DNA of 64,000 nt, taken from the NCBI GenBank assembly GCA_902793605.1, contig CADBEB010000002.1, positions 1 through 64,000 on the forward strand. The letters run 5' to 3'. Of the stretch, positions 1 through 64,000 are shown piece by piece (position 1 is the first letter of the stretch; each line of letters begins with the position of its first letter). This DNA comes from an uncultured Eubacteriales bacterium (GTDB taxonomy: Bacteria; Bacillota; Clostridia; Christensenellales; Aristaeellaceae). A model generated the notes under the pieces. It saw only the letters and a list, made by a program, of their open reading frames with translations, searched no databases and was not told the origin of the DNA. The translations under genes were made by a program, and so were the position numbers.

Positions 1-81
1 CGTGGTCTTGCCGTGGTCAACGTGTCCGATCGTTCCGATGTTTACATGGGGCTTTGTCCGTTCATAACGTCCTTTTGCCAT
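1..81 (-). CDS. tuf: Elongation factor Tu, N-terminal 27 codons (partial)
   Basis: The gene begins at an ATG at 79-81 and runs off the left edge, so only 27 codons are visible. They read [20 protein letters not shown] and continue through VDHGKTT, which is the diagnostic EF-Tu start including the G1 (P-loop) GHVDHGKT motif. EF-Tu carries aminoacyl-tRNA to the ribosomal A site as a GTPase in the cytoplasm. A strong ribosome-binding site (AAGGAGG) precedes the ATG. The tRNA-Gly gene lies 72 bp upstream on the same strand, an arrangement that recalls the tRNA-tufB operon of enterobacteria. The rest of the gene is outside the window. Confidence 0.95.
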
Positions 82-153
82 TTGGGGTTTCCCTCCTTAA
101 TCGTTGTCGCTCAAAAGCGAAGTGTGTTTGCTTCCGAGTCATTGATGCGGAAA

Positions 154-227
154 TGGAGCGGGCGATGGGAATCGAACCCACGTGACCAGCTTGGGAAGCT
201 GGAGCTCTGCCATTGAGCTACGCCCGC
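154..227 (-). tRNA. tRNA-Gly, anticodon CCC
   Basis: The reverse strand folds into a full cloverleaf: acceptor GCGGGCG/CGCCCGC, D-arm GCTC/GAGC, anticodon stem CCAGC/GCTGG with loop TTCCCAA (anticodon CCC), a T-arm with TTCGATT, discriminator T and an encoded CCA. It reads glycine GGG codons. It is transcribed toward tuf from a good promoter at 269-297. Confidence 0.95.
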
Positions 228-268
228 ATGGCCCGCATCAAGCCCTTGAAGACTCGCGAACAAATTGT

Positions 269-297
269 ATTTTATCCGTTTTCTTATTACGTGTCAA
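269..297 (-). promoter_or_regulatory. Sigma-A promoter for tRNA-Gly (and probably tuf)
   Basis: On the minus strand a perfect TTGACA (297-292) is followed by a 17-bp spacer and TAAAAT (274-269). The predicted start falls about 35 bp upstream of the tRNA-Gly 5' end. No terminator is visible between the tRNA and tuf, so read-through into tuf is likely (inference). Confidence 0.7.
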
Positions 298-319
298 GCT
301 TTTCAGCGCCAGATCCGCT

Positions 320-1348
320 TTACTCGATGAACATGGCATCGCCGAAGGAGAAGAAACGGTATTTTTCCTCTACCGCGGTCCGGTAGGCCCGCAGTGCTTC
401 CTCCCGTCCCATCAGCGCGCTGACGAGCATGAGCAGAGTGCTCTGGGGAAGGTGGAAATTGGTGATGAGCGCGTCAACGGCTTTGATCCTGACGCCCGGA
501 TAGATGAAGATCGCGGTGTCCCTGGCGCCGGGATGAATGACGCCGTCCTCCGTTGCCATGGTCTCGAGCGTCCGGACGGAAGTGGTGCCGACGCAGACGA
601 TCCGGCCGCCGGAAGAGCGGATGCGGTTCAGGGTTTCGGCGGCTTCCTCCGTGACCTGGCAGAACTCGCTGTGCATGACGTGCTTTTCGGCGTCCTCCTC
701 CTTGACGGGACGGAAGGTACCGAGCCCGACGTGCAGGAGGATCGGCACGACCGTGATACCTTTGGCGCGGATCCTCTCAAGCAGCTCCGGAGTGAAATGC
801 AGGCCGGCGGTTGGAGCGGCGGCGGAACCGTCCTGCTTCGCGTAGACGGTCTGGTAGCGGCCGATATCCTGCAGTTTCTCGTGGATGTAGGGCGGGAGCG
901 GCATCTCACCCAGGCGGTCGAGCACTTCTTCAAAGATCCCGTCGCAGCGGAAACGGACCACACGGCCGCCGATCTCCTCCACGTTTTCCAGGATCTCGCA
1001 GTGGAGGAGCCCGTCGCCGAAGGAGCAGACAGCACCCGGACGAAGGCGCCGGCCGGGGCGGACGAGCGTTTCCCAGTCCGTGGCGTTCCGGCGGCGCAGG
1101 AGCAGCACCTCCACAGGAACGCCGGTATCCTCCTTGACGCCGAGCAGGCGCGCGGGAATGACCCGGGTCTCATTGACGACCAAGGCGTCGCCGGCATGCA
1201 GATAATCGATAATGTCGTAGAAATGCTTATGCTCGATCTCCCCGGTGGACCGGTGATACACCAGCAGCCGGCTGTGGTCCCGGGGTTCGACCGGCGTCTG
1301 GGCGATCAGCGATTCCGGAAGGTCATAGTGAAAGTCGGATGTTTTCAT
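320..1348 (-). CDS. queA: S-adenosylmethionine:tRNA ribosyltransferase-isomerase QueA
   Basis: This 342-aa protein matches QueA along its whole length: it starts [19 protein letters not shown], has the DHSRLLV segment, the [12 protein letters not shown] segment and the [14 protein letters not shown] motif. QueA moves the ribosyl group of S-adenosylmethionine to 7-aminomethyl-7-deazaguanine in tRNA, making epoxyqueuosine at wobble position 34 of GUN anticodons. It is the last gene of a leftward block ruvC-ruvA-ruvB-queA, starting 5 bp after ruvB ends. The partner gene tgt is not seen here; it may lie elsewhere. Confidence 0.95.
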
Positions 1349-1353
1349 GGAAG

Positions 1354-2397
1354 TCAGATCTCCATCCTGATTTGGGCCTCGGCGGTAACGGGCATGTTCT
1401 TCTTCATATGCGCCCAGGCGGCCGGGGTGCAGAGGCGGCCGCGGGGGGTCCGCATGAGGAAACCGAGCTGCATCAGGTAGGGCTCGTAGACGTCCTCGAT
1501 GGTCACCGCGTCCTCGCCAGTGGTGGCGGCCAGGGTATCCAGACCGACGGGGCCGCCGGCGAACTTGTCCATCATGCAGGAAAGGATGTTCCGGTCCACC
1601 TTGTCCAGACCCAGTTCATCCACGTCGAGCATGCTCAGTGCTTCCCGGGCGATCTCCCGGCTGATATGGCCGCCGCCTTTTACCTCGGCATAGTCCCGCA
1701 CGCGCTTGAGCATCCGGTTGGCGATGCGGGGAGTGCCGCGGCTGCGGCTGGCGATCTCCAGGAGTCCGTCGGGCTCCGCGTTCACGCCGAGGATGCCGGC
1801 GCTGCGTTCCACGATCTGGCTGAGCTCCTCCGGAGTGTACATCTCCAGGCGGAAGAGCATGCCGAAACGGTCCCGCAGGGGAGCGGACAGCTGGCCGGCG
1901 CGGGTCGTGGCGCCGACGAGGGTGAACTTCGGCAGGTCAACGCGGATGCTGCGGGCGGTGGGGCCCTTGCCGATCATGATATCGATGGCATAGTCCTCCA
2001 TCGCCGGATAGAGCACTTCCTCCACCTGGCGGGAGAGGCGGTGGATCTCGTCGATGAACAGGATATCCCCCGCGTTCAGGTTGCTGAGGATGGAAGCCAG
2101 GTCGCCGGGCCGCTCAATCGCGGGGCCGCTGGTCACCCGGATGTTTTGCCCCATCTCGGAGGCAACGATGCAGGCCAGGGTGGTCTTGCCCAGGCCGGGA
2201 GGGCCGTAGAGCAGGATATGGTCCAGCGCGTCACGGCGGGATAGGGCAGCCTGGATATAGATGTTCAGGCTGTCCTTGACGGCCTTCTGGCCGACATACT
2301 CCTTCAGCGTATGCGGGCGGAGCGACTGCTCTGTGCTGCTGTCCTCCGCCAGGTAGGCGCTGTTCATCAGTCGGTCTTCTGAAAAAACGTTATCCAT
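1354..2397 (-). CDS. ruvB: Holliday junction branch migration helicase RuvB
   Basis: The 347-aa AAA+ ATPase has Walker A GPPGLGKT at residues 65-72, Walker [10 protein letters not shown], sensor-1 ATTRAG and the C-terminal winged-helix ending (FLMRTPRGR). RuvB forms hexameric rings that pump DNA through the RuvA-bound Holliday junction during recombinational repair. It sits 16 bp downstream of ruvA and 5 bp upstream of queA and should be co-transcribed. A second in-frame ATG at residue 11 is possible, but the first is used here because of ribosome-binding sequence just upstream (CAGGAGTAAG). Confidence 0.95.
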
Positions 2398-2413
2398 GCG
2401 AACTTACTCCTGG

Positions 2414-3019
2414 TCAGATGCCGGCCATGGCGCGCAGCGCCAGGCGGATCAGTTCTTCGGGCTTGTCGGTCTGGTCTTTGATCTGGCTGATGGCGTTCCG
2501 CGCCTCGGTTGAGGAATAACCGAGGGCGATCATGGCCTCGATCGCCTCGGAGACCGCGTCCGGGCTGAGCGCGGGCGCCGGGTAGTTCTCCGACGGGACC
2601 GCGGCGGAAACGGAGGCCTGGCTGACCTTGTCCTTCAGCTCCAGTGCGATGCGCTGGGCAGTCTTCTTGCCGATGCCCGGGGCGCGGGAAAGGGCGTTCA
2701 CATCCCCGAGAAGGATCGCGAGGTTCAGGTCCCGCAGGGGCATGGCCCCGAGCACGCCCAGGGCTGTCTTCGGCCCGATGCCGGAGACGGAGGTCAGCTG
2801 AAGGAACATCTCCTTCTCCTCCCGGGTGGCGAAGCCGAAGAGCTCCATCGCGTCCTCCCGGACGGAGAGGAAGGTGAAGCAGCGCATCTTCTCCCCGACG
2901 GGAGGCGCGGCCTGCAGGGTGTTGTTGGAGCAGTTCAGCTGCCAGCCGACGCCGGAGGCCAGCAGGATAAGGGAGCCGTTGAGCTTCTCACAGACTTCCC
3001 CTTCAATGAATGCGTACAT
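2414..3019 (-). CDS. ruvA: Holliday junction DNA helicase subunit RuvA
   Basis: The 201-aa protein has the RuvA layout: an N-terminal OB-fold starting MYAFIEGEVCEK, tandem helix-hairpin-helix motifs around residues 70-130 (GIGPKTALGVL, and GIGKKTAQRIALELKDK), and a C-terminal RuvB-contacting domain (EAIEAMIALGYSSTEA). RuvA tetramers clamp the Holliday junction and load RuvB. A GGAGG site precedes the ATG. It lies 26 bp after ruvC and 16 bp before ruvB. Confidence 0.95.
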   Translation of the reverse strand: MYAFIEGEVCEKLNGSLILLASGVGWQLNCSNNTLQAAPPVGEKMRCFTFLSVREDAMELFGFATREEKEMFLQLTSVSGIGPKTALGVLGAMPLRDLNLAILLGDVNALSRAPGIGKKTAQRIALELKDKVSQASVSAAVPSENYPAPALSPDAVSEAIEAMIALGYSSTEARNAISQIKDQTDKPEELIRLALRAMAGI

Positions 3020-3045
3020 ATGGTTTCCTCCTGATCACTTCAGCA

Positions 3046-3540
3046 TCACTTCATCCGGAACTGGAACCGGGTGACACCGGCCTGGCAGTGGGTGATGGCA
3101 CAGGCGATCGCGTCGGCGGCATCGTCCGGCTTCGGGATCTCCTCTAGCTTCAGCAGGAGTTTGACCATCTGCTGGATCTGCTTCTTGTCGGCCCGGCCGT
3201 TGCCGGTGATAGCCTGCTTGATCTGCATGGGGGTATATTCGTAAAGGCTCTCGGTATACTCCGCGGCGGCGATGATCGCCGCCCCGCGGGCGGCACCGAC
3301 CATGAGGGCGGTGGTGACGTTGTGGGAGAAGAACAGCTCTTCAAACGCGACCTCATCCGGATGGTAAAGGGAGATCACATCCCGGATACCGAGCTGCAGC
3401 GCACGCAGGCGGTTCTGCATGGGGACGCCGGCCTTGGTCTCGATACAGCCGTAGTTGACCAGACGCATGCGGCTGCCTTCCGCCTCCACCACACCCCAGC
3501 CCATGAGGGCGTAGCCCGGGTCGATGCCCAGAACGATCAA
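3046..3540 (-). CDS. ruvC: Crossover junction endodeoxyribonuclease RuvC (TTG start)
   Basis: The 164-aa resolvase contains the catalytic acidic residues in their usual context: GIDPG near the N-terminus, VAFEELFF, and DAADAIACA near the C-terminus. RuvC cuts Holliday junctions symmetrically. The frame stays open far upstream, and an ATG at 3571-3573 would add 11 residues, but that ATG lies within the -10 hexamer of a TTGACA promoter at 3572-3600, so it cannot be in the transcript. The TTG at 3538-3540 is preceded by AGGAAAGAGG at good spacing and gives the standard start, (M)IVLGIDPG. First gene of the ruvCAB-queA block. Confidence 0.93.
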   Translation of the reverse strand: MIVLGIDPGYALMGWGVVEAEGSRMRLVNYGCIETKAGVPMQNRLRALQLGIRDVISLYHPDEVAFEELFFSHNVTTALMVGAARGAAIIAAAEYTESLYEYTPMQIKQAITGNGRADKKQIQQMVKLLLKLEEIPKPDDAADAIACAITHCQAGVTRFQFRMK

Positions 3541-3571
3541 AAAAACCGCCTCTTTCCTATATAATAAAACC

Positions 3572-3600
3572 ATGGTAAACGCTCCCCAAAGGAATGTCAA
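3572..3600 (-). promoter_or_regulatory. Promoter of the ruvC-ruvA-ruvB-queA block
   Basis: Minus-strand TTGACA (3600-3595), 17-bp spacer, TACCAT (3577-3572). The start site would fall about 25 bp before the ruvC TTG codon. It is divergent from the argH promoter. No LexA-type box was recognised here. Confidence 0.6.
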
Positions 3601-3635
3601 GGCGAACAAAAATAAAAGGAAGGCGTCATTTCCGG

Positions 3636-3663
3636 TTGCGAAAAGGCGGGTTTTGTGTACAAT
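3636..3663 (+). promoter_or_regulatory. Likely argH promoter
   Basis: TTGCGA (3636-3641), 16-bp spacer and TACAAT (3658-3663) lie about 35 bp before the argH ATG. No ARG-box palindrome was recognised. Confidence 0.5.
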
Positions 3664-3696
3664 GTTGGTGACGGTTCCGGAGGGAGGAAAGAGCGC

Positions 3697-5070
3697 ATGA
3701 AGCTTTGGGGAGGCCGTTTCGGCAAGGCTACGGACGGACTGGTGGATGACTTCCATTCCAGCATCTCTTTTGACCAGCGCCTGTACGAGCAGGACATCAC
3801 AGGTTCCATCGCTCATGCGACCATGCTGGGCGAGCAGGGAATCATCCCGGCGGAAGATGCGGAGAAGATCGTGGAAGGTCTGAAGGGGATCCTGGAGGAT
3901 GCCCGGGCCGGCCGGATTGAGTGGATGGTGGACGCGGAGGATATCCACATGAACGTGGAAACCCTGCTGACGCAACGGATCGGGGAAGCAGGGAAGCGCC
4001 TGCATACCGGCCGGAGCCGCAACGATCAGGTGGCGCTGGATACGAGGATGTATGCCAAGGCGGCCTGCCGGGAGACGGAGGTCATGCTGGAAGACCTGCT
4101 GAACGCGCTGCTGGACATTGCCGGGAAAAACCTGCATACGATCATGCCGGGCTATACGCATATGCAGAAGGCGCAGCCCATCACGCTGGCCCATCACCTG
4201 ATGGCCTATGTGCAGATGTTCCTGCGGGACAGGAACCGCTTCCGCCAGGCTTACCGCGCGGCGGATGTGATGGTGCTCGGCTCCGGCGCGCTGGCAGGAA
4301 CCACCTATCCGCTGAACCGGGAACGGGTCGCCGAACTGCTTGGCTTTGCGGAGATCTCGGAGAACAGCCTGGATGGCGTGAGCGACCGGGACTATATGCT
4401 GGACTATCTTTCCGCGGCTTCCATCTGCATGATGCACCTGAGCCGCTTCTGTGAAGAACTGATCCTGTGGAACACGAATGAGTTCCGATTTGTGGAGATG
4501 GACGACGGGTTTGCCACGGGGTCAAGCATCATGCCGCAGAAGAAGAATCCGGACGTGGCGGAGCTGATCCGCGGGAAGACCGGGCGGGTCTACGGGCACC
4601 TGATGGGCCTGCTGACGGTGATGAAGGGCCTCCCGCTGGCATACAACAAGGACATGCAGGAGGACAAGGAAGCCTTCTTCGACGCGCGCGATACGCTGGT
4701 GAAGGGCCTGACGGTGTTTACCGCGATGCTGAGGACCGTGACCTTCCGCAGGGACGTGATGGAGCGCGGCGCCTCGGGCGGGTTCACCAACGCGACGGAC
4801 TGCGCGGACTACCTGGTAAAGAAGGGCGTGGCCTTCCGGGACGCGCACAAGGTGGTCGGTGAGCTGGTGGCGCACTGCCTGAACGAGGACAAGGCGCTGC
4901 TGGATCTCTCCCTGGAGGAACTGAAGCAGTTCCATCCCGCGTTTGAGCAGGACGTGTTCGACGACCTGAGCATGAAGGCCTGTGTCGAGAAGCGCAGGAT
5001 CCCGGGTGCGCCGGCGCCTGAAATGGTGGAGCGGGCGATCGCCAGAGCCCGGGAGGAACTGGAGCGGTAA
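3697..5070 (+). CDS. argH: Argininosuccinate lyase
   Basis: The 457-aa enzyme starts MKLWGGRFGK, the usual ArgH start, behind a GGAGGGAGGAAAG ribosome-binding site; an in-frame upstream ATG at 3661 lies in the promoter region and was rejected. HTGRSRND is at 103-110, THMQKAQP at 154-161 and the fumarase/aspartase signature GSSIMPQKKNPD at 275-286, which contains the catalytic serine. It splits argininosuccinate into arginine and fumarate, the last step of arginine synthesis. argG is not beside it; argH stands alone, divergent from ruvC. Confidence 0.97.
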   Translation: MKLWGGRFGKATDGLVDDFHSSISFDQRLYEQDITGSIAHATMLGEQGIIPAEDAEKIVEGLKGILEDARAGRIEWMVDAEDIHMNVETLLTQRIGEAGKRLHTGRSRNDQVALDTRMYAKAACRETEVMLEDLLNALLDIAGKNLHTIMPGYTHMQKAQPITLAHHLMAYVQMFLRDRNRFRQAYRAADVMVLGSGALAGTTYPLNRERVAELLGFAEISENSLDGVSDRDYMLDYLSAASICMMHLSRFCEELILWNTNEFRFVEMDDGFATGSSIMPQKKNPDVAELIRGKTGRVYGHLMGLLTVMKGLPLAYNKDMQEDKEAFFDARDTLVKGLTVFTAMLRTVTFRRDVMERGASGGFTNATDCADYLVKKGVAFRDAHKVVGELVAHCLNEDKALLDLSLEELKQFHPAFEQDVFDDLSMKACVEKRRIPGAPAPEMVERAIARAREELER

Positions 5071-5083
5071 GACCCCGGAGCCC

Positions 5084-5112
5084 TTGAAAAAGAACGCGAA
5101 ACGCACTATAAT
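5084..5112 (+). promoter_or_regulatory. Sigma-A promoter for the YidC-like/glycerophosphotransferase fusion gene
   Basis: TTGAAA (5084-5089), exactly 17 bp, then TATAAT (5107-5112). It starts 14 bp after the argH stop, with a ribosome-binding site AGGAGG at 5131-5136, so the downstream gene has its own strong promoter. Confidence 0.8.
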
Positions 5113-5145
5113 ACAACCCAATGTTGCTTCAGGAGGGATTCCGCT

Positions 5146-7068
5146 TTGCAGACGGTGATCGGATGGATCGGCTCGGTGCTCAGCGTCGTGATGGACTGGT
5201 GCTATCACCTCTGCGGGAATTACGGCTGGGCAATCATCCTCTTTACTCTGCTCTCCAAAGTAATCCTGGCGCCGCTGAGCGTATGGGTTCATCTGAACGG
5301 CCTGAAGATGGTCAAAATGATGCCCGAGATCAATATGCTCCACGTGAACCACTATGGCGACAAGGACGCCATCGCGGAGGGGCAGGCGGCGCTGTACAAG
5401 CGTGAGAAATACAATCCCCTGGCGGGGATCATCCCGGTCGTGGTCCAGCTGATCATCCTGCTGGGCCTGGTGGATGTGATCCGCCGGCTGCTGTCGCAGG
5501 GGAACGGACCGGAACTGATGTTCCTTGGGCTGAATCTCGGCCATGTGCCTGCAGAGCAGGGCGGCCTGACGCTGCTGGTGCCGCTGGTCGCGGCGCTGAG
5601 TGCGCTGGTCATGTGTGTGACCCAGAACATTGCCCAGCCGCTGCAGAGCGAGCAGGGGAAGGTGAACCAGTGGACCACGCTGATCATTTCTGTCGGGCTG
5701 AGCCTGTACCTGGGTTTCTTTGTTCCCGCGGGGATCGGCCTGTACTGGATTGCGAGCAACCTGTTCAGCGTGCTCCAGATGTACCTGCTCAACTGGCTGA
5801 TTCCGCCGGAAAAGCATGTGGACTATGAAGCACTGGAAAAGAGTCGCGCGGCGCTGAAGGAGATCGAGGCGCTGGACGGCGGAAAGAAGAAGAGCCTGTT
5901 TACCCGGGACGGGAACGAGAAGCGGGAGAAAGCGGACTATAAGCGCTTTTTCTCCATCCGGAACAAGCATGTGGTCTTCTACAGCGAGAAAAGCGGCTTC
6001 TGGAAATATTATAAGGATATCATCGAGGAACTGCTGAAGCGGTCCAACCTCCGGATCCACTACATCACGAACGATCCGGACGACCAGATCTTTGAGATCG
6101 CGAAGAAGGAACCGCGGATCATCCCGTACTATATCGGCGTGAAGAAGCTGATCACACTGATGATGAAGCTGGACGCAGACATGTTTATCATGACCACGCC
6201 GGATCTGGAGAATTATCATTTCAAGCGTTCCTATATCCGAAAGGATATTGAGTATGTTTACGCTCCGCATGAAACCAACAGCATGATCCTGGGTTTCGGG
6301 GAGGACGCTTTCGATCACTTCGATACGATGCTGATCGTCGGTCCGACCCAGATGGAGGAAATGAGAAAGCGGGAAGAGATGTTCGGCCTGCCGAAGAAGA
6401 ACCTGGTTCCCTGCGGCTTTGTGCTGCTGGACGACCTGATCGCCGAACAGGAAAACAAGCCGCGGAAACCGGCCGGCAGCCGGAAGCAGATCCTGATCGC
6501 TCCCAGCTGGCAGGAGGACAACCTGCTGGATTCATGTATCAATGAACTGCTTGGGCAGCTGATGGCGCCGGACCGGCTGATCATTGTGAGGCCGCACCCG
6601 GAATATATGAAACGCTATAAACCGCGGATGGATGCGCTGATCAGGCAGTGGGAGGACAGGATCGGGGAAGGTCTCCGGTTCGAAACGGATTTCTCCGGCA
6701 ACAGCTCCATCTACGAGAGCGACCTGATGGTCACGGACTGGTCGGCGATCTCGAATGAATACTGCTATACGACCGGGAGGCCTGTCCTCTATATCAACAC
6801 GAAGATCAAGATGAAGAACCCGAACTGGGAAAAGCTGGGAATCACGCCCATCGACTTCATCCAGCGGGAGGAATGGGGCCGGAACCTGGACAAGGACCAG
6901 CTGGACCGGGTCAATGAAGTGGCGACGGAACTGCTGGCACATCCGGAAGAATGGCGGGAAAAGATCCTGAAGTTCCGAGAGGAGAACATCTACAACATCG
7001 GTCACTGCGGCCAGGTGACTGCAGACTATATCATCAGCCGGCTGACTGACCGGCAGACAAAAGCGTAA
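5146..7068 (+). CDS. Fusion of a YidC/Oxa1-like membrane insertase domain and a CDP-glycerol glycerophosphotransferase (TagB/TagF-like) domain
   Basis: Residues 1-225 resemble the YidC/Oxa1 core: a membrane segment with FTLLSKVILAPLSVW, a charged hairpin (LKMVKMMPEI), then KREKYNPLAGIIPVVVQL and three more hydrophobic segments ending LLNWLIPPEKH. After a charged linker (226-272), residues 273-635 resemble TagB/TagF transferases, with a histidine in YAPHETN (375), RPHPEY (482-487) and the acidic SDLMVTDWSAIS block (525-536). Such transferases add glycerol phosphate from CDP-glycerol to teichoic-acid-like polymers at the inner membrane face. The fusion may tether the polymerase or couple insertion to envelope synthesis (inference). 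Start is TTG at 5146, nine bases after AGGAGG; no good ATG exists. The next small gene is probably co-transcribed. Confidence 0.85.
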   Translation: MQTVIGWIGSVLSVVMDWCYHLCGNYGWAIILFTLLSKVILAPLSVWVHLNGLKMVKMMPEINMLHVNHYGDKDAIAEGQAALYKREKYNPLAGIIPVVVQLIILLGLVDVIRRLLSQGNGPELMFLGLNLGHVPAEQGGLTLLVPLVAALSALVMCVTQNIAQPLQSEQGKVNQWTTLIISVGLSLYLGFFVPAGIGLYWIASNLFSVLQMYLLNWLIPPEKHVDYEALEKSRAALKEIEALDGGKKKSLFTRDGNEKREKADYKRFFSIRNKHVVFYSEKSGFWKYYKDIIEELLKRSNLRIHYITNDPDDQIFEIAKKEPRIIPYYIGVKKLITLMMKLDADMFIMTTPDLENYHFKRSYIRKDIEYVYAPHETNSMILGFGEDAFDHFDTMLIVGPTQMEEMRKREEMFGLPKKNLVPCGFVLLDDLIAEQENKPRKPAGSRKQILIAPSWQEDNLLDSCINELLGQLMAPDRLIIVRPHPEYMKRYKPRMDALIRQWEDRIGEGLRFETDFSGNSSIYESDLMVTDWSAISNEYCYTTGRPVLYINTKIKMKNPNWEKLGITPIDFIQREEWGRNLDKDQLDRVNEVATELLAHPEEWREKILKFREENIYNIGHCGQVTADYIISRLTDRQTKA

Positions 7069-7084
7069 AGGAGCAAAGAGAACC

Positions 7085-7363
7085 ATGAAGAAAGCACTGA
7101 AGAGGAGCGGAATCATCCTGCTGCTGGCAGCCTATCTGATGATCTTTACCATGCCGGCGGCACATGCCTATATCGATCCGTCGGCCACAACCTATATGAT
7201 CCAGGCGATCGCCGGGATCGTCATCGCCGTCGGCTCCGTCGGGATCATCTTCTGGCGCCGCGCGAAGAAGAAGCTCAAGGACAAGGTCGGTATCGATTTT
7301 GACAAGAACAAGGAAACGGAAGAAGAAGTCGTGGCCGTTAAAACGGACGACGAACAGAAATAA
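7085..7363 (+). CDS. Small membrane protein of unknown function
   Basis: The 92-aa protein has a hydrophobic N-terminal segment ending in a signal-peptidase-like site (PAAHAY, about residues 24-29), then YIDPSATTYMIQ, a second hydrophobic helix (about 37-58), the basic stretch WRRAKKKLKDK and an acidic tail. Small proteins with a YIDP motif next to a membrane helix are common near envelope-polymer genes, but no activity is known to me. It begins 16 bp after the transferase fusion gene, with AAAGGAG upstream, so a supporting role in the same envelope process is plausible. Confidence 0.7.
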   Translation: MKKALKRSGIILLLAAYLMIFTMPAAHAYIDPSATTYMIQAIAGIVIAVGSVGIIFWRRAKKKLKDKVGIDFDKNKETEEEVVAVKTDDEQK

Positions 7364-7369
7364 TGCCTG

Positions 7370-8182
7370 TTACAGAAGCATCCGGATCGCCTGTGCACAG
7401 CCGCCGTGGTCCAGGTCGGAAACGACCTTGCCTGCGGCGGTTTTGATATGTTCCGCGGCGTTCCCCATGGCGACGCCGAGGCCGGCTGCTTTCAGCATGG
7501 GGATGTCGTTGTCGGCATCGCCGCAAGCAATGCTCTGCTCCGGAGGGATCCCGAGTCCGGCGCACAGCCGGAGGAGGCCGGAGCCTTTGTCGATCCCGCG
7601 GGCGGAACACTCCAGGGAGGAAACCTCGGAATAGACCCTTTCGATGTTGAGGGAAGAAAGCCGGGCATTGGTCCGGATCCGCTCTTCAGGATCCGCGTGG
7701 TAGAGGTTGATCTTCAGCATCGCGTCCGGACAGGAGGCGGCAAAGGCATAAATGTCCGGGACCAGCGTCATCGTTTTCTCGTACAGCGGACGGTAGATGC
7801 CCATGTGGAAACGCTCCAGGCGATCCAGATGGGAGGCCTGGATCACATCCGCGTCCGCCAGGACGATCTGGGGCATGACATCTTTGGTACGGGCCAGGGA
7901 GAAGATGACGTCCGCATCTTCCCGCGAAATGCCATGCAGGGCGAAAGCCTGTTTTTCCCGGGCGTCGTAGATACCGGCGCCGCTGGCGAAGACCGCATAG
8001 CGCACCTCCGGCAGGAGCTCAAAGAGATCTGTCAGCTCGCAGACTGCACGTCCGGTATCGAAGACTACAGTTTTTTTAGCCGCGCAGACATCCCGAACAG
8101 CCTGCAGGGTTTCCGGGGAGACTTCCTTCCGGCTGTTGAGCAGGGTGCCGTCGATATCCAGGGCGATCAGTTCAAAGCTCAT
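7370..8182 (-). CDS. HAD-superfamily Cof-type sugar phosphatase
   Basis: The 270-aa protein has the Cof-subfamily HAD motifs: ALDIDGTLLNS at the start (nucleophile D), a motif II threonine (FDTGR), a lysine in motif III (GIDKGSGLLRL) and GDADNDIPML (motif IV). These enzymes dephosphorylate small phosphorylated sugars or cofactors; the substrate cannot be read from sequence. The frame is open 22 codons upstream, but MSFELIALDID is the standard start and has AAGGAA upstream. It converges on the small membrane protein gene, with 6 bp between stops. Confidence 0.88.
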   Translation of the reverse strand: MSFELIALDIDGTLLNSRKEVSPETLQAVRDVCAAKKTVVFDTGRAVCELTDLFELLPEVRYAVFASGAGIYDAREKQAFALHGISREDADVIFSLARTKDVMPQIVLADADVIQASHLDRLERFHMGIYRPLYEKTMTLVPDIYAFAASCPDAMLKINLYHADPEERIRTNARLSSLNIERVYSEVSSLECSARGIDKGSGLLRLCAGLGIPPEQSIACGDADNDIPMLKAAGLGVAMGNAAEHIKTAAGKVVSDLDHGGCAQAIRMLL

Positions 8183-8303
8183 GGTTTGTTCCTTCCGCGG
8201 TGGAGCCGGCCGGATCCGGCAGGTTCCGATTCCGCAGCAGTTTAGCATACAAGGGCTTGTCTGTCCACTGATCCGACGTTGATCCGGCTCGCAAAAATAG
8301 TGC

Positions 8304-8332
8304 TGGACAAACCATTTTGCCTTTGTTATAAT
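8304..8332 (+). promoter_or_regulatory. Promoter of the tRNA-Thr/tRNA-Pro pair
   Basis: TGGACA (8304-8309), 17 bp, TATAAT (8327-8332). The predicted start is about 10 bp before tRNA-Thr at 8349, typical of stable RNA genes. Confidence 0.75.
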
Positions 8333-8348
8333 ACCGTTTGCTGGTTGT

Positions 8349-8424
8349 GCCGATGTGGCTCAGTTGGTAGAGCAGCCGATTCGTAATCAGCAGGTCAGGG
8401 GTTCGAGTCCCCTCATCGGCTCCA
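8349..8424 (+). tRNA. tRNA-Thr, anticodon CGT
   Basis: Complete cloverleaf with acceptor GCCGATG/CATCGGC, D-stem GCTC/GAGC, loop TTCGTAA (anticodon CGT), T-arm AGGGG/CCCCT with TTCGAGT, discriminator T and encoded CCA. The anticodon stem GCCGA/TCAGC contains one C-A mismatch (position 29-41). Confidence 0.93.
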
Positions 8425-8428
8425 GTAT

Positions 8429-8502
8429 CGAGGTGTAGCGCAGTTTGGTAGCGCGTTTGGTTCGGGACCAAAAGGCCGCGGGTTCGAATCCCGCCACTTC
8501 GA
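8429..8502 (+). tRNA. tRNA-Pro, anticodon CGG
   Basis: Cloverleaf with acceptor CGAGGTG/CACTTCG (one G-T pair), anticodon stem TTTGG/CCAAA with loop TTCGGGA (anticodon CGG), and T-arm CGGGTTCGAATCCCG. CCA is not encoded. It starts 4 bp after tRNA-Thr and shares its promoter. Base composition changes immediately downstream, and a 10-bp copy of its 3' end (CCACTTCGAC) recurs near 8766. Confidence 0.93.
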
Positions 8503-9041
8503 CAGGGATTCGGACACGCGGCGGCCGCGGCAAACGAGGGAAGCGTCTCCCCAGTGGGGAGTGCCGAAGGCAAGCGCTCCGAGTTTGTTAGCGCGAAAGG
8601 GAGAACGAAACCCGCTCCAAGGGTTTCGGGCGACCATTGAGCGAACGGTATCGAATCCCCTCCGCAAACTTTATAGTCGCAACTCTCCACAGGAGAGATT
8701 GCTCCTTAAAGTTTGACCTCAGCTCTGATGAAACTTCTGCCATTGGCAGTCATCAGAGCTTCGCCCACTTCGACTCCCCGGGATATTGTAAATCAATGCT
8801 CCTGGGGTTTTGCTTTTCGTGCGGGTTTTCCGCTTTTTTCCGATTTGCAACCTCCCGGGTTGCAGCAGGTCGCCAAGGCACTGGTTTGGCAGGCGGAAAA
8901 GATCACTTCCGGGAATTGCCGGTTGTCCATAAAACAGTTTTCAGCAAGATGATATCAATGGGCTCCCGCACAGGATTGGTTTCAGAGTAATTGAAGAAGA
9001 GCTGGAGAAACGGATGACAAGTCCTGACCGAGGAGCGATGG
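8503..9041. other. Gene-free, strongly folded segment after tRNA-Pro
   Basis: No credible gene is seen in these 539 bp; the small open frames have no ribosome-binding site and run across the hairpins. Inverted repeats are CTCCCC/GGGGAG (about 8549-8563), GAAACCC/GGGTTTC (about 8607-8627), a nested hairpin at 8666-8714, a perfect 11-bp stem with a second inner stem at 8721-8760, and GCAACC/GGTTGC at 8847-8863. Either a structured RNA or the debris of an element inserted at the tRNA gene would fit. Confidence 0.5.
8666..8760. repeat. Two adjacent large hairpins
   Basis: Hairpin 1 (8666-8714) pairs AAACTTTA with TAAAGTTT outside and GCAACTCTCC with GGAGAGATTGC inside, with one bulge. Hairpin 2 (8721-8760) pairs AGCTCTGATGA with TCATCAGAGCT perfectly and has an inner stem CTGCC/GGCAG. 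Neither is followed by a T-run, so they are not ordinary terminators. Confidence 0.6.
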
Positions 9042-9704
9042 TCATTCTCTATAGTGCTCCATCATGGCTTTAAACAACTCCGCTGTGGACGGAGGAGTAA
9101 AGGTAATGGCATTTGCCCCGGCCTGCACCGTTCGGGCAATGTTTTCCTCGGTGTTTCCGCCACTGGCTATGATTGGCACATCAGGGAAATGCTTTCGGAT
9201 ATGCGCGACGACTTCCGGTGTCCTGCCTGCACAGGCAATATTCAGAATAGAAGCACCCGCCTCCAGTCGGGCAGAGATATCCGTATCGATGTGTGTCACC
9301 GTAATAATGACAGGGATATCCACTGCCGCGGACACCGCGATCAGGTTCAGATTGGTGATGGGTGCGTTCAGGATCACACCCATCGCGCCTTGACTCTCCA
9401 CATCTTTGGCCAATCCCACTGTTCTGATTCCCTTGGTTGTTCCGCCTCCGACACCGCAGAATACAGGAATATAGGAAGCCTTAATAATGGCATCGCTGAT
9501 CGCCTGCTGAGGTGTAAAAGGATAGACAGCAAAAACAGCATCCGCGTCACAGTTCCGGATGATGGCGAGATCGGTGGTGAAGACAAGGGTTTTGATTCTG
9601 CGCCCGTTGATGATGATTCCGCTGGCGGAATAACAGGCTTCCGGCATTTTCAGAATGCCATGGCGCAGAGGGCTCTCAATATGGGGGATATCTGCTTTGT
9701 TCAT
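9042..9704 (-). CDS. TIM-barrel protein of unknown activity
   Basis: The 220-aa protein shows a phosphate-binding beta/alpha-barrel pattern: alternating strands, VFCGVGGGTTKG near the middle, IPVIITVTHIDTDIS, and a C-terminal IIASGGNTEENIARTVQAGANAITFTP, which resembles the phosphate-binding loops of HisA/HisF/ThiG/NanE-like barrels. I cannot assign a substrate. Strand and position make it the third gene of a leftward set after the alarmone synthetase and radical SAM genes, but a strong terminator at 9726-9773 separates it from the latter, so expression may be lower or independent. Ribosome-binding site GGGAG precedes the ATG at 9704. Confidence 0.7.
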   Translation of the reverse strand: MNKADIPHIESPLRHGILKMPEACYSASGIIINGRRIKTLVFTTDLAIIRNCDADAVFAVYPFTPQQAISDAIIKASYIPVFCGVGGGTTKGIRTVGLAKDVESQGAMGVILNAPITNLNLIAVSAAVDIPVIITVTHIDTDISARLEAGASILNIACAGRTPEVVAHIRKHFPDVPIIASGGNTEENIARTVQAGANAITFTPPSTAELFKAMMEHYRE

Positions 9705-9725
9705 TCGGATCGACTTCTCCCTTTC

Positions 9726-9773
9726 AAAAACAGCCCCAGGACAGCTGCCATCCGGCAGTATGTTCTGGGGCTG
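9726..9773 (-). terminator. Rho-independent terminator after the first radical SAM gene
   Basis: On the minus strand CAGCCCCAG pairs with CTGGGGCTG around an inner CTGCC/GGCAG stem, followed by TTTTTG. It lies 12 bp past the radical SAM stop codon. Confidence 0.85.
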
Positions 9774-9784
9774 CTACATTTCCA

Positions 9785-11158
9785 TTACTTTGTATTGACT
9801 TCAAGAACGTATTGTTTACGTTCCTCGGGAATTTCGCTCCACAGCTGATCCGCTTTCGGTTTCCAGCAGTCCGCATAATGATCGCATTTGCCACAAAGAT
9901 GCTCAGCGGATTCCGGAGACTGCAGGTCTGTGGATCTGGCACCGGTCTTCTCAATGATGCCCCGGAGTTTTTGCGGATTCTCCAGCATAGGGCAGGGCTG
10001 GAACATGTTTTCATTGAAGGGCTGCCCGTCGTGATAGGCCTGGAAGAGAGGAGACCGGAGCCCTTCCAGAATTGTTTTCTCCCTAATGTTGGAATCCGAG
10101 TAATGCACGAAGACGCAGGGATCCATATCTCCGTTGGCATTGATGTGGAAATAGCGGCGGCCTCCGGCAATGCAGCCTCCCACGAACTCCGCGTCATTCT
10201 GGAAATCCATGGCGAACAGAGGCTTGCGGGTGCGATAATCCCGGATGCGGCGATAGACGGTTTCCCGCTGTTCCGGATTGGGCATCAGTTCAGGCGCGGC
10301 GTCATTACCCACCGGCATGTAGTGGAAGTACCAAACAAAGTATGCGCCTTTGGCAATCATCATGTCATAGTATTCTTCCGATGTGATGGAATCATAGTTG
10401 GCGCTGGTATAGCAGCAGGAAATACCGTAGGCCAGCTTCTTTTCATGCAGAATGTCCATGGCCCGAATTACTTTGGCGAAGACTCCGTCACCGCGCCGGA
10501 AGTCCGTCGCCTCTTCCATGCCTTCCAGGGAAATGGCAGGCACAAAGTTTTTCACCCGGAGCATATCTTCCGCGAACTGTTCATCAATCAGGGTGCCGTT
10601 CGTAAAGCATAGGAAAATGCAGTCGTCATGCTTTTCGCACAGCCGGATCAGGTCGGCTTTGCGGACCAGCGGTTCCCCGCCGGTGTAGATATACATGTAG
10701 ACGCCCAGTTCTTTGCCCTGACGGATAATATCATCAATCTCGTCGTAGGAAAGGTTCAGCCTGTTGCCATATTCCGCGGCCCAGCAGCCGGTGCAGTGCA
10801 AGTTGCAGGCGGAAGTGGGATCCAGCAGAATGGTCCACGGGATGTTGCATCCGTACTTCTCCTTGAGTTCCAGCTGTTTGGGCCAGCCGATCATGTTCTC
10901 GTTGATGAAAAAGTTCACCGCGATGGTTTTAAATACATCCCGGTCTACATCATTGATCAGATGACGGATATAGCCGTAGAACGGATGATCCGGGTTTTCT
11001 ACCGCTTCCCGCACCTGGGCCAGCTGGTGGGGATACATTTTCCCGGCATATTTATCCGCCCAGGACAGCAGGGTTCGCATATGCTTTTCCGGATCCTTGT
11101 ACAGATAGTTGAATGCCTGTTCCAGTCCGAATTTCTTCAGGGTGGTTGAAACGCTCAT
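9785..11158 (-). CDS. Radical SAM protein with SPASM-like C-terminus (paralogue 1)
   Basis: The 457-aa protein has the radical SAM cluster motif CNLHCTGC (C118, C122, C125) after a helical N-terminus of about 105 residues, then YIYTGGEPLVRK (the GGE SAM-binding motif). The C-terminal third has further cysteines (GGCIAGGRRYFHINANGDMDPC; CGKCDHYADC), suggesting extra Fe-S clusters of the SPASM/twitch type. The reaction is unknown. A close paralogue lies at 22753-24168. Start at 11158 follows GGAGG; the open frame upstream lacks a site. It is 112 bp downstream of the small alarmone synthetase on the same strand. Confidence 0.85.
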   Translation of the reverse strand: MSVSTTLKKFGLEQAFNYLYKDPEKHMRTLLSWADKYAGKMYPHQLAQVREAVENPDHPFYGYIRHLINDVDRDVFKTIAVNFFINENMIGWPKQLELKEKYGCNIPWTILLDPTSACNLHCTGCWAAEYGNRLNLSYDEIDDIIRQGKELGVYMYIYTGGEPLVRKADLIRLCEKHDDCIFLCFTNGTLIDEQFAEDMLRVKNFVPAISLEGMEEATDFRRGDGVFAKVIRAMDILHEKKLAYGISCCYTSANYDSITSEEYYDMMIAKGAYFVWYFHYMPVGNDAAPELMPNPEQRETVYRRIRDYRTRKPLFAMDFQNDAEFVGGCIAGGRRYFHINANGDMDPCVFVHYSDSNIREKTILEGLRSPLFQAYHDGQPFNENMFQPCPMLENPQKLRGIIEKTGARSTDLQSPESAEHLCGKCDHYADCWKPKADQLWSEIPEERKQYVLEVNTK

Positions 11159-11270
11159 GCAGACAGCCTCCTTCAGGTTTGATTTCGGCATCAGCATAAG
11201 CGTTTTCGGACAGGGCGTATATAAACAAACGGAGCGATTTATACAAAAACCGTACACTTTGGCCCATTTG

Positions 11271-11966
11271 TCAAGAAACAGTATGATCCACCTGCTTCTG
11301 GACAGCTTCCATGCGCCGGTCCAGCGCATCCCCCATCTCGGCACATTCCTTCAGTTCCTTTTCGATCTCCGGGGAAATGATCACATCTTTCTTATAGCGG
11401 ATCTTATGTTCCAGGCTGGCCCACCAGTCCATGGAAATCGTTCGGAACTGAACCTCCACCTTCATCAGTCTTTTCTGATCATGCAGGAAAATGGGAATCT
11501 GCACAATCAGGTGCAGGCTTCTGTAGCCGTTTTCCTTGGGATTGGCAATATAATCCTTTCTCTTGATCAGCGTTACATCGTCCTGCTTCAGGAAGGCCTC
11601 CGCCAGCATATAAATGTCTGAAGGATAGGAACAGATGACGCGAACTCCTGCCACATCATTCAGATGCTCCTCAATGCTTTCCACCGTCAGCGGAACTTGC
11701 CGGGCGGTCAGCTTGTTCAGAATGCTTTCCGGGGATTTCAGGCGGGTTTTGATGGCTTCGATGGGATTGCGATCATATTGCAAGCTCAGTTCTTCATTGA
11801 GCACGTTGAATTTCGTCTCCACGGTCATCATGGCGCAGCGATAAAACGCCATCAGTTCCCTGTAAGGGAGGGCAACCTGCTGAAGGCGTCCTTTCATGCT
11901 GCCCTGAGACAGACGGGAGATCAGATTCTGTTCCAGCGGGTTCAGTTCATTTCTGTGGAATTCCAT
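11271..11966 (-). CDS. Small alarmone (p)ppGpp synthetase, RelA/SpoT domain only
   Basis: The 231-aa protein consists of the RelA/SpoT nucleotidyltransferase domain with DVAGVRVICSYPSDIY, KENGYRSLHLIV and VEVQFRT, the core synthetase motifs. There is no HD hydrolase, TGS or ACT domain, and the length fits the RelQ/RelP (YjbM/YwaC) class of about 210-260 aa. These enzymes transfer pyrophosphate from ATP to GDP/GTP and are usually controlled by transcription. Transcription here comes from a consensus promoter at 12150-12178 that overlaps the tetR promoter, so the regulator next door may govern alarmone output (inference). Confidence 0.9.
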   Translation of the reverse strand: MEFHRNELNPLEQNLISRLSQGSMKGRLQQVALPYRELMAFYRCAMMTVETKFNVLNEELSLQYDRNPIEAIKTRLKSPESILNKLTARQVPLTVESIEEHLNDVAGVRVICSYPSDIYMLAEAFLKQDDVTLIKRKDYIANPKENGYRSLHLIVQIPIFLHDQKRLMKVEVQFRTISMDWWASLEHKIRYKKDVIISPEIEKELKECAEMGDALDRRMEAVQKQVDHTVS

Positions 11967-12101
11967 ACTGAAGACTCCTTTATTTAGTCGATGGATGGTG
12001 ATGTTCCGGAGTGGTCAGCTTGCCGATATCCGTGTTCTCTTTTTCAACATTCCCGGGATTTTGTGTTGGTTATTCGTCCTCGGGTGCCGGTTTAGTTGAT
12101 T

Positions 12102-12126
12102 AACAGACGAATGATATTCGACTGTT
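12102..12126. promoter_or_regulatory. Near-perfect inverted repeat, probable TetR operator
   Basis: The two 11-bp arms match at 10 of 11 positions around a GAT centre (CGAAT-GAT-ATTCG core, outer AACAG/CTGTT). It ends 2 bp before the -35 of the tetR promoter and lies in the early transcribed region of the leftward alarmone synthetase transcript. Position and symmetry fit autoregulation by the adjacent TetR protein. TTTAGTTG occurs on both sides, at 12091 and 12161. Confidence 0.7.
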
Positions 12127-12128
12127 TA

Positions 12129-12157
12129 TTGATTAGGGACAAAAATGATATTATAAT
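12129..12157 (+). promoter_or_regulatory. tetR promoter
   Basis: TTGATT (12129-12134), 17 bp, TATAAT (12152-12157). Its -10 shares 4 bp with the -10 of the leftward promoter at 12150-12178. Confidence 0.8.
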
Positions 12158-12178
12158 ACGTTTAGTTGGTATTGTCAA
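12150..12178 (-). promoter_or_regulatory. Consensus promoter for the alarmone synthetase and radical SAM genes
   Basis: On the minus strand TTGACA (12178-12173), exactly 17 bp, TATAAT (12155-12150): a perfect sigma-A consensus. It overlaps the tetR promoter, so the two are likely to exclude each other. Confidence 0.8.
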
Positions 12179-12235
12179 CGTACTGTCGATTTTACACGAA
12201 CGAACACGACCCGTTTGATGAGGAGGAAACGAGTC

Positions 12236-12817
12236 ATGAAAAGCAACCAGACCAAGAAAGCGCTGGCGGAAGCGCTGAAACAGCTGCTGACCAGGAAACC
12301 GATCAATAAGATCACGATTAATGATATTACGGAGCAGTGCGGAATCAGCCGCATGACCTTCTACTATCACTTCAAGGATATCTACGATCTGGCGGAATGG
12401 ACGCTGGAAGAAGCAACACAGCAGATCATTGGCGAGAATCGGTACGCGGATAACTGGCAGCAGGGGTTTCTGGATCTGCTGAAAGAAGTGAAAGATAATC
12501 AGAAGCTGTACATGAACGTTTATCGTTCCATGGATCGGGAAGCGATCGAACGGTATCTGCTGAAGAAGGTAGAACCTCTTCTGATGCCTGTGGTGGAAAA
12601 GGAGGCCGCAGGGATGGGCATCAGTCCGGAAGGAAAACGCGTGGTCGCCATCTTCTACACCTATGCGTTTATCGGCGTTGTTCTGGACTGGATCAGCAAG
12701 GGTATGCCCCTGACACCGCAGCAGGTAGTAACACTGACTGCGGCAGTTGTTCAGGGCGATTTCAGGAATTCCCTTCAGAACCTGAAAAATCTGGACATAT
12801 CGCGGTTTAACGCGTAA
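12236..12817 (+). CDS. TetR-family transcriptional regulator (DhaS-like)
   Basis: The 193-aa protein has a standard N-terminal TetR helix-turn-helix (ALAEALKQLLTRKPINKITI, then DITEQCGISRMTFYYHFKDIYDLAEW), with SRMTFYYHF as recognition helix. The C-terminal half is a ligand/dimer domain like those of DhaS-type members and ends in a hydrophobic helix. The start is the ATG at 12236 after GAGGAGGAAAC; an in-frame ATG eight codons earlier overlaps that site. It probably binds the inverted repeat at 12102-12126 and perhaps the dyads at 14346 and 19982. A lipid or acyl-CoA ligand would suit the neighbours, but that is inference. Confidence 0.88.
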   Translation: MKSNQTKKALAEALKQLLTRKPINKITINDITEQCGISRMTFYYHFKDIYDLAEWTLEEATQQIIGENRYADNWQQGFLDLLKEVKDNQKLYMNVYRSMDREAIERYLLKKVEPLLMPVVEKEAAGMGISPEGKRVVAIFYTYAFIGVVLDWISKGMPLTPQQVVTLTAAVVQGDFRNSLQNLKNLDISRFNA

Positions 12818-12828
12818 AGCAAGAAAAG

Positions 12829-12873
12829 GCGCGGCATTGCTCGTGGGTAGAGCACCGCCGCGCTTCTTTTTTT
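12829..12873 (+). terminator. Terminator after tetR
   Basis: Stem GCGCGGC/GCCGCGC with an inner TGCTC/GAGCA stem, followed by TTCTTTTTTT, 11 bp past the tetR stop. Confidence 0.9.
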
Positions 12874-12905
12874 GATGGTGAAGTAATCATTCACTGGAAA
12901 TACTG

Positions 12906-13580
12906 TCAACAGACGAACTTTTCGATGTGCGAAGCAACTTCATCCGCAATGGCTCTGTGTCCATTCTCATTGGGATGAATTCCATCGGCGCACATGAGGT
13001 CTGGAAAATCCAGCTGCTCCAGCATCCAGGCACGTACATTCAAGAAACGGCAGTTTTTTTCGATAGCGATATCCCAAACGGCAATGGCATACCGCTCCTG
13101 CCATCGGCAGATGCTTTCAGGATCATCTTCCAGGTAATGAAGAATGTTTTCACTATTCCGGTTCCGGGAAACCCACTGGAAATATCTGGAACCGATCAGA
13201 GGCAGACAGGGTATCAGAATCGGTTCCAGTTGCCGCTGCCTTGCTTCTTCTACGAAAGTGCCAAGCACTTTGCGAAAGTCTGCAAGGGGAACCTTTCCAT
13301 CATGGAAATGAGCCGGGTCATTGGATACGGCATCCCAATCCAGATCACAGTCATTTCCTCCGAATTGAATTACACAGCTTGAACCCGGTTCAAGCGGCAG
13401 ATTTCTGAAGTCACGAAGCCCATCCAGTACAGTGTGTCCGTGAACAGCGTAATTTCGAATCGGATATCCAAGATGTTTCAGCAATCGGATGCAGCCCGAT
13501 CGGGATACCCGATACTGGTTGTTTTCATCCAGAACGATCCCCTGACTGGCGGAATCGCCAAACATATATATCTCGGACAT
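12906..13580 (-). CDS. SGNH/GDSL-family hydrolase
   Basis: The 224-aa protein carries the SGNH blocks in order: GDSASQG near the N-terminus (nucleophile serine), a central glycine block, FGGNDCD (block III, N) and ADGIHPNENGH (block V Asp-x-x-His). No signal peptide is present, so it should be a cytoplasmic esterase, lipase or carbohydrate esterase. The ATG at 13580 is chosen because GGGTG lies upstream, whereas the in-frame ATG at 13601 is only about 11 bp from the predicted transcription start. It is divergent from the DUF1836 regulator. Confidence 0.85.
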   Translation of the reverse strand: MSEIYMFGDSASQGIVLDENNQYRVSRSGCIRLLKHLGYPIRNYAVHGHTVLDGLRDFRNLPLEPGSSCVIQFGGNDCDLDWDAVSNDPAHFHDGKVPLADFRKVLGTFVEEARQRQLEPILIPCLPLIGSRYFQWVSRNRNSENILHYLEDDPESICRWQERYAIAVWDIAIEKNCRFLNVRAWMLEQLDFPDLMCADGIHPNENGHRAIADEVASHIEKFVC

Positions 13581-13618
13581 TATCGTTTCGCACCCTTTCA
13601 TATCTGGTATTCGAAACT

Positions 13619-13647
13619 ATAATAAATCATACGCTTTACTATGTCAA
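13619..13647 (-). promoter_or_regulatory. Promoter of the SGNH hydrolase gene
   Basis: Minus-strand TTGACA (13647-13642), 17 bp, TATTAT (13624-13619). Its -35 is 10 bp from the -35 of the divergent promoter at 13658, and the two -35 boxes form an inverted repeat TGTCAA/TTGACA. Confidence 0.8.
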
Positions 13648-13657
13648 TAGTTTTCGT

Positions 13658-13686
13658 TTGACAATATCTTGGAATCATGATATCTT
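13658..13686 (+). promoter_or_regulatory. Promoter of the DUF1836 regulator gene
   Basis: TTGACA (13658-13663), 17 bp, TATCTT (13681-13686), back to back with the SGNH hydrolase promoter. Confidence 0.7.
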
Positions 13687-13728
13687 TTGATCAGCTATCA
13701 AATGATTTCCTTTGAGGAGGGATCTTTG

Positions 13729-14196
13729 TTGGAACGAGAGGAAATCATTCGTTCTTTGGAAGGGCTCAGACTGCCGGAATGGGAACAGCTGCCGGATTTT
13801 GGGCTGTATATGGACCAGCTGGTCACTTTTGTCGGGCGTTCTTTTCCGGGAATCAGCGGCAGGCTTGACCTGACACCAAGCATGATAAATAATTATGTGA
13901 AAGCAGGACTGATCGAAAAACCTTCCGGGAAAAAATACAGCAGGAATGCGCTGGCCCAGCTGTTGATGATCTGCTTGCTGAAACTGACCACACCGCAGAA
14001 CATTCTCCGCAGACTGCTGCATCCGGAAGATGGAACGGAGACAAAGACGATGTATCAGACATTCCGGGCGACGCAGGAACGTATGGGCGCAGAAATCAGC
14101 CGTATGAAAGATTCTTCTGCGCTGGTTTGCGCTATGGAGTCATCTTTCCTGCAGCTGGCGCTTCGCCTGTGGGATGATTCCGGCGAAAAGAAGTAA
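13729..14196 (+). CDS. DUF1836 (MerR-like) DNA-binding protein
   Basis: The 155-aa protein matches DUF1836: an N-terminal segment (LPDFGLYMDQLVTFV), then a winged-helix-like stretch LDLTPSMINNYVKAGLIEKP and KKYSRNALAQLLMICLLK. The pattern of SMINNYVKxGLI followed by a basic turn is the MerR-like helix-turn-helix of this family, whose targets are mostly unknown. The start is uncertain: TTG at 13726 or 13729 follows GAGGAGG, and the ATG at 13702 overlaps that site. It lies directly upstream of the acyl ligase operon behind its own terminator, so it is a candidate controller of the shared dyad element. Confidence 0.8.
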   Translation: MEREEIIRSLEGLRLPEWEQLPDFGLYMDQLVTFVGRSFPGISGRLDLTPSMINNYVKAGLIEKPSGKKYSRNALAQLLMICLLKLTTPQNILRRLLHPEDGTETKTMYQTFRATQERMGAEISRMKDSSALVCAMESSFLQLALRLWDDSGEKK

Positions 14197-14246
14197 TGAG
14201 GGCAGTGCCTTTTCCAGAAAACAGGGATTGCCCCATGTTCCCTCTG

Positions 14247-14287
14247 AACACGGTTCTACGTTTAAAAACGCAGCCGTGTTTTTTATT
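14247..14287 (+). terminator. Terminator after the DUF1836 gene
   Basis: AACACGG pairs with CCGTGTT around an inner ACGTT/AACGC stretch, followed by TTTTATT. It isolates the ligase operon from upstream transcription. Confidence 0.85.
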
Positions 14288-14341
14288 TGGAAAAATCGGA
14301 AGACGAAGATTGAACAATTCAATCGAATTGCACATAAATTT

Positions 14342-14400
14342 ATCATTTTCCCCATTCTGTAAGTGGTGAAAACACACGATGCCCGTTATGCTGTAATTGT
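14342..14400 (+). promoter_or_regulatory. Conserved upstream element, copy 1 (before the acyl ligase operon)
   Basis: A 59-bp stretch matches 19978-20036 at 46 of 59 positions without gaps, with TAAGTGGTGAAA identical. Within it 14346-14372 is a dyad: TTTTCCCCATT and AGTGGTGAAAA are complementary at 9 of 11 positions around CTGTA. A plausible -10 TATGCT (14387-14392) places the right arm over the -35 region (TGGTGA, 17-bp spacing), so a bound regulator could block the promoter. The ligase ATG is 33 bp further on. Confidence 0.75.
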
Positions 14401-14433
14401 TGAAGAATCTGCGGAACCAGGGAGGGACTGAAT

Positions 14434-15897
14434 ATGAACTATTTTCTGGGAAATATGCTTCCGGAGGAGCGAAACGCTTTGCCGGATTTACGAACCACGG
14501 CGGCTTTTGTTTCCTGGATTACTGAACGCTATGGAGATCAGCCCGCACTATCCAATGAAAAGGAAAGCGTCACATACCGAGAACTGAGGCAGCGGGTTGC
14601 CGGAAAACGTCATCTGCTGGCCCGAATGGGAATGCCGAACGGCACGAACGTGGGCCTGCTGGATGTAAACAGCGTGGAGGAGGTGGAATGGTTTCTGGCA
14701 GTGACCAGTTATGGTTGCTGTGCGGTGATGCTGCCGCCATCCATGAGTCCGGAAGTACTCCGGAGAGCAGCGGATCATTATGATCTGTCCGCTCTCATTC
14801 AGGGAGATCAATTCGCTTCCAAAACAGAAGGTCTTTCCCTGAAAACCATTTCCATGCATGAAATGGATGATGAAGGTTCGGATCCAAAGGACGTACAGGG
14901 TACGGATCTGGCCGCGATTTTCTTCACCGGTGGAACGACAGGCACGCCCAAAGGGGTGATGCTGAGCCATCAGGCACTGATGCGCGGAGCAAAGAACGGT
15001 ACCTACCGCCGGGGAACGATTTACGGCCAGACCCTGGTAGCAGCTCTGCCCTTTACCCATGTGTTCGGGATGATCTTCAGCATGCTCAGCGGACTGTATT
15101 GTGGATCCCATGTGTGGGTCTGCTCAGAGATGCGCCTGTTATTCCGGGAAATGGGGCGTGTTCGGCCGACCACGATGATTGCCGTGCCCGGAATGGCGGA
15201 ACTGATGCTTAGCGTTGCAAAAGCAAAGGGGATCGAAGCGCTGGGAGGACGCCTGAAGCTGATTATCTGCGGAGCGGCACCTGTGCCGGCGAAACTGAGA
15301 GAGGGATTCGACCCCCTCGGAGTGGAAGTGCTGGCAGGCTACGGTCTGACAGAGACGGCTAACCTCGTCAGCGGCAATCTGGATATGTTTTTGCATCCCG
15401 ATTCTGTCGGAAAACAGTATCCTGATCAGGAATACCGTCTGGTGGAGGGAGAACTGCAGGTCCGCGGGGATATGCTTTTTGACGGCTACTGGAAGGATGA
15501 GGCAGCGACCCAGGCAGCCATGACGCAGGACGGATGGTTCCGGACCGGTGATCTGGCCCGGGTGGATACCGATGGTTTTTTGTACATTATAGGCCGTTCA
15601 AAGAACCTGATCATCCTCAGCAACGGAGAGAATGTTTCCCCGGAGGAGGTGGAGGCCGCCTTCTACCGCAGTCCCTGCGTGCGGGAATGTCTGGTTTCCG
15701 AAACGGCCATCAACGGGAAGCCTGCCATTCTCCTGGAGGTTGTGCCTGCTCCCGGGGTGGATGAAGAGATCGTGATGTCCGTCCTAAAAACCATTCGGGA
15801 GGAGCTGCCGTCGCCTATGCGCCCGGCCAGGATGATCCTGCGGAAGGAAGAGTTCGAAAAGAGCGCAAGCATGAAGATCGTTCGAAAGAAGGGATGA
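14434..15897 (+). CDS. AMP-dependent acyl-CoA/acyl-ACP ligase
   Basis: The 487-aa adenylate-forming enzyme has the P-loop signature FFTGGTTGTPKG (163-174), the GYGLTETANLVS motif, the GWFRTGDLARVD block, and a near-C-terminal lysine in SMKIVRKKG. It activates a carboxylic acid, most likely a fatty acid, as acyl-AMP and passes it to CoA or to an acyl carrier protein. The ACP gene starts directly after its stop codon, so loading of that ACP is the simplest reading. Ribosome-binding site GGGAGGGA precedes the ATG. First gene of a rightward operon behind the conserved element. Confidence 0.9.
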   Translation: MNYFLGNMLPEERNALPDLRTTAAFVSWITERYGDQPALSNEKESVTYRELRQRVAGKRHLLARMGMPNGTNVGLLDVNSVEEVEWFLAVTSYGCCAVMLPPSMSPEVLRRAADHYDLSALIQGDQFASKTEGLSLKTISMHEMDDEGSDPKDVQGTDLAAIFFTGGTTGTPKGVMLSHQALMRGAKNGTYRRGTIYGQTLVAALPFTHVFGMIFSMLSGLYCGSHVWVCSEMRLLFREMGRVRPTTMIAVPGMAELMLSVAKAKGIEALGGRLKLIICGAAPVPAKLREGFDPLGVEVLAGYGLTETANLVSGNLDMFLHPDSVGKQYPDQEYRLVEGELQVRGDMLFDGYWKDEAATQAAMTQDGWFRTGDLARVDTDGFLYIIGRSKNLIILSNGENVSPEEVEAAFYRSPCVRECLVSETAINGKPAILLEVVPAPGVDEEIVMSVLKTIREELPSPMRPARMILRKEEFEKSASMKIVRKKG

Positions 15898-16158
15898 ATG
15901 ATGATGGAAACGCTGAAAAACATTTTCTCGCTTGTCAGACCGGAAATGGATGTGTCCTCCATCACCCGGGATACGCAATTAACGCAGGAGCTTGGGCTGG
16001 ATTCTCTGGATTTTGTCCTGCTGATGATGGAAATCGAGGAAACATATCAGATTCAGTTTTCCGGTATGGAACACTTTGAGACGGTGGGAGATGTATGCGA
16101 TTACATTGCAGAAAGAATCCGGGAGAACAATGAACCGGCAGCTTGCAGTCATCCCTGA
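15898..16158 (+). CDS. Acyl carrier protein
   Basis: The 86-aa protein has the carrier motif LGLDSLDFV with the phosphopantetheine serine at residue 36 and the acidic helix LLMMEIEETYQI behind it. The C-terminal extension is a little longer than that of AcpP. It begins immediately after the ligase stop codon (TGA-ATG), which implies tight translational coupling. Two more in-frame ATGs follow at once, so the exact start could be 15901 or 15904. As a dedicated ACP beside ligase and acyltransferase it probably carries exogenous or modified fatty acids. Confidence 0.9.
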   Translation: MMMETLKNIFSLVRPEMDVSSITRDTQLTQELGLDSLDFVLLMMEIEETYQIQFSGMEHFETVGDVCDYIAERIRENNEPAACSHP

Positions 16159-16173
16159 TCGGATTGCAGAAAC

Positions 16174-17454
16174 ATGATGATGAAAAGCGTGAAAAATAAT
16201 GTGAAGTTGAAGGATCGGCCGGGTTTCGAGACTCTTGGAATGAGAAACCTTTACCGAGCGCTGTATCCGTTCTTTCATTGCAAATGCGAATTTCCGGAAG
16301 AAATCACATGCAGTGATGAACCTACGGTGTTTATCGCAAATCATTACAGCGTTTTTGGCCCGATTTCCTTTATTCTTTCCGTGCCATTTGTCCATTGTGC
16401 CTGGATGAATGAGGATCTTGTTACTCCTGAGAAAACGGAAGGTGCGGTATACCAGGGTGTGAAAGAAGTATTTCCATATCTGAAACCGCGCTTTATCCGG
16501 AAGATCTGCTCCTTTTTAAGCGGACATGTCTGTTCCGTTATGCTGCATTTCGGATATATTCCAATTGACCGGAACGATGCCGGGAAACTGATCGGCACTT
16601 TGCGCAAGAGTGTACAGACACTGCAGGATGGGAACAACATTCTGATTTTCCCGGAAAAGGGGAATCCCGGTTTTTCCCTGACGTCTGTCACGGAGTTTTA
16701 TGAAGGCTTCGCAACCCTGGGAGCCTATTATCAGAGAAAAAACGGGAAAAGGCTGCGCTTTTGTCCGGTTTATATTGATGAGCAGCATCACATCATTCGA
16801 AGCGGTGAGCCGGAATATTATGATTGCACGGAGCGAAACATGCGGGAGGAAAATGAACGGATTTCTCACGCCCTGCATGACCGGATTGCCGAGATGGCTG
16901 CGTGTTCTCACGGGGAGGAAAAGGAACAGAGAACCCCGAAGCGGATCGGACTAATGCATCTGTGCAATGTGCTGCGCATTCTGATGTTGATTCCCCTGCT
17001 CATTGTCATGCACTCCCCGTCAGGCACAGTGACTCTGGCACTTTATCTTCTGTCGCATGTTTTACTGGCGGGGTTCAGTACCGCAGTTGGAACGGTACCC
17101 GCAACCAATCATATTTCATGCATGATTTCTCATTTCATCAGCATTCTGACAGATTTATGCGTGCTCATCCATTTTCGTGCAAACAGGTGGCATGATTTCC
17201 TGACGGTTGGTCTGATCCTGAACGGTCTTGTGTTTCTCATCATGAATATTTATGTGTATCTGAAGGAGCGGAAATGCGCTGGAACCAGCTATTTTGATTC
17301 AGTGTCCGTCAGCATGATCGGATTTGTCAATTTGCTGCTGATCACCAATGTTCGGCTGACCCGGGCGATGCTTCACACAGTACTGTTGTTTTCTGCAATC
17401 TTTTTAACGCTGTCAACGGTTTCCGGAGTGATGTTCAACCGGAGACTGCTGTAA
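16174..17454 (+). CDS. PlsC-like acyltransferase with C-terminal membrane domain
   Basis: The 426-aa protein has an N-terminal acyltransferase domain: NHYSVFGP at about 56-63 in place of NHx4D, an IPIDRND block (motif II) and FPEKGNPGF (motif III). The catalytic aspartate of HX4D is glycine at position 62, as in an EIYGP-type variant I associate with Bacillota, so activity should be tested. Residues 270-426 form about five hydrophobic helices. It could transfer acyl groups from the neighbouring ACP to a glycerolipid. Starts 15 bp after the ACP gene, in the same operon. Confidence 0.75.
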   Translation: MMMKSVKNNVKLKDRPGFETLGMRNLYRALYPFFHCKCEFPEEITCSDEPTVFIANHYSVFGPISFILSVPFVHCAWMNEDLVTPEKTEGAVYQGVKEVFPYLKPRFIRKICSFLSGHVCSVMLHFGYIPIDRNDAGKLIGTLRKSVQTLQDGNNILIFPEKGNPGFSLTSVTEFYEGFATLGAYYQRKNGKRLRFCPVYIDEQHHIIRSGEPEYYDCTERNMREENERISHALHDRIAEMAACSHGEEKEQRTPKRIGLMHLCNVLRILMLIPLLIVMHSPSGTVTLALYLLSHVLLAGFSTAVGTVPATNHISCMISHFISILTDLCVLIHFRANRWHDFLTVGLILNGLVFLIMNIYVYLKERKCAGTSYFDSVSVSMIGFVNLLLITNVRLTRAMLHTVLLFSAIFLTLSTVSGVMFNRRLL

Positions 17455-17538
17455 GCAGTCTTTCGTTGGTGGAGAAAAAAACATGGATGAATCAAGAAGA
17501 GCGGATTTCCGGCAGGTGCGACAGAAGGATGGTGGAAG

Positions 17539-18729
17539 ATGGACAATATTCTGTCCTATATCAAATGGCGAGGGGATTTGACTGTCAGACAAAGCAGATT
17601 CAATGAGGTGGACAACCTGATATTATCCACATTGAGCTATCTGAGCTTTGATGGGATCATCCCGGAAAGTCCCGCTGGAAGTATATCCATCGGACAGGCT
17701 GCTCAAAGGTATTTTAGGCTTCATCCGCTACCGGATGAGCAGGACATCGAAAAAATGAATACAGGATCCGGACGGGAGTGGATGTTTTATCTGATGGCTT
17801 CTTCCCGACGTTTCCGGAATATGCGCCTGTCAAATTATAAGAATATTCTTGATCCGGAGAGTGTGAAACAGTTTACCGCCATGACTATTCACACATCCAG
17901 AAACGACTTGTACATCGCATATCGCGGAACAAACGATACCCTGACAGGCTGGAAAGAGGATTTCCTGCTGGCTTGTCTGCCTGAAGTCGCTTCCCAGGAG
18001 GAAGCTGTGAATTATGCCAGAACAGTAGCGGAACAATATACGCAGAAACGGTTGTTTCTGGGTGGTCATTCAAAGGGCGGTAATCTGGCGGTTTACGCCG
18101 CAGTGAAAGTACCCATGAACATTCAGGATCGGATTCAGACTGTCTGGTCTAATGACGGACCGGGCTATCAGGAGGACTTTATCACATCCGAATCCTATCT
18201 TCGCATGGCAGCGAAAATCCATACGATTGTCCCCAAATCCTCCGTCGTCGGTATGCTGATGGCTCATGATCATCAATACACCATTGTGGACAGCTATCAG
18301 AAGGGACTGCTGCAGCACGACGGGCTGTCCTGGAGGGTCATTGGAAATCAGTTCGTACACTTCCCGGAACTGACCAGGGAAAGCCAGGCGGCAGGGCGTA
18401 GTATACGGACATGGCTGGATACGCACCCGCAGGAGGAACGGCTGGCTTTTGTGAACGCACTGTTCGATGTGCTCAGCGCAACCGGTACACAAAAACTTTC
18501 TGAAATTCGTCGGGATCGGATTAAATCGATGATTGTTTCTCTCCCTTATTATCGGGAACTCCCCAAAGACACGCGGGAGCAGATTCTTCGATTTTTCGTA
18601 CTGCTCAACAGCGTTACTCTACGCCTGAACAATGAAACGGCGATTGAGAAAACTTCCAGAATGATCGGAAAGATTTCCTTTTCCACCCGCAGCGCAGGAC
18701 GAAAAGCGAGAGAAGAAAGAAAACGGTAA
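17539..18729 (+). CDS. DUF2974 (Mbeg1-like) alpha/beta hydrolase
   Basis: The 396-aa protein resembles the DUF2974 lipase-like family. It begins with the typical DNILSYIKWRGDLTV and FNEVDNLILSTLSYLSFD, and has IAYRGTNDTLTGWKEDF and the nucleophile elbow GGHSKGGNLA. The serine of GHSKGG would be catalytic. No signal peptide is seen, so a cytoplasmic lipase/esterase role is likely, fitting the lipid enzymes around it. It lies 84 bp after the acyltransferase gene with no obvious terminator between them. Confidence 0.82.
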   Translation: MDNILSYIKWRGDLTVRQSRFNEVDNLILSTLSYLSFDGIIPESPAGSISIGQAAQRYFRLHPLPDEQDIEKMNTGSGREWMFYLMASSRRFRNMRLSNYKNILDPESVKQFTAMTIHTSRNDLYIAYRGTNDTLTGWKEDFLLACLPEVASQEEAVNYARTVAEQYTQKRLFLGGHSKGGNLAVYAAVKVPMNIQDRIQTVWSNDGPGYQEDFITSESYLRMAAKIHTIVPKSSVVGMLMAHDHQYTIVDSYQKGLLQHDGLSWRVIGNQFVHFPELTRESQAAGRSIRTWLDTHPQEERLAFVNALFDVLSATGTQKLSEIRRDRIKSMIVSLPYYRELPKDTREQILRFFVLLNSVTLRLNNETAIEKTSRMIGKISFSTRSAGRKAREERKR

Positions 18730-18767
18730 GCAGCAGATGAATGTAGCATGATACAGGAGGAGTGAAC

Positions 18768-19943
18768 ATGCGGCAGAAAGGCGATCATCCAATCACCGCG
18801 GAAAGAATTGCAGTTGAGCGAATCCTATGCGGCATTCTGGCTGCTTTTCTTGTTCTGCTGATCATTCGGCAGCTTTTCCGGCTGGGATGGACCTGGATTG
18901 GGCCTTTCCTGGTTGCGCTGCCAATTGCTGCGTTATTGCAGCCGGCAGTTTCTTTTTTCAGCGACAAATGCAAAATGCCAAAGGGGATTGCCGCATTGAT
19001 TCCGGTTCTGTTTTCAATATTATTGCTGTGCATCTGTCTGTTTTTAATCGTCAGCCATCTTGTGAGGGAAACAGAACAGATTGCCAGCAATCCTTCGGTG
19101 ATTCTGACCGGTTTAACGGATATATTTCAGCAGATCAGCCATAAACTGGAGACGATGGCATCATCCCTGGGGCTGGAAGGAAGGACATGGGCCATGGAAT
19201 TCACAGGGGAAATATCGCAACACCTTTCTTCCTGGCTTACCGCGTCTGCTGGAAAACTCAGCTCCTTTGCGGGACAGCTGGTTTCCCATGTGACAGATTT
19301 CATTGTTTTCCTTACTTTCTGTATGATGGGACTGTTTTTCCTGACCAGAGATTATGACCTGATCCAAAGCATGTTCCAAAAATGGAAATCCAGTCTGTTG
19401 CGTGGGGAAGCACGAAATCTTTTTCAGGCAGGATTAACAGGCGCTCTGGGCTATATCAGGGTGCAGGCGTTTTATGCCATTGTTTCTCTTGTTGCGGGTA
19501 TCGTTTTCTGGAGCATACAGGGGAATCCCTATGCGGCTATTATTTCCATCACAGCGGCTGTTCTGGAGTTTATTCCTGTTGTTGGGAACGGCACCGTGTA
19601 TCTTCCCTGGGCTGCCGTGGAGATTCTCCTTGGCAATTTCTCAGCCGCGCTGTATCCGCTCGGCTTTTTTCTATGCCTGCTATGGTTTCGCAGGCTTACG
19701 GAACCGAGAATGCTGTCCAGAAAAATCGGGATTTCACCATTGCTCAGCCTGATCAGCACATATGTAGGGCTGAAAGCAGGAGGTATCGGAGGAATGATTA
19801 CGGGACCTGTCATGATGACAGTGTTGGTTACTTTCGTTCGCGGTTCCTGGCTGCAGATATTGAAAACGGATATCAACACAATCCGAAGCTATTTGCATCA
19901 TCGGTGGCATCCGGAAATTTCTGGGGAAACCCGGGGGAAATAA
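18768..19943 (+). CDS. AI-2E family (YdiK/PerM-like) membrane transporter
   Basis: The 391-aa protein has the AI-2E family layout: two N-terminal membrane helices, a cytoplasmic or periplasmic helical stretch (residues about 95-180) and five to six C-terminal helices including FIPVVGNGTVYLPWA and the GGIGGMITGPV block. Family members export small molecules or ions; the name does not prove AI-2 transport. The ATG at 18768 lies 7 bp after CAGGAGG. It closes the ligase-led operon, about 40 bp after the hydrolase. Confidence 0.85.
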   Translation: MRQKGDHPITAERIAVERILCGILAAFLVLLIIRQLFRLGWTWIGPFLVALPIAALLQPAVSFFSDKCKMPKGIAALIPVLFSILLLCICLFLIVSHLVRETEQIASNPSVILTGLTDIFQQISHKLETMASSLGLEGRTWAMEFTGEISQHLSSWLTASAGKLSSFAGQLVSHVTDFIVFLTFCMMGLFFLTRDYDLIQSMFQKWKSSLLRGEARNLFQAGLTGALGYIRVQAFYAIVSLVAGIVFWSIQGNPYAAIISITAAVLEFIPVVGNGTVYLPWAAVEILLGNFSAALYPLGFFLCLLWFRRLTEPRMLSRKIGISPLLSLISTYVGLKAGGIGGMITGPVMMTVLVTFVRGSWLQILKTDINTIRSYLHHRWHPEISGETRGK

Positions 19944-19977
19944 TGTCTTACAAATGCGCTGGAATGTACACATTTTC

Positions 19978-20036
19978 ATCATTTCGCCCTTTCTATAAGT
20001 GGTGAAAGCGAAAAATGCCGCATATGCTGTATTTGT
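19978..20036 (+). promoter_or_regulatory. Conserved upstream element, copy 2 (before oleate hydratase)
   Basis: This matches 14342-14400 at 46 of 59 positions. The dyad corresponds to 19982-20008 and is less symmetric than copy 1. The putative -10 TATGCT is retained. The oleate hydratase ATG is 38 bp downstream. Two copies before two lipid operons argue for one regulator. Confidence 0.75.
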
Positions 20037-20074
20037 CCCGGAACACTTAACGAATTTGCGAAGGAGGAATCAGC

Positions 20075-21853
20075 ATGTATTATTCCAGTGGTAATTATGA
20101 GGCATTTGCACGTCCGGAGAAACCGGAAGGCGTCGATCGGAAAAGCGCCTATATTGTCGGTACCGGACTGGCTGCGCTGACGGCTGCCTGCTATCTGGTG
20201 CGCGATGGACAGATGAAGGGCAAGCGGATTCATATTTTTGAGAAAGATCCGATTCCCGGCGGAGCCTGTGACGGATGGGAATATCCCGGTCTCGGATACG
20301 TGATGCGCGGCGGACGGGAAATGGATAACCATTTCGAGGTTATGTGGGATCTGTTCCGTTCCATTCCTTCCATCCAGACGGAAGGCGTATCCGTACTGGA
20401 TGAGTATTACTGGCTGAACAAGAAGGATCCCAATTTCAGCCTGTGTCGCGCGACCGTCAACCGTGGTCAGGACGCGCATACCGATGGAAAGTTTGCCATC
20501 AGCGACAAAGGCGCGATGGAAATCATGAACCTGTTCTTTACCCCGGATGAGGAACTGTATAACAAGAAGATTACCGATTATTTTGACGACGAGGTGTTGA
20601 ACAGCAATTTCTGGCTGTACTGGCGCACCATGTTCGCCTTTGAAAACTGGCACAGCGCACTGGAAATGAAGCTGTATATCAAGCGGTTCATCCATCATAT
20701 CGGAGGATTGCCGGATTTCAAGGCTCTTCGCTTCACAAAGTATAATCAGTATGAATCCATGATTCTGCCCATGATCAAATATCTCGAGAGCCATGACGTG
20801 CAGTTCCATTACAACACAAAGGTTGTCAATGTTCAGTTTGATATCCTTGCCGACGGAAAGAAATACGCCACCAGTATCGAGGTGATGCACGAGGGAGAAA
20901 AGGACTATGTCATGCTGACGGACGATGACCTGGTGTTTATCACCAACGGCGGATGCGTGGAGAATTCCACCATGGGCAGCCAGAACAAACCCGCGGAATT
21001 CAATCCGGAGATCAGGCCCGGAGGCGGCTGGGATATGTGGCGTCGGATTGCCGCGCAGGATCCCTCTTTTGGTCACCCGGACAAGTTCTGCTTTGACCCG
21101 GAACAGACCAACTGGATGAGTGCCACGGTAACCACCCTGGACTACCGCATCATTCCCTATATTGAAAAGATCTGTAAGCGGGACCCCTTCAGCGGAGGCG
21201 TGGTGACCGGGGGGATTGTGACGGTAAAGGATTCAGGATGGCTTATGAGCTGGACGATCAACCGGCAGCCTCAGTTCCGCAATCAGCCGAAGGATCAGTG
21301 CCTGGTGTGGGTGTACGGACTGTTTACAGACAAGGACGGAGATTTCATCAGGAAGCCCATGCGGGAATGTACCGGGAAGGAAATCTGCATGGAATGGCTG
21401 TATCATCTGGGCGTGCCGGAGAGCGATATCCCGCGCATGGCGGAGGAAAGCGCCAACACCGTGCCGGTGATGATGCCATATATTACCGCGTTCTTTATGC
21501 CCCGCGGAAAGGGAGACCGGCCTGATGTGGTGCCGGAAGGGGCTGTGAACTTCGCTTTCCTGGGGCAGTTTGCCGAGACGAAACGGGATACCATCTTTAC
21601 GACGGAGTATTCCATGCGGACCGGTATGGAAGCGGTCTATACCCTGCTGAACATCGATCGGGGCGTGCCGGAAGTCTGGGGAAGTACCTATGACATCCGC
21701 GATCTGCTGAATGCCAGCGTGAAGCTCCGGGATGGCCGTCCGCTGACAGATATGAAACTGAACCTGATCGACAGAACCGCGATTCACGAGCTTCTGAAGC
21801 GCGTGCACGGAACGGATATTGAAAAACTGCTGAAGGATTATCAGGTCATCTGA
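20075..21853 (+). CDS. ohyA: Oleate hydratase (FAD-dependent)
   Basis: The 592-aa protein is full length for the family (about 590). It has an FAD/Rossmann motif YIVGTGLAALTAACYL (27-42), the family hallmark MRGGREMDNHFEVMWDLF with the catalytic glutamate at residue 82, and the FWLYWRTMFAFENWHSALE stretch. Oleate hydratase adds water to the cis-9 double bond of free oleic, palmitoleic or linoleic acid, giving 10-hydroxy acids; it is widely linked to detoxifying host unsaturated fatty acids. A strong AAGGAGG precedes the ATG. It heads the second operon behind element copy 2. Confidence 0.95.
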   Translation: MYYSSGNYEAFARPEKPEGVDRKSAYIVGTGLAALTAACYLVRDGQMKGKRIHIFEKDPIPGGACDGWEYPGLGYVMRGGREMDNHFEVMWDLFRSIPSIQTEGVSVLDEYYWLNKKDPNFSLCRATVNRGQDAHTDGKFAISDKGAMEIMNLFFTPDEELYNKKITDYFDDEVLNSNFWLYWRTMFAFENWHSALEMKLYIKRFIHHIGGLPDFKALRFTKYNQYESMILPMIKYLESHDVQFHYNTKVVNVQFDILADGKKYATSIEVMHEGEKDYVMLTDDDLVFITNGGCVENSTMGSQNKPAEFNPEIRPGGGWDMWRRIAAQDPSFGHPDKFCFDPEQTNWMSATVTTLDYRIIPYIEKICKRDPFSGGVVTGGIVTVKDSGWLMSWTINRQPQFRNQPKDQCLVWVYGLFTDKDGDFIRKPMRECTGKEICMEWLYHLGVPESDIPRMAEESANTVPVMMPYITAFFMPRGKGDRPDVVPEGAVNFAFLGQFAETKRDTIFTTEYSMRTGMEAVYTLLNIDRGVPEVWGSTYDIRDLLNASVKLRDGRPLTDMKLNLIDRTAIHELLKRVHGTDIEKLLKDYQVI

Positions 21854-21915
21854 TTGCCGCGGTATGCCTGCTGCAATGAACAGAAGCAAGATCTTCAACA
21901 AGGAGTGTGGAATCC

Positions 21916-22698
21916 ATGATTGAGAAGGTAAATCCGGGCCATCCGGATAAAATAGCGGATCGAATTGCAGGCGCACTTGTGGACTGGGCATACACTGCGC
22001 ATAAGGATCCCAGAATCGCTGTGGAGGTGCTCCTGGGGCATGGGAATTGCCATATCATTGCGGAGACCTCTGTCCATATTCCGGAAACCAGCGTACAGGA
22101 GATCGTCTCACGGATCGCTGGGGACGTGATGCTTGATTATCTGGAAGTGCCGCAGGATATTCACCTGGCAGAAAATCAGGATGGTGGCGTTCGTTGCGGC
22201 GACAACGGTATCTTTAAAGGAATGCCGCTGACAGAGGAGCAGAAGAAGCTTTCGGCGATAGCCCGGAGCATCTATGCGAAATATCCGTATGACGGGAAGT
22301 ATGTGCTGAACGGGGAGCAACTGATTATCTGTCAGAGCAATGCAGGGAGGGCTTCCCTTGCTGAAGACTTTCCTGTTGCGCAGATCAATCCTTTGGGAGA
22401 CTGGACCGGAGGCACTGATGTGGATAGCGGAGCCACGAATCGCAAACTGGGCAGCGATATGGCAGACAGCGTTACCGGCGGCGGACTGCATGGGAAGGAT
22501 CTTTCCAAGGCAGATGTATCCGTGAATATCCACGCGTTTCTGAAAGCACAGCGAATCGGAGCGCCTGTTGAACTGTGCTGTGCCATTGGAGATGAAAGAG
22601 TGGACGGTGTCCCCTATGCTGAGATCGTTGAAGAAGCCAGGAACTATGTCAGGTCCGTCGGAGGATTTGAGAAACTGGCGGAATGGGGCCTTTTCTGA
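21916..22698 (+). CDS. Compact S-adenosylmethionine synthetase homologue
   Basis: The 260-aa protein keeps recognisable MetK motifs: GHPDKIADRI (8-17; ATP/methionine-binding loop), CGDNGIFKG (equivalent of GDQG), TNRKLGSD (the RK pair), GGGLHGKDLSKADVS (equivalent of GGAFSGKDPSKVD). It is about 130 residues shorter than usual MetK (about 390), with the loss mainly in the middle. It may be a genuine small enzyme or a repurposed nucleotide-binding homologue. Placement 55 bp before a radical SAM gene hints at local SAM supply or SAM-analogue handling. ATG at 21916 follows AAGGAG; the GTG nine bases earlier is too close to it. Confidence 0.75.
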   Translation: MIEKVNPGHPDKIADRIAGALVDWAYTAHKDPRIAVEVLLGHGNCHIIAETSVHIPETSVQEIVSRIAGDVMLDYLEVPQDIHLAENQDGGVRCGDNGIFKGMPLTEEQKKLSAIARSIYAKYPYDGKYVLNGEQLIICQSNAGRASLAEDFPVAQINPLGDWTGGTDVDSGATNRKLGSDMADSVTGGGLHGKDLSKADVSVNIHAFLKAQRIGAPVELCCAIGDERVDGVPYAEIVEEARNYVRSVGGFEKLAEWGLF

Positions 22699-22752
22699 GA
22701 CTTCCGGGAACTGAATGAAAAATAAATGATTGAAAGAAAAGGAGTGCAGCCC

Positions 22753-24168
22753 ATGAATCTTTCGGAGAAACTGAAATCCATTGGTGTAAAACAGGTGCTC
22801 AAATATGTGGATAAGGATTTTGAGCATAACGCGGTGAAAGTTTGCGACTGGCTGATTGACCATGATAAGGATGGCGGCGTGAAAAACGAAGCCACCATGG
22901 TGCGGAATGTGCTGCAGGATCCGGACAGCAACTGGTATCAGCTGGTGAAGAGCCTGTACACGGAAATTGATGACGAACAGCGGAAAAGACTCCTTGAGAA
23001 TTTTGTGATCAATGCCTGCCTGATCGGCACACCCACCGGTTTTGAAAACAGTGTCCGGTATGACTGCAATGTGCCCTGGGCGATTCTGATGGATCCCACA
23101 TCCGGCTGCAATCTGCACTGCACAGGCTGCTGGGCTGCGGAATATGGAAACAAGCTGAACCTGACACTGGAGGAACTTGACAGCATCATCGCGCAGGCGG
23201 AGGACCTGGGATGTTACTTCTTTATCTACTCCGGCGGGGAACCGCTCGTACGGAAAAAGGATATCATCACCCTTTGCGAACGTCATCCGGAAGCGGCCTT
23301 CCTTTCCTTTACCAACGGCACCCTGATCGATGAAGTGTTCGCGGATGAAATGCTACGGGTGAAGAACTTTGTTCCTGCCATCTCCATCGAGGGCTTTGAG
23401 GAGGAGACGGATTTCCGGCGCGGAAAAGGAACCTATGCTTCCGTTGTGCGGGCCATGAATCTGCTGAAGGAACGAAAACTGCTTTTCGGAGCGAGCTGCT
23501 GTTACACGTCAAAGAATGTGGAAGTGATTGGGAGCGAAGCATATTTTGACAGCTTGATTGATCTGGGCGCAAAGTTCATGTGGCTTTTCACCTACATGCC
23601 GGTTGGCGTGGACGCGGTGCCGGAGCTGATGGCAAGCAGCGAGCAGCGGGAGTATATGTACCATTTTGTCCGGGCTATGCGGGATAAAAAGCCCCTCTTC
23701 ACCATGGATTTCTGGAACGATGGGGAATACGCGGACGGATGCATCGCCGGAGGACGGCGCTATCTGCATATCAACGCCAACGGAGATGTGGAGCCCTGCG
23801 CCTTCATCCATTACAGCGACAGCAATATCCGGGAAAAAAGCCTGCTGGAGGCGCTGCAGTCTCCGCTATTCATGGCCTATCACCGGGGACAGCCCTTTAA
23901 TGAGAATATGCTCCGCCCCTGCCCGCTGCTGGACAATCAGGGGAAACTGGCGGAAATGGTAGATGCGTCCGGAGCTCATTCCACGGATCTTCAGAATCCG
24001 GAGGACGTGCATGAACTCTGTGCCAAGTGCAAAGCTGCTGCTGACTGCTGGCAGGTCACCAGTCAGGAACTCTGGGAGGAGGACCATGGACCTGAAAGGT
24101 GGGAGGCCAAAAAAGTCAAAATCGCTGAACGGAATCAGAAATTGCAGAATAAGGTCAGGCGTGCCTGA
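22753..24168 (+). CDS. Radical SAM protein with SPASM-like C-terminus (paralogue 2)
   Basis: The 471-aa protein shares motifs and overall layout with the protein at 9785-11158: CNLHCTGCWAAEYGN (C119, C123, C126), FIYSGGEPLVRKKDI, FTNGTLIDE, GGCIAGGRRYLHINANGD, and the closing CAKCKAAADCW. The N-terminal helical region differs more (RYDCNVPWA replaces KYGCNIPWT). The reaction is unknown; radical SAM enzymes in lipid loci can form C-C or ether-type links, but nothing here proves that. The ATG at 22753 lies after AAAAGGAGTG. It follows the SAM synthetase homologue in the oleate hydratase operon. Confidence 0.85.
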   Translation: MNLSEKLKSIGVKQVLKYVDKDFEHNAVKVCDWLIDHDKDGGVKNEATMVRNVLQDPDSNWYQLVKSLYTEIDDEQRKRLLENFVINACLIGTPTGFENSVRYDCNVPWAILMDPTSGCNLHCTGCWAAEYGNKLNLTLEELDSIIAQAEDLGCYFFIYSGGEPLVRKKDIITLCERHPEAAFLSFTNGTLIDEVFADEMLRVKNFVPAISIEGFEEETDFRRGKGTYASVVRAMNLLKERKLLFGASCCYTSKNVEVIGSEAYFDSLIDLGAKFMWLFTYMPVGVDAVPELMASSEQREYMYHFVRAMRDKKPLFTMDFWNDGEYADGCIAGGRRYLHINANGDVEPCAFIHYSDSNIREKSLLEALQSPLFMAYHRGQPFNENMLRPCPLLDNQGKLAEMVDASGAHSTDLQNPEDVHELCAKCKAAADCWQVTSQELWEEDHGPERWEAKKVKIAERNQKLQNKVRRA

Positions 24169-24234
24169 AAGGAAGGATCTCTGAAAGGAACAAGGATCCG
24201 ACGGCAGAGCCATCGCGAATAATGAGAGGAGAAT

Positions 24235-24573
24235 ATGAAAATGGCAATATTGAATCGAAGTATCAGAAACATGGTGCTTGCGGGAATCGGTGCGGCAGCG
24301 CTCGCACATGAGGAAAGCAGCGATCTGCTTCATCATCTGGTTGAAAAAGGTGAGGCAATTGTCACAAACAGTGGGATCCAAAATGAGCTGCTTCATCATG
24401 ATCCGGATGACATGAAAGAAACAGAAACGCCTGTGGATGAAAGCGCATGGCTGGATACACTCTGCAGGATGACACCCGATCAGCTGGGTGTCTTGAAGGA
24501 AGCGATTCATTCGGTCGAATGGGCCAGGAACAACAATGCTGGCGATGAAAATGCGGACGAGGAAGAAGGATAA
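24235..24573 (+). CDS. Phasin-like small protein
   Basis: The 112-aa protein starts with a hydrophobic helix followed by a GIGAAALAHEESSDLLHHLVEKGE stretch, which resembles the phasin-like family (VLAGIGAAALxxEKxxELLDELVKKGE) associated with lipid or polyhydroxyalkanoate granules and often found beside UbiB kinases in Clostridia. The C-terminus is acidic (DENADEEEG). No PHA synthase is in the window, so a storage-granule role is unproven. It ends 5 bp before the kinase gene and is certainly co-translated with it. Confidence 0.7.
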   Translation: MKMAILNRSIRNMVLAGIGAAALAHEESSDLLHHLVEKGEAIVTNSGIQNELLHHDPDDMKETETPVDESAWLDTLCRMTPDQLGVLKEAIHSVEWARNNNAGDENADEEEG

Positions 24574-24578
24574 GAAGT

Positions 24579-26144
24579 ATGGCCAGGGAACTGCGTACTG
24601 ATCAGCGGAAGCGTTTTGCGCAAATTATCGAAGTGCTTCGCCGCAACGAGATATCCAAAGGAATAACGCCGGATAAGCTTGCCGCCATTATGGAGGAATT
24701 GGGGCCAACGTTTATCAAACTGGGGCAGATTCTTTCCATGCGATCGGATTTTCTTCCCCAGGAATACTGTGACGCGCTGGTCCACCTGCAGACCCACGTG
24801 GAACCCATGCCATTCGAACAGGTCAAATCCATCCTGGAGGACGCTTTCGGGCGTCCTCTTCAGGATGTGTTTTCTTTTTTTGAACCGACAGCGCTTGGAA
24901 GCGCGTCCATCGCGCAGGTTCACGCGGCGGAGCTGCCATCAGGAGAAAAAGTGGTTGTCAAGGTACAGCGGGAAGGGATCCATGAGGTTATGAACCGGGA
25001 CATCATTCTCCTGAAAAAAGCAGCCGAGGCGCTGAAATATACCCCGCATCACGGACTGGTGGATTTCAACCGGGTGCTGGATGAAATGTGGGTTGTCGCG
25101 CAGCAGGAGATGAATTTCCTGACGGAAGCGCAGAACCTGGAAACCTTCTCCCGGCTGAACGCGGATACAGCCTATATCACGGCTCCTAAAGTATTCCCCA
25201 CATATTCCACAGGAAATGTACTGGTGATGGAGAGAATCGATGGGATCCCAATCAATGATAAAGAAGCGATGGTTCAGGCCGGATATGATCTTGACGAAAT
25301 CGGGCTGAAGCTTGCGGACAACTATGTCAAGCAGTTGATCGAGGATGGCTTTTTCCATGCGGATCCGCATCCGGGGAATATCCGCATCCGGGACGGAAAA
25401 ATCGTTTATCTGGATATGGGGATGATGGGATCCCTGTCAGAAAGAGACCGAAAGGTTATTCGTCAGGCAGTGGAAGGCGTTGCGAGAAACAATCCGGAAG
25501 CCTGTAAGAAAGCGGTGCTTCAGTTGGGTGTGATCACACATGAAATCGATCACAGGGCATTGTACAGGGACTGCGAAACCATGCTGGATCGCTACGGATC
25601 CATGGAACTGGGCAGTATGGATCTGTCAGCCGTGATGAAAGATATCATGGATATCATGAAGAAGCACCAGATCGGGATGCCCGGCGGGTTATCCCTGCTG
25701 GTGCGTGGGCTGGCGACCGTGGAAGGCGTTATTGTGGATATCGCACCATCCGTGAGCGTAACACAGGTCGCGACAGCCAGAATCAGCAGTATGTTTCTGC
25801 GGGATTTTGACTGGCGCGGAACGTTGACTCGGGATGCTTATACACTGTATGAAAGCGCGCAGAAATCCCTTGATATCCCGGCTCTGGTATCTGATACGCT
25901 GCAGACAGGATTGAAGGGGGATTTGAGGAAGAAGGTTGAGATCAGCGCCGATGAAAAAACAGAAAAACTTCTGCGCGTGCTGGTAACGAAGCTGTGTATG
26001 GCATTGATTTGTGCCGCTCTGGTTCTTGCGGCCAGTATGATTTCCGGGTCGGCTATCGTTGTTTTCGGACTGAGGGCAGAATACTGGCTGCTTGTTATAG
26101 CTGCCATTCCTGGCCTTTATTGTTTTCTGGCTCACAGAAAGTAG
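24579..26144 (+). CDS. ABC1/UbiB/ADCK-family atypical kinase
   Basis: The 521-aa protein has the family KxGQ motif (FIKLGQILSMRSDFLP), an alanine-rich nucleotide loop (ALGSASIAQVHAA), VVVKVQREGI, and the HADPHPGNI catalytic motif followed by LDMGMMGSL. Two hydrophobic helices close the protein, as in UbiB. Members are ATPases or kinases needed for quinone or lipid metabolism; in an anaerobe beside a phasin-like protein a lipid-handling function seems likelier. Last gene of the oleate hydratase operon; the accessory mobile element begins shortly after. Confidence 0.9.
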   Translation: MARELRTDQRKRFAQIIEVLRRNEISKGITPDKLAAIMEELGPTFIKLGQILSMRSDFLPQEYCDALVHLQTHVEPMPFEQVKSILEDAFGRPLQDVFSFFEPTALGSASIAQVHAAELPSGEKVVVKVQREGIHEVMNRDIILLKKAAEALKYTPHHGLVDFNRVLDEMWVVAQQEMNFLTEAQNLETFSRLNADTAYITAPKVFPTYSTGNVLVMERIDGIPINDKEAMVQAGYDLDEIGLKLADNYVKQLIEDGFFHADPHPGNIRIRDGKIVYLDMGMMGSLSERDRKVIRQAVEGVARNNPEACKKAVLQLGVITHEIDHRALYRDCETMLDRYGSMELGSMDLSAVMKDIMDIMKKHQIGMPGGLSLLVRGLATVEGVIVDIAPSVSVTQVATARISSMFLRDFDWRGTLTRDAYTLYESAQKSLDIPALVSDTLQTGLKGDLRKKVEISADEKTEKLLRVLVTKLCMALICAALVLAASMISGSAIVVFGLRAEYWLLVIAAIPGLYCFLAHRK

Positions 26145-26256
26145 GATTCATTCTGATTACAATAAAATATTACAGGGTAACTTCGATGGCTCTTTCATTA
26201 CCCAGCTGGCAACTTGAACCCTTGCGATTCTCGTAGTATTACGGAGCTCAGTTCGG

Positions 26257-26285
26257 TTGTTTTATGGTCAGATCCAGAGTATAAT
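26257..26285 (+). promoter_or_regulatory. Promoter of the sigma-like gene
   Basis: TTGTTT (26257-26262), 17 bp, TATAAT (26280-26285), 28 bp before the TTG start. Confidence 0.65.
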
Positions 26286-26313
26286 ACAGGCATTCGAACG
26301 GGAGGTGATTGTA

Positions 26314-27228
26314 TTGGCTCAATTTATTCGGCTTTTCAAAGCGGGCAAGCCAATCACCATTGAACAGGGGACCAACAAATTTCGCCTTCCTCTCTTCTAT
26401 GCCATACCGAAGGAAATGGTTCGCCAGGAGAAATCGTATCTGGACTTTCCTCGCTGCCCCTATGAACCGATCTGGACAGATCTGTATGAAAAGCAGATCA
26501 ACGATGACTCATTCCTGCAGCTGATCATGGATTCATATGCCTTTACCTTCTGGCAGTTCATCGATGTTCCGGATGGAAAAGGCGGTTATAAGCGGATGAC
26601 CGAAAGCTTTAATCATTATTCCGGAGATTTCCCCGTCTGGACACTCTGCTATATGGCACTGTCTCCCATTCAGGAAAAAATCGGACGTTTCGGATACTCT
26701 TTTCAGAATCTTGGACGTTATCCCCGGGGCAAGGAAGTCCCATGGCAGTCCTATGAGGATTTTGCCAGCGAAATCGCCGCAGTGGCTCCGGAAATCATCA
26801 AAGAACAGAACTGGCAGCCGCTCATTGATGACGCCTGGCTAAACCGAACTCAGGAGGATTATTCCACCTTTTCCAGCAGAGCGAAGACAGACTTCTATCG
26901 GGCATGGAATCATTCCCGCACGAAAATAGGTACAATGGAGTCCCTGGATCCTGATGAAAGTACAGCGGAGTCTGTTGCCCTTGGCCGCGAAAACTTCGAA
27001 GATGAGATCATCAGCAAGCTTCGGATCGATGATTTCGTAAAGACGCTTTCTCCCCGTGACCAGCGAATCTGGGAACTGAAAGCACAGCATTATACGGATC
27101 TGGAGATTGCCGCTGAAGTTGGTTATTCCACACACAGCGCAGTCGTCAAGAGGCTGCGCCATATGGCGGAATGCTATGACCAATATGTTCAGAATGAGTA
27201 TGAAGATTATCTGAGGAGCTTTGACTGA
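26314..27228 (+). CDS. Sigma-factor-like helix-turn-helix protein of the mobile element
   Basis: The 304-aa protein ends in a sigma-70 region-4-like helix-turn-helix (LSPRDQRIWELKAQHYTDLEIAAEVGYSTHSAVVKRLRHM). The N-terminal part (LAQFIRLFKAGKPITIEQGT, then FRLPLFYAIPKEM) is of unknown fold. Proteins of this form are frequent at the start of Clostridia mobilizable and conjugative islands. TTG at 26314 follows GGGAGGTGATT; the frame is open upstream, but the predicted transcript starts near 26292. Probably a regulator of element transfer genes. Confidence 0.72.
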   Translation: MAQFIRLFKAGKPITIEQGTNKFRLPLFYAIPKEMVRQEKSYLDFPRCPYEPIWTDLYEKQINDDSFLQLIMDSYAFTFWQFIDVPDGKGGYKRMTESFNHYSGDFPVWTLCYMALSPIQEKIGRFGYSFQNLGRYPRGKEVPWQSYEDFASEIAAVAPEIIKEQNWQPLIDDAWLNRTQEDYSTFSSRAKTDFYRAWNHSRTKIGTMESLDPDESTAESVALGRENFEDEIISKLRIDDFVKTLSPRDQRIWELKAQHYTDLEIAAEVGYSTHSAVVKRLRHMAECYDQYVQNEYEDYLRSFD

Positions 27229-27309
27229 CGGCACAGAAAATCGTAGAGATATTGTCCACAGATTTTTTTCAAAGCCTGGAACATTTTCCATCTTCCCGTG
27301 TCGTATATC

Positions 27310-27329
27310 GGTGGAGGGCAATCTCCACC
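27310..27329 (+). repeat. Hairpin before the terminator
   Basis: Perfect 7-bp inverted repeat GGTGGAG-GGCAAT-CTCCACC, 10 bp before the terminator at 27340. The pair could be an attenuator ahead of the mobilization genes. Confidence 0.5.
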
Positions 27330-27339
27330 ATGCACTCGG

Positions 27340-27367
27340 ACCGCTGAGCAGGGCAGCGGTTTTTTTG
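27340..27367 (+). terminator. Terminator between regulator and mobilization genes
   Basis: Stem ACCGCTG/CAGCGGT followed by TTTTTT. It sits 112 bp past the sigma-like gene and about 100 bp before the first DUF3847 gene. Confidence 0.85.
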
Positions 27368-27464
27368 TGCGTAAATAAAAAACGGTGCAAGGCAGCGCCG
27401 GGAAAGGAGAACGGATGAAATATATCAACAGTTACCGGACTGGCGGAAGGGAGGTGAAGGAAAC

Positions 27465-27797
27465 ATGACCGGAAATTATGAAAAAACACTGCAGCAGCTC
27501 GAACAGGCTGACGCGAAACTTCAGAGAGCGATTGAAAAGAAAAAGGAACTGGAAGCCCGAAAGAAGATGCTTCTGGAGAGGTCAGAAATCGAACGGCTTT
27601 GTTCCCGCGGAACGATCCTCGAATCGTTTCTGAAAGAACCGCTTGTTCTGACAAACGATGACATTTCTTCCCTGCTCGATCTCGTATTCAGAAGCGGTTT
27701 CACGCAGAAAAAGCTGGATGAAAAGCTTCGGATGAGAAAGGGCATTCCGCAAACGATCATTCAGGAAGATGACGAAAACTTCGAAGACCCGGAATAA
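27465..27797 (+). CDS. DUF3847 family protein (first of a tandem pair)
   Basis: The 110-aa protein has an N-terminal coiled coil (QLEQADAKLQRAIEKKKELE) and the family core LCSRGTILESFLKEPLVLTNDDISSLL. The second copy follows at 27883 with RGGMLEKFLREPLLLTND, so the pair are paralogues. DUF3847 proteins usually lie beside MobA/MobL relaxases and may assist relaxosome formation (inference). A GGAGG site lies 10 bp before the ATG. Confidence 0.75.
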   Translation: MTGNYEKTLQQLEQADAKLQRAIEKKKELEARKKMLLERSEIERLCSRGTILESFLKEPLVLTNDDISSLLDLVFRSGFTQKKLDEKLRMRKGIPQTIIQEDDENFEDPE

Positions 27798-27815
27798 TCA
27801 TTACACACCCTACTG

Positions 27816-27855
27816 GCAGAGAGCCGCTCCGTTTGCGAGCGGCTCTCTGCATTTT
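27816..27855 (+). terminator. Large perfect hairpin between the DUF3847 genes
   Basis: A 14-bp perfect stem (GCAGAGAGCCGCTC with its complement) and a 7-nt loop at 27816-27850, followed by ATTTTA. The weak T-tract suggests partial termination that would reduce downstream expression. Confidence 0.6.
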
Positions 27856-27882
27856 ACCGAAGAAAAAAGGAGAAGGACGAAT

Positions 27883-28221
27883 ATGGAAAAACTAATCGAT
27901 GTGAGAAATGAAGAACTGAACCTGCTGGATCAGGAACTTCTTGAAGCGAGGAATCAGGAAAAGCGCTGCCGTCAACGGAAGAAGATCCTGGAGCATCAGG
28001 GAAAAGCGCTGAAAAGAAAGGAACGGGATCACCGCCTCTACACCCGTGGCGGTATGCTGGAGAAATTCCTGAGAGAACCCTTGCTGCTGACGAACGATCA
28101 TGTCTTTCGAATTCTGCAGGAATCTTTCAGCAAGGAATCCGTCCGGAATCTGGAAAACAATCTGATCAGCGAAGTAATCGAAGCCTTGATGAACGAGACG
28201 AAGAGCGAGGAAACGACGTAA
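27883..28221 (+). CDS. DUF3847 family protein (second of a tandem pair)
   Basis: The 112-aa protein repeats the layout of its neighbour: coiled coil (LLDQELLEARNQEKRCRQRKK), then LYTRGGMLEKFLREPLLLTNDHVFRIL. The start at 27883 follows AAAAAAGGAGAAGG; upstream codons in frame run through the hairpin and are not used. Likely made together with the relaxase. Confidence 0.75.
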   Translation: MEKLIDVRNEELNLLDQELLEARNQEKRCRQRKKILEHQGKALKRKERDHRLYTRGGMLEKFLREPLLLTNDHVFRILQESFSKESVRNLENNLISEVIEALMNETKSEETT

Positions 28222-28448
28222 CTGTCCTGCTTGTGCAGGCGCAATTATACACCGGTGCCCGGTGCAATTGCGCTCTGCGAGGCGGACGCTCCGGCTTCTG
28301 CCTTCGCTTTGAGATGAAGATTCCAGCCGGAATCTTCATCAGCAGGGGCTTGCCCCTGCGCCGCAAAGCGGCTGCCCCATTTATGCTCCAAGCCCATACA
28401 AATTCATTCGGGTTTGGAGCCAATAAAGATGAAAGGAGTGAACGCGGC
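28222..28448 (+). other. Hairpin-rich region before the relaxase gene, candidate oriT
   Basis: Four inverted repeats follow one another: 28239-28273 (GCGCAATT/AATTGCGC with inner CACCGG/CCGGTG), 28313-28340 (perfect 12-bp stem GATGAAGATTCC), 28342-28359 (GCAGGGGC-TT-GCCCCTGC) and 28360-28372 (GCCGC/GCGGC). MobA/MobL relaxases nick at an oriT that is usually just upstream of their gene and beside inverted repeats. The nic site cannot be fixed by eye. The region is in frame with the relaxase but lacks a good start. Confidence 0.5.
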
Positions 28449-30038
28449 ATGGCATGTCCGCATTTCAAATTATCCATCCGCTCCCGCAGCAGCGGCGAAT
28501 CCGCTGTGGCCGGTTCCGCTTATATTTCCGGTGAGAATCTGTACAGCGAATATGATCAGCGAATGAGATACTACCATTACAAGTCCGCTGAAGTCATGGC
28601 AAAAGACGTATTGCTTCCGTCCAATGCTCCTGCTGCATATGCGGATCGGCAAATGCTATGGAATGCAGTCGAGAAGGAGGAAAAGCAGTGGAACGCTCAG
28701 CTTTCCCGTGATCTGATTATCGCGCTGCCGAATGAAATTCCAGCCGATCAGCATGAAAAACTGGTCCGGGAATTCTGTCAGCAGCAATTCGTATCGAAAG
28801 GTATGATCGCTGACTATGCCATTCATGATAAACACGATGGCAATCCGCACGTGCATATCATGTTGACGATGCGCGCCATGGATGAAAACGGAAAGTGGCT
28901 TCCGAAATCCCGGAAAGTCTACGATCTGGACGAGAATGGAGAGCGCATCCGTCTTCCTTCCGGCAACTGGAAAAGCCACAAGGAAAACACCGTGGACTGG
29001 AACGACAAGAACAAAGCTGAACTCTGGCGGTCATCCTGGGCGGATCTGGTAAACGGTTATCTGGAGAAACTGAACCGACCGGAACGGCTTGACCTTCGTT
29101 CCTACGAGCGTCAGGGAAAAGAAATTGTGCCGACGGTGCATCTCGGGCCCGCTGTTGCCCATATGGAAGCAAAGGGCATCCGAACGGAGATCGGAGATTA
29201 CAACCGGGAGATCGTCGCGCATAACCGGAAAGTGCTCGATTTGAAGAGCCTGATCGCAGAGATCGGAAAGCGGATCAAAGCGATCATAGAACGGATGAAA
29301 CAATTCCACTCTCAAAAATCCGAGCCGGAAGAGCCGTTTCTTACTGACTACGTGAGACACTTCATCGAAATCCAGAAGCAGGGACGCACGAGCTGGAGCA
29401 AAGCAGCCAGGTATAGAGCCGGTTCGAAAGATCTGAAACTTCTGGCAGGCACTTTCGTCTGGATGAAAGATCATAGCGTATATACGCTGCTGGACTTTGA
29501 ACACTTCATCGGACAATATCAGGTTCAGTTTGATCGGCTGAAAGACATCGGAAAAGAAAATCATCGGCTGAAAACAGCGCTGAAGCATCTGGAGAATCAC
29601 GAGAAGCTGCTGCCTGTATTCCAACAAAGCAGGAAAGGTTTTTCAGGCACACGGGAAAAGTTTGCGGAAGCGCATAAGGAAGAACTGGATTCTTTCCGAA
29701 AATCTCTGCGATACATGCGAGCCAACAATCTGACGCCGGAAGACATTCCGCGACTGAAGAAAGAAAAAGAAGCGCTTTCCGCGGAACGGGAAAAGATCAA
29801 TGCGGAGCTGGCCGGTGAAGATCTGAATACGGAGCTTATGAAAAAGATCATTCGCTGTATTGAAACTGTGCAGAAAGCGGAAGCCGAAAAAGCCGCGTCC
29901 CACCCGGGAAATCTCCCTGAAAGAGAAACAGCCCGAGAGTCGGTCTACGCGCAGCTTGAAAGAGCAAAGCTCGAGAGCGAAAGCAAAAATGCGAATCGCT
30001 CTGACAGAAAAGCTGAAAAGCAAATGAACGAAAGATAA
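28449..30038 (+). CDS. MobA/MobL-family relaxase
   Basis: The 529-aa protein starts MACPHFKLSIRSRSSGESAV, the usual MobA/MobL start, followed by the AAYRSG-like AGSAYISGENL, the RDLIIALPNEI segment and the three-histidine metal motif in HDKHDGNPHVHIMLTMR. The remainder is a long helical, lysine/glutamate-rich region. It would nick and covalently hold one strand at oriT to start mobilization by a helper conjugative system. ATG at 28449 follows AAAGGAGTGAACG. No type IV coupling genes are present, so the element depends on another plasmid or ICE. Confidence 0.9.
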   Translation: MACPHFKLSIRSRSSGESAVAGSAYISGENLYSEYDQRMRYYHYKSAEVMAKDVLLPSNAPAAYADRQMLWNAVEKEEKQWNAQLSRDLIIALPNEIPADQHEKLVREFCQQQFVSKGMIADYAIHDKHDGNPHVHIMLTMRAMDENGKWLPKSRKVYDLDENGERIRLPSGNWKSHKENTVDWNDKNKAELWRSSWADLVNGYLEKLNRPERLDLRSYERQGKEIVPTVHLGPAVAHMEAKGIRTEIGDYNREIVAHNRKVLDLKSLIAEIGKRIKAIIERMKQFHSQKSEPEEPFLTDYVRHFIEIQKQGRTSWSKAARYRAGSKDLKLLAGTFVWMKDHSVYTLLDFEHFIGQYQVQFDRLKDIGKENHRLKTALKHLENHEKLLPVFQQSRKGFSGTREKFAEAHKEELDSFRKSLRYMRANNLTPEDIPRLKKEKEALSAEREKINAELAGEDLNTELMKKIIRCIETVQKAEAEKAASHPGNLPERETARESVYAQLERAKLESESKNANRSDRKAEKQMNER

Positions 30039-30050
30039 GGAGCATTCACC

Positions 30051-30368
30051 ATGGTAGAAAAAGTCGTAATCATTGATTCCGCTGATCAGAAATCGGTTTC
30101 CGGTCAGCCTGATCCCTCACGTGAAAAGAGAAACGTTTCCTTCGATGCCAATGGGAATCTGACGGCAAAGAATCCTCTCGCTTGTTGGATCCCTGAGGTA
30201 ACGATCAAAGAAGTGATCGGAGGGACCACCTTTACTGTAACGGGCAGCTATGAAGGTTCGGAGCTGATGAACCGGAAGCTGGAACGAATCATGGCCAGGA
30301 AGGCAGAAGAAGCAGCAACTGAAAGCAGCGGCGCCTTCCGTAAAAATTCTGAGGAGATGGAGGTCTGA
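30051..30368 (+). CDS. tnpW: TnpW-like transposon-encoded protein
   Basis: The 105-aa protein contains VTIKEVIGGTTFTVTGSYEG followed by NRKLERIMARK, the core of the TnpW family found with TnpX recombinases in Tn4451-like elements. Its function is not established. The N-terminal third is polar and disordered. It starts 12 bp after the relaxase and its stop codon overlaps the ribosome-binding region of the recombinase gene. Confidence 0.75.
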   Translation: MVEKVVIIDSADQKSVSGQPDPSREKRNVSFDANGNLTAKNPLACWIPEVTIKEVIGGTTFTVTGSYEGSELMNRKLERIMARKAEEAATESSGAFRKNSEEMEV

Positions 30369-32093
<1,725 letters not shown>

Positions 32094-32505
32094 AAAATCA
32101 GGCGAAACGCAAGGAAGCAAAAGGCTTTGAGCCTGTTTTCAGAAATACTGTCTTACGAACAACCGGCTATTTCCGCATATTTCCAGCTTTTTTCCGCTTT
32201 GAAAATGTCCACTTTGATATTTCTCGTTACAATTCCTGACAGATGGACAATTTGTTTTTCGTTTGTTAAGATAATTACAGAAAAATCTAACGGTTGACGA
32301 TGATAATGGGCAGGTGTTTCGGGAGGAAAAAGTGTGGATATTTATGCTTGATATATTCGGATTATGAGGATCAGGGGAAACGCATCATGATGGTCAAAGA
32401 GCTCAGAAAATAACCCATAACACAAAAAGTGCGGTCTGGACAGAGACAGCTGCTCTGTTCAGTACAGGCGGATCTGAAAGACCGGGAGAAGAAAGGAGCA
32501 GACGG
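32094..32505. other. Intergenic region, probable right end of the mobile element
   Basis: No gene is seen in these 412 bp. A small hairpin AGGCT/AGCCT with TTTT at 32122-32139 may terminate the recombinase transcript. TGTCCA at 32206-32211 and TGGACA at 32244-32249 form an inverted repeat resembling worn IS ends. The flavin reductase gene that follows has GAAAGGAG just before its ATG. Confidence 0.4.
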
Positions 32506-33165
32506 ATGAAACGCATCTATTCTGAAATGCCGGAAAGCCTGAAGGGAACCTATGCTGATTATTCCAGGAACTTTGGCTTCTCATGGAAGGAGTTCGTGGC
32601 GACGGTGCCGTCGCCGCTGTTTCTGGTAACCACTTATAAATCAAACGGCCTGCCCAACGCCTGTATGCAGTCCTGGGCTGCTTTCACCAGTGCTGACCAC
32701 GGAAAGGGGCTCTATGCAATCCTGGCCAGTGTGAATAAATGCGGACATCTCTATCAGACCTTAAGGGAACAGCAGGAAGCTGTGATCAATTTCATGTCGG
32801 CAGATTATCATGCCGCCTGCATGGCAACCATCCGGAACAACGCATTTGAGGCAGACGAGATTAAAGCTTCCGGGCTGACAGCAGAAAAAGCAAGCCAGGT
32901 GAATGCTCCGGTGGTCAAAGAATGCTTTATGAACCTGGAATGCCGGTATGTATGGGAAAAAGAGATCGTACCGGGAGACGATCATGTGATGATCTGCCTG
33001 GAAGTGCTGGGTGTGCATATCGATGAGGATCATCTGGAAGACAGGACTGGCGAAGAGGGACTTCTTTATAACATTCATTACCAGATGAATCCGGAGCATG
33101 TGATGAAAACCGGACATGATTATGCGGCTGTGCTGCAGAAAAAGATTGATGTGATGGAATACTGA
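32506..33165 (+). CDS. Flavin reductase family (FMN-binding split-barrel) protein
   Basis: The 219-aa protein has the split-barrel flavin reductase pattern: FSWKEFVATVPSPLFLVTTYKSNGLPNACMQSW near the N-terminus, where PLFLVTT and NGxxNAxxxSW are the FMN-contacting stretches, then FMSADYHAACM and NLECRYVWEKEIVPGDDH. Members reduce flavins or act as flavoenzymes in the cytoplasm. It sits just outside the mobile element. Its last 10 codons recur as a remnant near 40545. Confidence 0.8.
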   Translation: MKRIYSEMPESLKGTYADYSRNFGFSWKEFVATVPSPLFLVTTYKSNGLPNACMQSWAAFTSADHGKGLYAILASVNKCGHLYQTLREQQEAVINFMSADYHAACMATIRNNAFEADEIKASGLTAEKASQVNAPVVKECFMNLECRYVWEKEIVPGDDHVMICLEVLGVHIDEDHLEDRTGEEGLLYNIHYQMNPEHVMKTGHDYAAVLQKKIDVMEY

Positions 33166-33381
33166 TCTGTAATGCCGCTTCCGATTATATCGCGTTCACG
33201 TTCAAGTAATGCATGTTAATCCCGACAATTCATTATTTGTGGATGTGCGGAGGCTGCAGAGCTTTTGTTTACATTGGCAATCATCTGTGACAGTCGGGAT
33301 TCAAACGATAAGATATTCTTATGAAGAAAAGCCCGGACAGAAAAAGCGGGTTTATGAACAATGCTTACGATGGAGAAAACG

Positions 33382-34665
33382 ATGGTTGAAGAACATGATA
33401 TCCAGCAGCGCCTGGCTGCATTCATAGAGCGGGAGACAGAGTACTGGGATTTCTGGGGCACGATTCGCATTGTAAAAGGCGGAAACATTCTCTGGGAGAC
33501 CAGCCGTGGCTATGCCTGCGCTGAGTTCGGCGTAAAGAACAGCATGTCGACCCGGTATACCATTGCATCGGTTACCAAGCAGTTTACTGCTTTTGCGGTG
33601 ATGCTTCTGTATGACAGGGGCCTTTTATCCCTGGATGCGGATGCGAATACATATCTCCCGGAGGACATGCAGATTCCCGCCGGGATCACAGTCCATCATC
33701 TGCTTGCCCATACTTCCGGACTGTATAATTTCTACAACTTCGAGGATGACTTCTACATCGGGGAGGACAGACTGCCCTACGATCGGAAAACCTTCCTGAG
33801 CAAATGGATTCTGAAGCAGCCGATGAACGCCCCGGGAGAATCGTTCAATTACAATAATTCAAATTACAATCTGCTGGCCTGGATCATTGAACATGTTTCA
33901 AAACAGTCCTGCGCGGAATTCCTGCATGATAACATATTCCTCCCGCTGGGAATGACCGGCACCGCGTTTGACGACGGCCTGGCTGTCCTGGAAAACAAAG
34001 CAGGCAATTATATGCATGATTACGGGAAAACGGTTCGTGTACCGTATGTCAACAACCTGTTCCTGATGGGAGCCGGGGCGCTGGTTTCGAACTGTGACGA
34101 CCTGCAAAAGTGGTATGAGTGCCTTAAGCAAAGAAAGCTGCTATCCGTACCGGCGTATGAACGGTTCTTTACTGAAAACATGAATCATTACTGCTACGGG
34201 CTGGAACGGCATGACCGGAACGGCGCAACGATGTATGCTCACGGCGGAGACGCCAACGGGATTGCGGCATATACGCAGTATTTTTTTGAGGACGATCTCT
34301 GCATTATCATTCTTTCCAATAATGAATCGCTGAACCAGTACCGGCTGGGAGAAAGCATCGCTGATATTCTTTATGGAAAAGAACCGAAACATGCGGCGAG
34401 GCCGGAGGAAGTACCGGTTTCAGAAGAAGAACTCCGGAAGTTCACAGGCACATATCTTCCTGGCAAAATCCATATTGAAATGAAGGATGGAAAACTGTAT
34501 CTGGTGCGCGTCAATCAGAACATTCATATTGAACTGTACTGCATCGGTCCCAATACATTTATCCGCAGGCACGAGGAGCAGAGCTATACGCACAATCTGC
34601 TGCCTGAGGACGCTGAAAAACCTGTGGTTTGGGGATATGAACTGATCAGTAAAGCATTTGTGTGA
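33382..34665 (+). CDS. Serine hydrolase, class C beta-lactamase-like
   Basis: The 427-aa protein carries SxxK (ASVTKQF), a second motif YNNSNYNLL in place of YxN, and AHGGDANG (the KTG/HxG-like third motif). It has no signal peptide, so it is probably a cytoplasmic esterase or peptidase of the EstB/DD-peptidase-like family rather than a resistance beta-lactamase. The C-terminal 90 residues form a lipocalin-like domain (FTGTYLPGKIHIEMKDGKLY). GGAG is placed well for the ATG at 33382; the ATG at 33361 is an alternative. Confidence 0.82.
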   Translation: MVEEHDIQQRLAAFIERETEYWDFWGTIRIVKGGNILWETSRGYACAEFGVKNSMSTRYTIASVTKQFTAFAVMLLYDRGLLSLDADANTYLPEDMQIPAGITVHHLLAHTSGLYNFYNFEDDFYIGEDRLPYDRKTFLSKWILKQPMNAPGESFNYNNSNYNLLAWIIEHVSKQSCAEFLHDNIFLPLGMTGTAFDDGLAVLENKAGNYMHDYGKTVRVPYVNNLFLMGAGALVSNCDDLQKWYECLKQRKLLSVPAYERFFTENMNHYCYGLERHDRNGATMYAHGGDANGIAAYTQYFFEDDLCIIILSNNESLNQYRLGESIADILYGKEPKHAARPEEVPVSEEELRKFTGTYLPGKIHIEMKDGKLYLVRVNQNIHIELYCIGPNTFIRRHEEQSYTHNLLPEDAEKPVVWGYELISKAFV

Positions 34666-34725
34666 TAGAAGGAAAGCAGTCAGATGATACCGGATCATGC
34701 TGTAAGCAGAAAAATAGGTATCTGA

Positions 34726-34731
34726 TATAAT
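34726..34731 (+). promoter_or_regulatory. Extended -10 promoter
   Basis: TGATATAAT: TATAAT with the TG of an extended -10; the -35 region is poor. It drives the small gene at 34788. Confidence 0.4.
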
Positions 34732-34787
34732 TTAGTTGAAATTAGTATGCTTAAAATGCCTTTACGGGACATTGGAGGAGAAATAGA

Positions 34788-35021
34788 ATGCTGTATCCGT
34801 TTATGACGCTGGAAGATGAAACTGAGATTGTTCATTCTGAACCGCTGACGGTTGACGGCAAGGAAAAAGTGAAGGTGGTTATTGAACAGCCTGTAACGGG
34901 CGGATTTCATTCGGCTGTCTGCTGGCTGCCTGACTATACATGGGAAAAGATTGAAGGATTCAGCAAAGAGGAAATCAATCAATACCAGGAATTAATCGAA
35001 AACGTATATTTCCGGAAATGA
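34788..35021 (+). CDS. Small uncharacterised protein
   Basis: The 77-aa protein starts MLYPFMTLEDETEIVHSE and has GFHSAVCWLPDYTWEKIEGF, the pattern of a small family found widely in Clostridia, often near XRE regulators. Function unknown. GGAGG precedes the ATG, and a short GC hairpin with TTTTTT follows the stop (35013-35032). Confidence 0.7.
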   Translation: MLYPFMTLEDETEIVHSEPLTVDGKEKVKVVIEQPVTGGFHSAVCWLPDYTWEKIEGFSKEEINQYQELIENVYFRK

Positions 35022-35288
35022 CCGGTTTTTTCCTCGGGAGAACTTTACCGGATAGACACAAGCCGGAAGGTTTGATAGAATATGGATATGAAGAGAGGCA
35101 GAGCGGTTGAATTGTTCGTTTGAGGATAGAATTTGTTTATTTCATCAATGATTCATTCGTTCTGCCAGCTCAGATATAACAGGATACACCTGTCACCTTT
35201 GTACCGGTCCAGAAGGAATACAGGGTCGTCATACTGCAAAAAATGTGACCGGACCGGTTTAATGAGCCACTATTCGAAGGAGACGAAC
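35022..35288 (+). promoter_or_regulatory. Leader of the SBP-permease gene with a stem-loop
   Basis: Gene-free 267 bp. Within it ACCGGTCC (35213-35220) pairs perfectly with GGACCGGT (35251-35258), and the inner sequence GGTCGTCA/TGTGACC extends the stem. The stem ends about 20 bp before the ribosome-binding site GAAGGAG. It may be a cis-acting RNA control of the transporter, though it matches no riboswitch class I can recall. Confidence 0.45.
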
Positions 35289-37529
35289 ATGAAAAAACAG
35301 GTTTTTGTGTGGCTGACGATGCTGATGCTGCTGTTGACGCACGGGGTATATGCAGAGGTGGATCTGTCCGCGCTGCCGGGAAAGAACATCGGCGTGCAGA
35401 CGGGCACTACCTTTGACAAAATCGTGCTTGAAGCAATACCTGACGCGAAGATCAGCTATTTTAACACCAATTCGGATCTGGCGGCTGCTCTGGAAACACA
35501 TAAGATCGATGCTTTCCCTTGCGACGAACCGGTTCTTCGCCTGATGATGGCGGAAAACGATCGGCTGGAGATCCTGGACAGGCGGCTGGACAACTTTGAA
35601 TTTGCTTTCGTACAGCCCAAAACCGCAGCCGGCGAAAAGCTGACGGGTGAACTGAACGCCTGGATCAGAAGCATGAAAGCCAGCGGCGAGCTGGACGAGA
35701 TCCTGCGTAAGTGGACGGATGGGCCGGAAAGTGAAAAGACCATACCGGATTACCATTCCTTTCCCGCGGAAAATGGAACGCTGAAAATGGTCACGGAAGG
35801 CGCCTACGCCCCGATGGCCTATTTCCGGGGCAATGAAATTGTAGGAATGGAAATCGATTTGGCGGCCCGGTTCTGCCAGGACAACGGGTACGGCCTCACC
35901 GTGGAATCATTGAATTTTGACGGTATCCTGCCCACAATCCAGGCAGGCAAAGCGGATTTCGCTGCCGCCGGGATCAGCATAACAGAGGAACGCCGGGAAA
36001 GCGTTTATTTCTCCGACCCATACTACACGGGTGGCACGGTTCTTGCCGTGCTCAAGACGCAGACGGCGCCGACGAACGACAGCTACACGTCTGTTGAGGA
36101 GTTGCGGCAGAAAAGGATCGGCATTCAAACCGGAACAAACTATGATCTGCTGATCCGCAACGCATTCCCCGACGCAAAGCCGTCCTACTACAACAATCAA
36201 AGCGATCTGCTGGCGGCCCTTACCGCCGGGAAAATCGACGCTTTTCCATCGGATGAACCGGTTATACGGTATATTATCAATCAGGGGTATGCCGGTATTA
36301 CTTATATCCCGGAATACATAGACAGTTTCGATTTTGCGTACTGCTTTTCCAAAACAGATGATGGAGAAAGGCTGTGTGCAGAATTCAGCGAATTCATCGG
36401 TTCGCTGCAGGCAGACGGAATGTTGAGCGAACTGAAGGAGAAGTGGTTCGGTGCGGATGAAACAGGCAAGCAAATCCCTGATTACCGCACATTTCCTGCC
36501 CCAAAAGGTACGCTGATCATGGCGACGGACGGCGACTATCCCCCCTTTGAATATGTCCGTAACGGCGAGGTGGTCGGTTACGACGTTGATATTGCCGCGC
36601 AATTCTGTGAGGCCTACGGCTACGGGCTTCAGGTCCAGATCATGAATATAGACGCTGTACTGCCCGCAGTTCAGTCGGGAAAATGCGATTTTGTTGGTTC
36701 CGCGCTCACGATTACACCCGAACGGGCGGAAAGCGTGCTGTTCTCCACACCAAACTATTCCGGCGGGGTGGTTTTGGTCGTACGGTCGAATGCCGGAAAC
36801 CAGGAGTCCACTTTCTGGTCCGGAATAAAGAGCAGCTTCGATAAAACCTTTATAAGGGAAAAACGGTGGAGTCTTTTCCTGGAGGGCATCACAAACACGC
36901 TGCTGATCACAGTTCTGTCCCTGCTCTGCGGCACGGCACTGGGCTTCGGAGTATTCATGCTGTGCCGGAACGGAAACCGCATCGCCAATGGGATCACACG
37001 TTTCTCCATGTGGCTGGTGCAGGGAACGCCCATGGTGGTGCTGCTGATGATCCTCTTCTATATCGTCTTCGGAAAGGCGGCGATCAGCGGCGTCCTGGTG
37101 GCGGTGATCGGCTTTACTCTTACCTTTGGGGCGTCAGTGTTCGGCCTGCTGAAGATGGGGGTTGGCGCGGTGGACAGCGGACAATACGAAGCGGCATATG
37201 CGCTGGGCTACCCGAACCGCCGGACATTCTTCACCATTATCCTGCCCCAGGCGCTGCCCCACGTGCTGCCCGCCTACAAGGGTGAGATCGTGAGCCTGAT
37301 CAAGGCCACCGCCATTGTGGGCTACATCGCCGTGCAGGATCTGACCAAGATGGGAGACATCGTGCGAAGCCGCACCTATGAGGCTTTCTTCCCGCTGATC
37401 GCGGTGACGGTGATTTACTTTGCGCTGGAGGCATTGCTGGGATTTGTGATAAGCAGGATCGGGCTTAGCCTGGATCCCAGGCGCAGAAAGCCGGAAGATA
37501 TCCTGAGGGGAGTAAAGACCGATGATTAA
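35289..37529 (+). CDS. Amino-acid ABC transporter: fused substrate-binding domains and permease, in permuted order
   Basis: The 746-aa protein has a signal peptide (1-22), then two binding-lobe types in alternation: lobe 2-like 25-150 (GVQTGTTFD ... HKIDAFPCDEPV), lobe 1-like 162-258, lobe 2-like 268-395 (GIQTGTNYD ... GKIDAFPSDEPV), lobe 1-like 406-500, and then a HisM/GlnP-like permease at 525-735 with QGTPMVVLLMI and EAAYALGYPNRRTF (EAA loop). The first half-domain lacks its lobe 1 and the last lacks its lobe 2, so it is a duplicated, permuted array. It imports a polar amino acid with the ATPase downstream, with which it overlaps by 8 bp. Confidence 0.85.
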   Translation: MKKQVFVWLTMLMLLLTHGVYAEVDLSALPGKNIGVQTGTTFDKIVLEAIPDAKISYFNTNSDLAAALETHKIDAFPCDEPVLRLMMAENDRLEILDRRLDNFEFAFVQPKTAAGEKLTGELNAWIRSMKASGELDEILRKWTDGPESEKTIPDYHSFPAENGTLKMVTEGAYAPMAYFRGNEIVGMEIDLAARFCQDNGYGLTVESLNFDGILPTIQAGKADFAAAGISITEERRESVYFSDPYYTGGTVLAVLKTQTAPTNDSYTSVEELRQKRIGIQTGTNYDLLIRNAFPDAKPSYYNNQSDLLAALTAGKIDAFPSDEPVIRYIINQGYAGITYIPEYIDSFDFAYCFSKTDDGERLCAEFSEFIGSLQADGMLSELKEKWFGADETGKQIPDYRTFPAPKGTLIMATDGDYPPFEYVRNGEVVGYDVDIAAQFCEAYGYGLQVQIMNIDAVLPAVQSGKCDFVGSALTITPERAESVLFSTPNYSGGVVLVVRSNAGNQESTFWSGIKSSFDKTFIREKRWSLFLEGITNTLLITVLSLLCGTALGFGVFMLCRNGNRIANGITRFSMWLVQGTPMVVLLMILFYIVFGKAAISGVLVAVIGFTLTFGASVFGLLKMGVGAVDSGQYEAAYALGYPNRRTFFTIILPQALPHVLPAYKGEIVSLIKATAIVGYIAVQDLTKMGDIVRSRTYEAFFPLIAVTVIYFALEALLGFVISRIGLSLDPRRRKPEDILRGVKTDD

Positions 37530-38616
37530 AATCGAACATCTGAAAAAAGAGTATTCCAACGTCACACCCCTGAAGGATATCAGTACGGAGATCCATGACG
37601 GCGATGTGATCTGCGTCATCGGGCCTTCCGGCACCGGTAAGAGTACGCTTTTGCGCTGTATCAACCAGCTTGAAAAGCCGACCTCCGGGAAGATCTGGGT
37701 GGACGGAGTGGAAATCACCGACCCCGGATGCGATATAAACAAAGTGCGCCTGAAGATGGGCATGGTGTTCCAGCACTTTAATCTTTTTGGCCATAAAACG
37801 GTGATTGAGAACATCATGATGGCTCCCATGGATCTGCTGGGGAAGCCGAAACAGGAAGCCTACGATACCGGAATGAGGCTGCTGCGCACAGTGGGTCTGG
37901 CGGAAAAAGCGATGAACTACCCCGACGAGCTTTCCGGCGGCCAGAAACAGCGCATTGCCATTGCCCGCACCCTTGCCATGGATCCGGAAGTTATTTTGCT
38001 GGACGAGCCCACCAGCGCGCTTGATCCCACCATGGTGGGAGAAGTGCAGGCTGTTATCCGGGAACTGGCAAAAACCGGCAAAACCATGATGACCGTCACC
38101 CATGAGATGAACTTTGCCCGGGCCATCTCAAACCGGGTGTTCTATATGGATGAGGGCGTCATTTACGAGGAAGGCACGCCGGAACAGATTTTTGATCATC
38201 CCCAGAGGGAAAAAACCCGCCGGTTTGTCAACCGACTGAAGGTGCTGGAGCTGACAATTGAAAGCCGGGACTATGATTTCCTGGGCATGGCCGGAGAGAT
38301 CGCGCAATACTGCAATAAGAGCCAGATTACCCCCGTCCTGACGAATCGTATTCAGCTGGCCTTCGAGGAAAGCGTGAGCCGACTGCTTGTTCCTTCACTG
38401 AAAGACCCGCGAATCCAGGCCGTTGTTGAATACTCCGAGGAAGCAGAGAGCGCGGTATGGACGATCCGTTACGGCGGGCCCCGCTTTGACGCGTTGAAAT
38501 CGGCGGACGACCTCGCCCTTTCGGTGCTGAAGGGCACGACTGAGGAAATGGCTTATTCGTGGACGGAAAACGATGAACTGCAGAACCAGCTGGTGGTGAA
38601 GATCAGAAACGCATAG
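37522..38616 (+). CDS. Amino-acid ABC transporter ATPase with C-terminal GHKL-like extension
   Basis: Residues 1-245 are a GlnQ-type ATPase: Walker A GPSGTGKST, Q-loop FQHFNLF, signature LSGGQKQR, Walker B ILLDEPTSALD, H-loop THEM. Residues 246-364 are an extra domain: AFEESVSRLL, VVEYSEEAESAVWTIRYGG and a C-terminal strand QNQLVVKIRN, a layout like a histidine-kinase-type (GHKL) ATP-binding fold without clear DxGxG. It may regulate transport (inference). Starts inside the end of the permease gene. Confidence 0.85.
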   Translation: MIKIEHLKKEYSNVTPLKDISTEIHDGDVICVIGPSGTGKSTLLRCINQLEKPTSGKIWVDGVEITDPGCDINKVRLKMGMVFQHFNLFGHKTVIENIMMAPMDLLGKPKQEAYDTGMRLLRTVGLAEKAMNYPDELSGGQKQRIAIARTLAMDPEVILLDEPTSALDPTMVGEVQAVIRELAKTGKTMMTVTHEMNFARAISNRVFYMDEGVIYEEGTPEQIFDHPQREKTRRFVNRLKVLELTIESRDYDFLGMAGEIAQYCNKSQITPVLTNRIQLAFEESVSRLLVPSLKDPRIQAVVEYSEEAESAVWTIRYGGPRFDALKSADDLALSVLKGTTEEMAYSWTENDELQNQLVVKIRNA

Positions 38617-38689
38617 GACAACTTATCCCGAACAAGGACAACGATCTTATCTGAAACAGACTTATCTTTTCCCAGAACCCACGCTCCCG

Positions 38690-39080
38690 CGTTCGTGGCG
38701 GAAACCTGGTGGATGAACACAGGAATGCCTTCCAGGAACCGGCTTCTTTTGTCGCTGTCAGTCTGCTGGTTCCGAAGGAGCATTATGCACGGGCTGGAGG
38801 ACTGCAGGGGTTCAGCGAAGCTGCCATATCTATTCTGGCTCCGGCATTGGGTGCACTGCTGCTGGCTTTCGGCGGACTGGACCTGGTACTGATTGTTGAT
38901 CTGTCGACTTTTACCGTCGCTTTCCTGGTACTGCTGTTTCTGATCCGGATTCTGGAGACGGAACGGGAGAAAACGGAGGAGGAACCGTTTTCAGAAACTC
39001 GTCTGGCAGGGATCCACTATCTGAAGAATCTGCGCCATGGAGGACAAGAGCGCCATCTTTATCAAAAACGGCAAAGCTGA
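38690..39080 (+). pseudogene. MFS transporter remnant
   Basis: A 123-codon frame encodes AFQEPASFVAVSLLVPKEHYARAGGLQG, then ILAPALGALLLAFGGLDLVLIVD and a second helix, the middle of a drug/macrolide-type MFS permease. The start, signature loops and the C-terminal half are missing, and the frame breaks near 39035. It is the broken relic of a transporter. Confidence 0.7.
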
Positions 39081-39153
39081 AATCATCGGTATCATTCACA
39101 AGATTGAAATGGGAGAGATCAAACCGTTTACGGAGGAAGACGTTCGGCTCTGA
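39037..39153 (+). pseudogene. Short remnant ORF, 38 codons
   Basis: Reads MEDKSAIFIKNGKAEIIGII and ends MGEIKPFTEEDVRL. It has no convincing ribosome-binding site and overlaps the end of the MFS relic; it looks like the tail of another gene joined to it. The parent family is not recognised. Confidence 0.35.
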
Positions 39154-39197
39154 GGTACGGTCTGTGAATATGCTGTAACCAATCCGGCTGCAGCATA

Positions 39198-39273
39198 CCC
39201 CTCCCGTTAAGGGGACGCAACCTGTAGTTGCGAAAGCAGCTTAAACAGCGCCTGGGTGGTGGTGGGAAAGCTG
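39198..39273 (+). repeat. Three consecutive short hairpins
   Basis: CCCCT/AGGGG (39198-39214), CGCAAC/GTTGCG (39216-39232) and CAGCTT/AAGCTG (39237-39273). They lie upstream of the XRE regulator gene in 200 bp without a gene. Confidence 0.4.
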
Positions 39274-39354
39274 TCTGTTCTGTGCTAATCTGTCCTTGCG
39301 ACGCGGAGCAAAGAACTGTCAGGAAACCAAATAAAGACCAAAAGGAGAAGCAAC

Positions 39355-40023
39355 ATGAGCTTTGGAAAAAACCTTCAGTACTTAAGGCAGCTGAGCGCCA
39401 ATATGACGCAGGAAATGCTGGCGGAGAAGCTGAACGTAAGCCGCCAGACCATCTCAAAGTGGGAAATGGACGCAGCGAATCCGGAAATGGAAAAGGCGCT
39501 TGAAATCTGCAAAATCTTCAATTGTTCACTGGATAATCTTTTTCGGGAAGAAATGGATAAACGCAGCGAAGCGTATTCAGATCTCCGTACCGAGGAAGTC
39601 GAAGGATTTCGCTATGTGGAATATACAGTGATCAGCCGCGAGCCGGAAACAGACGCCATCGGCAGGATGTACAAATGCGCGGAAGAGAACGGAATCGCAA
39701 ATCCGAAAGTCATCGGATGGGATTTTCCGAGACTGTCACAGGAGCAGGTGAATGTGTTCAGCATGCACGGATACACGGCAGCTTTGATATTACCGAAAAA
39801 TGTTATTCCGGAAGGGTATGAAATAAAAGAACAGTCTGCACATCAATATGCTGTGATCCATATTGCCAGGCCTTTTGACAACCCGTTCTCCACCATTCCG
39901 GGAGCTTATCATACGCTCGGGGATTATATGAGGACGAACGGGCTGGTATATGTGGAGAACGAAGTCATTCCATGCTTTGAAACGGGCGGGGAAGGAATGG
40001 ACATCTATATGGCCTGCAGGTAA
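39355..40023 (+). CDS. XRE-family regulator with GyrI-like effector domain
   Basis: The 222-aa protein joins an N-terminal XRE helix-turn-helix (TQEMLAEKLNVSRQTISKWE) to a C-terminal GyrI/AraC-effector-like domain (about 75-222; FRYVEYTVISREPETDAIG ... YAVIHIARPFDNPF ... GGEGMDIYMA). Such proteins sense small ligands and control nearby transporters or detoxifying enzymes. The ATG at 39355 follows AAAAGGAGAAG. A GNAT gene begins 19 bp after its stop. Confidence 0.85.
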   Translation: MSFGKNLQYLRQLSANMTQEMLAEKLNVSRQTISKWEMDAANPEMEKALEICKIFNCSLDNLFREEMDKRSEAYSDLRTEEVEGFRYVEYTVISREPETDAIGRMYKCAEENGIANPKVIGWDFPRLSQEQVNVFSMHGYTAALILPKNVIPEGYEIKEQSAHQYAVIHIARPFDNPFSTIPGAYHTLGDYMRTNGLVYVENEVIPCFETGGEGMDIYMACR

Positions 40024-40042
40024 AGGACAGGAGGGCAACTTT

Positions 40043-40513
40043 GTGGATTTACAGTTTATGAAAGCCGGAACCTCAGACGCCCTGGTGCTGAACAGCATAT
40101 CCAGGCAGGCTTTCGACAGTGATGTAAAGGCGGGAGCAGCCTCCTCAGGCGGTCCGCCCGGATATCAGTCTGTCTCGTTCTATGTCAGAATGGCCAGAAC
40201 GAATCATTTGTTCAAACTGGCTAATGAGAACGGAGTGATCATCGGCGGTGCAATCCTGTTCCGGGAGGGAGACACGCTGAACATCGGAAGAGTGTTCATC
40301 GATCCGCAGCACTTTCGGAAAGGGTATGGTCTCTTTATGATGCGGGAAATCGAGAATCTGTTCCCTGATGTAAAGGTTTTTACGCTCGACACCCCCGTCT
40401 GGAATACCCGGACGAACGCCTTTTACACCAAACTGGGATATTCGGAAGTGAAGCGTGATACTGATTTGGTTTACTATTCAAAAAGCGCTGATGGTAATGC
40501 AGGGAATCGTTAA
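40043..40513 (+). CDS. GNAT-family N-acetyltransferase
   Basis: The 156-aa protein has the GNAT core: an N-terminal strand (LQFMKAGTSDALVLNSI), IIGGAILFREGDTLNIGRVFIDPQHFRKGYG with the acetyl-CoA pyrophosphate loop HFRKGYG, and FYTKLGYSE. Start is GTG at 40043, seven bases after CAGGAGGG; upstream codons belong to the regulator's gene. The regulator and the acetyltransferase are probably one transcript. Substrate unknown. Confidence 0.82.
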   Translation: MDLQFMKAGTSDALVLNSISRQAFDSDVKAGAASSGGPPGYQSVSFYVRMARTNHLFKLANENGVIIGGAILFREGDTLNIGRVFIDPQHFRKGYGLFMMREIENLFPDVKVFTLDTPVWNTRTNAFYTKLGYSEVKRDTDLVYYSKSADGNAGNR

Positions 40514-40541
40514 TCAAACAGCAGGACATAGCATACAGGAA

Positions 40542-40577
40542 TACTGCAGAAAAAGATAGATGTGATGGAATGCTGAT
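40542..40577 (+). pseudogene. Remnant of a flavin reductase gene tail
   Basis: CTGCAGAAAAAGATAGATGT and the following bases match the last codons of the gene at 32506-33165 (LQKKIDVMEY there, LQKKIDVMEC here) with few changes. It marks a past duplication or recombination. Confidence 0.5.
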
Positions 40578-40602
40578 CATGTTCTTCAGCCTGCATGCAG
40601 GC

Positions 40603-40643
40603 GGATCCGGCAGAAGCAACAGACAGTTGCTTGCGCCGGATCC
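40603..40643. repeat. Long two-part hairpin
   Basis: GGATCCGGC pairs with GCCGGATCC and an inner AAGCAAC pairs with GTTGCTT. No T-run follows; it lies 50 bp before the next XRE gene. Confidence 0.5.
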
Positions 40644-40692
40644 CTGCGCGGTTTATGATGTGGTTGAAAACAAACGACAGGGGGATTGAACC

Positions 40693-41139
40693 ATGGCAAT
40701 GCGTGAGTTATTGAAGGATCTCAGGGAAAAGCATCATCTGACCCAGGAGGAACTGGCAGAGCGGGTGCTGGTGACGCGGCAGGCTGTCAGCCGGTGGGAG
40801 ACCGGAGAAACCCAGCCGAATACGGAAACGCTGAAGCTGCTGAGCCGGGAATATAACGTGTCGATCAATACCTTGCTGGGTTCCCCGAGACAGCTGTTCT
40901 GCCAGTGTTGCGGGATGCCGTTGAACGAAGATGAAAATATCAGCAGAGGACCGGACGGCTTCTTCAATGAGGATTACTGCAAATGGTGTTACGCTGATGG
41001 AAAGTATGCATACCCGACGAAGGACGCGCTGCTGGATTTCCTGATTGAGCACATGCCGAACCCCGAAGGACTGGATGTTGAAGAAAGACGCAGGCAGTAT
41101 GATGCATGGCTGTCAGAGCTAAAACACTGGAAACAATGA
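40693..41139 (+). CDS. XRE regulator with zinc-ribbon domain
   Basis: The 148-aa protein has an XRE helix-turn-helix (LTQEELAERVLVTRQAVSRW) and a C-terminal zinc-ribbon-like domain with four cysteines: CQCCGMPL and CKWCYADG. This is a common Clostridia layout (putative zinc ribbon). A GGGGATTGAACC sequence precedes the ATG; a GC hairpin at 41156-41180 follows it and may end the transcript. Confidence 0.85.
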   Translation: MAMRELLKDLREKHHLTQEELAERVLVTRQAVSRWETGETQPNTETLKLLSREYNVSINTLLGSPRQLFCQCCGMPLNEDENISRGPDGFFNEDYCKWCYADGKYAYPTKDALLDFLIEHMPNPEGLDVEERRRQYDAWLSELKHWKQ

Positions 41140-41414
41140 GAAGAAGGCTGATGGACCCGGCCACCATGACGGTGGTCGGGCTTAATTCATTAGGTCATTT
41201 TACTTTGCTATATACCCCAGGATGGCGAAGAAAAAAACCTATGGATCGATTTGTTTTGACGGGTAAAGGATGGACAGTAGTTAATCCCATATGATAAAAT
41301 GTCTGCATAGTTTCGGATGAAGATATAGCGCCGTTTGATATCTTTTCCTGACAGCGATATCGCAGCAGATGTCTGCCATACAAAATCGGATTTCCGGGCA
41401 CAACAGGAGGCGTG

Positions 41415-42500
41415 ATGGTGGTGCGGGCAAACCGAAAAAGGGTCTTCTATTTGGATCTGCTGAAGTTTGTTTCTATCTATGCCATGATCGTATGCCACTT
41501 GTTTTATAATTATTATTCTTATACGCATGAGAGTGCGCGGGGTATGATCCCGGGCCTCATGTCTATGGAAAAGACCCTTTATCTGATCGCACCGGGTATA
41601 TTTATCTTTTGCTTGGGCGGCGGTCTTTATCTGTGCCGGACGAAAACGTGGAACTACTTTGTTCATCGTGGGTTTTCCCTGCTGGCCATCGGTTTGATCC
41701 TGAATGTTTTCCGCTGGCTCATCCCGTACTGGATCACGCGGAATCCCGGCCCGGCGGAAGGTTTCCCGGATGTCGTTTTCTATCTTCTTTTTAATTCGGA
41801 CATCCTGTTCTTCGCAGGATTGTTTTTCTTGCTCTATGGGATGCTGGCGCGGCTGACGGATCGTCTGTGGATACGCTTTGGCATGCTGGCCCTTCTGAAC
41901 ATCGCGGGCGTTTTCATCCCACCCGTGGAAACCGCCAGCCCCCGCTGGAATGTTATCCTCAGCAATTTCGTTTATGTACCGCAAATTTCCATCTTTCAGC
42001 TTTTCCAGTGGTGCGTTTTTCCCGCGGCCGGCTACTGCTTTGTCAAAGCAGAGCGAAACGCTTCCCGCAAAACACGTTTTGTTTTGTTGACCGCCGCCGG
42101 CTCCGGGATCGTTTTTCTGACGGTCATGTTCCTGCTTCGATCCTTTGGACAGAATTTTGAGGATCATCTATTCTGGTACGTGGATTGCAACCTGTGACCA
42201 ACCAGGCTGATTCTGCTTCTCTGCGTCACAGTGTTCTGGACATGTCTGATCTGGTTCCTGGCCAGACTGTTCCGGAACGAGCATGTGAAGGATTTGATTT
42301 CAATGGTTTCCCGCAATCTGAACAGAATCTATGTGATCCATTGGATTGTGATCGCGTATGGCGAGATCATCCTGTTTAACAAGTTTGGGTTGACGCTGAG
42401 AAACTATGCTTTCCTGATCATTGCGCCGATTGTGGTTTTCGTGATTTCAGTCTGGCTCGCCCGCGCCTATGAAAAAGCCAGGATGCGGCATACTGTCTGA
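41415..42500 (+). pseudogene. Membrane acyltransferase gene interrupted by an in-frame TGA
   Basis: Ten or so membrane helices of a DUF1624/acyltransferase-like protein, starting RKRVFYLDLLKFVSIYAMIVCHLF. The frame reads through 260 codons to TGA at 42195-42197 and then continues in the same frame for another 101 codons (PTRLILLLCVTVFWTCLIWF ... HWIVIAYGEIILFN). A single change such as CGA to TGA would explain it. So one nonsense mutation, a sequencing error or UGA read-through. AGGAGG precedes the start. Confidence 0.75.
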
Positions 42501-42598
42501 TCCATGATATCCCTTACGGCGGTTTTGACGGGACGTGAAATGAATAGCTGTCCGCCACAATCCGGCAGGCTGCGGTATGCTACAGGAAGGATCCGGTT

Positions 42599-43609
42599 AT
42601 GAACTACAGTACAAAGATCTCCGAACGGATGTGGAATCAGCCGGACAAAGGCGAACTGGAAGCGGAACGGGAGCAGACTTTTATTGACGATATCGTGCAG
42701 AAGGCGCATATCGAAAAGGAACTGCTGGCGCACCTGGACGGCATCCGGACGGTCTTTGACGGCGGGGCCGGCAGCGGACGCTTTTCCATCCTGCTGGCAA
42801 AGCAGGGATTGCAGGTGACGCATTTTGACATCTCCCAGCCGATGATCGACAAGGCGAAGGAGCTGGCTTCATACGCGGGGGTCCTGGACCGGATCACTTT
42901 TGTAAAGGGAATGCTTGAGGACCTTTCCGCTTATGCGGACAGGTCGTTTGATCTGGTGGTGTCCTTTGACGCGCCGATCTCCTACACATATCCCAACCAG
43001 GAGCGGACGATCCGGGAACTGGTGCGCATCGCAAAGAAGCGGATCATGATCAGCGTATCCAGCCGGCTCGGGGCGCTTCCGTACCTGGCGAATCCCATCC
43101 AGAAAAACCAGTTTATCCTGGACCGGAACAGCAGGGATGAATGGGTGCAGTGGTGCCTGCGCAGCAGGGAACAGATGATCGAAGGATTCTCCTTCCGGCC
43201 GGACAGCCTGAAAGCCGCTATGGAGACCGGGCTGCTGAGTGATCCAGAGGAAGCCCGGCAGGCATACGACCGGGGGGAGGTTCCCTGGAGCATTACCTAT
43301 CATTTCCTGCCGGAGGAACTGAAACGCATCCTGGAAGACTGCGGCGTCAGGAATGTCGAGCTGGCCGGTCCGGGCGCCTTTGCCCGCACCCTGCCCAATG
43401 AGATCCTGGTCCGGATCATACAGGATCCTGAACAGCGGAAGGGGTTCCTGGAGTTTTGCCATCAGTACGACAGCCATCCGTCCGTCTGCGGCCTGGGCAA
43501 GGATAACCTGTTTGCCCGGGGCGACATCGGAGGACAGGAACCGGCGGAGCAACACTCAGGGGAAAAGGAATTTTCCCGGAAAGTACAGGATGAAGGAGAT
43601 GGAGTATGA
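42599..43609 (+). CDS. Class I SAM-dependent methyltransferase
   Basis: The 336-aa protein has motif I VFDGGAGSGRFS, the acidic end of strand 2 (THFDIS), motif III-like GMLEDLSAYADRSFDLVVSFDAP, and a lysine/arginine-rich C-terminal half. It methylates an unknown small molecule or protein. GGAAGG precedes the ATG. Its stop overlaps the start of the next gene by 4 bp (ATGA). It opens a GC-rich run of tightly coupled genes. Confidence 0.88.
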   Translation: MNYSTKISERMWNQPDKGELEAEREQTFIDDIVQKAHIEKELLAHLDGIRTVFDGGAGSGRFSILLAKQGLQVTHFDISQPMIDKAKELASYAGVLDRITFVKGMLEDLSAYADRSFDLVVSFDAPISYTYPNQERTIRELVRIAKKRIMISVSSRLGALPYLANPIQKNQFILDRNSRDEWVQWCLRSREQMIEGFSFRPDSLKAAMETGLLSDPEEARQAYDRGEVPWSITYHFLPEELKRILEDCGVRNVELAGPGAFARTLPNEILVRIIQDPEQRKGFLEFCHQYDSHPSVCGLGKDNLFARGDIGGQEPAEQHSGEKEFSRKVQDEGDGV

Positions 43610-44208
43610 GGATGAAGGTTTATGACATTTCCCAGGAGGTATTCGGATGCGCGGTGTATCCGGGGGATCCGAAACCGGAAAGAAAGATCGTGTTGAAGAT
43701 GAGCGAAGGCGCGGTGTGCAACCTGAGCGCCTTCAGTATGTGTGCCCACAACGGGACTCATGTGGATGCGCCGCTGCATTTCTATGCTGACGGGAAGAGC
43801 ATTGACCGGATCGATCCGGAATGCTTTGTCGGCTACGCTTATGTGGCGGCGCATGAAGGCCTGCTTCTCGCTGCGGACGCGGAACGGATCCTGAAAAAAG
43901 CGGAAGAATGCGACCCTCGGTCGGCGGAAAGGATCCTGGTGAAGGGCCGGGCGGTGGTGACGGCGGAAGCGGCAAAAGTTTTTGCTGCCCGGAAGATCAG
44001 GCTTTTCGGGAATGAATCCCAGACGGTCGGCCCGGAAGACGCGCCGATGGAAGTGCATTTGATCATGCTTGGCGCGGAGATCGTCCTGCTGGAGGGAATC
44101 CGGCTGGCGGGCGTTGACGAAGGTGCCTATCTCCTTCACGCGGCGCCACTGAATCTCGGCGGGGCGGATGGCGCTCCCTGCCGGGCGACGCTGATCCGAC
44201 CCGACTGA
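43606..44208 (+). CDS. Cyclase-family (kynurenine formamidase-like) hydrolase
   Basis: The 200-aa protein has the metal-binding hallmark CAHNGTHVDAPLHF (HxGTHxDxPxH) and VYPGDPKP near the start. Family members are Zn- or Mn-dependent amidohydrolases, for example N-formylkynurenine formamidase. It lies within the methyltransferase-led operon with 4-bp overlap. Confidence 0.88.
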   Translation: MRMKVYDISQEVFGCAVYPGDPKPERKIVLKMSEGAVCNLSAFSMCAHNGTHVDAPLHFYADGKSIDRIDPECFVGYAYVAAHEGLLLAADAERILKKAEECDPRSAERILVKGRAVVTAEAAKVFAARKIRLFGNESQTVGPEDAPMEVHLIMLGAEIVLLEGIRLAGVDEGAYLLHAAPLNLGGADGAPCRATLIRPD

Positions 44209-44239
44209 AGATCAATCAACGAAGTTGCGGAGGAAGCAT

Positions 44240-44653
44240 ATGAGACTGGATGGCTTTGGTCTGTTTGTTGAGGATATGCCCGGGATGATACGCTTTTACA
44301 GGGACGTCCTCGGGTTTGAGATCAAAGAGGCGGAGGACACGTCGAACGTCTATCTGGTGAAGGACGGGACGCTCTTCCTGCTGTACGGCCGGAAAGATTT
44401 TGAAAAGATGACGCACCGCCGGTATGACTATGTCAAAGGACCCAACGGACACTTTGAGCTGGCCCTGTATGTCGACACGTTTGATGAAGTGGATGCCGCG
44501 TTCAGCAAGGCAGTGGAGAACGGGGCCGTGCCGATCCTTCCGCCTGAGCTGGAACCCTGGGGGCAAAGGACATGCTATATCGCCGATCCCGAGGGAAACC
44601 TGATTGAGATCGGTTCGTGGAATAAACCGTACGGGGAGAAGGACAAAACGTGA
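44240..44653 (+). CDS. VOC (glyoxalase/bleomycin-resistance-like) protein
   Basis: The 137-aa protein shows two beta-alpha-beta-beta-beta units: GFGLFVEDMPGMIRFYRDVLGFE and ELALYVDTFDEVDAAF, ending CYIADPEGNLIEIGSW. VOC proteins bind a metal to isomerise, epimerise or sequester small molecules. ATG at 44240 follows GCGGAGG. It overlaps the next gene by 4 bp (GTGA). Confidence 0.85.
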   Translation: MRLDGFGLFVEDMPGMIRFYRDVLGFEIKEAEDTSNVYLVKDGTLFLLYGRKDFEKMTHRRYDYVKGPNGHFELALYVDTFDEVDAAFSKAVENGAVPILPPELEPWGQRTCYIADPEGNLIEIGSWNKPYGEKDKT

Positions 44654-45621
44654 GAGTGAATTTTGAGACGGAACGGCTGGTCATCCGCCCGTTCGTTCCG
44701 GAGGATGCGGAAGCAGCGTTCCGCTGGTGCGGCGATCCGGCAGTGAATACCTATATGATCTATCCGCTGTATCACAGGGCGGAGGATGTACGCGCATGGC
44801 TGGAGAGCCGGGACCTAGACGATCCTGACAACTATGATGAAGCCATCGTGTTGAAGAGCACCGGGGAACTGATCGGCAGCGGCGGGATGCTCTTTCATCC
44901 TGAACGGAACGCCTGGGAGATCGGATACAACCTGCGGGCGGACCAGTGGGGCCACGGATATGTGGTTGAATACCTGACCGCCCTGATGGACCGGATCCGG
45001 AGAGTCCGTCCCGTGGAGGCAATCGACGGGGTTTTTGCCGCGGAGAACCAGAAGAGCCGGCGGGTCATGGAAAAGCTGGGGATGGTCTGGGTCCGTGACA
45101 CGCAGTATGAAAAGCTGGACGGGAGCAGGACCTACGAGGCAAAATACTATCGCCGGAATCTGGCCCAGCCCGCGGAGATATGCCTGGTCTGTGACCGGAT
45201 CGAAAGGACCCGGGAGGGGAACAACCCGTATTTTGTCCGGGAACTGGAGACTGGCTATGTGGTGCTGGGTGATCATCAGCGTTTCGAGGGATATACGTTA
45301 TTGCTCTGCAAGGAGCACGCGACGGAGCTGAACCAGCTTGCGCCTGATTTCCGGAATGCGTTCCTCCGGGATATGGCGCTCACCGCGGAAGCGGTGCAGA
45401 ATGCTTTCCGGCCGGACAAACTGAACTATGAGCTGCTCGGCGCGGGGAAGGGACGGCATATGCACTGGCATCTCTTTCCGCGGAGGCAGGGGGACACGAA
45501 GAGACCCGGCCCGGTATGGCTGGAGGAAGACATGAACGACGACCGATACCTGCCGTCCGCGGAGAAACTGGAAGAACTGAAAGCGACGCTCGGACGGGAA
45601 CTGGACCGGCTGCTGGGATGA
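44650..45621 (+). CDS. GNAT acetyltransferase fused to a HIT-domain protein
   Basis: Residues 1-172 are a RimJ/RimL-type GNAT (FETERLVIRPFVPEDAEAAF; WGHGYVVEYL). Residues 175-323 are a HIT-like domain starting CLVCDRIERT, with GAGKGRHMHWHLFPR at 264-278; H270, H272 and H274 are the histidine triad. HIT enzymes hydrolyse or transfer nucleoside monophosphates. One polypeptide holding both is unusual. GTG start overlaps the VOC stop. Confidence 0.85.
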   Translation: MRVNFETERLVIRPFVPEDAEAAFRWCGDPAVNTYMIYPLYHRAEDVRAWLESRDLDDPDNYDEAIVLKSTGELIGSGGMLFHPERNAWEIGYNLRADQWGHGYVVEYLTALMDRIRRVRPVEAIDGVFAAENQKSRRVMEKLGMVWVRDTQYEKLDGSRTYEAKYYRRNLAQPAEICLVCDRIERTREGNNPYFVRELETGYVVLGDHQRFEGYTLLLCKEHATELNQLAPDFRNAFLRDMALTAEAVQNAFRPDKLNYELLGAGKGRHMHWHLFPRRQGDTKRPGPVWLEEDMNDDRYLPSAEKLEELKATLGRELDRLLG

Positions 45622-45656
45622 AGACGCTTTGACACTGAAATATGGAGGAGAAAAGA

Positions 45657-46655
45657 ATGATCGATGAACGGAAGACGCTGAAAGAACTGCTCACAGATCC
45701 GCTGATCGCAAAGATCGCGCCGGACGCGATCCGGTTTATGGATCTGTCAAAGGAAGATCTTTGGGAGAAATCCCTGGAACAGCTGCGGAAAGAGTGTTTC
45801 GGCGGCGATCTTGCCGCGGGCTTTGAGAGGCTGTTTGAAGCGGCCCGGAGTGGTGAATGGTATTATCCGCTCTACACGGAGGAGGAATGCGCGGAGAATG
45901 CGGACCGGAAAGGCACGAACCTGGTGTGGATGCCTTCCGGCGTGGAAGGCGCGGACAGCAGGCCGTTCATCCTCCTGGTTCCGGGCGGCGGATTTGTCAA
46001 TGTCTGGAACCTGACGGAGGGCTGGCCGGTGGCGGCGCAGTTCAACCGCCTGGGATACCATGTGTTCATCCTGACCTATCAGGTGGCGGGCCGGGATCAT
46101 CTGCTGGAGCAGGAAATGAACGATTTTGCCCGGGCGCTCTGCCTGATCAGGGACCGTGCGGACAGGTCCCGGGTGGACTGGCAGCGCTATATTACCTGCG
46201 GTTTTTCCGCGGGTGGATACCTGGTATGCCTGTGGAATGTTCCGGAAAAGGGCTATGCGTCCCATGACATGCCGAAGCCGCAGGCAGTGTTCCCGGTGTA
46301 TCCGGTTGTCAGCTGGAAGCAGCTCATCCGCTATACCAAGGCAGAAGATGAAGAGGAGGACGCGGAGTTCAATGAGGCGCTTTTCGGGTGCGACATTGTG
46401 ACGGCGGCCAATTCGGCCTTTGAGATTCCCGATCATACGGAGGAGTTTCCGCCCTGTGCGATCTTTGTGGCAGGCGGGGACGAGCTGGTGAATCCGGAGA
46501 ATTCCCGCCTGCTGCATCAGGCGCTGGAGCGGAACGGGATCCCGTGCCGGCTGGAGGTCGGGCCTTCCGGCGGCCACGGGTTTGCCGACGGTACCGGAAT
46601 GTGCATGGCCGGGTGGACGGAACGGGCGGTCAGGTGGTACGAAGGACTGCAATAA
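45657..46655 (+). CDS. Alpha/beta hydrolase (esterase/lipase-like)
   Basis: The 332-aa protein has LLVPGGGFVN (oxyanion HGGG-like), the nucleophile elbow TCGFSAGGYLV, FVAGGDELVNPENS (acid) and GGHGFADG (histidine). It lacks a signal peptide and is probably a small-molecule carboxylesterase. ATG at 45657 follows ATGGAGGAG. It belongs to the same rightward run. Confidence 0.85.
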   Translation: MIDERKTLKELLTDPLIAKIAPDAIRFMDLSKEDLWEKSLEQLRKECFGGDLAAGFERLFEAARSGEWYYPLYTEEECAENADRKGTNLVWMPSGVEGADSRPFILLVPGGGFVNVWNLTEGWPVAAQFNRLGYHVFILTYQVAGRDHLLEQEMNDFARALCLIRDRADRSRVDWQRYITCGFSAGGYLVCLWNVPEKGYASHDMPKPQAVFPVYPVVSWKQLIRYTKAEDEEEDAEFNEALFGCDIVTAANSAFEIPDHTEEFPPCAIFVAGGDELVNPENSRLLHQALERNGIPCRLEVGPSGGHGFADGTGMCMAGWTERAVRWYEGLQ

Positions 46656-46695
46656 AACCGGCAGCCGGGGAACGCCACAGAGGAGGAAAACAACT

Positions 46696-47685
46696 GTGGA
46701 GATCAGGAAAAGGGCAGAACTGGATGTGCTTTATCCGGAACCGCAAAAGGGGATCATGCAGGATTCTCCTGAGCTTCTGCTGATGAAACGCATTGCGGAG
46801 AACGATCCGGCCGGAGCGGCGGAGCTGTTTCCGGACAGGCGGCAGTTTTCTGATACCCCGCCGGCAGTGGATACACCATACGGCCGGTATGAAGGAAAAG
46901 GACAGATCCGGGCCTTCGCGGAAGGCTTCATCGCCCGGTTTGAGGCGGACGGGCTGGAGATCGTTCCGAAGTTCCAGACCCGGAGCGGCGGCCGATCCGT
47001 GACGGAAATGGTGCTGAACTTTGAGGTCGACTGCATGATCGACCAGGTCCCGATGTTCGTTGTCGCGGACCTGGGATGCAGGGAAACGCTGGAGGAAGTC
47101 CGTTTCTATACCCACAGCAGCTTTATTCCGCATCTGACGCCGTACCGGAAGCCGCTGTTCACTCCGGCACATCTGGAGATGGGGGATCCCGGCCTGATGA
47201 CCGGTGCCGTGCGGGAGTACTATACCGCGCTGCATCATATGCCCCGGGTGGATGTGGAGCGGATCCTCCGCAGCATGCATCCGGACTGCGTTTTCGGCGG
47301 ATATGCCCTGTATCGGGGGCAGGAGCCGGATAAGGGTATGGAAGCGCTTCGCAGGGTCTACACGGGGATGGCGTCCTATATCCCGGAAAAGGTGGGCATG
47401 CGGTATGAGACCCTGATCGACGACGGTGTGACCGGCGTGATCGAGTGGGTGCATGTAATCTCGGATCAGGGAAGGGAGCTTGGCAGGATCCCTATGGGCG
47501 GTATCGCTGCCTATATGCGCGGAGAGGACGGGCGGCTGATCAGCATCCGGATCAGTGATTATGCCTGGATGGAAAAGGAGATCGACTGGAGCCGGACAGA
47601 CACAACGGAAGAGGAAGCCGGAAGGATCAACACCGTCCGGGAGTTTCCCGCGGGTGTCGGCCGGAAACGGCAGGAGACTCTTTAA
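46696..47685 (+). CDS. Tandem NTF2-like (SnoaL-type) domain protein
   Basis: The 329-aa protein appears to contain two NTF2-like folds: the first about residues 25-155 (DTPYGRYEGKGQIRAFAEGF) and the second about 170-310 (TGAVREYYTALHHMPRVDVE, then LDRRGxEALRRVY-like helices). NTF2-like domains bind or isomerise small ligands. Start is GTG at 46696 behind GAGGAGG. No close family name recalled. Confidence 0.6.
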   Translation: MEIRKRAELDVLYPEPQKGIMQDSPELLLMKRIAENDPAGAAELFPDRRQFSDTPPAVDTPYGRYEGKGQIRAFAEGFIARFEADGLEIVPKFQTRSGGRSVTEMVLNFEVDCMIDQVPMFVVADLGCRETLEEVRFYTHSSFIPHLTPYRKPLFTPAHLEMGDPGLMTGAVREYYTALHHMPRVDVERILRSMHPDCVFGGYALYRGQEPDKGMEALRRVYTGMASYIPEKVGMRYETLIDDGVTGVIEWVHVISDQGRELGRIPMGGIAAYMRGEDGRLISIRISDYAWMEKEIDWSRTDTTEEEAGRINTVREFPAGVGRKRQETL

Positions 47686-47698
47686 AGGACGGACAGAT

Positions 47699-48577
47699 AT
47701 GCATTTTGTTGACGCGAAGGGAATCCTGACCGGCGGAAAAGGCCGATACGGCATGAACATCTACCGCGGATGTTCCCATGGCTGCATCTACTGTGACAGC
47801 CGGAGCAGGTGCTATCAGTTCACACACGCCTTTGAAGATATTGAGGTAAAACAAAACGCACCGGAGCTGCTGGAGCAGGCGCTGAGATCGAAGCGGCAGA
47901 AGTGCATGATCGGAACAGGTTCCATGTCGGATCCCTACATGCACTGCGAAGAAGATCTCGGCCTCACCCGGAAGTGCCTGGAGATCATCTGCAGGTACGG
48001 ATTCGGCGCGGCGGTGCAGACAAAATCCGACCGGATCCTGCGGGATATCGGTCTGCTGGAGGAGATCAACCGGAAAGCCAAATGCGTGGTCCAGATGACA
48101 CTGACCACGTATGACGACACGCTGTGCCGGATCATCGAACCAAATGTATGCGATACCAGGCGCCGGATCGAAGTGCTTGAAGCCATGCGGGAGCGGAACA
48201 TCCCGACCGTCGTCTGGCTGACGCCGATCCTGCCGTTTATCAATGATACAGAAGAGAATATTCAGGCGATCCTGGATGCCTGCGCACAGGTGCAGGTAAA
48301 GGGAATCGTTTGTTTTGACATGGGTCTCACACTCCGGGAGGGAGACCGGGAATACTTTTATGCGGCGCTGGACAGGCATTTTCCCGGGGTGAAGGAAAAG
48401 TATATCCGAACTTACGGGAATGCTTATGAAGTCCCCAGTCCGCACAGCGTGGAACTGATGGCGCTGTTCCGGTCATTCTGCAGGGATCACGGGATCCTGT
48501 ACAGGCCGGAGGAGTGTTTTGACTACATGCAGACGCTTCCGGACAAATACCGGCAGATGACGCTTTGGGAAGAATAA
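47699..48577 (+). CDS. SPL-family radical SAM protein
   Basis: The 292-aa protein has the SplB-like iron-sulfur motif NIYRGCSHGCIYCDSR (C25, C29, C32), preceded by GGKGRYGMN, and a barrel with TKSDRILRDIGLLEEI and WLTPILPFINDTEEN. It resembles the SPL-family radical SAM proteins found in many Clostridia. DNA or RNA lesion repair is suggested by the family name but is not shown. ATG at 47699. It converges on the next gene with 5 bp between stop codons. Confidence 0.82.
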   Translation: MHFVDAKGILTGGKGRYGMNIYRGCSHGCIYCDSRSRCYQFTHAFEDIEVKQNAPELLEQALRSKRQKCMIGTGSMSDPYMHCEEDLGLTRKCLEIICRYGFGAAVQTKSDRILRDIGLLEEINRKAKCVVQMTLTTYDDTLCRIIEPNVCDTRRRIEVLEAMRERNIPTVVWLTPILPFINDTEENIQAILDACAQVQVKGIVCFDMGLTLREGDREYFYAALDRHFPGVKEKYIRTYGNAYEVPSPHSVELMALFRSFCRDHGILYRPEECFDYMQTLPDKYRQMTLWEE

Positions 48578-48582
48578 AGGGA

Positions 48583-49662
48583 TCAGATCTTCAGGTCTCC
48601 GTCCTTGACCCATCCGGCCTTCCGGACAAAGAAGTGGATCACCAGGGACAGGACAGCGGGAAGAACAAAGCAGATCAGGATCAGCCCCAGCCAGTCCGTG
48701 GCGGTGATGCCGGCTTTTGCCCCGGAAGCTACGTCATTGAGCCAGCCGGTATAGACGCCCAGGGGGCCGACCAGGCCGCAGGTTCCCATGCCGGATGAGA
48801 TGGGAGAACCGTTCATTTCCATTTTGAAAACACAGGTTGCGATGGGCCCGGTGATGGCGGAAGCCAGCGTCGGCGCGATCCACACCCGCGGGTTCTTTAC
48901 GATGTTGCCCATCTGCAGCATGGAAGTACCGAGCCCCTGGGAGACCAGGCCGCCGACTTTATTCTCCCGGAAGGAGATGACGGCAAAGCCGATCATCTGC
49001 GCACAGCAGCCCGCGACGGCGGCGCCACCGGCAAGGCCGGTCAGCAGCAGCGCCGCGCAGATCGCCGCGGAGGAGATGGGGAGTGTCAGCGCGACACCCA
49101 CGATCACCGAGACCAGGATGCCCATGAGGAAGGGCTGAAGCTCAGTGGCCCACATAATGAGGTTGCCCACGGCCATGGCCGCCTTGCCGAGGGGCGGAGC
49201 GATCAGCCAGGAGAGGAGCATGCCTATGCCGATGGTGACCAGGGGCGTGACCAGGATATCGATCTTGGTTTCTTTAGAAACGGCCTTTCCGAACTCGGCA
49301 GCGATGATCGCGACAAAGAGGACGGCCAAAGGGCCGCCGGCGCCGCCCAGCGCATTGGCGGCGAATCCGACGGTGGCCATGGAGAAAAGAACCAGCGGCG
49401 GGCATTTCAGCGCGTATCCGATGGCGACCGCCATGGCGGGGCCGCTCATGGCAGAGGCCATTCCGCCGACCGTGTATTCCACGCCGCCGATCGTTGCGAT
49501 CGGCTGCATCAGGAAACCGATGTGCAGCTGGGTGCCGAAGGTGTTGATGATCGTCCCGATAAGCAGGGAACAGAACAGACCCTGGGCCATCGCACCGAGT
49601 GCGTCGATCCCATAGCGTTTGAGGGATATCTCAATATTCTTTTTCTTCAGGAATTCCTTCAT
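48583..49662 (-). CDS. PTS IIC-like membrane transporter (EIIC_2 type)
   Basis: The 359-aa protein has about nine hydrophobic helices and the EIIC_2-like pattern GIDALGAMAQGLFCSLLIG, GGVEYTVGGMASAMSGPAMAVAIGY and PISSGMGTCGLVGPLGVY. It lacks PTS phosphorylation domains (IIA, IIB), so it could be a PTS-related sugar permease with unlinked partners. ATG at 49662. Transcribed leftward from the good promoter at 49707-49735. Confidence 0.82.
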   Translation of the reverse strand: MKEFLKKKNIEISLKRYGIDALGAMAQGLFCSLLIGTIINTFGTQLHIGFLMQPIATIGGVEYTVGGMASAMSGPAMAVAIGYALKCPPLVLFSMATVGFAANALGGAGGPLAVLFVAIIAAEFGKAVSKETKIDILVTPLVTIGIGMLLSWLIAPPLGKAAMAVGNLIMWATELQPFLMGILVSVIVGVALTLPISSAAICAALLLTGLAGGAAVAGCCAQMIGFAVISFRENKVGGLVSQGLGTSMLQMGNIVKNPRVWIAPTLASAITGPIATCVFKMEMNGSPISSGMGTCGLVGPLGVYTGWLNDVASGAKAGITATDWLGLILICFVLPAVLSLVIHFFVRKAGWVKDGDLKI

Positions 49663-49706
49663 TTCCGTCACATTCCTTCCGGGGTTTCCGATATTGTTCA
49701 GGGAAC

Positions 49707-49735
49707 AGTATAAGAGCAAGCGGGGATTTTGACAA
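49707..49735 (-). promoter_or_regulatory. Promoter of the PTS IIC-like gene
   Basis: Minus-strand TTGTCA (49735-49730), 17 bp, TATACT (49712-49707), about 45 bp before the ATG. Confidence 0.75.
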
Positions 49736-49749
49736 ATCCCTGAACCGAC

Positions 49750-49776
49750 AAAAAACAGAAACCCGGGCAGGGTTTC
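49750..49776 (-). terminator. Terminator after the repeat-bearing esterase gene
   Basis: On the minus strand GAAACCC/GGGTTTC stem followed by a T-run (A-run at 49750-49755 on the plus strand). Confidence 0.85.
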
Positions 49777-49801
49777 CGTACCGGGGACAGCCTTTGGGCC
49801 G

Positions 49802-50803
49802 TTATTTGTTCAGTTCTTTGCTCATCAGCCAGTCGATCAGTTTGGTTTCATCACCGTTCTCATCGGTAAACGTATCCTGAAAAACCATGGTCTGAATATC
49901 ATGATCTTTGTCCGGATAGAGGTAATGCATGGCGTGGCATCCGCGCTGCTCACATTTCAGAACAACCCGTAATCCGACGTTTGGCTTCACATAATAATCC
50001 TTTGCGCCCTGAAAGACCCATAAATACGTCTCCTGGATCCCTTGTCCGATGGTTCCGATTCCTGAAATCGGGGCACAGGCTGCGAACGTCCCGGGATGGC
50101 CGTTCACGATCTGGTAGGCTGTTGTCCCGCCGTCACTGTGGCCTGCTACGGATAATCTGTCTGTATCACCGCTGTGTTCTGCTGCGATATTGGTTGCCAG
50201 CTCAATGACGGCATTCTGGTAAACGCCTTTATGGAAGTCGGCGCTTGTTGTTTCGTTTGCTGTCTGCGGAAGGATGACGATCCCCTTTGGTTCTGTCTGA
50301 CGGGTCCTGATCAGCTCGCCCAATCCGTGATGCCTTGCCAGTGTGTCCCGGGTACCGTGGAAATAGATCAGGATCGGCAGCTTTTCCGCCGGATCCTCTG
50401 CTTCGGGGATATATAAATAATAATTGACGATCGTTCCGTTCTGTGCCTTGTATCGATGCAGGGTCATTGTTTTCGGAAGGGCAATGTTTTCCAGGGAAAA
50501 GTTGTCATCGAAGACATGGTCTTCAATCACCGTTACACCTTCCGGGAGGATCACATTGACAAGGCCTCCGACTCTGCGGAGCGCCTTGTAACTGATGGCC
50601 GATACCGGGATATCGTCCAGCGACGGCGGTACGGCCAGGGCGACAGCGTCTCCCTTATAACCGGTGATCGCTGCCGTGCCGTCCGGCAGGAGGGAGTAAA
50701 CCCAGGGGCTGCTGATCCGCGTCTCCGGAAGTCCTTCCGCCAGGGAAAGGCCCATCATGAAGGCCAGCAGGACACAGACTGTCAGGAACAGGATTTTTTT
50801 CAT
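49802..50803 (-). CDS. Secreted esterase with N-terminal LRR_5-like repeats
   Basis: The 333-aa protein has a signal peptide (MKKILFLTVCVLLAFMMG), a short BspA-like leucine-rich repeat stretch (about 36-105; AITGYKGDAVALAVPPSLDD, then VILPEGVTVIEDHVFDDN), and an alpha/beta hydrolase domain with FHGTRDT, the elbow AGHSDGGTTA and DKDHDIQT. It is likely exported and acts on an extracellular ester such as a feruloyl or acetyl group (inference). ATG at 50803 follows GGAG. Confidence 0.8.
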   Translation of the reverse strand: MKKILFLTVCVLLAFMMGLSLAEGLPETRISSPWVYSLLPDGTAAITGYKGDAVALAVPPSLDDIPVSAISYKALRRVGGLVNVILPEGVTVIEDHVFDDNFSLENIALPKTMTLHRYKAQNGTIVNYYLYIPEAEDPAEKLPILIYFHGTRDTLARHHGLGELIRTRQTEPKGIVILPQTANETTSADFHKGVYQNAVIELATNIAAEHSGDTDRLSVAGHSDGGTTAYQIVNGHPGTFAACAPISGIGTIGQGIQETYLWVFQGAKDYYVKPNVGLRVVLKCEQRGCHAMHYLYPDKDHDIQTMVFQDTFTDENGDETKLIDWLMSKELNK

Positions 50804-51009
50804 CGTCATCATACTCCGATCCGGAAACATCAGATTCTATCATTCGATGTGAGAAATGATAAATCCTGTCCTCCGGATCAAATCGGTTCTTTCGGTGAGT
50901 TCGCAGGTCAGCTTGCCATTTCCGGGGAAAAAGCATACAATACCCTTTGCATGTTTTTGTTCTGGTGATCCGCCAGACCTCTTGTTTTTTCAGAAGGAGT
51001 GATCCCGCC

Positions 51010-51960
51010 ATGTGTAAGTCCTGCCTGTCCGTCCTGCTTGCTGCGCTGCTGCTTGCACTTTCAGCCTGTGCCTGCGCAGAAGGGTTTACCCACCTGGATA
51101 TGAACAGCACAGCGATTGCTCCGGCCCCGAAGGACGAATGCTATCTTTCTGACAATGAGTATAAGGATGATTCCATTCATGTGGAACTGAGCGAAGGGAA
51201 ATACGCGGGGGTTCACTATACGATGGCCCATGTGACCATTTCCGATCCCTCCCAGCTGCGCACGATCCCTGCGGCCCAGGTCAACAATCCCAAGGCGGAG
51301 TTTTCTGTCTTCTCCGACAAGGCCGCGCCTGCCGTCCGAATGGCACAGTCCGCAAACGCGGTGATCGCCATCAACGGGGATTATATTACCATCCCCAGAA
51401 TCTGCCAGATCGCCATGCGCCAGGGGCAGCAGATCCGGAACAACGGCAACGGAAGCTTTGATGTGCTGGTCATTGACAGGAACGGGGACTTCGGTATTCT
51501 CCCGGCCTGCACCAAAGAGGATTATGTCGAGTATTACAACAGGCACGCCGACTCCATGTACCAGGTCTTCTGCTTCGGCCCCGCGATCGTGCTGGACGGC
51601 CGGAGTACGATTCCGAAGGATTACGAGAACGGCTATATTATTTCATGGGAACAGACCCAGCGGACAGCGATCGCCCAGATCGGCCCGCTGGAATACGCCG
51701 TCATCACCTCGGACGGGGACGCAGTGTTCCATAAAGCCGGTCTGGATCTTCATTCGTTTTCCCTGCTGTGTGAAGGGATCGGATACCGCTTCGGTCCCGA
51801 AGGCTTCAAAATCGTCTACAACCTGGACGGCGGCAACAGTGCCGCCCTGGTTTTCAAACGCAGGGACGAAAACGGAAACCTGACCTATCAGAAACTGAAC
51901 GTGCCGGAGAGGGAGAGGGATCTGGCGGATATGATCTGCTTTGTGTCCCTGGTGCCGTAA
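51010..51960 (+). CDS. Secreted phosphodiester glycosidase (NAGPA family)
   Basis: The 316-aa protein has a lipoprotein-like or signal segment (LSVLLAALLLALSACACAEG), then the NAGPA family hallmark near the C-terminus: FKIVYNLDGGNSAALVFKR, with AVIAINGDYITIP in the middle. Members hydrolyse N-acetylglucosamine-1-phosphodiester or related bonds in exopolysaccharides. ATG at 51010 follows AGAAGGAGTG. The Lgt-like membrane gene begins at the very next base. Confidence 0.85.
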   Translation: MCKSCLSVLLAALLLALSACACAEGFTHLDMNSTAIAPAPKDECYLSDNEYKDDSIHVELSEGKYAGVHYTMAHVTISDPSQLRTIPAAQVNNPKAEFSVFSDKAAPAVRMAQSANAVIAINGDYITIPRICQIAMRQGQQIRNNGNGSFDVLVIDRNGDFGILPACTKEDYVEYYNRHADSMYQVFCFGPAIVLDGRSTIPKDYENGYIISWEQTQRTAIAQIGPLEYAVITSDGDAVFHKAGLDLHSFSLLCEGIGYRFGPEGFKIVYNLDGGNSAALVFKRRDENGNLTYQKLNVPERERDLADMICFVSLVP

Positions 51961-52917
51961 ATGTCTGAAATTCCTGTCATTTCGATCGGCGAGACCCGTG
52001 TGACCCTGTTTGCGCTGCTGGCAGGGCTTTTCTTCCTGGCTGCGGCAGCAGCCGTCACGGTCCGCCTGCGCCGCCGGGAGTGGAAAACCGGCCCCGCGGT
52101 GCTCTTCTGCCTGGCGGCCGGACTGCTCGGGCTTGCGCTCGGTCGGGGCCTCTTCTTCGTGATCCGGAGCGAGTATTTCCTGGATCCGATGGGGCAGTTT
52201 GTCGGTCTGGCGCCTTTGTTTGACTTCAACCTTGGCGGGGTTACGGTCGTCGGAGTCATTCCCGGCGTATTCCTCGGCGGGTGGATCGTATGCAGGGCGT
52301 TCGGGAAAAATGCGGCGGAAACCTTTGACGCGGCCGTGGTTCCCGGACTGTTGCTCTTTGCGGCGATTCTCTTTATCGAGCCCCTCAGCGGCCAGGGGTA
52401 CGGGCCGATGATGACCCGGCCGGCCTTCTGCTGGTCGCCTCTGGGCATTCAGAACGGCTGGGGCGACTGGCTCCTGTCCGTCAGCTTTGTGGAAGGCGTG
52501 CTGCTCCTGATCGCAGCGGGCATCACAGCCGGACTCTGTCTTCCCCTGCCGGGTTCACGGACTCTGTGCGCGGCGGTCCTCCTGTCCTGTATGATGATCA
52601 TTCCGGAAAGCCTGCGGGAGGACGACGTTCTCCGGATCTTCATCTTTGCCCGGGTGACCCAGCTCGGCTGCTGCGTGCTGCTGGTCGTTTCCGCTGCGCT
52701 GATCTGGTACCGGAGTATCCGGTCAGGCATGGGGAAGGGCGTCCTCTTCTGGGGAGTGCTGGTGCTGGCTGTGGCCTTGCTTATTACAGGCGAGTTTGCG
52801 CTGGACAAGGCTGAATGGCCGGACGGATGGATCTACCTGGGAATGGCGCTGATCCTGGCCGTAACGGCCGGGATGCTGCTGAACCGGCTGATCCGGTCAC
52901 AGCGTGGAAACGCATAG
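51961..52917 (+). CDS. Lgt-like multi-spanning membrane protein
   Basis: The 318-aa protein has about seven membrane helices. Early segments (ALLAGLFFLAAAAAVTV, LGLALGRGLFFVIRSEYF, GGVTVVGVIPGVFLGGW) recall prolipoprotein diacylglyceryl transferase. The core residues of Lgt (HGG and the following R) are not clearly present, so enzymatic equivalence is uncertain. It starts directly after the glycosidase stop codon (TAA-ATG) and may process or partner it. Confidence 0.6.
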   Translation: MSEIPVISIGETRVTLFALLAGLFFLAAAAAVTVRLRRREWKTGPAVLFCLAAGLLGLALGRGLFFVIRSEYFLDPMGQFVGLAPLFDFNLGGVTVVGVIPGVFLGGWIVCRAFGKNAAETFDAAVVPGLLLFAAILFIEPLSGQGYGPMMTRPAFCWSPLGIQNGWGDWLLSVSFVEGVLLLIAAGITAGLCLPLPGSRTLCAAVLLSCMMIIPESLREDDVLRIFIFARVTQLGCCVLLVVSAALIWYRSIRSGMGKGVLFWGVLVLAVALLITGEFALDKAEWPDGWIYLGMALILAVTAGMLLNRLIRSQRGNA

Positions 52918-52959
52918 CTGCACCGTGGAAGAACAGAAACGGAAGGAGACCGGACGAAG

Positions 52960-53793
52960 ATGATCCAGTTTGGCATGCCGACCCTGATCGAGAACCGGAC
53001 GCTGCAGGACAATATCAGCCTTTGCAGCCGCCTGGGCCTGCGCTTTATCGAACTGAACATGAACTTCCCGGAATACCAGACGGAAGGACTGGAGCAGACG
53101 GAACGGCTGGCGGAAGCGGCGGATGCGGCCGGTATCTACTATACCATCCACCTGGATGAGAACCTGAACATCGCGGATTTCAACCGACTGGTTACGAACG
53201 CGTACCTGGAAACCGTCCGGCGGACGGTGGAAGTGGCAAAGAAGCTGCTTCCGCTGCGGGACCGGTACGGTGACGCCGGACGGCCGCTGACGATCAACAT
53301 GCACATGCATCACGGGATCTTTATCACGCTGCCGGACCGGAAGGTGCAGATGTACGAGCGGGATCTGGACCGCTACCTGGAATCCTGCCGGCATTTCCGC
53401 GATCTGTGCGGGGAGTGGATCGGTGACTCGCCGGTCATGATCGCCGTGGAAAACACGGATGGTTTCAGGAGTTATGAGCAGAAAGCGATCGACCTGTTCC
53501 TGGAGAGCCCCTGCTTCGGGCTGACCTGGGATATCGGACATTCCAAAGCGGTCGGCGAGAAGGATGTGCCGTTCATGATGGCCCGTGAGGACCGGCTGAT
53601 CCATTTCCACATTCACGACGGAACGGAACAGCCGCCCCGCAACCACCTCGCGCTCGGGGACGGGGAGATCGATCTGGCGGACCGCCTGAGAACGGCGGAA
53701 AAACATCACTGCCGCTGCGTGCTGGAGACCAAGACGGTGGAGGCGCTGGAGCGGTCCGTCGTCTTCCTGCGCGAACGGGGTCTGGGAGGATAA
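52960..53793 (+). CDS. Sugar-phosphate isomerase/epimerase-like (AP endonuclease 2 family) TIM barrel
   Basis: The 277-aa protein has the barrel pattern of this family, with metal ligands in MIAVENTDG, LTWDIGHSKA and LIHFHIHDGTE. Substrate unknown; xylose-isomerase-like epimerase or inositol catabolic roles are typical. It starts 42 bp after the Lgt-like gene with AGGAG upstream and ends 1 bp before aroB. Confidence 0.85.
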   Translation: MIQFGMPTLIENRTLQDNISLCSRLGLRFIELNMNFPEYQTEGLEQTERLAEAADAAGIYYTIHLDENLNIADFNRLVTNAYLETVRRTVEVAKKLLPLRDRYGDAGRPLTINMHMHHGIFITLPDRKVQMYERDLDRYLESCRHFRDLCGEWIGDSPVMIAVENTDGFRSYEQKAIDLFLESPCFGLTWDIGHSKAVGEKDVPFMMAREDRLIHFHIHDGTEQPPRNHLALGDGEIDLADRLRTAEKHHCRCVLETKTVEALERSVVFLRERGLGG

Positions 53794-53794
53794 T

Positions 53795-54931
53795 ATGGGT
53801 ACTTTTCAGGTTCAGCTGAGAAAGACGGTGGACGACAGCTATGAGATCGAAGTCGGCCGTTCCTTGATGCACCAACTGGCGGACGACCTGGCGAACGGAC
53901 TCCTGGGCGGCCTGCGCAGGTTTGCCCTGATCACGGACAGCCGGGTGGAAACGCTCTATGCGCAGCCGATCTGCCGGATGCTACAGGGGGCCGGGTTTGA
54001 CGGGGAGATCTTTTCCTTTCCTGCGGGTGAGGAGAGCAAGACCCGGGAGACCAAGGCGGAGATCGAAGACCGGATGCTGGCGGCGGGATTCCGGCGGGAT
54101 TGCTTTGTCCTGGCCGTCGGCGGCGGTGTCGTTTCCGATCTGGCCGGCTTTCTGGCAGGAACGTACGGACGCGGCGTGCCGTTCATTATTTACGCGACGA
54201 CCCTGCTGTCGGCGGCGGATGCTTCCGTGGGCGGGAAGACGGCAGTGGACACTCCGCTGGCCACCAACCTGATCGGCCTGTTCAACCAGCCGAAGAAAGT
54301 CTATATCGATATCGACTGCTGGAATACCCTGCCTCCGCGCGAGATCTCAAGCGGCCTGGCGGAAACGGTCAAGCATGCCTGCCTGGCGGACCGGGAGTTC
54401 TTTGAATACCTGGAAGAGCATATGGAGGAGATCCGCGGGATTTCCCCCGAAGCATGCGAACACATGGCCCGCATGAACTGTGGGATCAAGTACCGGGTGG
54501 TCATGAAGGATGAGCGGGAAGCCGGCCTGCGGGAGGTACTCAATCTCGGCCACACGGTGGGACGTGCGATCGAGACCCTCAGCGGATACCGCCTGCTGCA
54601 CGGGGAAGCCGTATCGATCGGCCTGGCAGCCGCCTGCGCGCTGTCGGTGCGGATGGGGTATATGACCGGTGAGGAAGCGGAGCGGGTCGAAAACCTGCTG
54701 GACCGGGCCGGGCTTCCGACCGGGATTCCGGGATATATCGACAGGGAGGCGCTGGTCCGGAAACTGTATACGGACAAGAAGGTCCGGAACGGCCGCCTTC
54801 GCTTTGTGATCCCCCGCGGCATCGGGGCGGTGGTGGAGTTCCGCCCGGGCGTCTATGCGGAGGAAGTCAGCGAAGAGACTGCCCGGGAGGTTATTCTCGC
54901 CATGGCGGAGCAGGAAGGAGCCGGCGAATGA
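53795..54931 (+). CDS. aroB: 3-dehydroquinate synthase
   Basis: The 378-aa enzyme shows AVGGGVVSDLAGFLAGTYGRG (nucleotide-binding and active site), TTLLSAADASVGGKTAVD, NLIGLFNQP, and metal ligands in LNLGHTVGRAIE and LHGEAVSIGLA. It converts DAHP to 3-dehydroquinate in the shikimate pathway. Its stop overlaps the next gene by 4 bp. Confidence 0.95.
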   Translation: MGTFQVQLRKTVDDSYEIEVGRSLMHQLADDLANGLLGGLRRFALITDSRVETLYAQPICRMLQGAGFDGEIFSFPAGEESKTRETKAEIEDRMLAAGFRRDCFVLAVGGGVVSDLAGFLAGTYGRGVPFIIYATTLLSAADASVGGKTAVDTPLATNLIGLFNQPKKVYIDIDCWNTLPPREISSGLAETVKHACLADREFFEYLEEHMEEIRGISPEACEHMARMNCGIKYRVVMKDEREAGLREVLNLGHTVGRAIETLSGYRLLHGEAVSIGLAAACALSVRMGYMTGEEAERVENLLDRAGLPTGIPGYIDREALVRKLYTDKKVRNGRLRFVIPRGIGAVVEFRPGVYAEEVSEETAREVILAMAEQEGAGE

Positions 54932-55431
54932 ACGGCACACGGATCGATCATCCCTTCGGGCCGCTTTACGGCGAAAACAGCCGGATTCTGATCCTGGGCT
55001 CGTTTCCTTCAGTCAAGTCCAGGGAGCAGAACTTCTTCTACGGGCATCCGCAGAACCGGTTCTGGAAAGTGATCGCCGCGCTGTACGGGCAGGAGACGCC
55101 CATCACCATTCCGGAGAAGAGGAAACTGATCCTGGACAATGGCCTGGCCCTGTGGGACTCCATCGCCAGCTGTGTGATCACAGGGTCTTCCGACGCCAGC
55201 ATCCGGGACGTCCGCGCCAACGACCTGAGGATTATCCTGGACAACAGCCCAATTGAAAAGATCTGCTGCAACGGACGAAAATCCCATGAGATGTATCAGA
55301 AGTATATCCAAAACGAGATCGGACGGGAGGCCATCTGCCTTCCGTCCACCAGTCCGGCCAACGCGCAGTTCTCGCTGGAGAAGCTGATTGAAGCCTGGTC
55401 GGAAATAACCGGGAGCTATCCGATCGCCTGA
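54928..55431 (+). CDS. DNA-deoxyinosine glycosylase (UDG superfamily)
   Basis: The 167-aa protein has the UDG-like layout: RILILGSFPSVKSREQNFFYGHPQNRFWKV at the N-terminus and LPSTSPANA near the C-terminus. This matches the hypoxanthine-DNA glycosylase (MUG-like) type that removes deaminated adenine. It overlaps aroB by 4 bp. Confidence 0.85.
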   Translation: MNGTRIDHPFGPLYGENSRILILGSFPSVKSREQNFFYGHPQNRFWKVIAALYGQETPITIPEKRKLILDNGLALWDSIASCVITGSSDASIRDVRANDLRIILDNSPIEKICCNGRKSHEMYQKYIQNEIGREAICLPSTSPANAQFSLEKLIEAWSEITGSYPIA

Positions 55432-55558
55432 ATTCACGGAGACAGAATGTTTCGTCAATATCATGACAGGCTTTGGGATACCGCTGCAGCAAGGATAAGC
55501 AAAACACAGTATGACTTGTTAATGCAGTCTGTGAGGCGTACTGATCCATGGTTCTTTT

Positions 55559-56752
55559 TCACGCTAAGGGACTGATCAGATCAACGGGATCTCTGACCAG
55601 GGAAAGCGCATAGAATGCAAGCACCAGCGACGCAATCCAGATCGCCGAATAAACAATGATCCGCGTTGAGCCCTGCAGTCCGTACAGTGTGAAATGAATA
55701 TATTTTCTGTTGATTTCGATGAAAAAATAACAGGCGGCAACCACGAGCAAACCGCAAAGCAGCGGCAACCATTCTCCCTGCAGAAATTGACCGCCGGTCG
55801 CCAGAATGATTACTGAGACTGAACAAATCAGTACATCGTGGATACAGTAGTAACGATTGATATTTTTCGAAAGATGATTCACAAGCGGAGGGATTTTCCC
55901 GCCTGTCAGGCGGCGGATCTTGTACATGATGGCCAGGAAAATGATACTGTTCAGGCATGTGACAGCACCATCCGGGCCCAGTCTCGGTTCATATTCCAGG
56001 ATATACTCCGGCATCAGCGGGAAAGGAACATTCATACGCAGCACAATGTAGATCACTGAAATTGGGAGGCAGATCAGCAGAACCCGGTTAGCCATCCTGT
56101 TCTTGTCCGGGATGCGGGTATAGAGCCCGCCGATCAGATAGCCGAAAGCGACAAAAACAAAATCTCCTCCCAATGTGAACATAGAATTCTCCGTACGGAT
56201 GAAAAGATTCAGGATCCGGTTCGGCCAGTACGCTTCCGGCGTTTTGATGATATTCCCAAGTGGAATCATGAGCAGATTCATCATAATTCCAATTGCCAGG
56301 ATCCATCCGTCCCGCAGCTTCAGTTTTTTCAACAATGCCATGAAAAGAAAAGCCAAACCGGCAAAGGTTATGATGTCAGACTGGATAACATCCAGCATAT
56401 ACGGTATAAACCGCCGGTCTCCGGTCGCGTGAAAAGCAACCAAACCGGGGATTGCAAAACGAAGGAGATTGACAAGCTGGCTTACGGTAAGCAGGGCAAT
56501 GCCGCGGACAATATTGCTCCCCGGATCCTGATGCCGCGAATAGCGCATTCCGATACCCATATAAGCCATGAACGAAACTGCGCCCAGGAGACCGGCCCAG
56601 TTCCCCAGGAAACGCATGATCACGCCGTCGTTGTCCGGCGAGAACCCCAGATAGCTGTGAAGCAGGATCATCAGAAAGATGCAGGTGGCTTTCGCCATAT
56701 CAATCTCCGGCTGCCTGCCTGTATTCACTGTTTTATCTGCAAGAAGTTTCAT
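55559..56752 (-). CDS. Multi-spanning membrane protein, acyltransferase-like
   Basis: The 397-aa protein has about ten hydrophobic helices starting IDMAKATCIFLMILLHSYLGF, with a topology like DUF1624/OafA-type acyltransferases, and LSKNINRYYCIHDVLICSVS near the C-terminus. Its predicted role is acylation of an envelope glycan. It is the intact counterpart of the interrupted gene at 41415-42500 in general layout. Start codon at 56752; convergent with aroB's operon. Confidence 0.65.
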   Translation of the reverse strand: MKLLADKTVNTGRQPEIDMAKATCIFLMILLHSYLGFSPDNDGVIMRFLGNWAGLLGAVSFMAYMGIGMRYSRHQDPGSNIVRGIALLTVSQLVNLLRFAIPGLVAFHATGDRRFIPYMLDVIQSDIITFAGLAFLFMALLKKLKLRDGWILAIGIMMNLLMIPLGNIIKTPEAYWPNRILNLFIRTENSMFTLGGDFVFVAFGYLIGGLYTRIPDKNRMANRVLLICLPISVIYIVLRMNVPFPLMPEYILEYEPRLGPDGAVTCLNSIIFLAIMYKIRRLTGGKIPPLVNHLSKNINRYYCIHDVLICSVSVIILATGGQFLQGEWLPLLCGLLVVAACYFFIEINRKYIHFTLYGLQGSTRIIVYSAIWIASLVLAFYALSLVRDPVDLISPLA

Positions 56753-56919
56753 CGTATCTCAAGCCATCCTTTTTTCGAAGAATTTGCAGGAATGCCATTC
56801 ACTTATCTCCATGATTGTGTGATCATTGCTGCGCAATCATGCTGCGAATGAAAAGCTGCATTCACCCGGTGGGAGGGTTCGGGATGCTCAGAAAACAAGG
56901 GAATGCGATTGCGTTTTCC
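56753..56919. other. Intergenic spacer without gene
   Basis: Nothing gene-like is seen in these 167 bp. Confidence 0.5.
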
Positions 56920-58248
56920 TCATATAAGTTTCATGTTCTTGCGGGTATAGAACATTTTCATGACGCCGGTGATCGCTTCGGAAACGTCGTCGGAGATATA
57001 GGCACTGTGCTTTCCGGTATTGATGGTCTTGACAAAGTCGACCAGTTCATAGCGGATGCCTTCTCCGTCCAGCTGATAGAAATAGCGCTTGTTTTCTTCC
57101 GGGTTTTCATACCGGATCTCGAAATAATCCGTCTTCCACCAGGGGGAGGGGACATAGATATATCCTTTGGTCCCGGAGATGACCAGTTCGCCTTCAGACT
57201 TGATTCCGCGCCCGACCTTCAGTGAGGCCACGGCGTGGGGATAATCAAAGCTGATCTTCGTGAACTGGTCATAGTTCTTTTCCGCCATCCGGCTGACGAT
57301 CCGGATATCGTCGTATTCCGTTCCCAGGATCTGGAAGATCGGCAGGAGGGCGGTCGGCCCCCAGCTGCAGATACTGTTCCACGCATGGTCGAGGTCGTCG
57401 ATCTCCTGGATGCTGGTGCAGGTCGCGTCGACCGAAACGATATTGCCGATCCGGCCGCTCTTGGTCAGCAGGAGCAGGCGGTAATAGGCGGTGGAGAAGG
57501 CGGTCTTGATCGAATCCATCAGGACGGTGTTCTTTTCCTTTGCGATCCGGTTCAGTTCCCGGTATTCGGCTTCGTCCAGGGTGATCGGCGCCTCGCAGAG
57601 GACATGGACGCCTGCTTCGAGCGCTTCCCGGGCATGCCGGTAATGCTCCAGCGGATTGGAAAGGATGTAGACCGCGTCGCAGCGGGTGAGCAGGTCGGAA
57701 TAATCCTTTGTCACATACAGGTCCGGGGCGCCCAGCAGCTTACGGATCCTATCACTCCGGGCGCACACGCCGGCGATATCGATCCCGTTGACATAGGAAC
57801 ACTCATGGTAGTATTTCGTCAGGATCCGGGTCTCATAGTCACCGATGAAGCCGATCCGGATCTTACGCTGTTCCGCGCGCACTTCCGAGCTGGAGACGCC
57901 TTCGGTGCGGGGCAGGTAGACCACCTTGCAGTAATCGCTCAGGTAGTCAAACTTGCCCGCCCAGTCGGATCCGACGGTGAAGATGTCCACGCCAAAGCGC
58001 TTGATGTCGTCGATCTTCTGGCCTTCGTATTCTTCGACGATGATCTCATCGGCGATCCCCGTCTGGCGGAGCGCTTCGATCCGCTCCATCAGGGGTTGCT
58101 GCACATTGATTTTGCCGCGGGATTTGTCAAAGTCGTCCGAGGTGACCCCGACGATCAGCCAGTCGCCGAGCGCCTTGGCCCGCTCCAGCAGGCGGATATG
58201 TCCGTAGTGAAGCAGGTCGTAGGTTCCGTAAGTGATCACTTTCGTCAT
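56920..58248 (-). CDS. Fusion of a glycerol-3-phosphate cytidylyltransferase-like and a Gfo/Idh/MocA oxidoreductase domain
   Basis: Residues 1-128 are a cytidylyltransferase of the TagD/GCT type: TYGTYDLLHYGHIRLL (HxGH motif), VGVTSDDFDKSRGK and RTEGVSSSEVR (RTxGVSTT motif). Residues 130-442 are a Gfo/Idh/MocA oxidoreductase (IRIGFIGDYETRI, CEAPITLDEAEYREL in place of CEKP). Together they could make a CDP-activated polyol or ketone. The ATG at 58248 follows GGAG; the open frame continues upstream but lacks a site. An aminotransferase gene precedes it on the same strand. Confidence 0.85.
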   Translation of the reverse strand: MTKVITYGTYDLLHYGHIRLLERAKALGDWLIVGVTSDDFDKSRGKINVQQPLMERIEALRQTGIADEIIVEEYEGQKIDDIKRFGVDIFTVGSDWAGKFDYLSDYCKVVYLPRTEGVSSSEVRAEQRKIRIGFIGDYETRILTKYYHECSYVNGIDIAGVCARSDRIRKLLGAPDLYVTKDYSDLLTRCDAVYILSNPLEHYRHAREALEAGVHVLCEAPITLDEAEYRELNRIAKEKNTVLMDSIKTAFSTAYYRLLLLTKSGRIGNIVSVDATCTSIQEIDDLDHAWNSICSWGPTALLPIFQILGTEYDDIRIVSRMAEKNYDQFTKISFDYPHAVASLKVGRGIKSEGELVISGTKGYIYVPSPWWKTDYFEIRYENPEENKRYFYQLDGEGIRYELVDFVKTINTGKHSAYISDDVSEAITGVMKMFYTRKNMKLI

Positions 58249-58280
58249 AGCGTAACTCCAATCGTTGCGGCGGGCCGCGG

Positions 58281-59339
58281 TCAGCGGTCCAGTTCGGCCA
58301 GGGCTTCCGTGAACCGTTCCATGTACCGGCGTTCCCCGATTGACACGCGCAGGCAGTCCCCGAACTCGCCTACGCCGGGATAGGTCTTGATCAGGATCTT
58401 CTTTTCCGCCTTCATCCGGTCCACGATGCGCTGCGCCGGCGTCCTGGGCTTGATGAACAGAAAGTTGCCGGCTTCGCCCTTGTGAGGATAACCGTTTGCG
58501 TCCAGCCAGGAGATCAGCCAGCTCCGGCCTTCCCGGAAGCGCCCGATCAGCCCGTCCAGCATGCCGGGCGTGGTCAGCACGGCCTCGGCAAACTTCATGG
58601 CGAAGGCGTTCGTGTTGTGCGGGGTGCACATCTTCTGGACCATCCGGATGCCCTCCGGCCATCCTGCGACATAACCCAGGCGGCAGCCGGCCATGGAGAA
58701 GAGCTTGGAGAAGGTCCGGGTGATGAAGACGTGCTCCCCTTCCAGCGCATAGCGGATGAAGGTCTTCGGATAGAAGTAGTGGTAGGCTTCATCCACCAGG
58801 ATCGTGATCTGCTTTTCCTGCGCGGCAGCAAGGATCGTTTCGAACTCCTCATCCGTATAGACGTTGCCCATGGGATTGTTGGGATTCAGGAGGATGAGCA
58901 GCTGCGTATCCTCCGTCAGGGCGTCCAGGATCTTTCCGATGTCCATGCTCAGGTCTTCGTTGTAGGGGACCTTCACAAAATCCCGTCCGTACATCTCTGA
59001 ATATACCTGAAACATGAAGTAGGAGGGAACGACGCCGACGATGCGGCCGCCCTCGCCGGTGAAGGCCTGAATGACGTAGCGGATGCCCTCGGCGGAACCG
59101 TTGACCAGGCACAGGTGCGCAATGTCCGTCCCGAGGTAATCCGCGAGGACCTCGGTAAAGTGCAGGGTTTCCGGATACTGGGCGACCAGCTGCGGGGTCA
59201 CGTCCGCGAGCACGGAACGGATAAAGTCTTCCGGCAGTCCGCCCGGGTTCTCGTTCAGGTCCAGACGGAGGTAGTCCTTCCGCTCGTTCTGGTCAAAGAT
59301 CCGGTAAAGGTTCTCCACCTTCGGGTTCAGGTAATACAT
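58281..59339 (-). CDS. PLP-dependent aminotransferase (histidinol-phosphate/class I-II type)
   Basis: The 352-aa protein has LDLNENPGGLPEDF at the start, NPNNPMGNVY, VDEAYHYFYP (aspartate of the PLP ring contact), and the Schiff-base lysine in TRTFSKLFSMAGCRLGY. It resembles histidinol-phosphate or threonine-phosphate aminotransferases but lies next to the cytidylyltransferase/oxidoreductase fusion, so an amino-polyol building block is plausible (inference). It starts the leftward pair; 32 bp separate the two genes. Confidence 0.85.
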   Translation of the reverse strand: MYYLNPKVENLYRIFDQNERKDYLRLDLNENPGGLPEDFIRSVLADVTPQLVAQYPETLHFTEVLADYLGTDIAHLCLVNGSAEGIRYVIQAFTGEGGRIVGVVPSYFMFQVYSEMYGRDFVKVPYNEDLSMDIGKILDALTEDTQLLILLNPNNPMGNVYTDEEFETILAAAQEKQITILVDEAYHYFYPKTFIRYALEGEHVFITRTFSKLFSMAGCRLGYVAGWPEGIRMVQKMCTPHNTNAFAMKFAEAVLTTPGMLDGLIGRFREGRSWLISWLDANGYPHKGEAGNFLFIKPRTPAQRIVDRMKAEKKILIKTYPGVGEFGDCLRVSIGERRYMERFTEALAELDR

Positions 59340-59475
59340 AGTGCTCCCTTCGTCGCCTGCGCAGGGCAGGCGGCAGGCATCCCGCTGTATTCGGAAATGT
59401 TCCGGCGGGATTAATTTTAGTCGATTTATGATCAGAAATCAATCAGAAATCAAGATACGGCAGGCCTGCCGGGGG
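59340..59475. other. Divergent spacer between aminotransferase and ABC-F genes
   Basis: No gene is seen. The region carries the rightward promoter just after its end. Confidence 0.5.
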
Positions 59476-59504
59476 TTGACAAACAAAACGGCCGCGCGTA
59501 TGAT
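59476..59504 (+). promoter_or_regulatory. Promoter of the ABC-F leader
   Basis: TTGACA (59476-59481), 17 bp, TATGAT (59499-59504). The transcript starts about 90 bp before the leader ORF. Confidence 0.8.
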
Positions 59505-59601
59505 GAACGCATCGGGAAGAAAGGCAGGGCATTGGCTACTGATGAGAAAGAACGACTGACATCCGGCAGCAAAGCACTCCGGCGGGGGACCGCGGGGGAA
59601 G

Positions 59602-59697
59602 ATGTTTTGTCGCCGTTTGGAGGTTGTGATCTCACACCAGCCGAACGCCTTTTTTGTTTTGCCTGTTGTTGTTTCACTCCTCCGCGGCGGAAGATAA
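59602..59697 (+). CDS. Leader peptide upstream of the ABC-F gene
   Basis: A 31-codon ORF (MFCRRLEVVISHQPNAFFVL then PVVVSLLRGGR) starts after GGGGGAAG and ends 13 bp before the ABC-F start. Its middle codons lie over the terminator hairpin at 59614-59660. Leader ORFs that regulate ABC-F resistance genes by ribosome stalling are well known in Bacillota; this one is newly read here, not a known named leader. Translation stalled by a drug could change the fold. Confidence 0.65.
   Translation: MFCRRLEVVISHQPNAFFVLPVVVSLLRGGR
59614..59660 (+). terminator. Attenuator inside the ABC-F leader
   Basis: CGTTTGG pairs with CCGAACG (one G-T) around an inner stem GG-TGTGA/TCACA-CC, then a TTTTTTG TTTT run. 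CCGCGGGGGA (59590-59599) can also pair with TCCTCCGCGG (59679-59688), an alternative fold that could displace the terminator. Confidence 0.75.
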
Positions 59698-59710
59698 GGA
59701 GTGAAGATCT

Positions 59711-61390
59711 GTGATGAAGCTGATACTGGAAGCGAAAGATCTCCGCAAAGCATACGGGGATCGGGAGCTGTTTCATATTGATACCCTGACGGTATACGAC
59801 GGGGAACGGATCGGGATCGTCGGGCAGAACGGAGCGGGGAAGAGCACCCTGATCCATATACTTTCCGGCGAGGAAAAGCCGGACGGAGGGACCGTGCGCC
59901 GATTCGGCGAAACGGCCGTCATCTCCCAGCAGGGGATTCCGGAGGAGAACAGCGACGGGATCTACCGCTCGCTGTTTCATGCGCAGAACAACCGGGAAAG
60001 CCTGTCCGGCGGGGAACAGACCCGGAACCGGATCGCCGCGGCGCTGTCCTCCCACCCGAAGCTGCTGATGGCGGACGAGCCCTCGACGGACCTGGATGAG
60101 CAGGGCCTGGCGATGCTGGCAAAGCAGCTGGAAGCGTTCAGGGGCGCCCTGTTCCTGATCTCCCATGACCGGGCGCTGCTGCGGCGGCTTTGTACCCGGA
60201 TCTGGTGCCTTGAGAACGGGAAGATCACCGATTTTCCGGGTGGCTACGACGCGTATGTCGCGCAGCGGGACCGGCAGCGGAACCGGGAACAGTTCGAATA
60301 CGACCAATACCGGGCGGAACAGAAGCGCCTGAAGGAATCCGCGCAGCGGATGGCGGAACGCGCGGCATCGGTGAAAAAAGCGCCTTCCCGCATGGGGAAC
60401 AGCGAAGCCCGGCTGCACAGGCGGGAAGCCACTGACGCGATCCTGCAGATCAGCCACGCCAAGCGGACCCTGCAGAACCGGATGGAGCAGATGGAGGCGA
60501 AGGAAAAACCTGTGCCGCTGCCGGAGATCCGGATGAAGCTCGGCGTTTCATCCCCGATCGGCGCGAGGCAGGCGCTGGAGGTCCGGTGCGACTGTCTGAC
60601 GGCCGGCTCGCAGGTTCTGCTGGAGAAGACCGGCTTTACCCTGCCGACGGGCAGCAAAACGGCGCTGACCGGCAGCAACGGATGCGGAAAGACGACGCTG
60701 CTGTCGGCCCTGGCCGGGCAGCCGGCCGACGGGACTTCGTTTGACGGGCAGATCCGCTTCAACCCGCAGGCACGGGTCGGCTGGTTCGACCAGCACCATG
60801 AGCGGACACTGAAACCGGACCGGACGGTGCTGGAGAATGTGCTGGAGGATTCGGTCCATCCCCGGAGCTTTGCGCGGACGGTGCTGTCGTGCATGGGGTT
60901 TGATCGGGAGGACGCCTTCAAGCAGGTAGCTGTGCTCTCGGGCGGGGAGAAGGCCAAGGTGGCGCTCTCCCGGCTGCTGCTGATGGACCTGAACCTGCTG
61001 ATTCTGGACGAACCGACCAACCACCTGGACCTGTATACGATGGAAGCGCTGGAGGAACTGCTCTGCGGATACGGCGGTACGATCCTGTTTGTCAGCCACG
61101 ACGAGACGTTTGTCCGGAAGGTATCGGGACGGCTGGTCCGCTTTGAGGGCCGGAAACTGGTCACCTGGGAAGGCGGAGCGGCGGAACGGCAGGAACGGAA
61201 GGATCGCGACGCGGAAAAGGAAGACCGGAAACTGGAGCTGATGCGGCTGGAGATGCGGATGGCGGACCTGACCGCGAGGATGGCGAAACCGAAGAAGGGC
61301 GACCATCCGGAACAGCTCAACGAGGAATACATGAAACTGGCCGAAGCGCTCCGGCAGATGAAACAGGAACCGACCGGCAGCGGAAAGTGA
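59711..61390 (+). CDS. ABC-F family ATPase (ribosome protection type)
   Basis: The 559-aa protein has two ABC domains: first Walker A GQNGAGKST, signature LSGGEQTR, MADEPSTDLD; second Walker A GSNGCGKTT, signature LSGGEKAK, LILDEPTNHLD; plus an arginine/lysine linker (about 175-270). No membrane domain is present. ABC-F proteins of this type displace antibiotics (lincosamides, streptogramins, pleuromutilins, macrolides) from the ribosome. GTG at 59711 or ATG at 59714 follows AAGGAG. The attenuator upstream supports a resistance role. Confidence 0.9.
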   Translation: MMKLILEAKDLRKAYGDRELFHIDTLTVYDGERIGIVGQNGAGKSTLIHILSGEEKPDGGTVRRFGETAVISQQGIPEENSDGIYRSLFHAQNNRESLSGGEQTRNRIAAALSSHPKLLMADEPSTDLDEQGLAMLAKQLEAFRGALFLISHDRALLRRLCTRIWCLENGKITDFPGGYDAYVAQRDRQRNREQFEYDQYRAEQKRLKESAQRMAERAASVKKAPSRMGNSEARLHRREATDAILQISHAKRTLQNRMEQMEAKEKPVPLPEIRMKLGVSSPIGARQALEVRCDCLTAGSQVLLEKTGFTLPTGSKTALTGSNGCGKTTLLSALAGQPADGTSFDGQIRFNPQARVGWFDQHHERTLKPDRTVLENVLEDSVHPRSFARTVLSCMGFDREDAFKQVAVLSGGEKAKVALSRLLLMDLNLLILDEPTNHLDLYTMEALEELLCGYGGTILFVSHDETFVRKVSGRLVRFEGRKLVTWEGGAAERQERKDRDAEKEDRKLELMRLEMRMADLTARMAKPKKGDHPEQLNEEYMKLAEALRQMKQEPTGSGK

Positions 61391-61430
61391 ACGGCTGCCG
61401 GGGGAACGCGGCAGACGGGAGGGAAAATGC

Positions 61431-62027
61431 GTGGAAGAGATCACCTGGGAACTGTTCGAGCGGCAGGTGGAGGCATGCCGGTTGTGTCCGCTGTGCCAAC
61501 AGATCCGGCATAAGGTTCCCGGCCAGGGCGACCGGAATTCGCCCCTGATGCTGATCGGGGAAGGACCGGGGCAGACGGAGGACGAGGAAGGGCTGGCTTT
61601 TGTCGGCGCGGCGGGTCAGCTGCTGACGCGGATGCTGGAAGCGATTCAGCTGCCGCGGGAGCGGGTATATATCTGCAACGTGGTGAAATGCCGCCCGCCC
61701 CACAACAGGGTCCCGACACCGGAGGAGGCGGAAGCCTGCCGGATCCACCTGCGGATGCAGACCTGGCTGATCCGGCCGAAGGTGATCGTGCTGCTCGGAA
61801 GCACGGCCGCGAAAAACCTGCTCAACCCGGAGATCCGGATCACGCGGGAGCGGGGCCGGTGGACGGAGCGGAAAGGCGTCTGGATGATGCCGACCTATCA
61901 TCCGTCCGCCCTGCTGCGGGACGAGAGCAAGAAGCCGGAAGCCTGGGAGGACATGAAGAGCCTGAAAGCGAAACTGATGGAGCTGAGGCTTTACCCGGAT
62001 ATTTACGCAAACGGAGAAGGATCATGA
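61431..62027 (+). CDS. udg: Type-4 uracil-DNA glycosylase
   Basis: The 198-aa protein has iron-sulfur cysteines in EACRLCPLCQ, the GEGPGQTEDEEGLAFVGAAGQLL loop with the catalytic glutamate, CNVVKCRPPHNR and MMPTYHPSALLRD. This matches thermophile-type Fe-S uracil-DNA glycosylase (UDGa/family 4), which removes uracil from DNA. Start is GTG at 61431 following GGAGGG. It overlaps the next gene by 4 bp (ATGA). Confidence 0.93.
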   Translation: MEEITWELFERQVEACRLCPLCQQIRHKVPGQGDRNSPLMLIGEGPGQTEDEEGLAFVGAAGQLLTRMLEAIQLPRERVYICNVVKCRPPHNRVPTPEEAEACRIHLRMQTWLIRPKVIVLLGSTAAKNLLNPEIRITRERGRWTERKGVWMMPTYHPSALLRDESKKPEAWEDMKSLKAKLMELRLYPDIYANGEGS

Positions 62028-62989
62028 GCTATATCAGCGTACGAAACCTGGAGAAGCGCTTTGTGATCCGGGAGAAGCGGCAGGAAGGCGCGCTGCTCCG
62101 CGGAAAGAAGACGGTCCGGGCACTGCAGGGGGTTTCCTTTGATGTGGAGAGAGGGGAACTGCTGGGTTATATCGGCCCCAACGGGGCTGGGAAATCCACC
62201 ACGGTCAAGATCCTCTCCGGCATCCTGACACCGGACGGCGGGGATGTGACGGTGGGCGGCCGCGTTCCCTGGAAGGAGCGGAGGGAACACGTCCGGCATA
62301 TCGGGGTGGTCTTCGGGCAGCGGACCCAGCTCTGGTGGGATGTGCCGATCCGGGACAGCTACGACCTGCTGAAGGACATCTACCGGATCCCCGCGGGAGA
62401 CTACCGTACCCGCCTGGCTGAACTGACGGAAGCACTGCAGCTCGGGGACCTGCTCCGCACACCGCTCCGGCAGCTGAGCCTCGGCCAGCGGATGCGGGCG
62501 GAACTGTGCGGTTCGCTTCTCCACCGGCCGGAACTGCTCTTCCTTGACGAGCCGACTATCGGCCTGGACGCTGTCAGCAAGCTGGCGCTGCGGGAGTTCC
62601 TGCAGTGGGAGAACCGGCAGCAGGGGACGACGATCCTGCTGACGACGCATGATATGGAAGATATCGTCGCCCTGTGCCCCCGGGTCATGGTGCTCGGGCA
62701 CGGGCGGAAACTGTTTGACGGCGCCCTTCCCGACCTGCTGGGCAGGTATGATACCCTGAGAACCGTGACGGTCAACTATGAAGAGCCGGAAGCAGTGCCG
62801 GAACTGCCGGCTTCCATTCCGCTCGCCCGGGACGGGAAGAACCTGATGATCAGCTATTCCCCGCAGGAATACGCCACGGCGGAGCTGATCGCCCGGCTGC
62901 AGGCCGCCGGAACTGTCCGGGAGCTGACGGTTCAGCCGCAGAATATCGACCGCCTTGTGGCGGCCATGTATCGGGAGATGGATCTGTGA
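62024..62989 (+). CDS. ABC-2 type exporter ATPase
   Basis: The 321-aa protein has Walker A GPNGAGKST, Q-loop VVFGQRTQLWWD, signature LSLGQRMRAELC, Walker B LLFLDEPTIGLD and H-loop THDME. The FGQRTQLWWDVPI form is typical of the viologen-like exporter ATPases that pair with two ABC-2 permeases. It overlaps udg by 4 bp and the first permease by 4 bp. Confidence 0.92.
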   Translation: MSYISVRNLEKRFVIREKRQEGALLRGKKTVRALQGVSFDVERGELLGYIGPNGAGKSTTVKILSGILTPDGGDVTVGGRVPWKERREHVRHIGVVFGQRTQLWWDVPIRDSYDLLKDIYRIPAGDYRTRLAELTEALQLGDLLRTPLRQLSLGQRMRAELCGSLLHRPELLFLDEPTIGLDAVSKLALREFLQWENRQQGTTILLTTHDMEDIVALCPRVMVLGHGRKLFDGALPDLLGRYDTLRTVTVNYEEPEAVPELPASIPLARDGKNLMISYSPQEYATAELIARLQAAGTVRELTVQPQNIDRLVAAMYREMDL

Positions 62990-63777
62990 GGGCATATCTT
63001 TCCGCTTTCCGGATGCGCAGGAGGCTGGAATTCCAGTACCGGGGCGCGGTACTTGGCGGCGTGGTCTGCCAGGTTTTTTTCGGCCTGATCCTGATTGCGA
63101 TCTACCGGGCGCTCTATGCGGGAAAACCTCAGGCCATGCCGCTTTCGCAGATCACCAGCTATGTCTGGCTCCAGCAGGCGTTCTTCCGGATGCTGCTGGC
63201 GTCGGACCCGGAACTCATGGACAAGATCCGTACGGGATCCATCGCCTATGACCTGTGCCGGCCGCTGAACCTGTACGGCTTCTATTATGTGAGGATCATG
63301 GCGCAGAAGATGACGGGCAGCCTGCTGCGGGCGGTCCCGATGCTGCTGTTTGCCTTCTTGCTGCCGGAAGGCTGGGGGCTGATGCTGCCGGCTTCCGCGG
63401 CGGGTTTGATCTGGAGCCTGGCGGGACTGCTGCTGGGCCTGCTCTGCGTTTCCGCCCTGGAGAACATCACCATGGGATTCACGATGCGCACGCTGGATTC
63501 ACGGGGAATGCAGGCGCTGCTGAATCTCCTGATGATGATCCTCGCGGGCAATATCCTGCCGCTGACGCTGTTCCCGGACAGCTGGCAGCGGGTGATCACC
63601 CTGCTGCCCTATGCGCAGCTGCTGGATGCGCCGATCCGGCTGTATACCGGACAGACGGCAGCCTCCGAAGCACCCCGGATCATTCTGATCCAGGCGGCCT
63701 GGATCCTGGTGCTGGCAGGGATCGGGCTCCTGTTCTGGCGGGTGAATCAGAAACGCCTGGAAATACAGGGGGGCTGA
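62986..63777 (+). CDS. ABC-2 type exporter permease 1
   Basis: The 263-aa protein has six membrane helices and a start RAYLSAFRMRRRLEFQYRG, as in ABC-2 family members. GTG start overlaps the ATPase stop (GTGA). It works with the ATPase and the second permease that follows. Confidence 0.88.
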   Translation: MRAYLSAFRMRRRLEFQYRGAVLGGVVCQVFFGLILIAIYRALYAGKPQAMPLSQITSYVWLQQAFFRMLLASDPELMDKIRTGSIAYDLCRPLNLYGFYYVRIMAQKMTGSLLRAVPMLLFAFLLPEGWGLMLPASAAGLIWSLAGLLLGLLCVSALENITMGFTMRTLDSRGMQALLNLLMMILAGNILPLTLFPDSWQRVITLLPYAQLLDAPIRLYTGQTAASEAPRIILIQAAWILVLAGIGLLFWRVNQKRLEIQGG

Positions 63778-63781
63778 CAGG

Positions 63782-64000
63782 ATGAATACGATCCGGCTTT
63801 ATCTCCATTCGATGCGCATGCTGATCCGGAGCCAGCTGCAGTATCCGTTCTCCTTCTTCCTTCAGACGCTTGCGCAGCTGGTTATGGAGGGTGGTGAGAT
63901 GCTGGCGGTCGTGCTGCTGGTGGACCGCTTTGATCACCTGAACCAGTGGGGAGCGGGCGACCTGTATTTCTTTTTCGGACTGATGTCTGTGACCTTCTAT
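63782..64000 (+). CDS. ABC-2 type exporter permease 2 (partial at right edge)
   Basis: ATG at 63782 starts MNTIRLYLHSMRMLIRSQLQ followed by YPFSFFLQTLAQLV, the same pattern of a basic N-terminus and first membrane helix; 73 codons are visible and the frame is open at the right edge. The rest is outside the window. Confidence 0.85.
   Translation, partial: MNTIRLYLHSMRMLIRSQLQYPFSFFLQTLAQLVMEGGEMLAVVLLVDRFDHLNQWGAGDLYFFFGLMSVTFY

Follow-up and report, generated by a model that had tools for sequence, protein, structure and literature searches.

Overlapping divergent promoters between a small alarmone synthetase gene and a tetR gene derive from a TetR-associated cassette and lie in a fatty-acid island

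The window analyzed here, meaning the whole 64,000-nucleotide stretch of contig CADBEB010000002.1 from an uncultured Eubacteriales bacterium, carries a gene for a small alarmone synthetase (SAS) that is divergent from a gene for a TetR-family regulator (TetR1), with a gap of 269 bp between the two (Table 1). The pair belongs to a fatty-acid island. A radical SAM/SPASM gene (rSAM1) and a gene for a weakly aldolase-like protein follow SAS, and the stretch from 14.4 to 26 kb holds genes for an acyl ligase, an ACP, an acyltransferase, an oleate hydratase, a protein with an S-AdoMet-synthetase N-domain, a second radical SAM protein (rSAM2) and an ABC1/UbiB-type kinase. A search at E<=1e-25 found no TetR1 in the 10 other genus members sampled, and only 4 of 45 genomes of the genus have oleate hydratase, one of these just as a 36%-identical copy; the island is therefore accessory.

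Table 1. Positions of the genes, promoters and candidate regulatory elements in the window.
Feature	Position	Strand	Details
Weakly aldolase-like protein, downstream of rSAM1	9042..9704	-	
rSAM1, radical SAM/SPASM gene, downstream of SAS	9785..11158	-	
Tandem array with -10 before rSAM1, in the SAS-rSAM1 gap	11193..11270	-	
SAS, small alarmone synthetase, RelP/YwaC-like	11271..11966	-	231 aa
Flank kept from homologous cassettes	12095..12110	+	GTTGATTAACAGACGA; family form GTTGATTAACARACGA
Inverted repeat (palindrome)	12099..12129	.	14-bp arms, 2 mismatches; core 12103-12125
tetR promoter	12129..12157	+	-35 TTGATT 12129-12134, spacer 17, -10 TATAAT 12152-12157; 10/12
SAS promoter	12150..12178	-	-35 TTGACA 12178-12173, spacer 17, -10 TATAAT 12155-12150; 12/12
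Imperfect GTTGA-N5-TCAAC repeat around the SAS -35	12165..12179	.	GTTGGTATTGTCAAC; retained from the cassette family (L163: GTTGATATTGTCAAC)
TetR1, TetR_N + TetR_C_8, DhaS/DHSK_reg-like	12236..12817	+	193 aa
Terminator-like hairpin then T run, 3' of tetR	12829..12863	+	
Tandem array with -10 before the AMP-ligase operon	14315..14392	+	exact match
AMP-binding (acyl) ligase	14434..15897	+	
ACP, after the acyl ligase	15898-16158		
Acyltransferase, after the ACP	16174-17454		
Tandem array with -10 before oleate hydratase	19951..20028	+	1 mismatch
Oleate hydratase	20075..21853	+	NF010584, 937 bits, cut-off 567
rSAM2, second radical SAM/SPASM gene	22726..24168	+	56% to rSAM1

The SAS product contains the RelA_SpoT synthetase domain (PF04607, 105.8 bits) as its only domain, without a hydrolase domain. 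Its best solved match is YwaC (6fgk; 187 bits, residues 33-227), and its likeness to RelP/YwaC (SAS2) lies in a synthetase region that aligned to YwaC throughout; against the YjbM equivalog it scored 154, below the cut-off of 320. The genome encodes a second SAS elsewhere, which is 54% identical. The window gene differs from RelP/YwaC in its setting, a fatty-acid island behind a TetR-associated promoter. Control of small alarmone synthetases is largely transcriptional, and to our knowledge few of their regulators are known; our literature search returned no paper on a small alarmone synthetase in a divergent or fatty-acid context. Inspecting the fetched flanks of 102 loci of the SAS clade revealed linkage to radical SAM genes (17), TetR genes (12), a UbiB-type gene (5) and oleate hydratase (3), in varying orders: L167 keeps SAS-rSAM1, L124 reads SAS-TetR-rSAM1, and L013 reads SAS-TetR-oleate hydratase. 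The linked SAS genes are not one clade, with 8 changes on the tree against a shuffled mean of 15.9; short or interrupted matches and hand-excluded partial loci had been dropped from this tree beforehand. A recurrent divergent pairing of SAS with tetR was considered and rejected: it was not found, and what recurs is the linkage of SAS, rSAM and TetR in other orders.

TetR1 combines a TetR_C_8 domain (PF14278, 95.7 bits) with a TetR_N domain (PF00440, 31.2 bits). In both sequence and fold, its nearest solved relatives are DHSK_reg (4mk6) and the activator DhaS (2iu5), and its score of 101.1 bits against the curated DhaS equivalog TIGR02366 stays below the cut-off of 129. The helix region is identical or nearly so across 16 aligned sequences. 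When wide flanks were inspected, the recurrent neighbor of TetR1 relatives was oleate hydratase, often together with an acyl ligase and an ACP; it was present in 9 of 18 stretches, L107 and L112 among them, and beside four more relatives, including L163 and L013. For the other nine of the 18, the stretch that was fetched contained no convincing oleate hydratase. An order-level search at E<=1e-48 recovered the TetR in 4 of 396 genomes, its own included, and no SAS neighbor was seen within the fetched stretches. Overall, judged by gene content, the fatty-acid theme of the TetR1 and SAS neighborhoods is strong, and the exact divergent arrangement of SAS and tetR is not shared.

The original prediction had proposed overlapping divergent promoters between the two genes, and the boxes, the spacers, their positions and the 4 bp common to both -10 boxes (12152-12155) are all present. 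The SAS promoter is the sole perfect 12/12 promoter at spacing 17 within the 64-kb window. Chance levels were estimated by shuffling the 269-bp gap with a first-order Markov model: divergent promoters that both score at least 10/12 and overlap in their -10 boxes arose in 12 of 20,000 shuffles, and a perfect 12/12 promoter in 5 of 20,000. The predicted inverted repeat 2 bp from the tetR -35 could also be located; in its 11-bp form, AACAGACGAAT-gat-ATTCGACTGTT, it covers 12102-12126, with one mismatch between its 11-bp arms. A repeat at least as good arose in 202 of 10,000 shuffles (~2%), and the window contains 12 inverted repeats of equal quality. The promoter pair is well beyond chance, and the inverted repeat only moderately so. 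In classical tetR/tetA systems, divergent promoters and operator-like repeats likewise lie between regulator and target. The window gap differs from these in the 4-bp overlap of its -10 boxes, in having a nucleotide-second-messenger synthetase as target and in the uncertainty about its cognate regulator.

The palindrome lies just upstream of the tetR -35. In the inferred SAS transcript it takes up positions +14 to +44 and would also form a hairpin near +14. The fold of the inferred leader is only marginally better than that of shuffles (z -1.48), and an Rfam search gave no match for the leader or anywhere across 9000-26500. No second copy of the 23-bp core exists in the genome at up to 3 mismatches; the core is also absent upstream of orthologous tetR genes, and we therefore rejected the palindrome as an operator of the whole island. 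In the relative L124 (4785-4830), an inverted repeat with 17-bp arms, unrelated in sequence to the window palindrome, lies at a similar place, near +14 of that relative's inferred SAS transcript.

Beyond what the original prediction had noticed, the whole SAS/tetR gap proved to be homologous to a promoter region on contig C36 of the same genome, where TetR2, a TetR_C_8 paralogue, is divergent from an MMPL-family gene (the MMPL domain was demonstrated on the L259 homologue). A local alignment of the two gaps scored 45, which none of 2000 shuffles reached. Both places have TTGATT-17-TATAAT and TTGAC-17-TATAAT sharing ATTATAAT without mismatches, the C36 copy (22112-22161) having 0 mismatches to TTGATT-N15-ATTATAAT-N16-GTCAA. 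At up to 2 mismatches, this pattern occurred in 221 of 400 relatives and, by our count, in 28 of 45 genus rows. Its backward control was nonzero in 11 of 400 rows, again by our count; this control destroys the promoter consensus, so the ratio of the two overstates the enrichment. The claim of homology rests not on this ratio but on the gap alignment, the comparison of cassettes and a test of conserved columns.

Of the 30 cassette loci fetched, 21 have a TetR2-like gene on one side and an MMPL gene on the other, 2 lie beside an MMPL gene only, 2 have the arrangement of the window (the window itself and G584) and 5 are other. In the usual form of the cassette in this genus, the TetR2 gene is on the TTGAC side and the MMPL transporter gene on the TTGATT side. 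We derived a consensus from the 21 reference cassettes, leaving out L117, L120 and the window, and counted matches over 66 conserved columns that the search pattern does not fix. The window matches 45 of these, and 5000 shuffles gave a mean of 17.7 and a maximum of 33, with the window included in the alignment and the shuffles not realigned. On the same columns, the reference cassettes average 61.9, L117 reaches 39 and L120 reaches 36. In both L117 and L120 the cassette is bordered by a TetR2-like gene and a TetR1-like gene, and the side taken by TetR1 matches that in the window. Some copies are located within oleate hydratase islands. In the oleate hydratase genomes of L163 and L124, the cassette lies beside an MMPL gene on the same contig as island genes.

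In the window, SAS takes the slot of TetR2 and the island's TetR1 that of the MMPL gene, and the flanking genes are not TetR2 and MMPL. The geometry of both promoters is kept, as are the flank and the repeat around the SAS -35 given in Table 1. The usual central repeat of the cassette (about ATAATCA-N3-TGATTAT) is broken; its place reads GATATTCGA-CTGTTTAT, and here another repeat, the palindrome, has formed. From these comparisons we read the gap as a TetR2-MMPL cassette recruited to new client genes with a changed operator, its core being the 77 bp from 12102 to 12178. The divergent SAS-tetR arrangement was found in this species only, in the window and in G584/RUG10998, which are 99.9% identical over 15.9 kb; in the rumen MAG record RUG10998 (L004) the gap itself is identical. 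The palindrome consequently has no phylogenetic footprint.

On balance, we lean towards a recruited TetR-type switch on the SAS gene, in which a ligand of the fatty-acid type would alter SAS output through a TetR dimer on the palindrome. The diverged cassette copy would drive SAS from its TetR2 side and TetR1 from the other, and the shared -10 boxes would admit one polymerase at a time. In the usual cassette, TetR2 would regulate itself; in the window, a TetR-family dimer on the palindrome would block the strong SAS promoter, and a change in ligand level would change SAS output and, with it, (p)ppGpp. The ligand is likely a long-chain fatty acid or a derivative, given that genes for oleate hydratase, acyl ligase and ACP accompany the TetR1 orthologues. 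TetR1 acting in cis is a somewhat more likely regulator than TetR2 supplied from contig C36, in view of the loss of the usual TetR2 repeat and of a half-site coincidence, described below, that fits TetR1. The proposed regulation is plausible and is confined to one species. A broader version is possible, though not probable: a fatty-acid-sensing TetR switch, taken from an efflux-pump cassette and given a new operator, would directly set SAS transcription, unsaturated fatty acids would change (p)ppGpp without starvation, and related bacteria would make the same link through the array of the oleate hydratase regulon or through gene order.

The original prediction went as far as a simple switch that ties (p)ppGpp synthesis to a TetR ligand. 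In favor of this idea, the promoters are part of a divergent cassette that is conserved and associated with TetR genes, SAS has a synthetase region of the RelP/YwaC type and the divergent gene does encode a TetR. A simple repressor/inducer design is nevertheless not established. The palindrome lacks a footprint, the candidate operator of the island is a different one and is absent from the gap, and DhaS and FasR, the functionally characterized relatives of the adjacent TetR, are activators. Since the cassette is usually regulated by TetR2, binding here does not have to be by the adjacent TetR. The activator role of these relatives also counts against the reading we prefer, as do the roughly 2% of shuffles that give a palindrome this good and the presence of the divergent SAS-tetR pair in two near-identical genomes only, which leaves no way to measure selection on this version.

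A known counterpart of the cassette family is FarR/FarE of S. aureus and vaginal lactobacilli, the named example of a TetR/MMPL pair, with FarE as an MMPL-type fatty-acid efflux pump. As in the TetR2-MMPL cassettes, a TetR gene here stands beside an MMPL-type transporter gene. The window copy differs in that it would drive SAS and TetR1 and has no adjoining efflux pump, and the MMPL genes were compared at family level. The response of lactobacilli to oleate includes joint induction of oleate hydratase, farE and the neighboring tetR (PMC11429459).

The island contains another candidate operator, the tandem CA-N12-TG array. After near-duplicate upstream regions had been removed (125 to 112), the CA-N12-TG dyad was enriched upstream of oleate hydratase, acyl ligase, radical SAM and SAS genes, in 21 of 71 nonredundant regions against 6.2 expected (z 6.4). 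Other spacings reached a z of at most 3.2, and upstream of TetR genes the dyad was not enriched (2 of 20). The dyads repeat at 29 bp in 14 of the 71 regions, against 0.8 expected (z 12.6). We rejected this period as a pure signal, as part of it stems from terminator hairpins centered on the linker; z fell to 4.2 after hairpin masking, which also hid real sites. A tandem array with a -10 box at a fixed distance (N22) gave 25 matches in 20 genomes, against one in the reversed control. By our own reading, such islands account for 20 of the 25; of the rest, 3 are inside coding sequence, 1 precedes a gene for a membrane protein of a kind also present in SAS/rSAM clusters and 1 is beside another TetR_C_8 gene. 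This genome has exactly three such arrays, all in the island and none in the SAS/tetR gap. The array looks like the activator site of a DhaS/FasR-like TetR and is a candidate operator on sequence grounds. The operator of DhaS has the spacing GGACA-N12-TGTCC; our literature search for it returned no matching paper.

Examining individual promoters, we found that the window SAS promoter is without an array site (p 0.82). The tetR promoter has only the right half-site CTGTTTAT, which is the right arm of the palindrome, at the proper spacing (p 0.013). Only one of 12 SAS upstream regions reached p<=0.02. Upstream of SAS, L124 has one exact dyad, followed at N22 by a -10, outside the scored region (whose p was 0.84), and L167 has a one-mismatch dyad with a -10, a score that 0 of 300 shuffles matched. 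Because of these two sites, SAS may belong to the array regulon in relatives. If TetR1 reads the arrays, it need not bind the window's SAS promoter, because they are absent there. The array also occurs at L107, L109, L112, L163 and others. In the tetR-rSAM1 gap of L112 (8985-9175), a single array is flanked on each side by -10 boxes at N22-N23, as though shared by two divergent promoters. At L229 (G584:C3:7401-7478), far from the island, the same array separates a divergent TetR_C_8 gene from a nitroreductase-like gene.

These arrays give rise to a rival account that we regard as possible, though not probable. TetR1 would be a DhaS/FasR-like activator whose binding to dyads immediately 5' of weak -35 boxes turns on the genes for acyl ligase, oleate hydratase and rSAM1. 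It would also bind the right arm CTGTTTAT (12122-12129, at the regulon distance from the tetR -10), activate tetR and act as a roadblock to SAS, so that SAS would run opposite to the lipid genes. The dyad enrichment and 29-bp period before lipid-island genes fit this account, as do the 25 matches against one control, with all three of this genome in the island, and the L229 match that adjoins another TetR_C_8 gene. The tetR promoter scores 18.5, as high as oleate hydratase and rSAM1 in the window, but the -10 box adds to this composite score and the left half-site is missing. Binding of the dyads by TetR1 is a prediction from sequence, and the terminator hairpins yield part of the tandem signal. 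TetR1 resembles DhaS, DHSK_reg and FasR in sequence and fold, and FasR of pneumococcus, a DHSK_reg-like TetR, controls fatty-acid genes: it is needed for fabM and fakB3 expression, which its loss lowers, and its authors report finding no binding site (PMC12647141). TetR1 differs in falling under the DhaS cut-off and in having oleate hydratase and acyl ligase, rather than dihydroxyacetone kinase, as neighbors.

It is unlikely that TetR2, the MMPL-associated paralogue on C36, represses the SAS promoter in trans through the retained GTTGA-N5-(T/C)CAAC and GTTGATTAAC, with TetR1 a mere passenger at that promoter. The homology of the gap, its retained flanks and the presence of TetR2 in the same genome speak for such control; in the window, however, both the central repeat and the one at the TTGATT -35 have decayed, and TetR2 binding may be lost because the usual central repeat is broken. 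We give as little credence to the view that overlap and palindrome are leftovers, with SAS and tetR constitutive from inherited promoters and the palindrome a 5' hairpin of the SAS transcript or nothing: its ~2% chance level, its fold at about +14 and the similarly placed repeat of L124 suit this view, but a new near-perfect repeat exactly at the place of the cassette operator is unexpected for pure decay, and the leader neither folds markedly nor matches Rfam.

If the recruited switch that we prefer operates, fatty-acid exposure may be tied to a stress response via SAS. The locus would then provide a testable route by which membrane or fatty-acid stress could act on alarmone synthesis in rumen bacteria exposed to toxic unsaturated fatty acids. 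The gap would also exemplify a promoter cassette that changes its client genes, and the arrays offer a concrete candidate operator for DhaS/FasR-like TetR regulators.

The island has several further features. Its left end adjoins tRNA-Thr and tRNA-Pro genes (8349-8503), and GC drops from about 0.61 to 0.50 across 6-12 kb; the tRNA neighbors and the GC fall are compatible with an acquired island. The two radical SAM/SPASM paralogues flank it, and their substrate is possibly a lipid; related genes recur beside SAS, TetR and DegV-like genes in Peptoniphilus and others. Between oleate hydratase and the second radical SAM gene, a 263-aa protein (21907-22698) has the N-terminal S-AdoMet synthetase domain only, and a 382-aa protein after rSAM in L039 has what we take to be the appearance of MetK. 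The names DegV, DUF308, DedA, phasin-like and nitroreductase are likewise presumptive labels rather than results of a family search. Another divergent pair, a GDSL hydrolase gene (12906-13601, minus strand) and a DUF1836 gene (13687-14196, plus strand), has strong facing promoters at 13619-13647 (minus) and 13658-13686 (plus), and this pair is conserved beside the oleate hydratase operon in L107.

Follow-up and report, generated by a model that had tools for sequence, protein, structure and literature searches.

Two putative lipid operons lie close together in the window, a stretch of 64,000 nucleotides from an uncultured Eubacteriales bacterium of the Aristaeellaceae. One begins with an AMP-dependent acyl ligase gene and the other with ohyA, and the intergenic DNA before them is strikingly alike. 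Oleate hydratase, the product of ohyA, is one of the main defences of bacteria against toxic unsaturated fatty acids, and a direct regulator or operator of ohyA is not defined in the literature accessible to our search. The question was therefore what the repeated sequence is, and which protein would read it. The original prediction attributed it to a shared regulator and named two local candidates, a TetR protein (12236) and a DUF1836 protein (13729).

A putative operator-promoter element in three copies

The similarity between 14342-14400 and 19978-20036 was real, with 46 of 59 positions identical and no gap. The runner-up ungapped 59-mer match within the 64-kb window reached 31/59, and shuffling the two upstream regions 1000 times with dinucleotides preserved gave best 59-mers of at most 35/59 (mean 27.6, S.D. 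1.4). The distances of 33 and 38 bp to the start codons of the ligase and the oleate hydratase were also correct, and TATGCT was present in both copies as claimed. The pair itself was thus confirmed, but its extent of 59 bp was too short. Copies 1 and 2 could be aligned over 87 columns in one register, starting ~36 bp further upstream, and the 59-bp stretch is the larger part of a predicted operator-promoter module of ~87 bp. Outside the half-sites and the -10 box, the two copies were identical at 36/61 positions. By blast and strict patterns, close copies were found at only two places in the 3.25-Mb genome, and one other genome of the same genus carried an identical locus with an identical element pair. 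With the window genome and this sister excepted, close copies were not evident in the family, as matches with 3 mismatches were about as frequent as those to a reversed control pattern.

The sequences upstream of oleate hydratase and of linked acyl ligase genes were gathered from other genomes of the family, and a motif was learned by expectation-maximisation from 19 non-redundant upstreams, leaving out the window and the sister genome. The likelihood of this motif was 297, compared with 127-136 for ten shuffled upstream sets, and 17 of the 19 upstreams aligned gap-free across 91 columns. When the 64,000 plus-strand positions of the window were scored, the two best were 19942 (35.5 bits) and, after it, 14306 (21.1 bits), and the third reached 9.1 bits. 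Columns T24, G25, C39, T53, and T59 were invariant, and C10, A11, A40, G54, and A58 nearly so. Four conserved dinucleotides stood in a fixed register, CA-N12-TG-N13-CA-N12-TG, and were kept in 26, 25, 18 and 22, respectively, of 26 sites of the kind matched by the profile R1 (below); since the model itself had chosen these positions, the counts describe the motif and are no independent test of it. Across diverged genomes the half-sites and the -10 box stayed in register while the linkers varied.

The simplest reading of this pattern would be two tandem 22-bp operators, nnnCA-N12-TGnnn, 7 bp apart. The outer and inner pairs share a centre of symmetry, which explains why matches on both strands were obtained in several relatives. 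The dyad that had been claimed was weak in the window copies, which hold a degenerate form of one that is clear in relatives. Likewise, GGACA/TGTCC half-sites were clear before DUF308 genes of relatives and degenerate in the window. A TTTC/GAAA palindrome inside the 59 bp was dropped, its spacing differing by one base between the copies.

The learned motif ended before the -10 region. All 17 of the aligned relatives nevertheless carried a TATAAT-like hexamer (at least 4 of 6 matches) 20-21 nt past the box, outside the learned motif, and TATGCT was therefore assigned as the -10 box. No conserved -35 hexamer was present in the element among the aligned relatives, so it was expected that a standard promoter scan would not list these promoters, and it did not. 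Assuming a start site ~7 nt past the -10 box, the predicted operators would span roughly -87 to -37. Sigma-54 and ECF promoters were set aside as unsuitable in spacing, on inspection by eye only.

A genome-wide search for further sites was carried out on the whole 3.25-Mb genome with R1, a sequence-only profile of 17 relatives. Its top three matches were 19943-20028 (E 4.1e-5), 14307-14393 (0.006), and 11275-11193 on the minus strand (0.0085), followed by a fourth at E 0.08. The third site, missed in the first reading, is a copy more diverged than copies 1 and 2, with a canonical TTTG-TTTAT box. The half-sites in the window are degenerate, and copies 1 and 3 scored only 17-18 bits; both points count against the explanation preferred below. 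The positions of all features are collected in Table 1.

Table 1. Features of the element and its neighbourhood, in window coordinates
Feature	Position	Strand	Remark
Radical SAM/SPASM protein 1	9785..11158	-	Under copy 3
Copy 3 of element	11193..11279	-	Before radical-SAM gene 1
Copy 3 operators (predicted)	11273-11252 and 11244-11223	-
Copy 3 -10 box TATGCT	11198-11193	-
tetR promoter, CTGTTTATTG box + TATAAT	12122..12158	+	Element spacing, upstream half absent; weak, 5.1 bits
DhaS-like TetR regulator	12236..12817	+	Proposed binder of all three copies
DUF1836 protein	13729..14196	+	Other candidate regulator, not favoured
Copy 1 of element	14306..14392	+	Before acyl-ligase operon; holds 14342-14400 minus last 8 bases
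Copy 1 distal operator GAACA-N12-TGCAC (predicted)	14312..14333	+	Register from relatives
Copy 1 proximal operator TATCA-N12-TGTAA (predicted)	14341..14362	+	Register from relatives
Copy 1 -10 box TATGCT	14387..14392	+	41 bases before ligase ATG
AMP-dependent acyl ligase	14434..15897	+	First gene under copy 1
Acyl carrier protein	15898..16158	+
PlsC-like acyltransferase	16174..17454	+	Membrane C-terminal part
Mbeg1-like (lipase-fold) protein	17539..18729	+
AI-2E-family membrane protein	18768..19943	+
Copy 2 of element	19942..20028	+	Before ohyA; holds 19978-20036 minus last 8 bases; top site in genome
Copy 2 distal operator TTACA-N12-TGTAC (predicted)	19948..19969	+
Copy 2 proximal operator CATCA-N12-TATAA (predicted)	19977..19998	+
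Copy 2 -10 box TATGCT	20023..20028	+	46 bases before ohyA ATG
Oleate hydratase (ohyA)	20075..21853	+	First gene under copy 2; NF010584, 937 bits
Radical SAM/SPASM protein 2	22726..24168	+	Downstream of ohyA; relatives' orthologues have own element copy
Phasin-like protein (weak match)	24235..24573	+	G095 homologue has own element copy

Linkage to DhaS-like tetR genes in the family

A shared regulator was strongly supported, not by the pair alone but by the same architecture before ohyA and ligase genes across the family, where it tracked a tetR gene. TetR was the favoured candidate, with orthologues directly upstream of ohyA or the ligase in most relatives and none in the four hydratase genomes that lack the element. 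Orthologues 61-63% identical to it lay directly upstream of ligase-ACP-ohyA in G100, G162, G196, G248, and G294, and of a contig-truncated ligase in G048. Those 46-51% identical lay directly upstream of ohyA in eight genomes (G008, G096, G146, G165, G208, G249, G257, and G274) and of a second ohyA in G095. No TetR match at E<=1e-20 was found in the four hydratase genomes lacking the element at ohyA (G120, G144, G200, and G091). The ohyA upstreams of G120 and G144 had motif scores below zero, that of G200 was 99% identical to that of G144, and in G091, where the hydratase shares only 36% identity, the only R1 matches were weak and lay elsewhere. With 21 element genomes having such a TetR and 1 without, and all 4 element-less genomes without, Fisher's probability was ~3e-4, a value that ignores shared ancestry; because the genomes are related, the counts are not independent. 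Two observations count against the explanation preferred below, in that G119 has the element and no TetR at E<=1e-20, and the TetR homologues of G047, G244, and G261 are all weaker ones. Before ligase orthologues without an adjoining ohyA (G236, G211, G279, G076, L020, and L021), the element was not seen by eye.

The window TetR scored above cut-off with PF00440 and PF14278 (TetR_C_8), and its best PDB matches were 4mk6 and 2iu5. Its best NCBIfam family was TIGR02366 (DhaS), at 101 bits and below the 129-bit cut-off, which also counts against the preferred explanation; the protein is a DhaS homologue, not an equivalog. No dihydroxyacetone-kinase gene was found among its annotated neighbours in the window. 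The recognition-helix region (SRMTFYYHF or close) was nearly constant among the ohyA-linked TetR proteins. Diverged TGTCC-type elements before DUF308 and MMPL genes adjoined another TetR, 25-33% identical, for which DhaS was the best NCBIfam model in both proteins tested. The linkage between this element and this type of TetR therefore held for two separate gene sets.

Outside its training set, R1 matched before radical-SAM orthologues in G025, G053, G100, G146, G165, G249, G274, and G285. In G146 and G274 tetR is divergent from the radical-SAM gene, and the two genes share one element, which also stands before tetR itself. In the window, the tetR promoter carried only half of the element, which counts against the preferred explanation. 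Further matches lay before an MCRA paralogue directly after tetR (G025), before a phasin-like gene and a VTT-domain gene (G095), and before DUF308 and MMPL-pump genes, mostly of another genus. All of these genes belong to the same cluster or share its theme. In these relatives the element was usually beside a DhaS-like tetR gene. Radical-SAM and phasin-like genes also belong to the ohyA cluster of the window, so one recurring set of genes stands under the element, although its operon structure differs. In a family-wide search, nearly all of the strongest matches came from genomes with a hydratase or from the genus that has the DUF308 sites.

At the level of sequence, the comparisons establish the element and its register, the presence of three copies, their recurrence across the family and the linkage to DhaS-like tetR genes. 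An extension to a family-wide regulon is plausible and held tentatively. DhaS-like TetR activators, acting at tandem operators, may switch on the genes by which unsaturated fatty acids are hydrated, activated and handled at the membrane, with one operator lineage of TGTTTAT type (ohyA) and one of TGTCC type (DUF308/MMPL), and with radical-SAM/SPASM proteins as members. If this regulon is true, radical-SAM/SPASM enzymes would be tied to fatty-acid metabolism.

Activation versus repression, and other readings

We consider it likely that the three ~87-bp modules are bound at their tandem operators by the DhaS-like TetR (12236), responding to fatty acids and most likely acting as an activator. TetR would occupy both operators of each copy, of which the proximal one ends near -37, and would recruit RNA polymerase to a promoter with a weak -35 once an unsaturated fatty acid or acyl derivative has been sensed. 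The promoters of the acyl-ligase operon, the ohyA operon and the radical-SAM gene would thereby be switched together, and the resulting regulon may hydrate the fatty acid, activate it to acyl-ACP or acyl-CoA, and re-route the product. That the operators lie upstream of the core promoter, and that no -35 is conserved, suggests activation. These two features, the naming of DhaS as an activator, and the parallels with FarR, Lactobacillus and the pneumococcus are the grounds on which TetR is proposed as a fatty-acid-sensing activator.

The main rival, though an unlikely one, is that the same TetR occupies the same operators as a repressor and is released on binding a fatty acid. Most TetR proteins are repressors, the end of the proximal operator is near enough to the core promoter to hinder polymerase, and the partial element at the tetR promoter would fit autorepression. 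However, both operators lie upstream of a core promoter whose -35 is not conserved, DhaS, the closest relative to have been characterised, is named an activator, and FarR is required for the induction of farE (PMC12098983). It is considerably less probable that the linkage to TetR is incidental and the element is bound by another regulator, either DUF1836 or an unlinked activator of LysR or CRP type. A dyad centred at about -62 with a half-site at about -40 would also suit a LysR-type or class I activator, and DUF1836 is the closest regulator gene in the window. Against this, the two diverged classes of the element both adjoin DhaS-like tetR genes. Of the same 27 genomes, 25 had DUF1836 homologues regardless of the element, including the four without it, and a homologue near ohyA was found in only one relative (G100); DUF1836 was rejected as the regulator for being near-ubiquitous, with no co-occurrence with the element.

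Very little weight was given to an RNA leader or attenuator, or a terminator of the upstream gene, as the source of the conserved dyad. In several relatives the central dyad does form part of a strong hairpin that stands directly behind tetR, has co-varying arms and is followed by a T-rich tract. The TG/CA and -10 register was however kept where such a hairpin is absent (the window, G095, and G146), and the conserved part is upstream of the -10 box. No Rfam family matched the element at gathering score, and with permissive settings the window stretch yielded one match below threshold, inside the AI-2E gene and outside the element. The explanation least credible to us is the one the original prediction had set against itself, a recent duplication without function. 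Copies 1 and 2 are highly similar, even at some linker positions. A third, more diverged copy nevertheless exists, and the same architecture, with half-sites and -10 box in register, precedes ohyA and different genes in diverged genomes, which argues against a functionless duplicate.

Comparison with known systems

The control of fatty-acid responses by TetR proteins and activators of the DhaS type are already known. The literature searched, most subscription journals lying outside it, contained no description of a tandem-operator element that defines a regulon of ohyA together with radical-SAM and ligase-ACP genes. The element provides ohyA with a precise candidate operator and with a candidate regulator that can be named. 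A putative regulon can also be read from the sequences, and it puts radical-SAM, acyl-ligase/ACP, phasin-like, and MMPL-pump genes alongside ohyA.

The DhaS operator is GGACACAT-N6-ATTTGTCC, that is GGACA-N12-TGTCC. Its N12 spacing is that of each window operator, and the TGTCC-type elements of relatives match it closely. As in a DhaS-type operator, the half-sites of the element are inverted, CA and TG are separated by 12 bases, and the whole lies upstream of the -35 position. DhaS itself is the TetR-type activator of the dihydroxyacetone-kinase operon of Lactococcus lactis (PDB 2iu5; TIGR02366), and it and Listeria 4mk6 are the closest solved structures. The window differs from the DhaS system in that the targets are lipid genes, not dihydroxyacetone kinase, and the operators are tandem.

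FarR of Staphylococcus aureus is a TetR regulator of the fatty-acid response and is needed for the expression and induction of farE (PMC12098983). Similarly, tetR is here linked to genes of fatty-acid detoxification or efflux, and in one genus DUF308 and MMPL-pump genes follow the element and a DhaS-like tetR; in the window, unlike in FarR-FarE, the predicted targets are ohyA and an acyl ligase and not a pump. In vaginal lactobacilli, oleate co-induces ohyA, the efflux pump gene farE, and tetR, and the available sections of that report name tetR only as a putative regulator of farE and give no operator before ohyA (PMC11429459). Co-induction was shown there. In Streptococcus pneumoniae, as far as the accessible part of the report goes, the TetR protein SPV_0647 has a predicted fold closest to 4MK6 and is also DhaS-like, and its loss lowers fatty-acid genes, suggesting activation; its targets are fabM, fakB3, and bioY, and that part gives no operator (PMC12647141). 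The putative regulon also suggests that the DhaS-like TetR proteins of this family serve lipid stress and not dihydroxyacetone metabolism.

Genes around the lipid cluster

Two related radical SAM/SPASM proteins lie on either side of the lipid cluster, and the element (the operator-promoter module) was present at their orthologues in several relatives. The match of the MetK-like protein to S-adenosylmethionine synthetase was limited to the N-terminal part of that enzyme; a homologue is likewise located 3' of the oleate hydratase gene ohyA in the relative G120. The divergent GDSL-like hydrolase/DUF1836 pair was retained close to ohyA in G100 too, and a dyad, TTTGAT-N5-ATCAAA, was seen within the DUF1836 promoter region near 13689-13705. 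The sister genome G218 carries an additional ligase-ACP pair (L089 2130-3813), whose ligase is 61% identical to that of the window. A search of the window's genome at E<=1e-100 gave no counterpart of this pair, and no element was seen upstream of it on inspection by eye.

Coordinates of features (L-numbers, relatives' sequence stretches)
Feature	Position	Remarks
MetK-like protein	window 21907-22698	263 aa; flanked by ohyA and a radical-SAM gene
GDSL-like hydrolase and DUF1836 gene	window 12906-14196	divergent pair
Radical SAM/SPASM proteins	window 9785-11158 (-) and 22726-24168 (+)
Cleaner element version	L194 from 1270, L202 from 53, L195, L197, L203, L205, L206, L210

The tetR promoter region

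A 25-bp palindrome, AACAGaCGAATgatATTCGaCTGTT (12102-12126), lies immediately 5' of the tetR -35 and is possibly a separate or autoregulatory site. A minus-strand promoter, TTGACA-17-TATAAT (12178-12150), is divergent to the tetR promoter and overlaps it.

The element in another genus

In a genus other than the window's, the element takes a cleaner form, GACAAAA..TGCCCAAATTTTGGGCA..TTTTGTCC, with a DhaS-like tetR on one side and a DUF308 gene on the other; the DUF308 gene of G250 and an MMPL pump read in one frame. This arrangement looks like a fatty-acid efflux unit, resembling the FarR-FarE system of Staphylococcus aureus.
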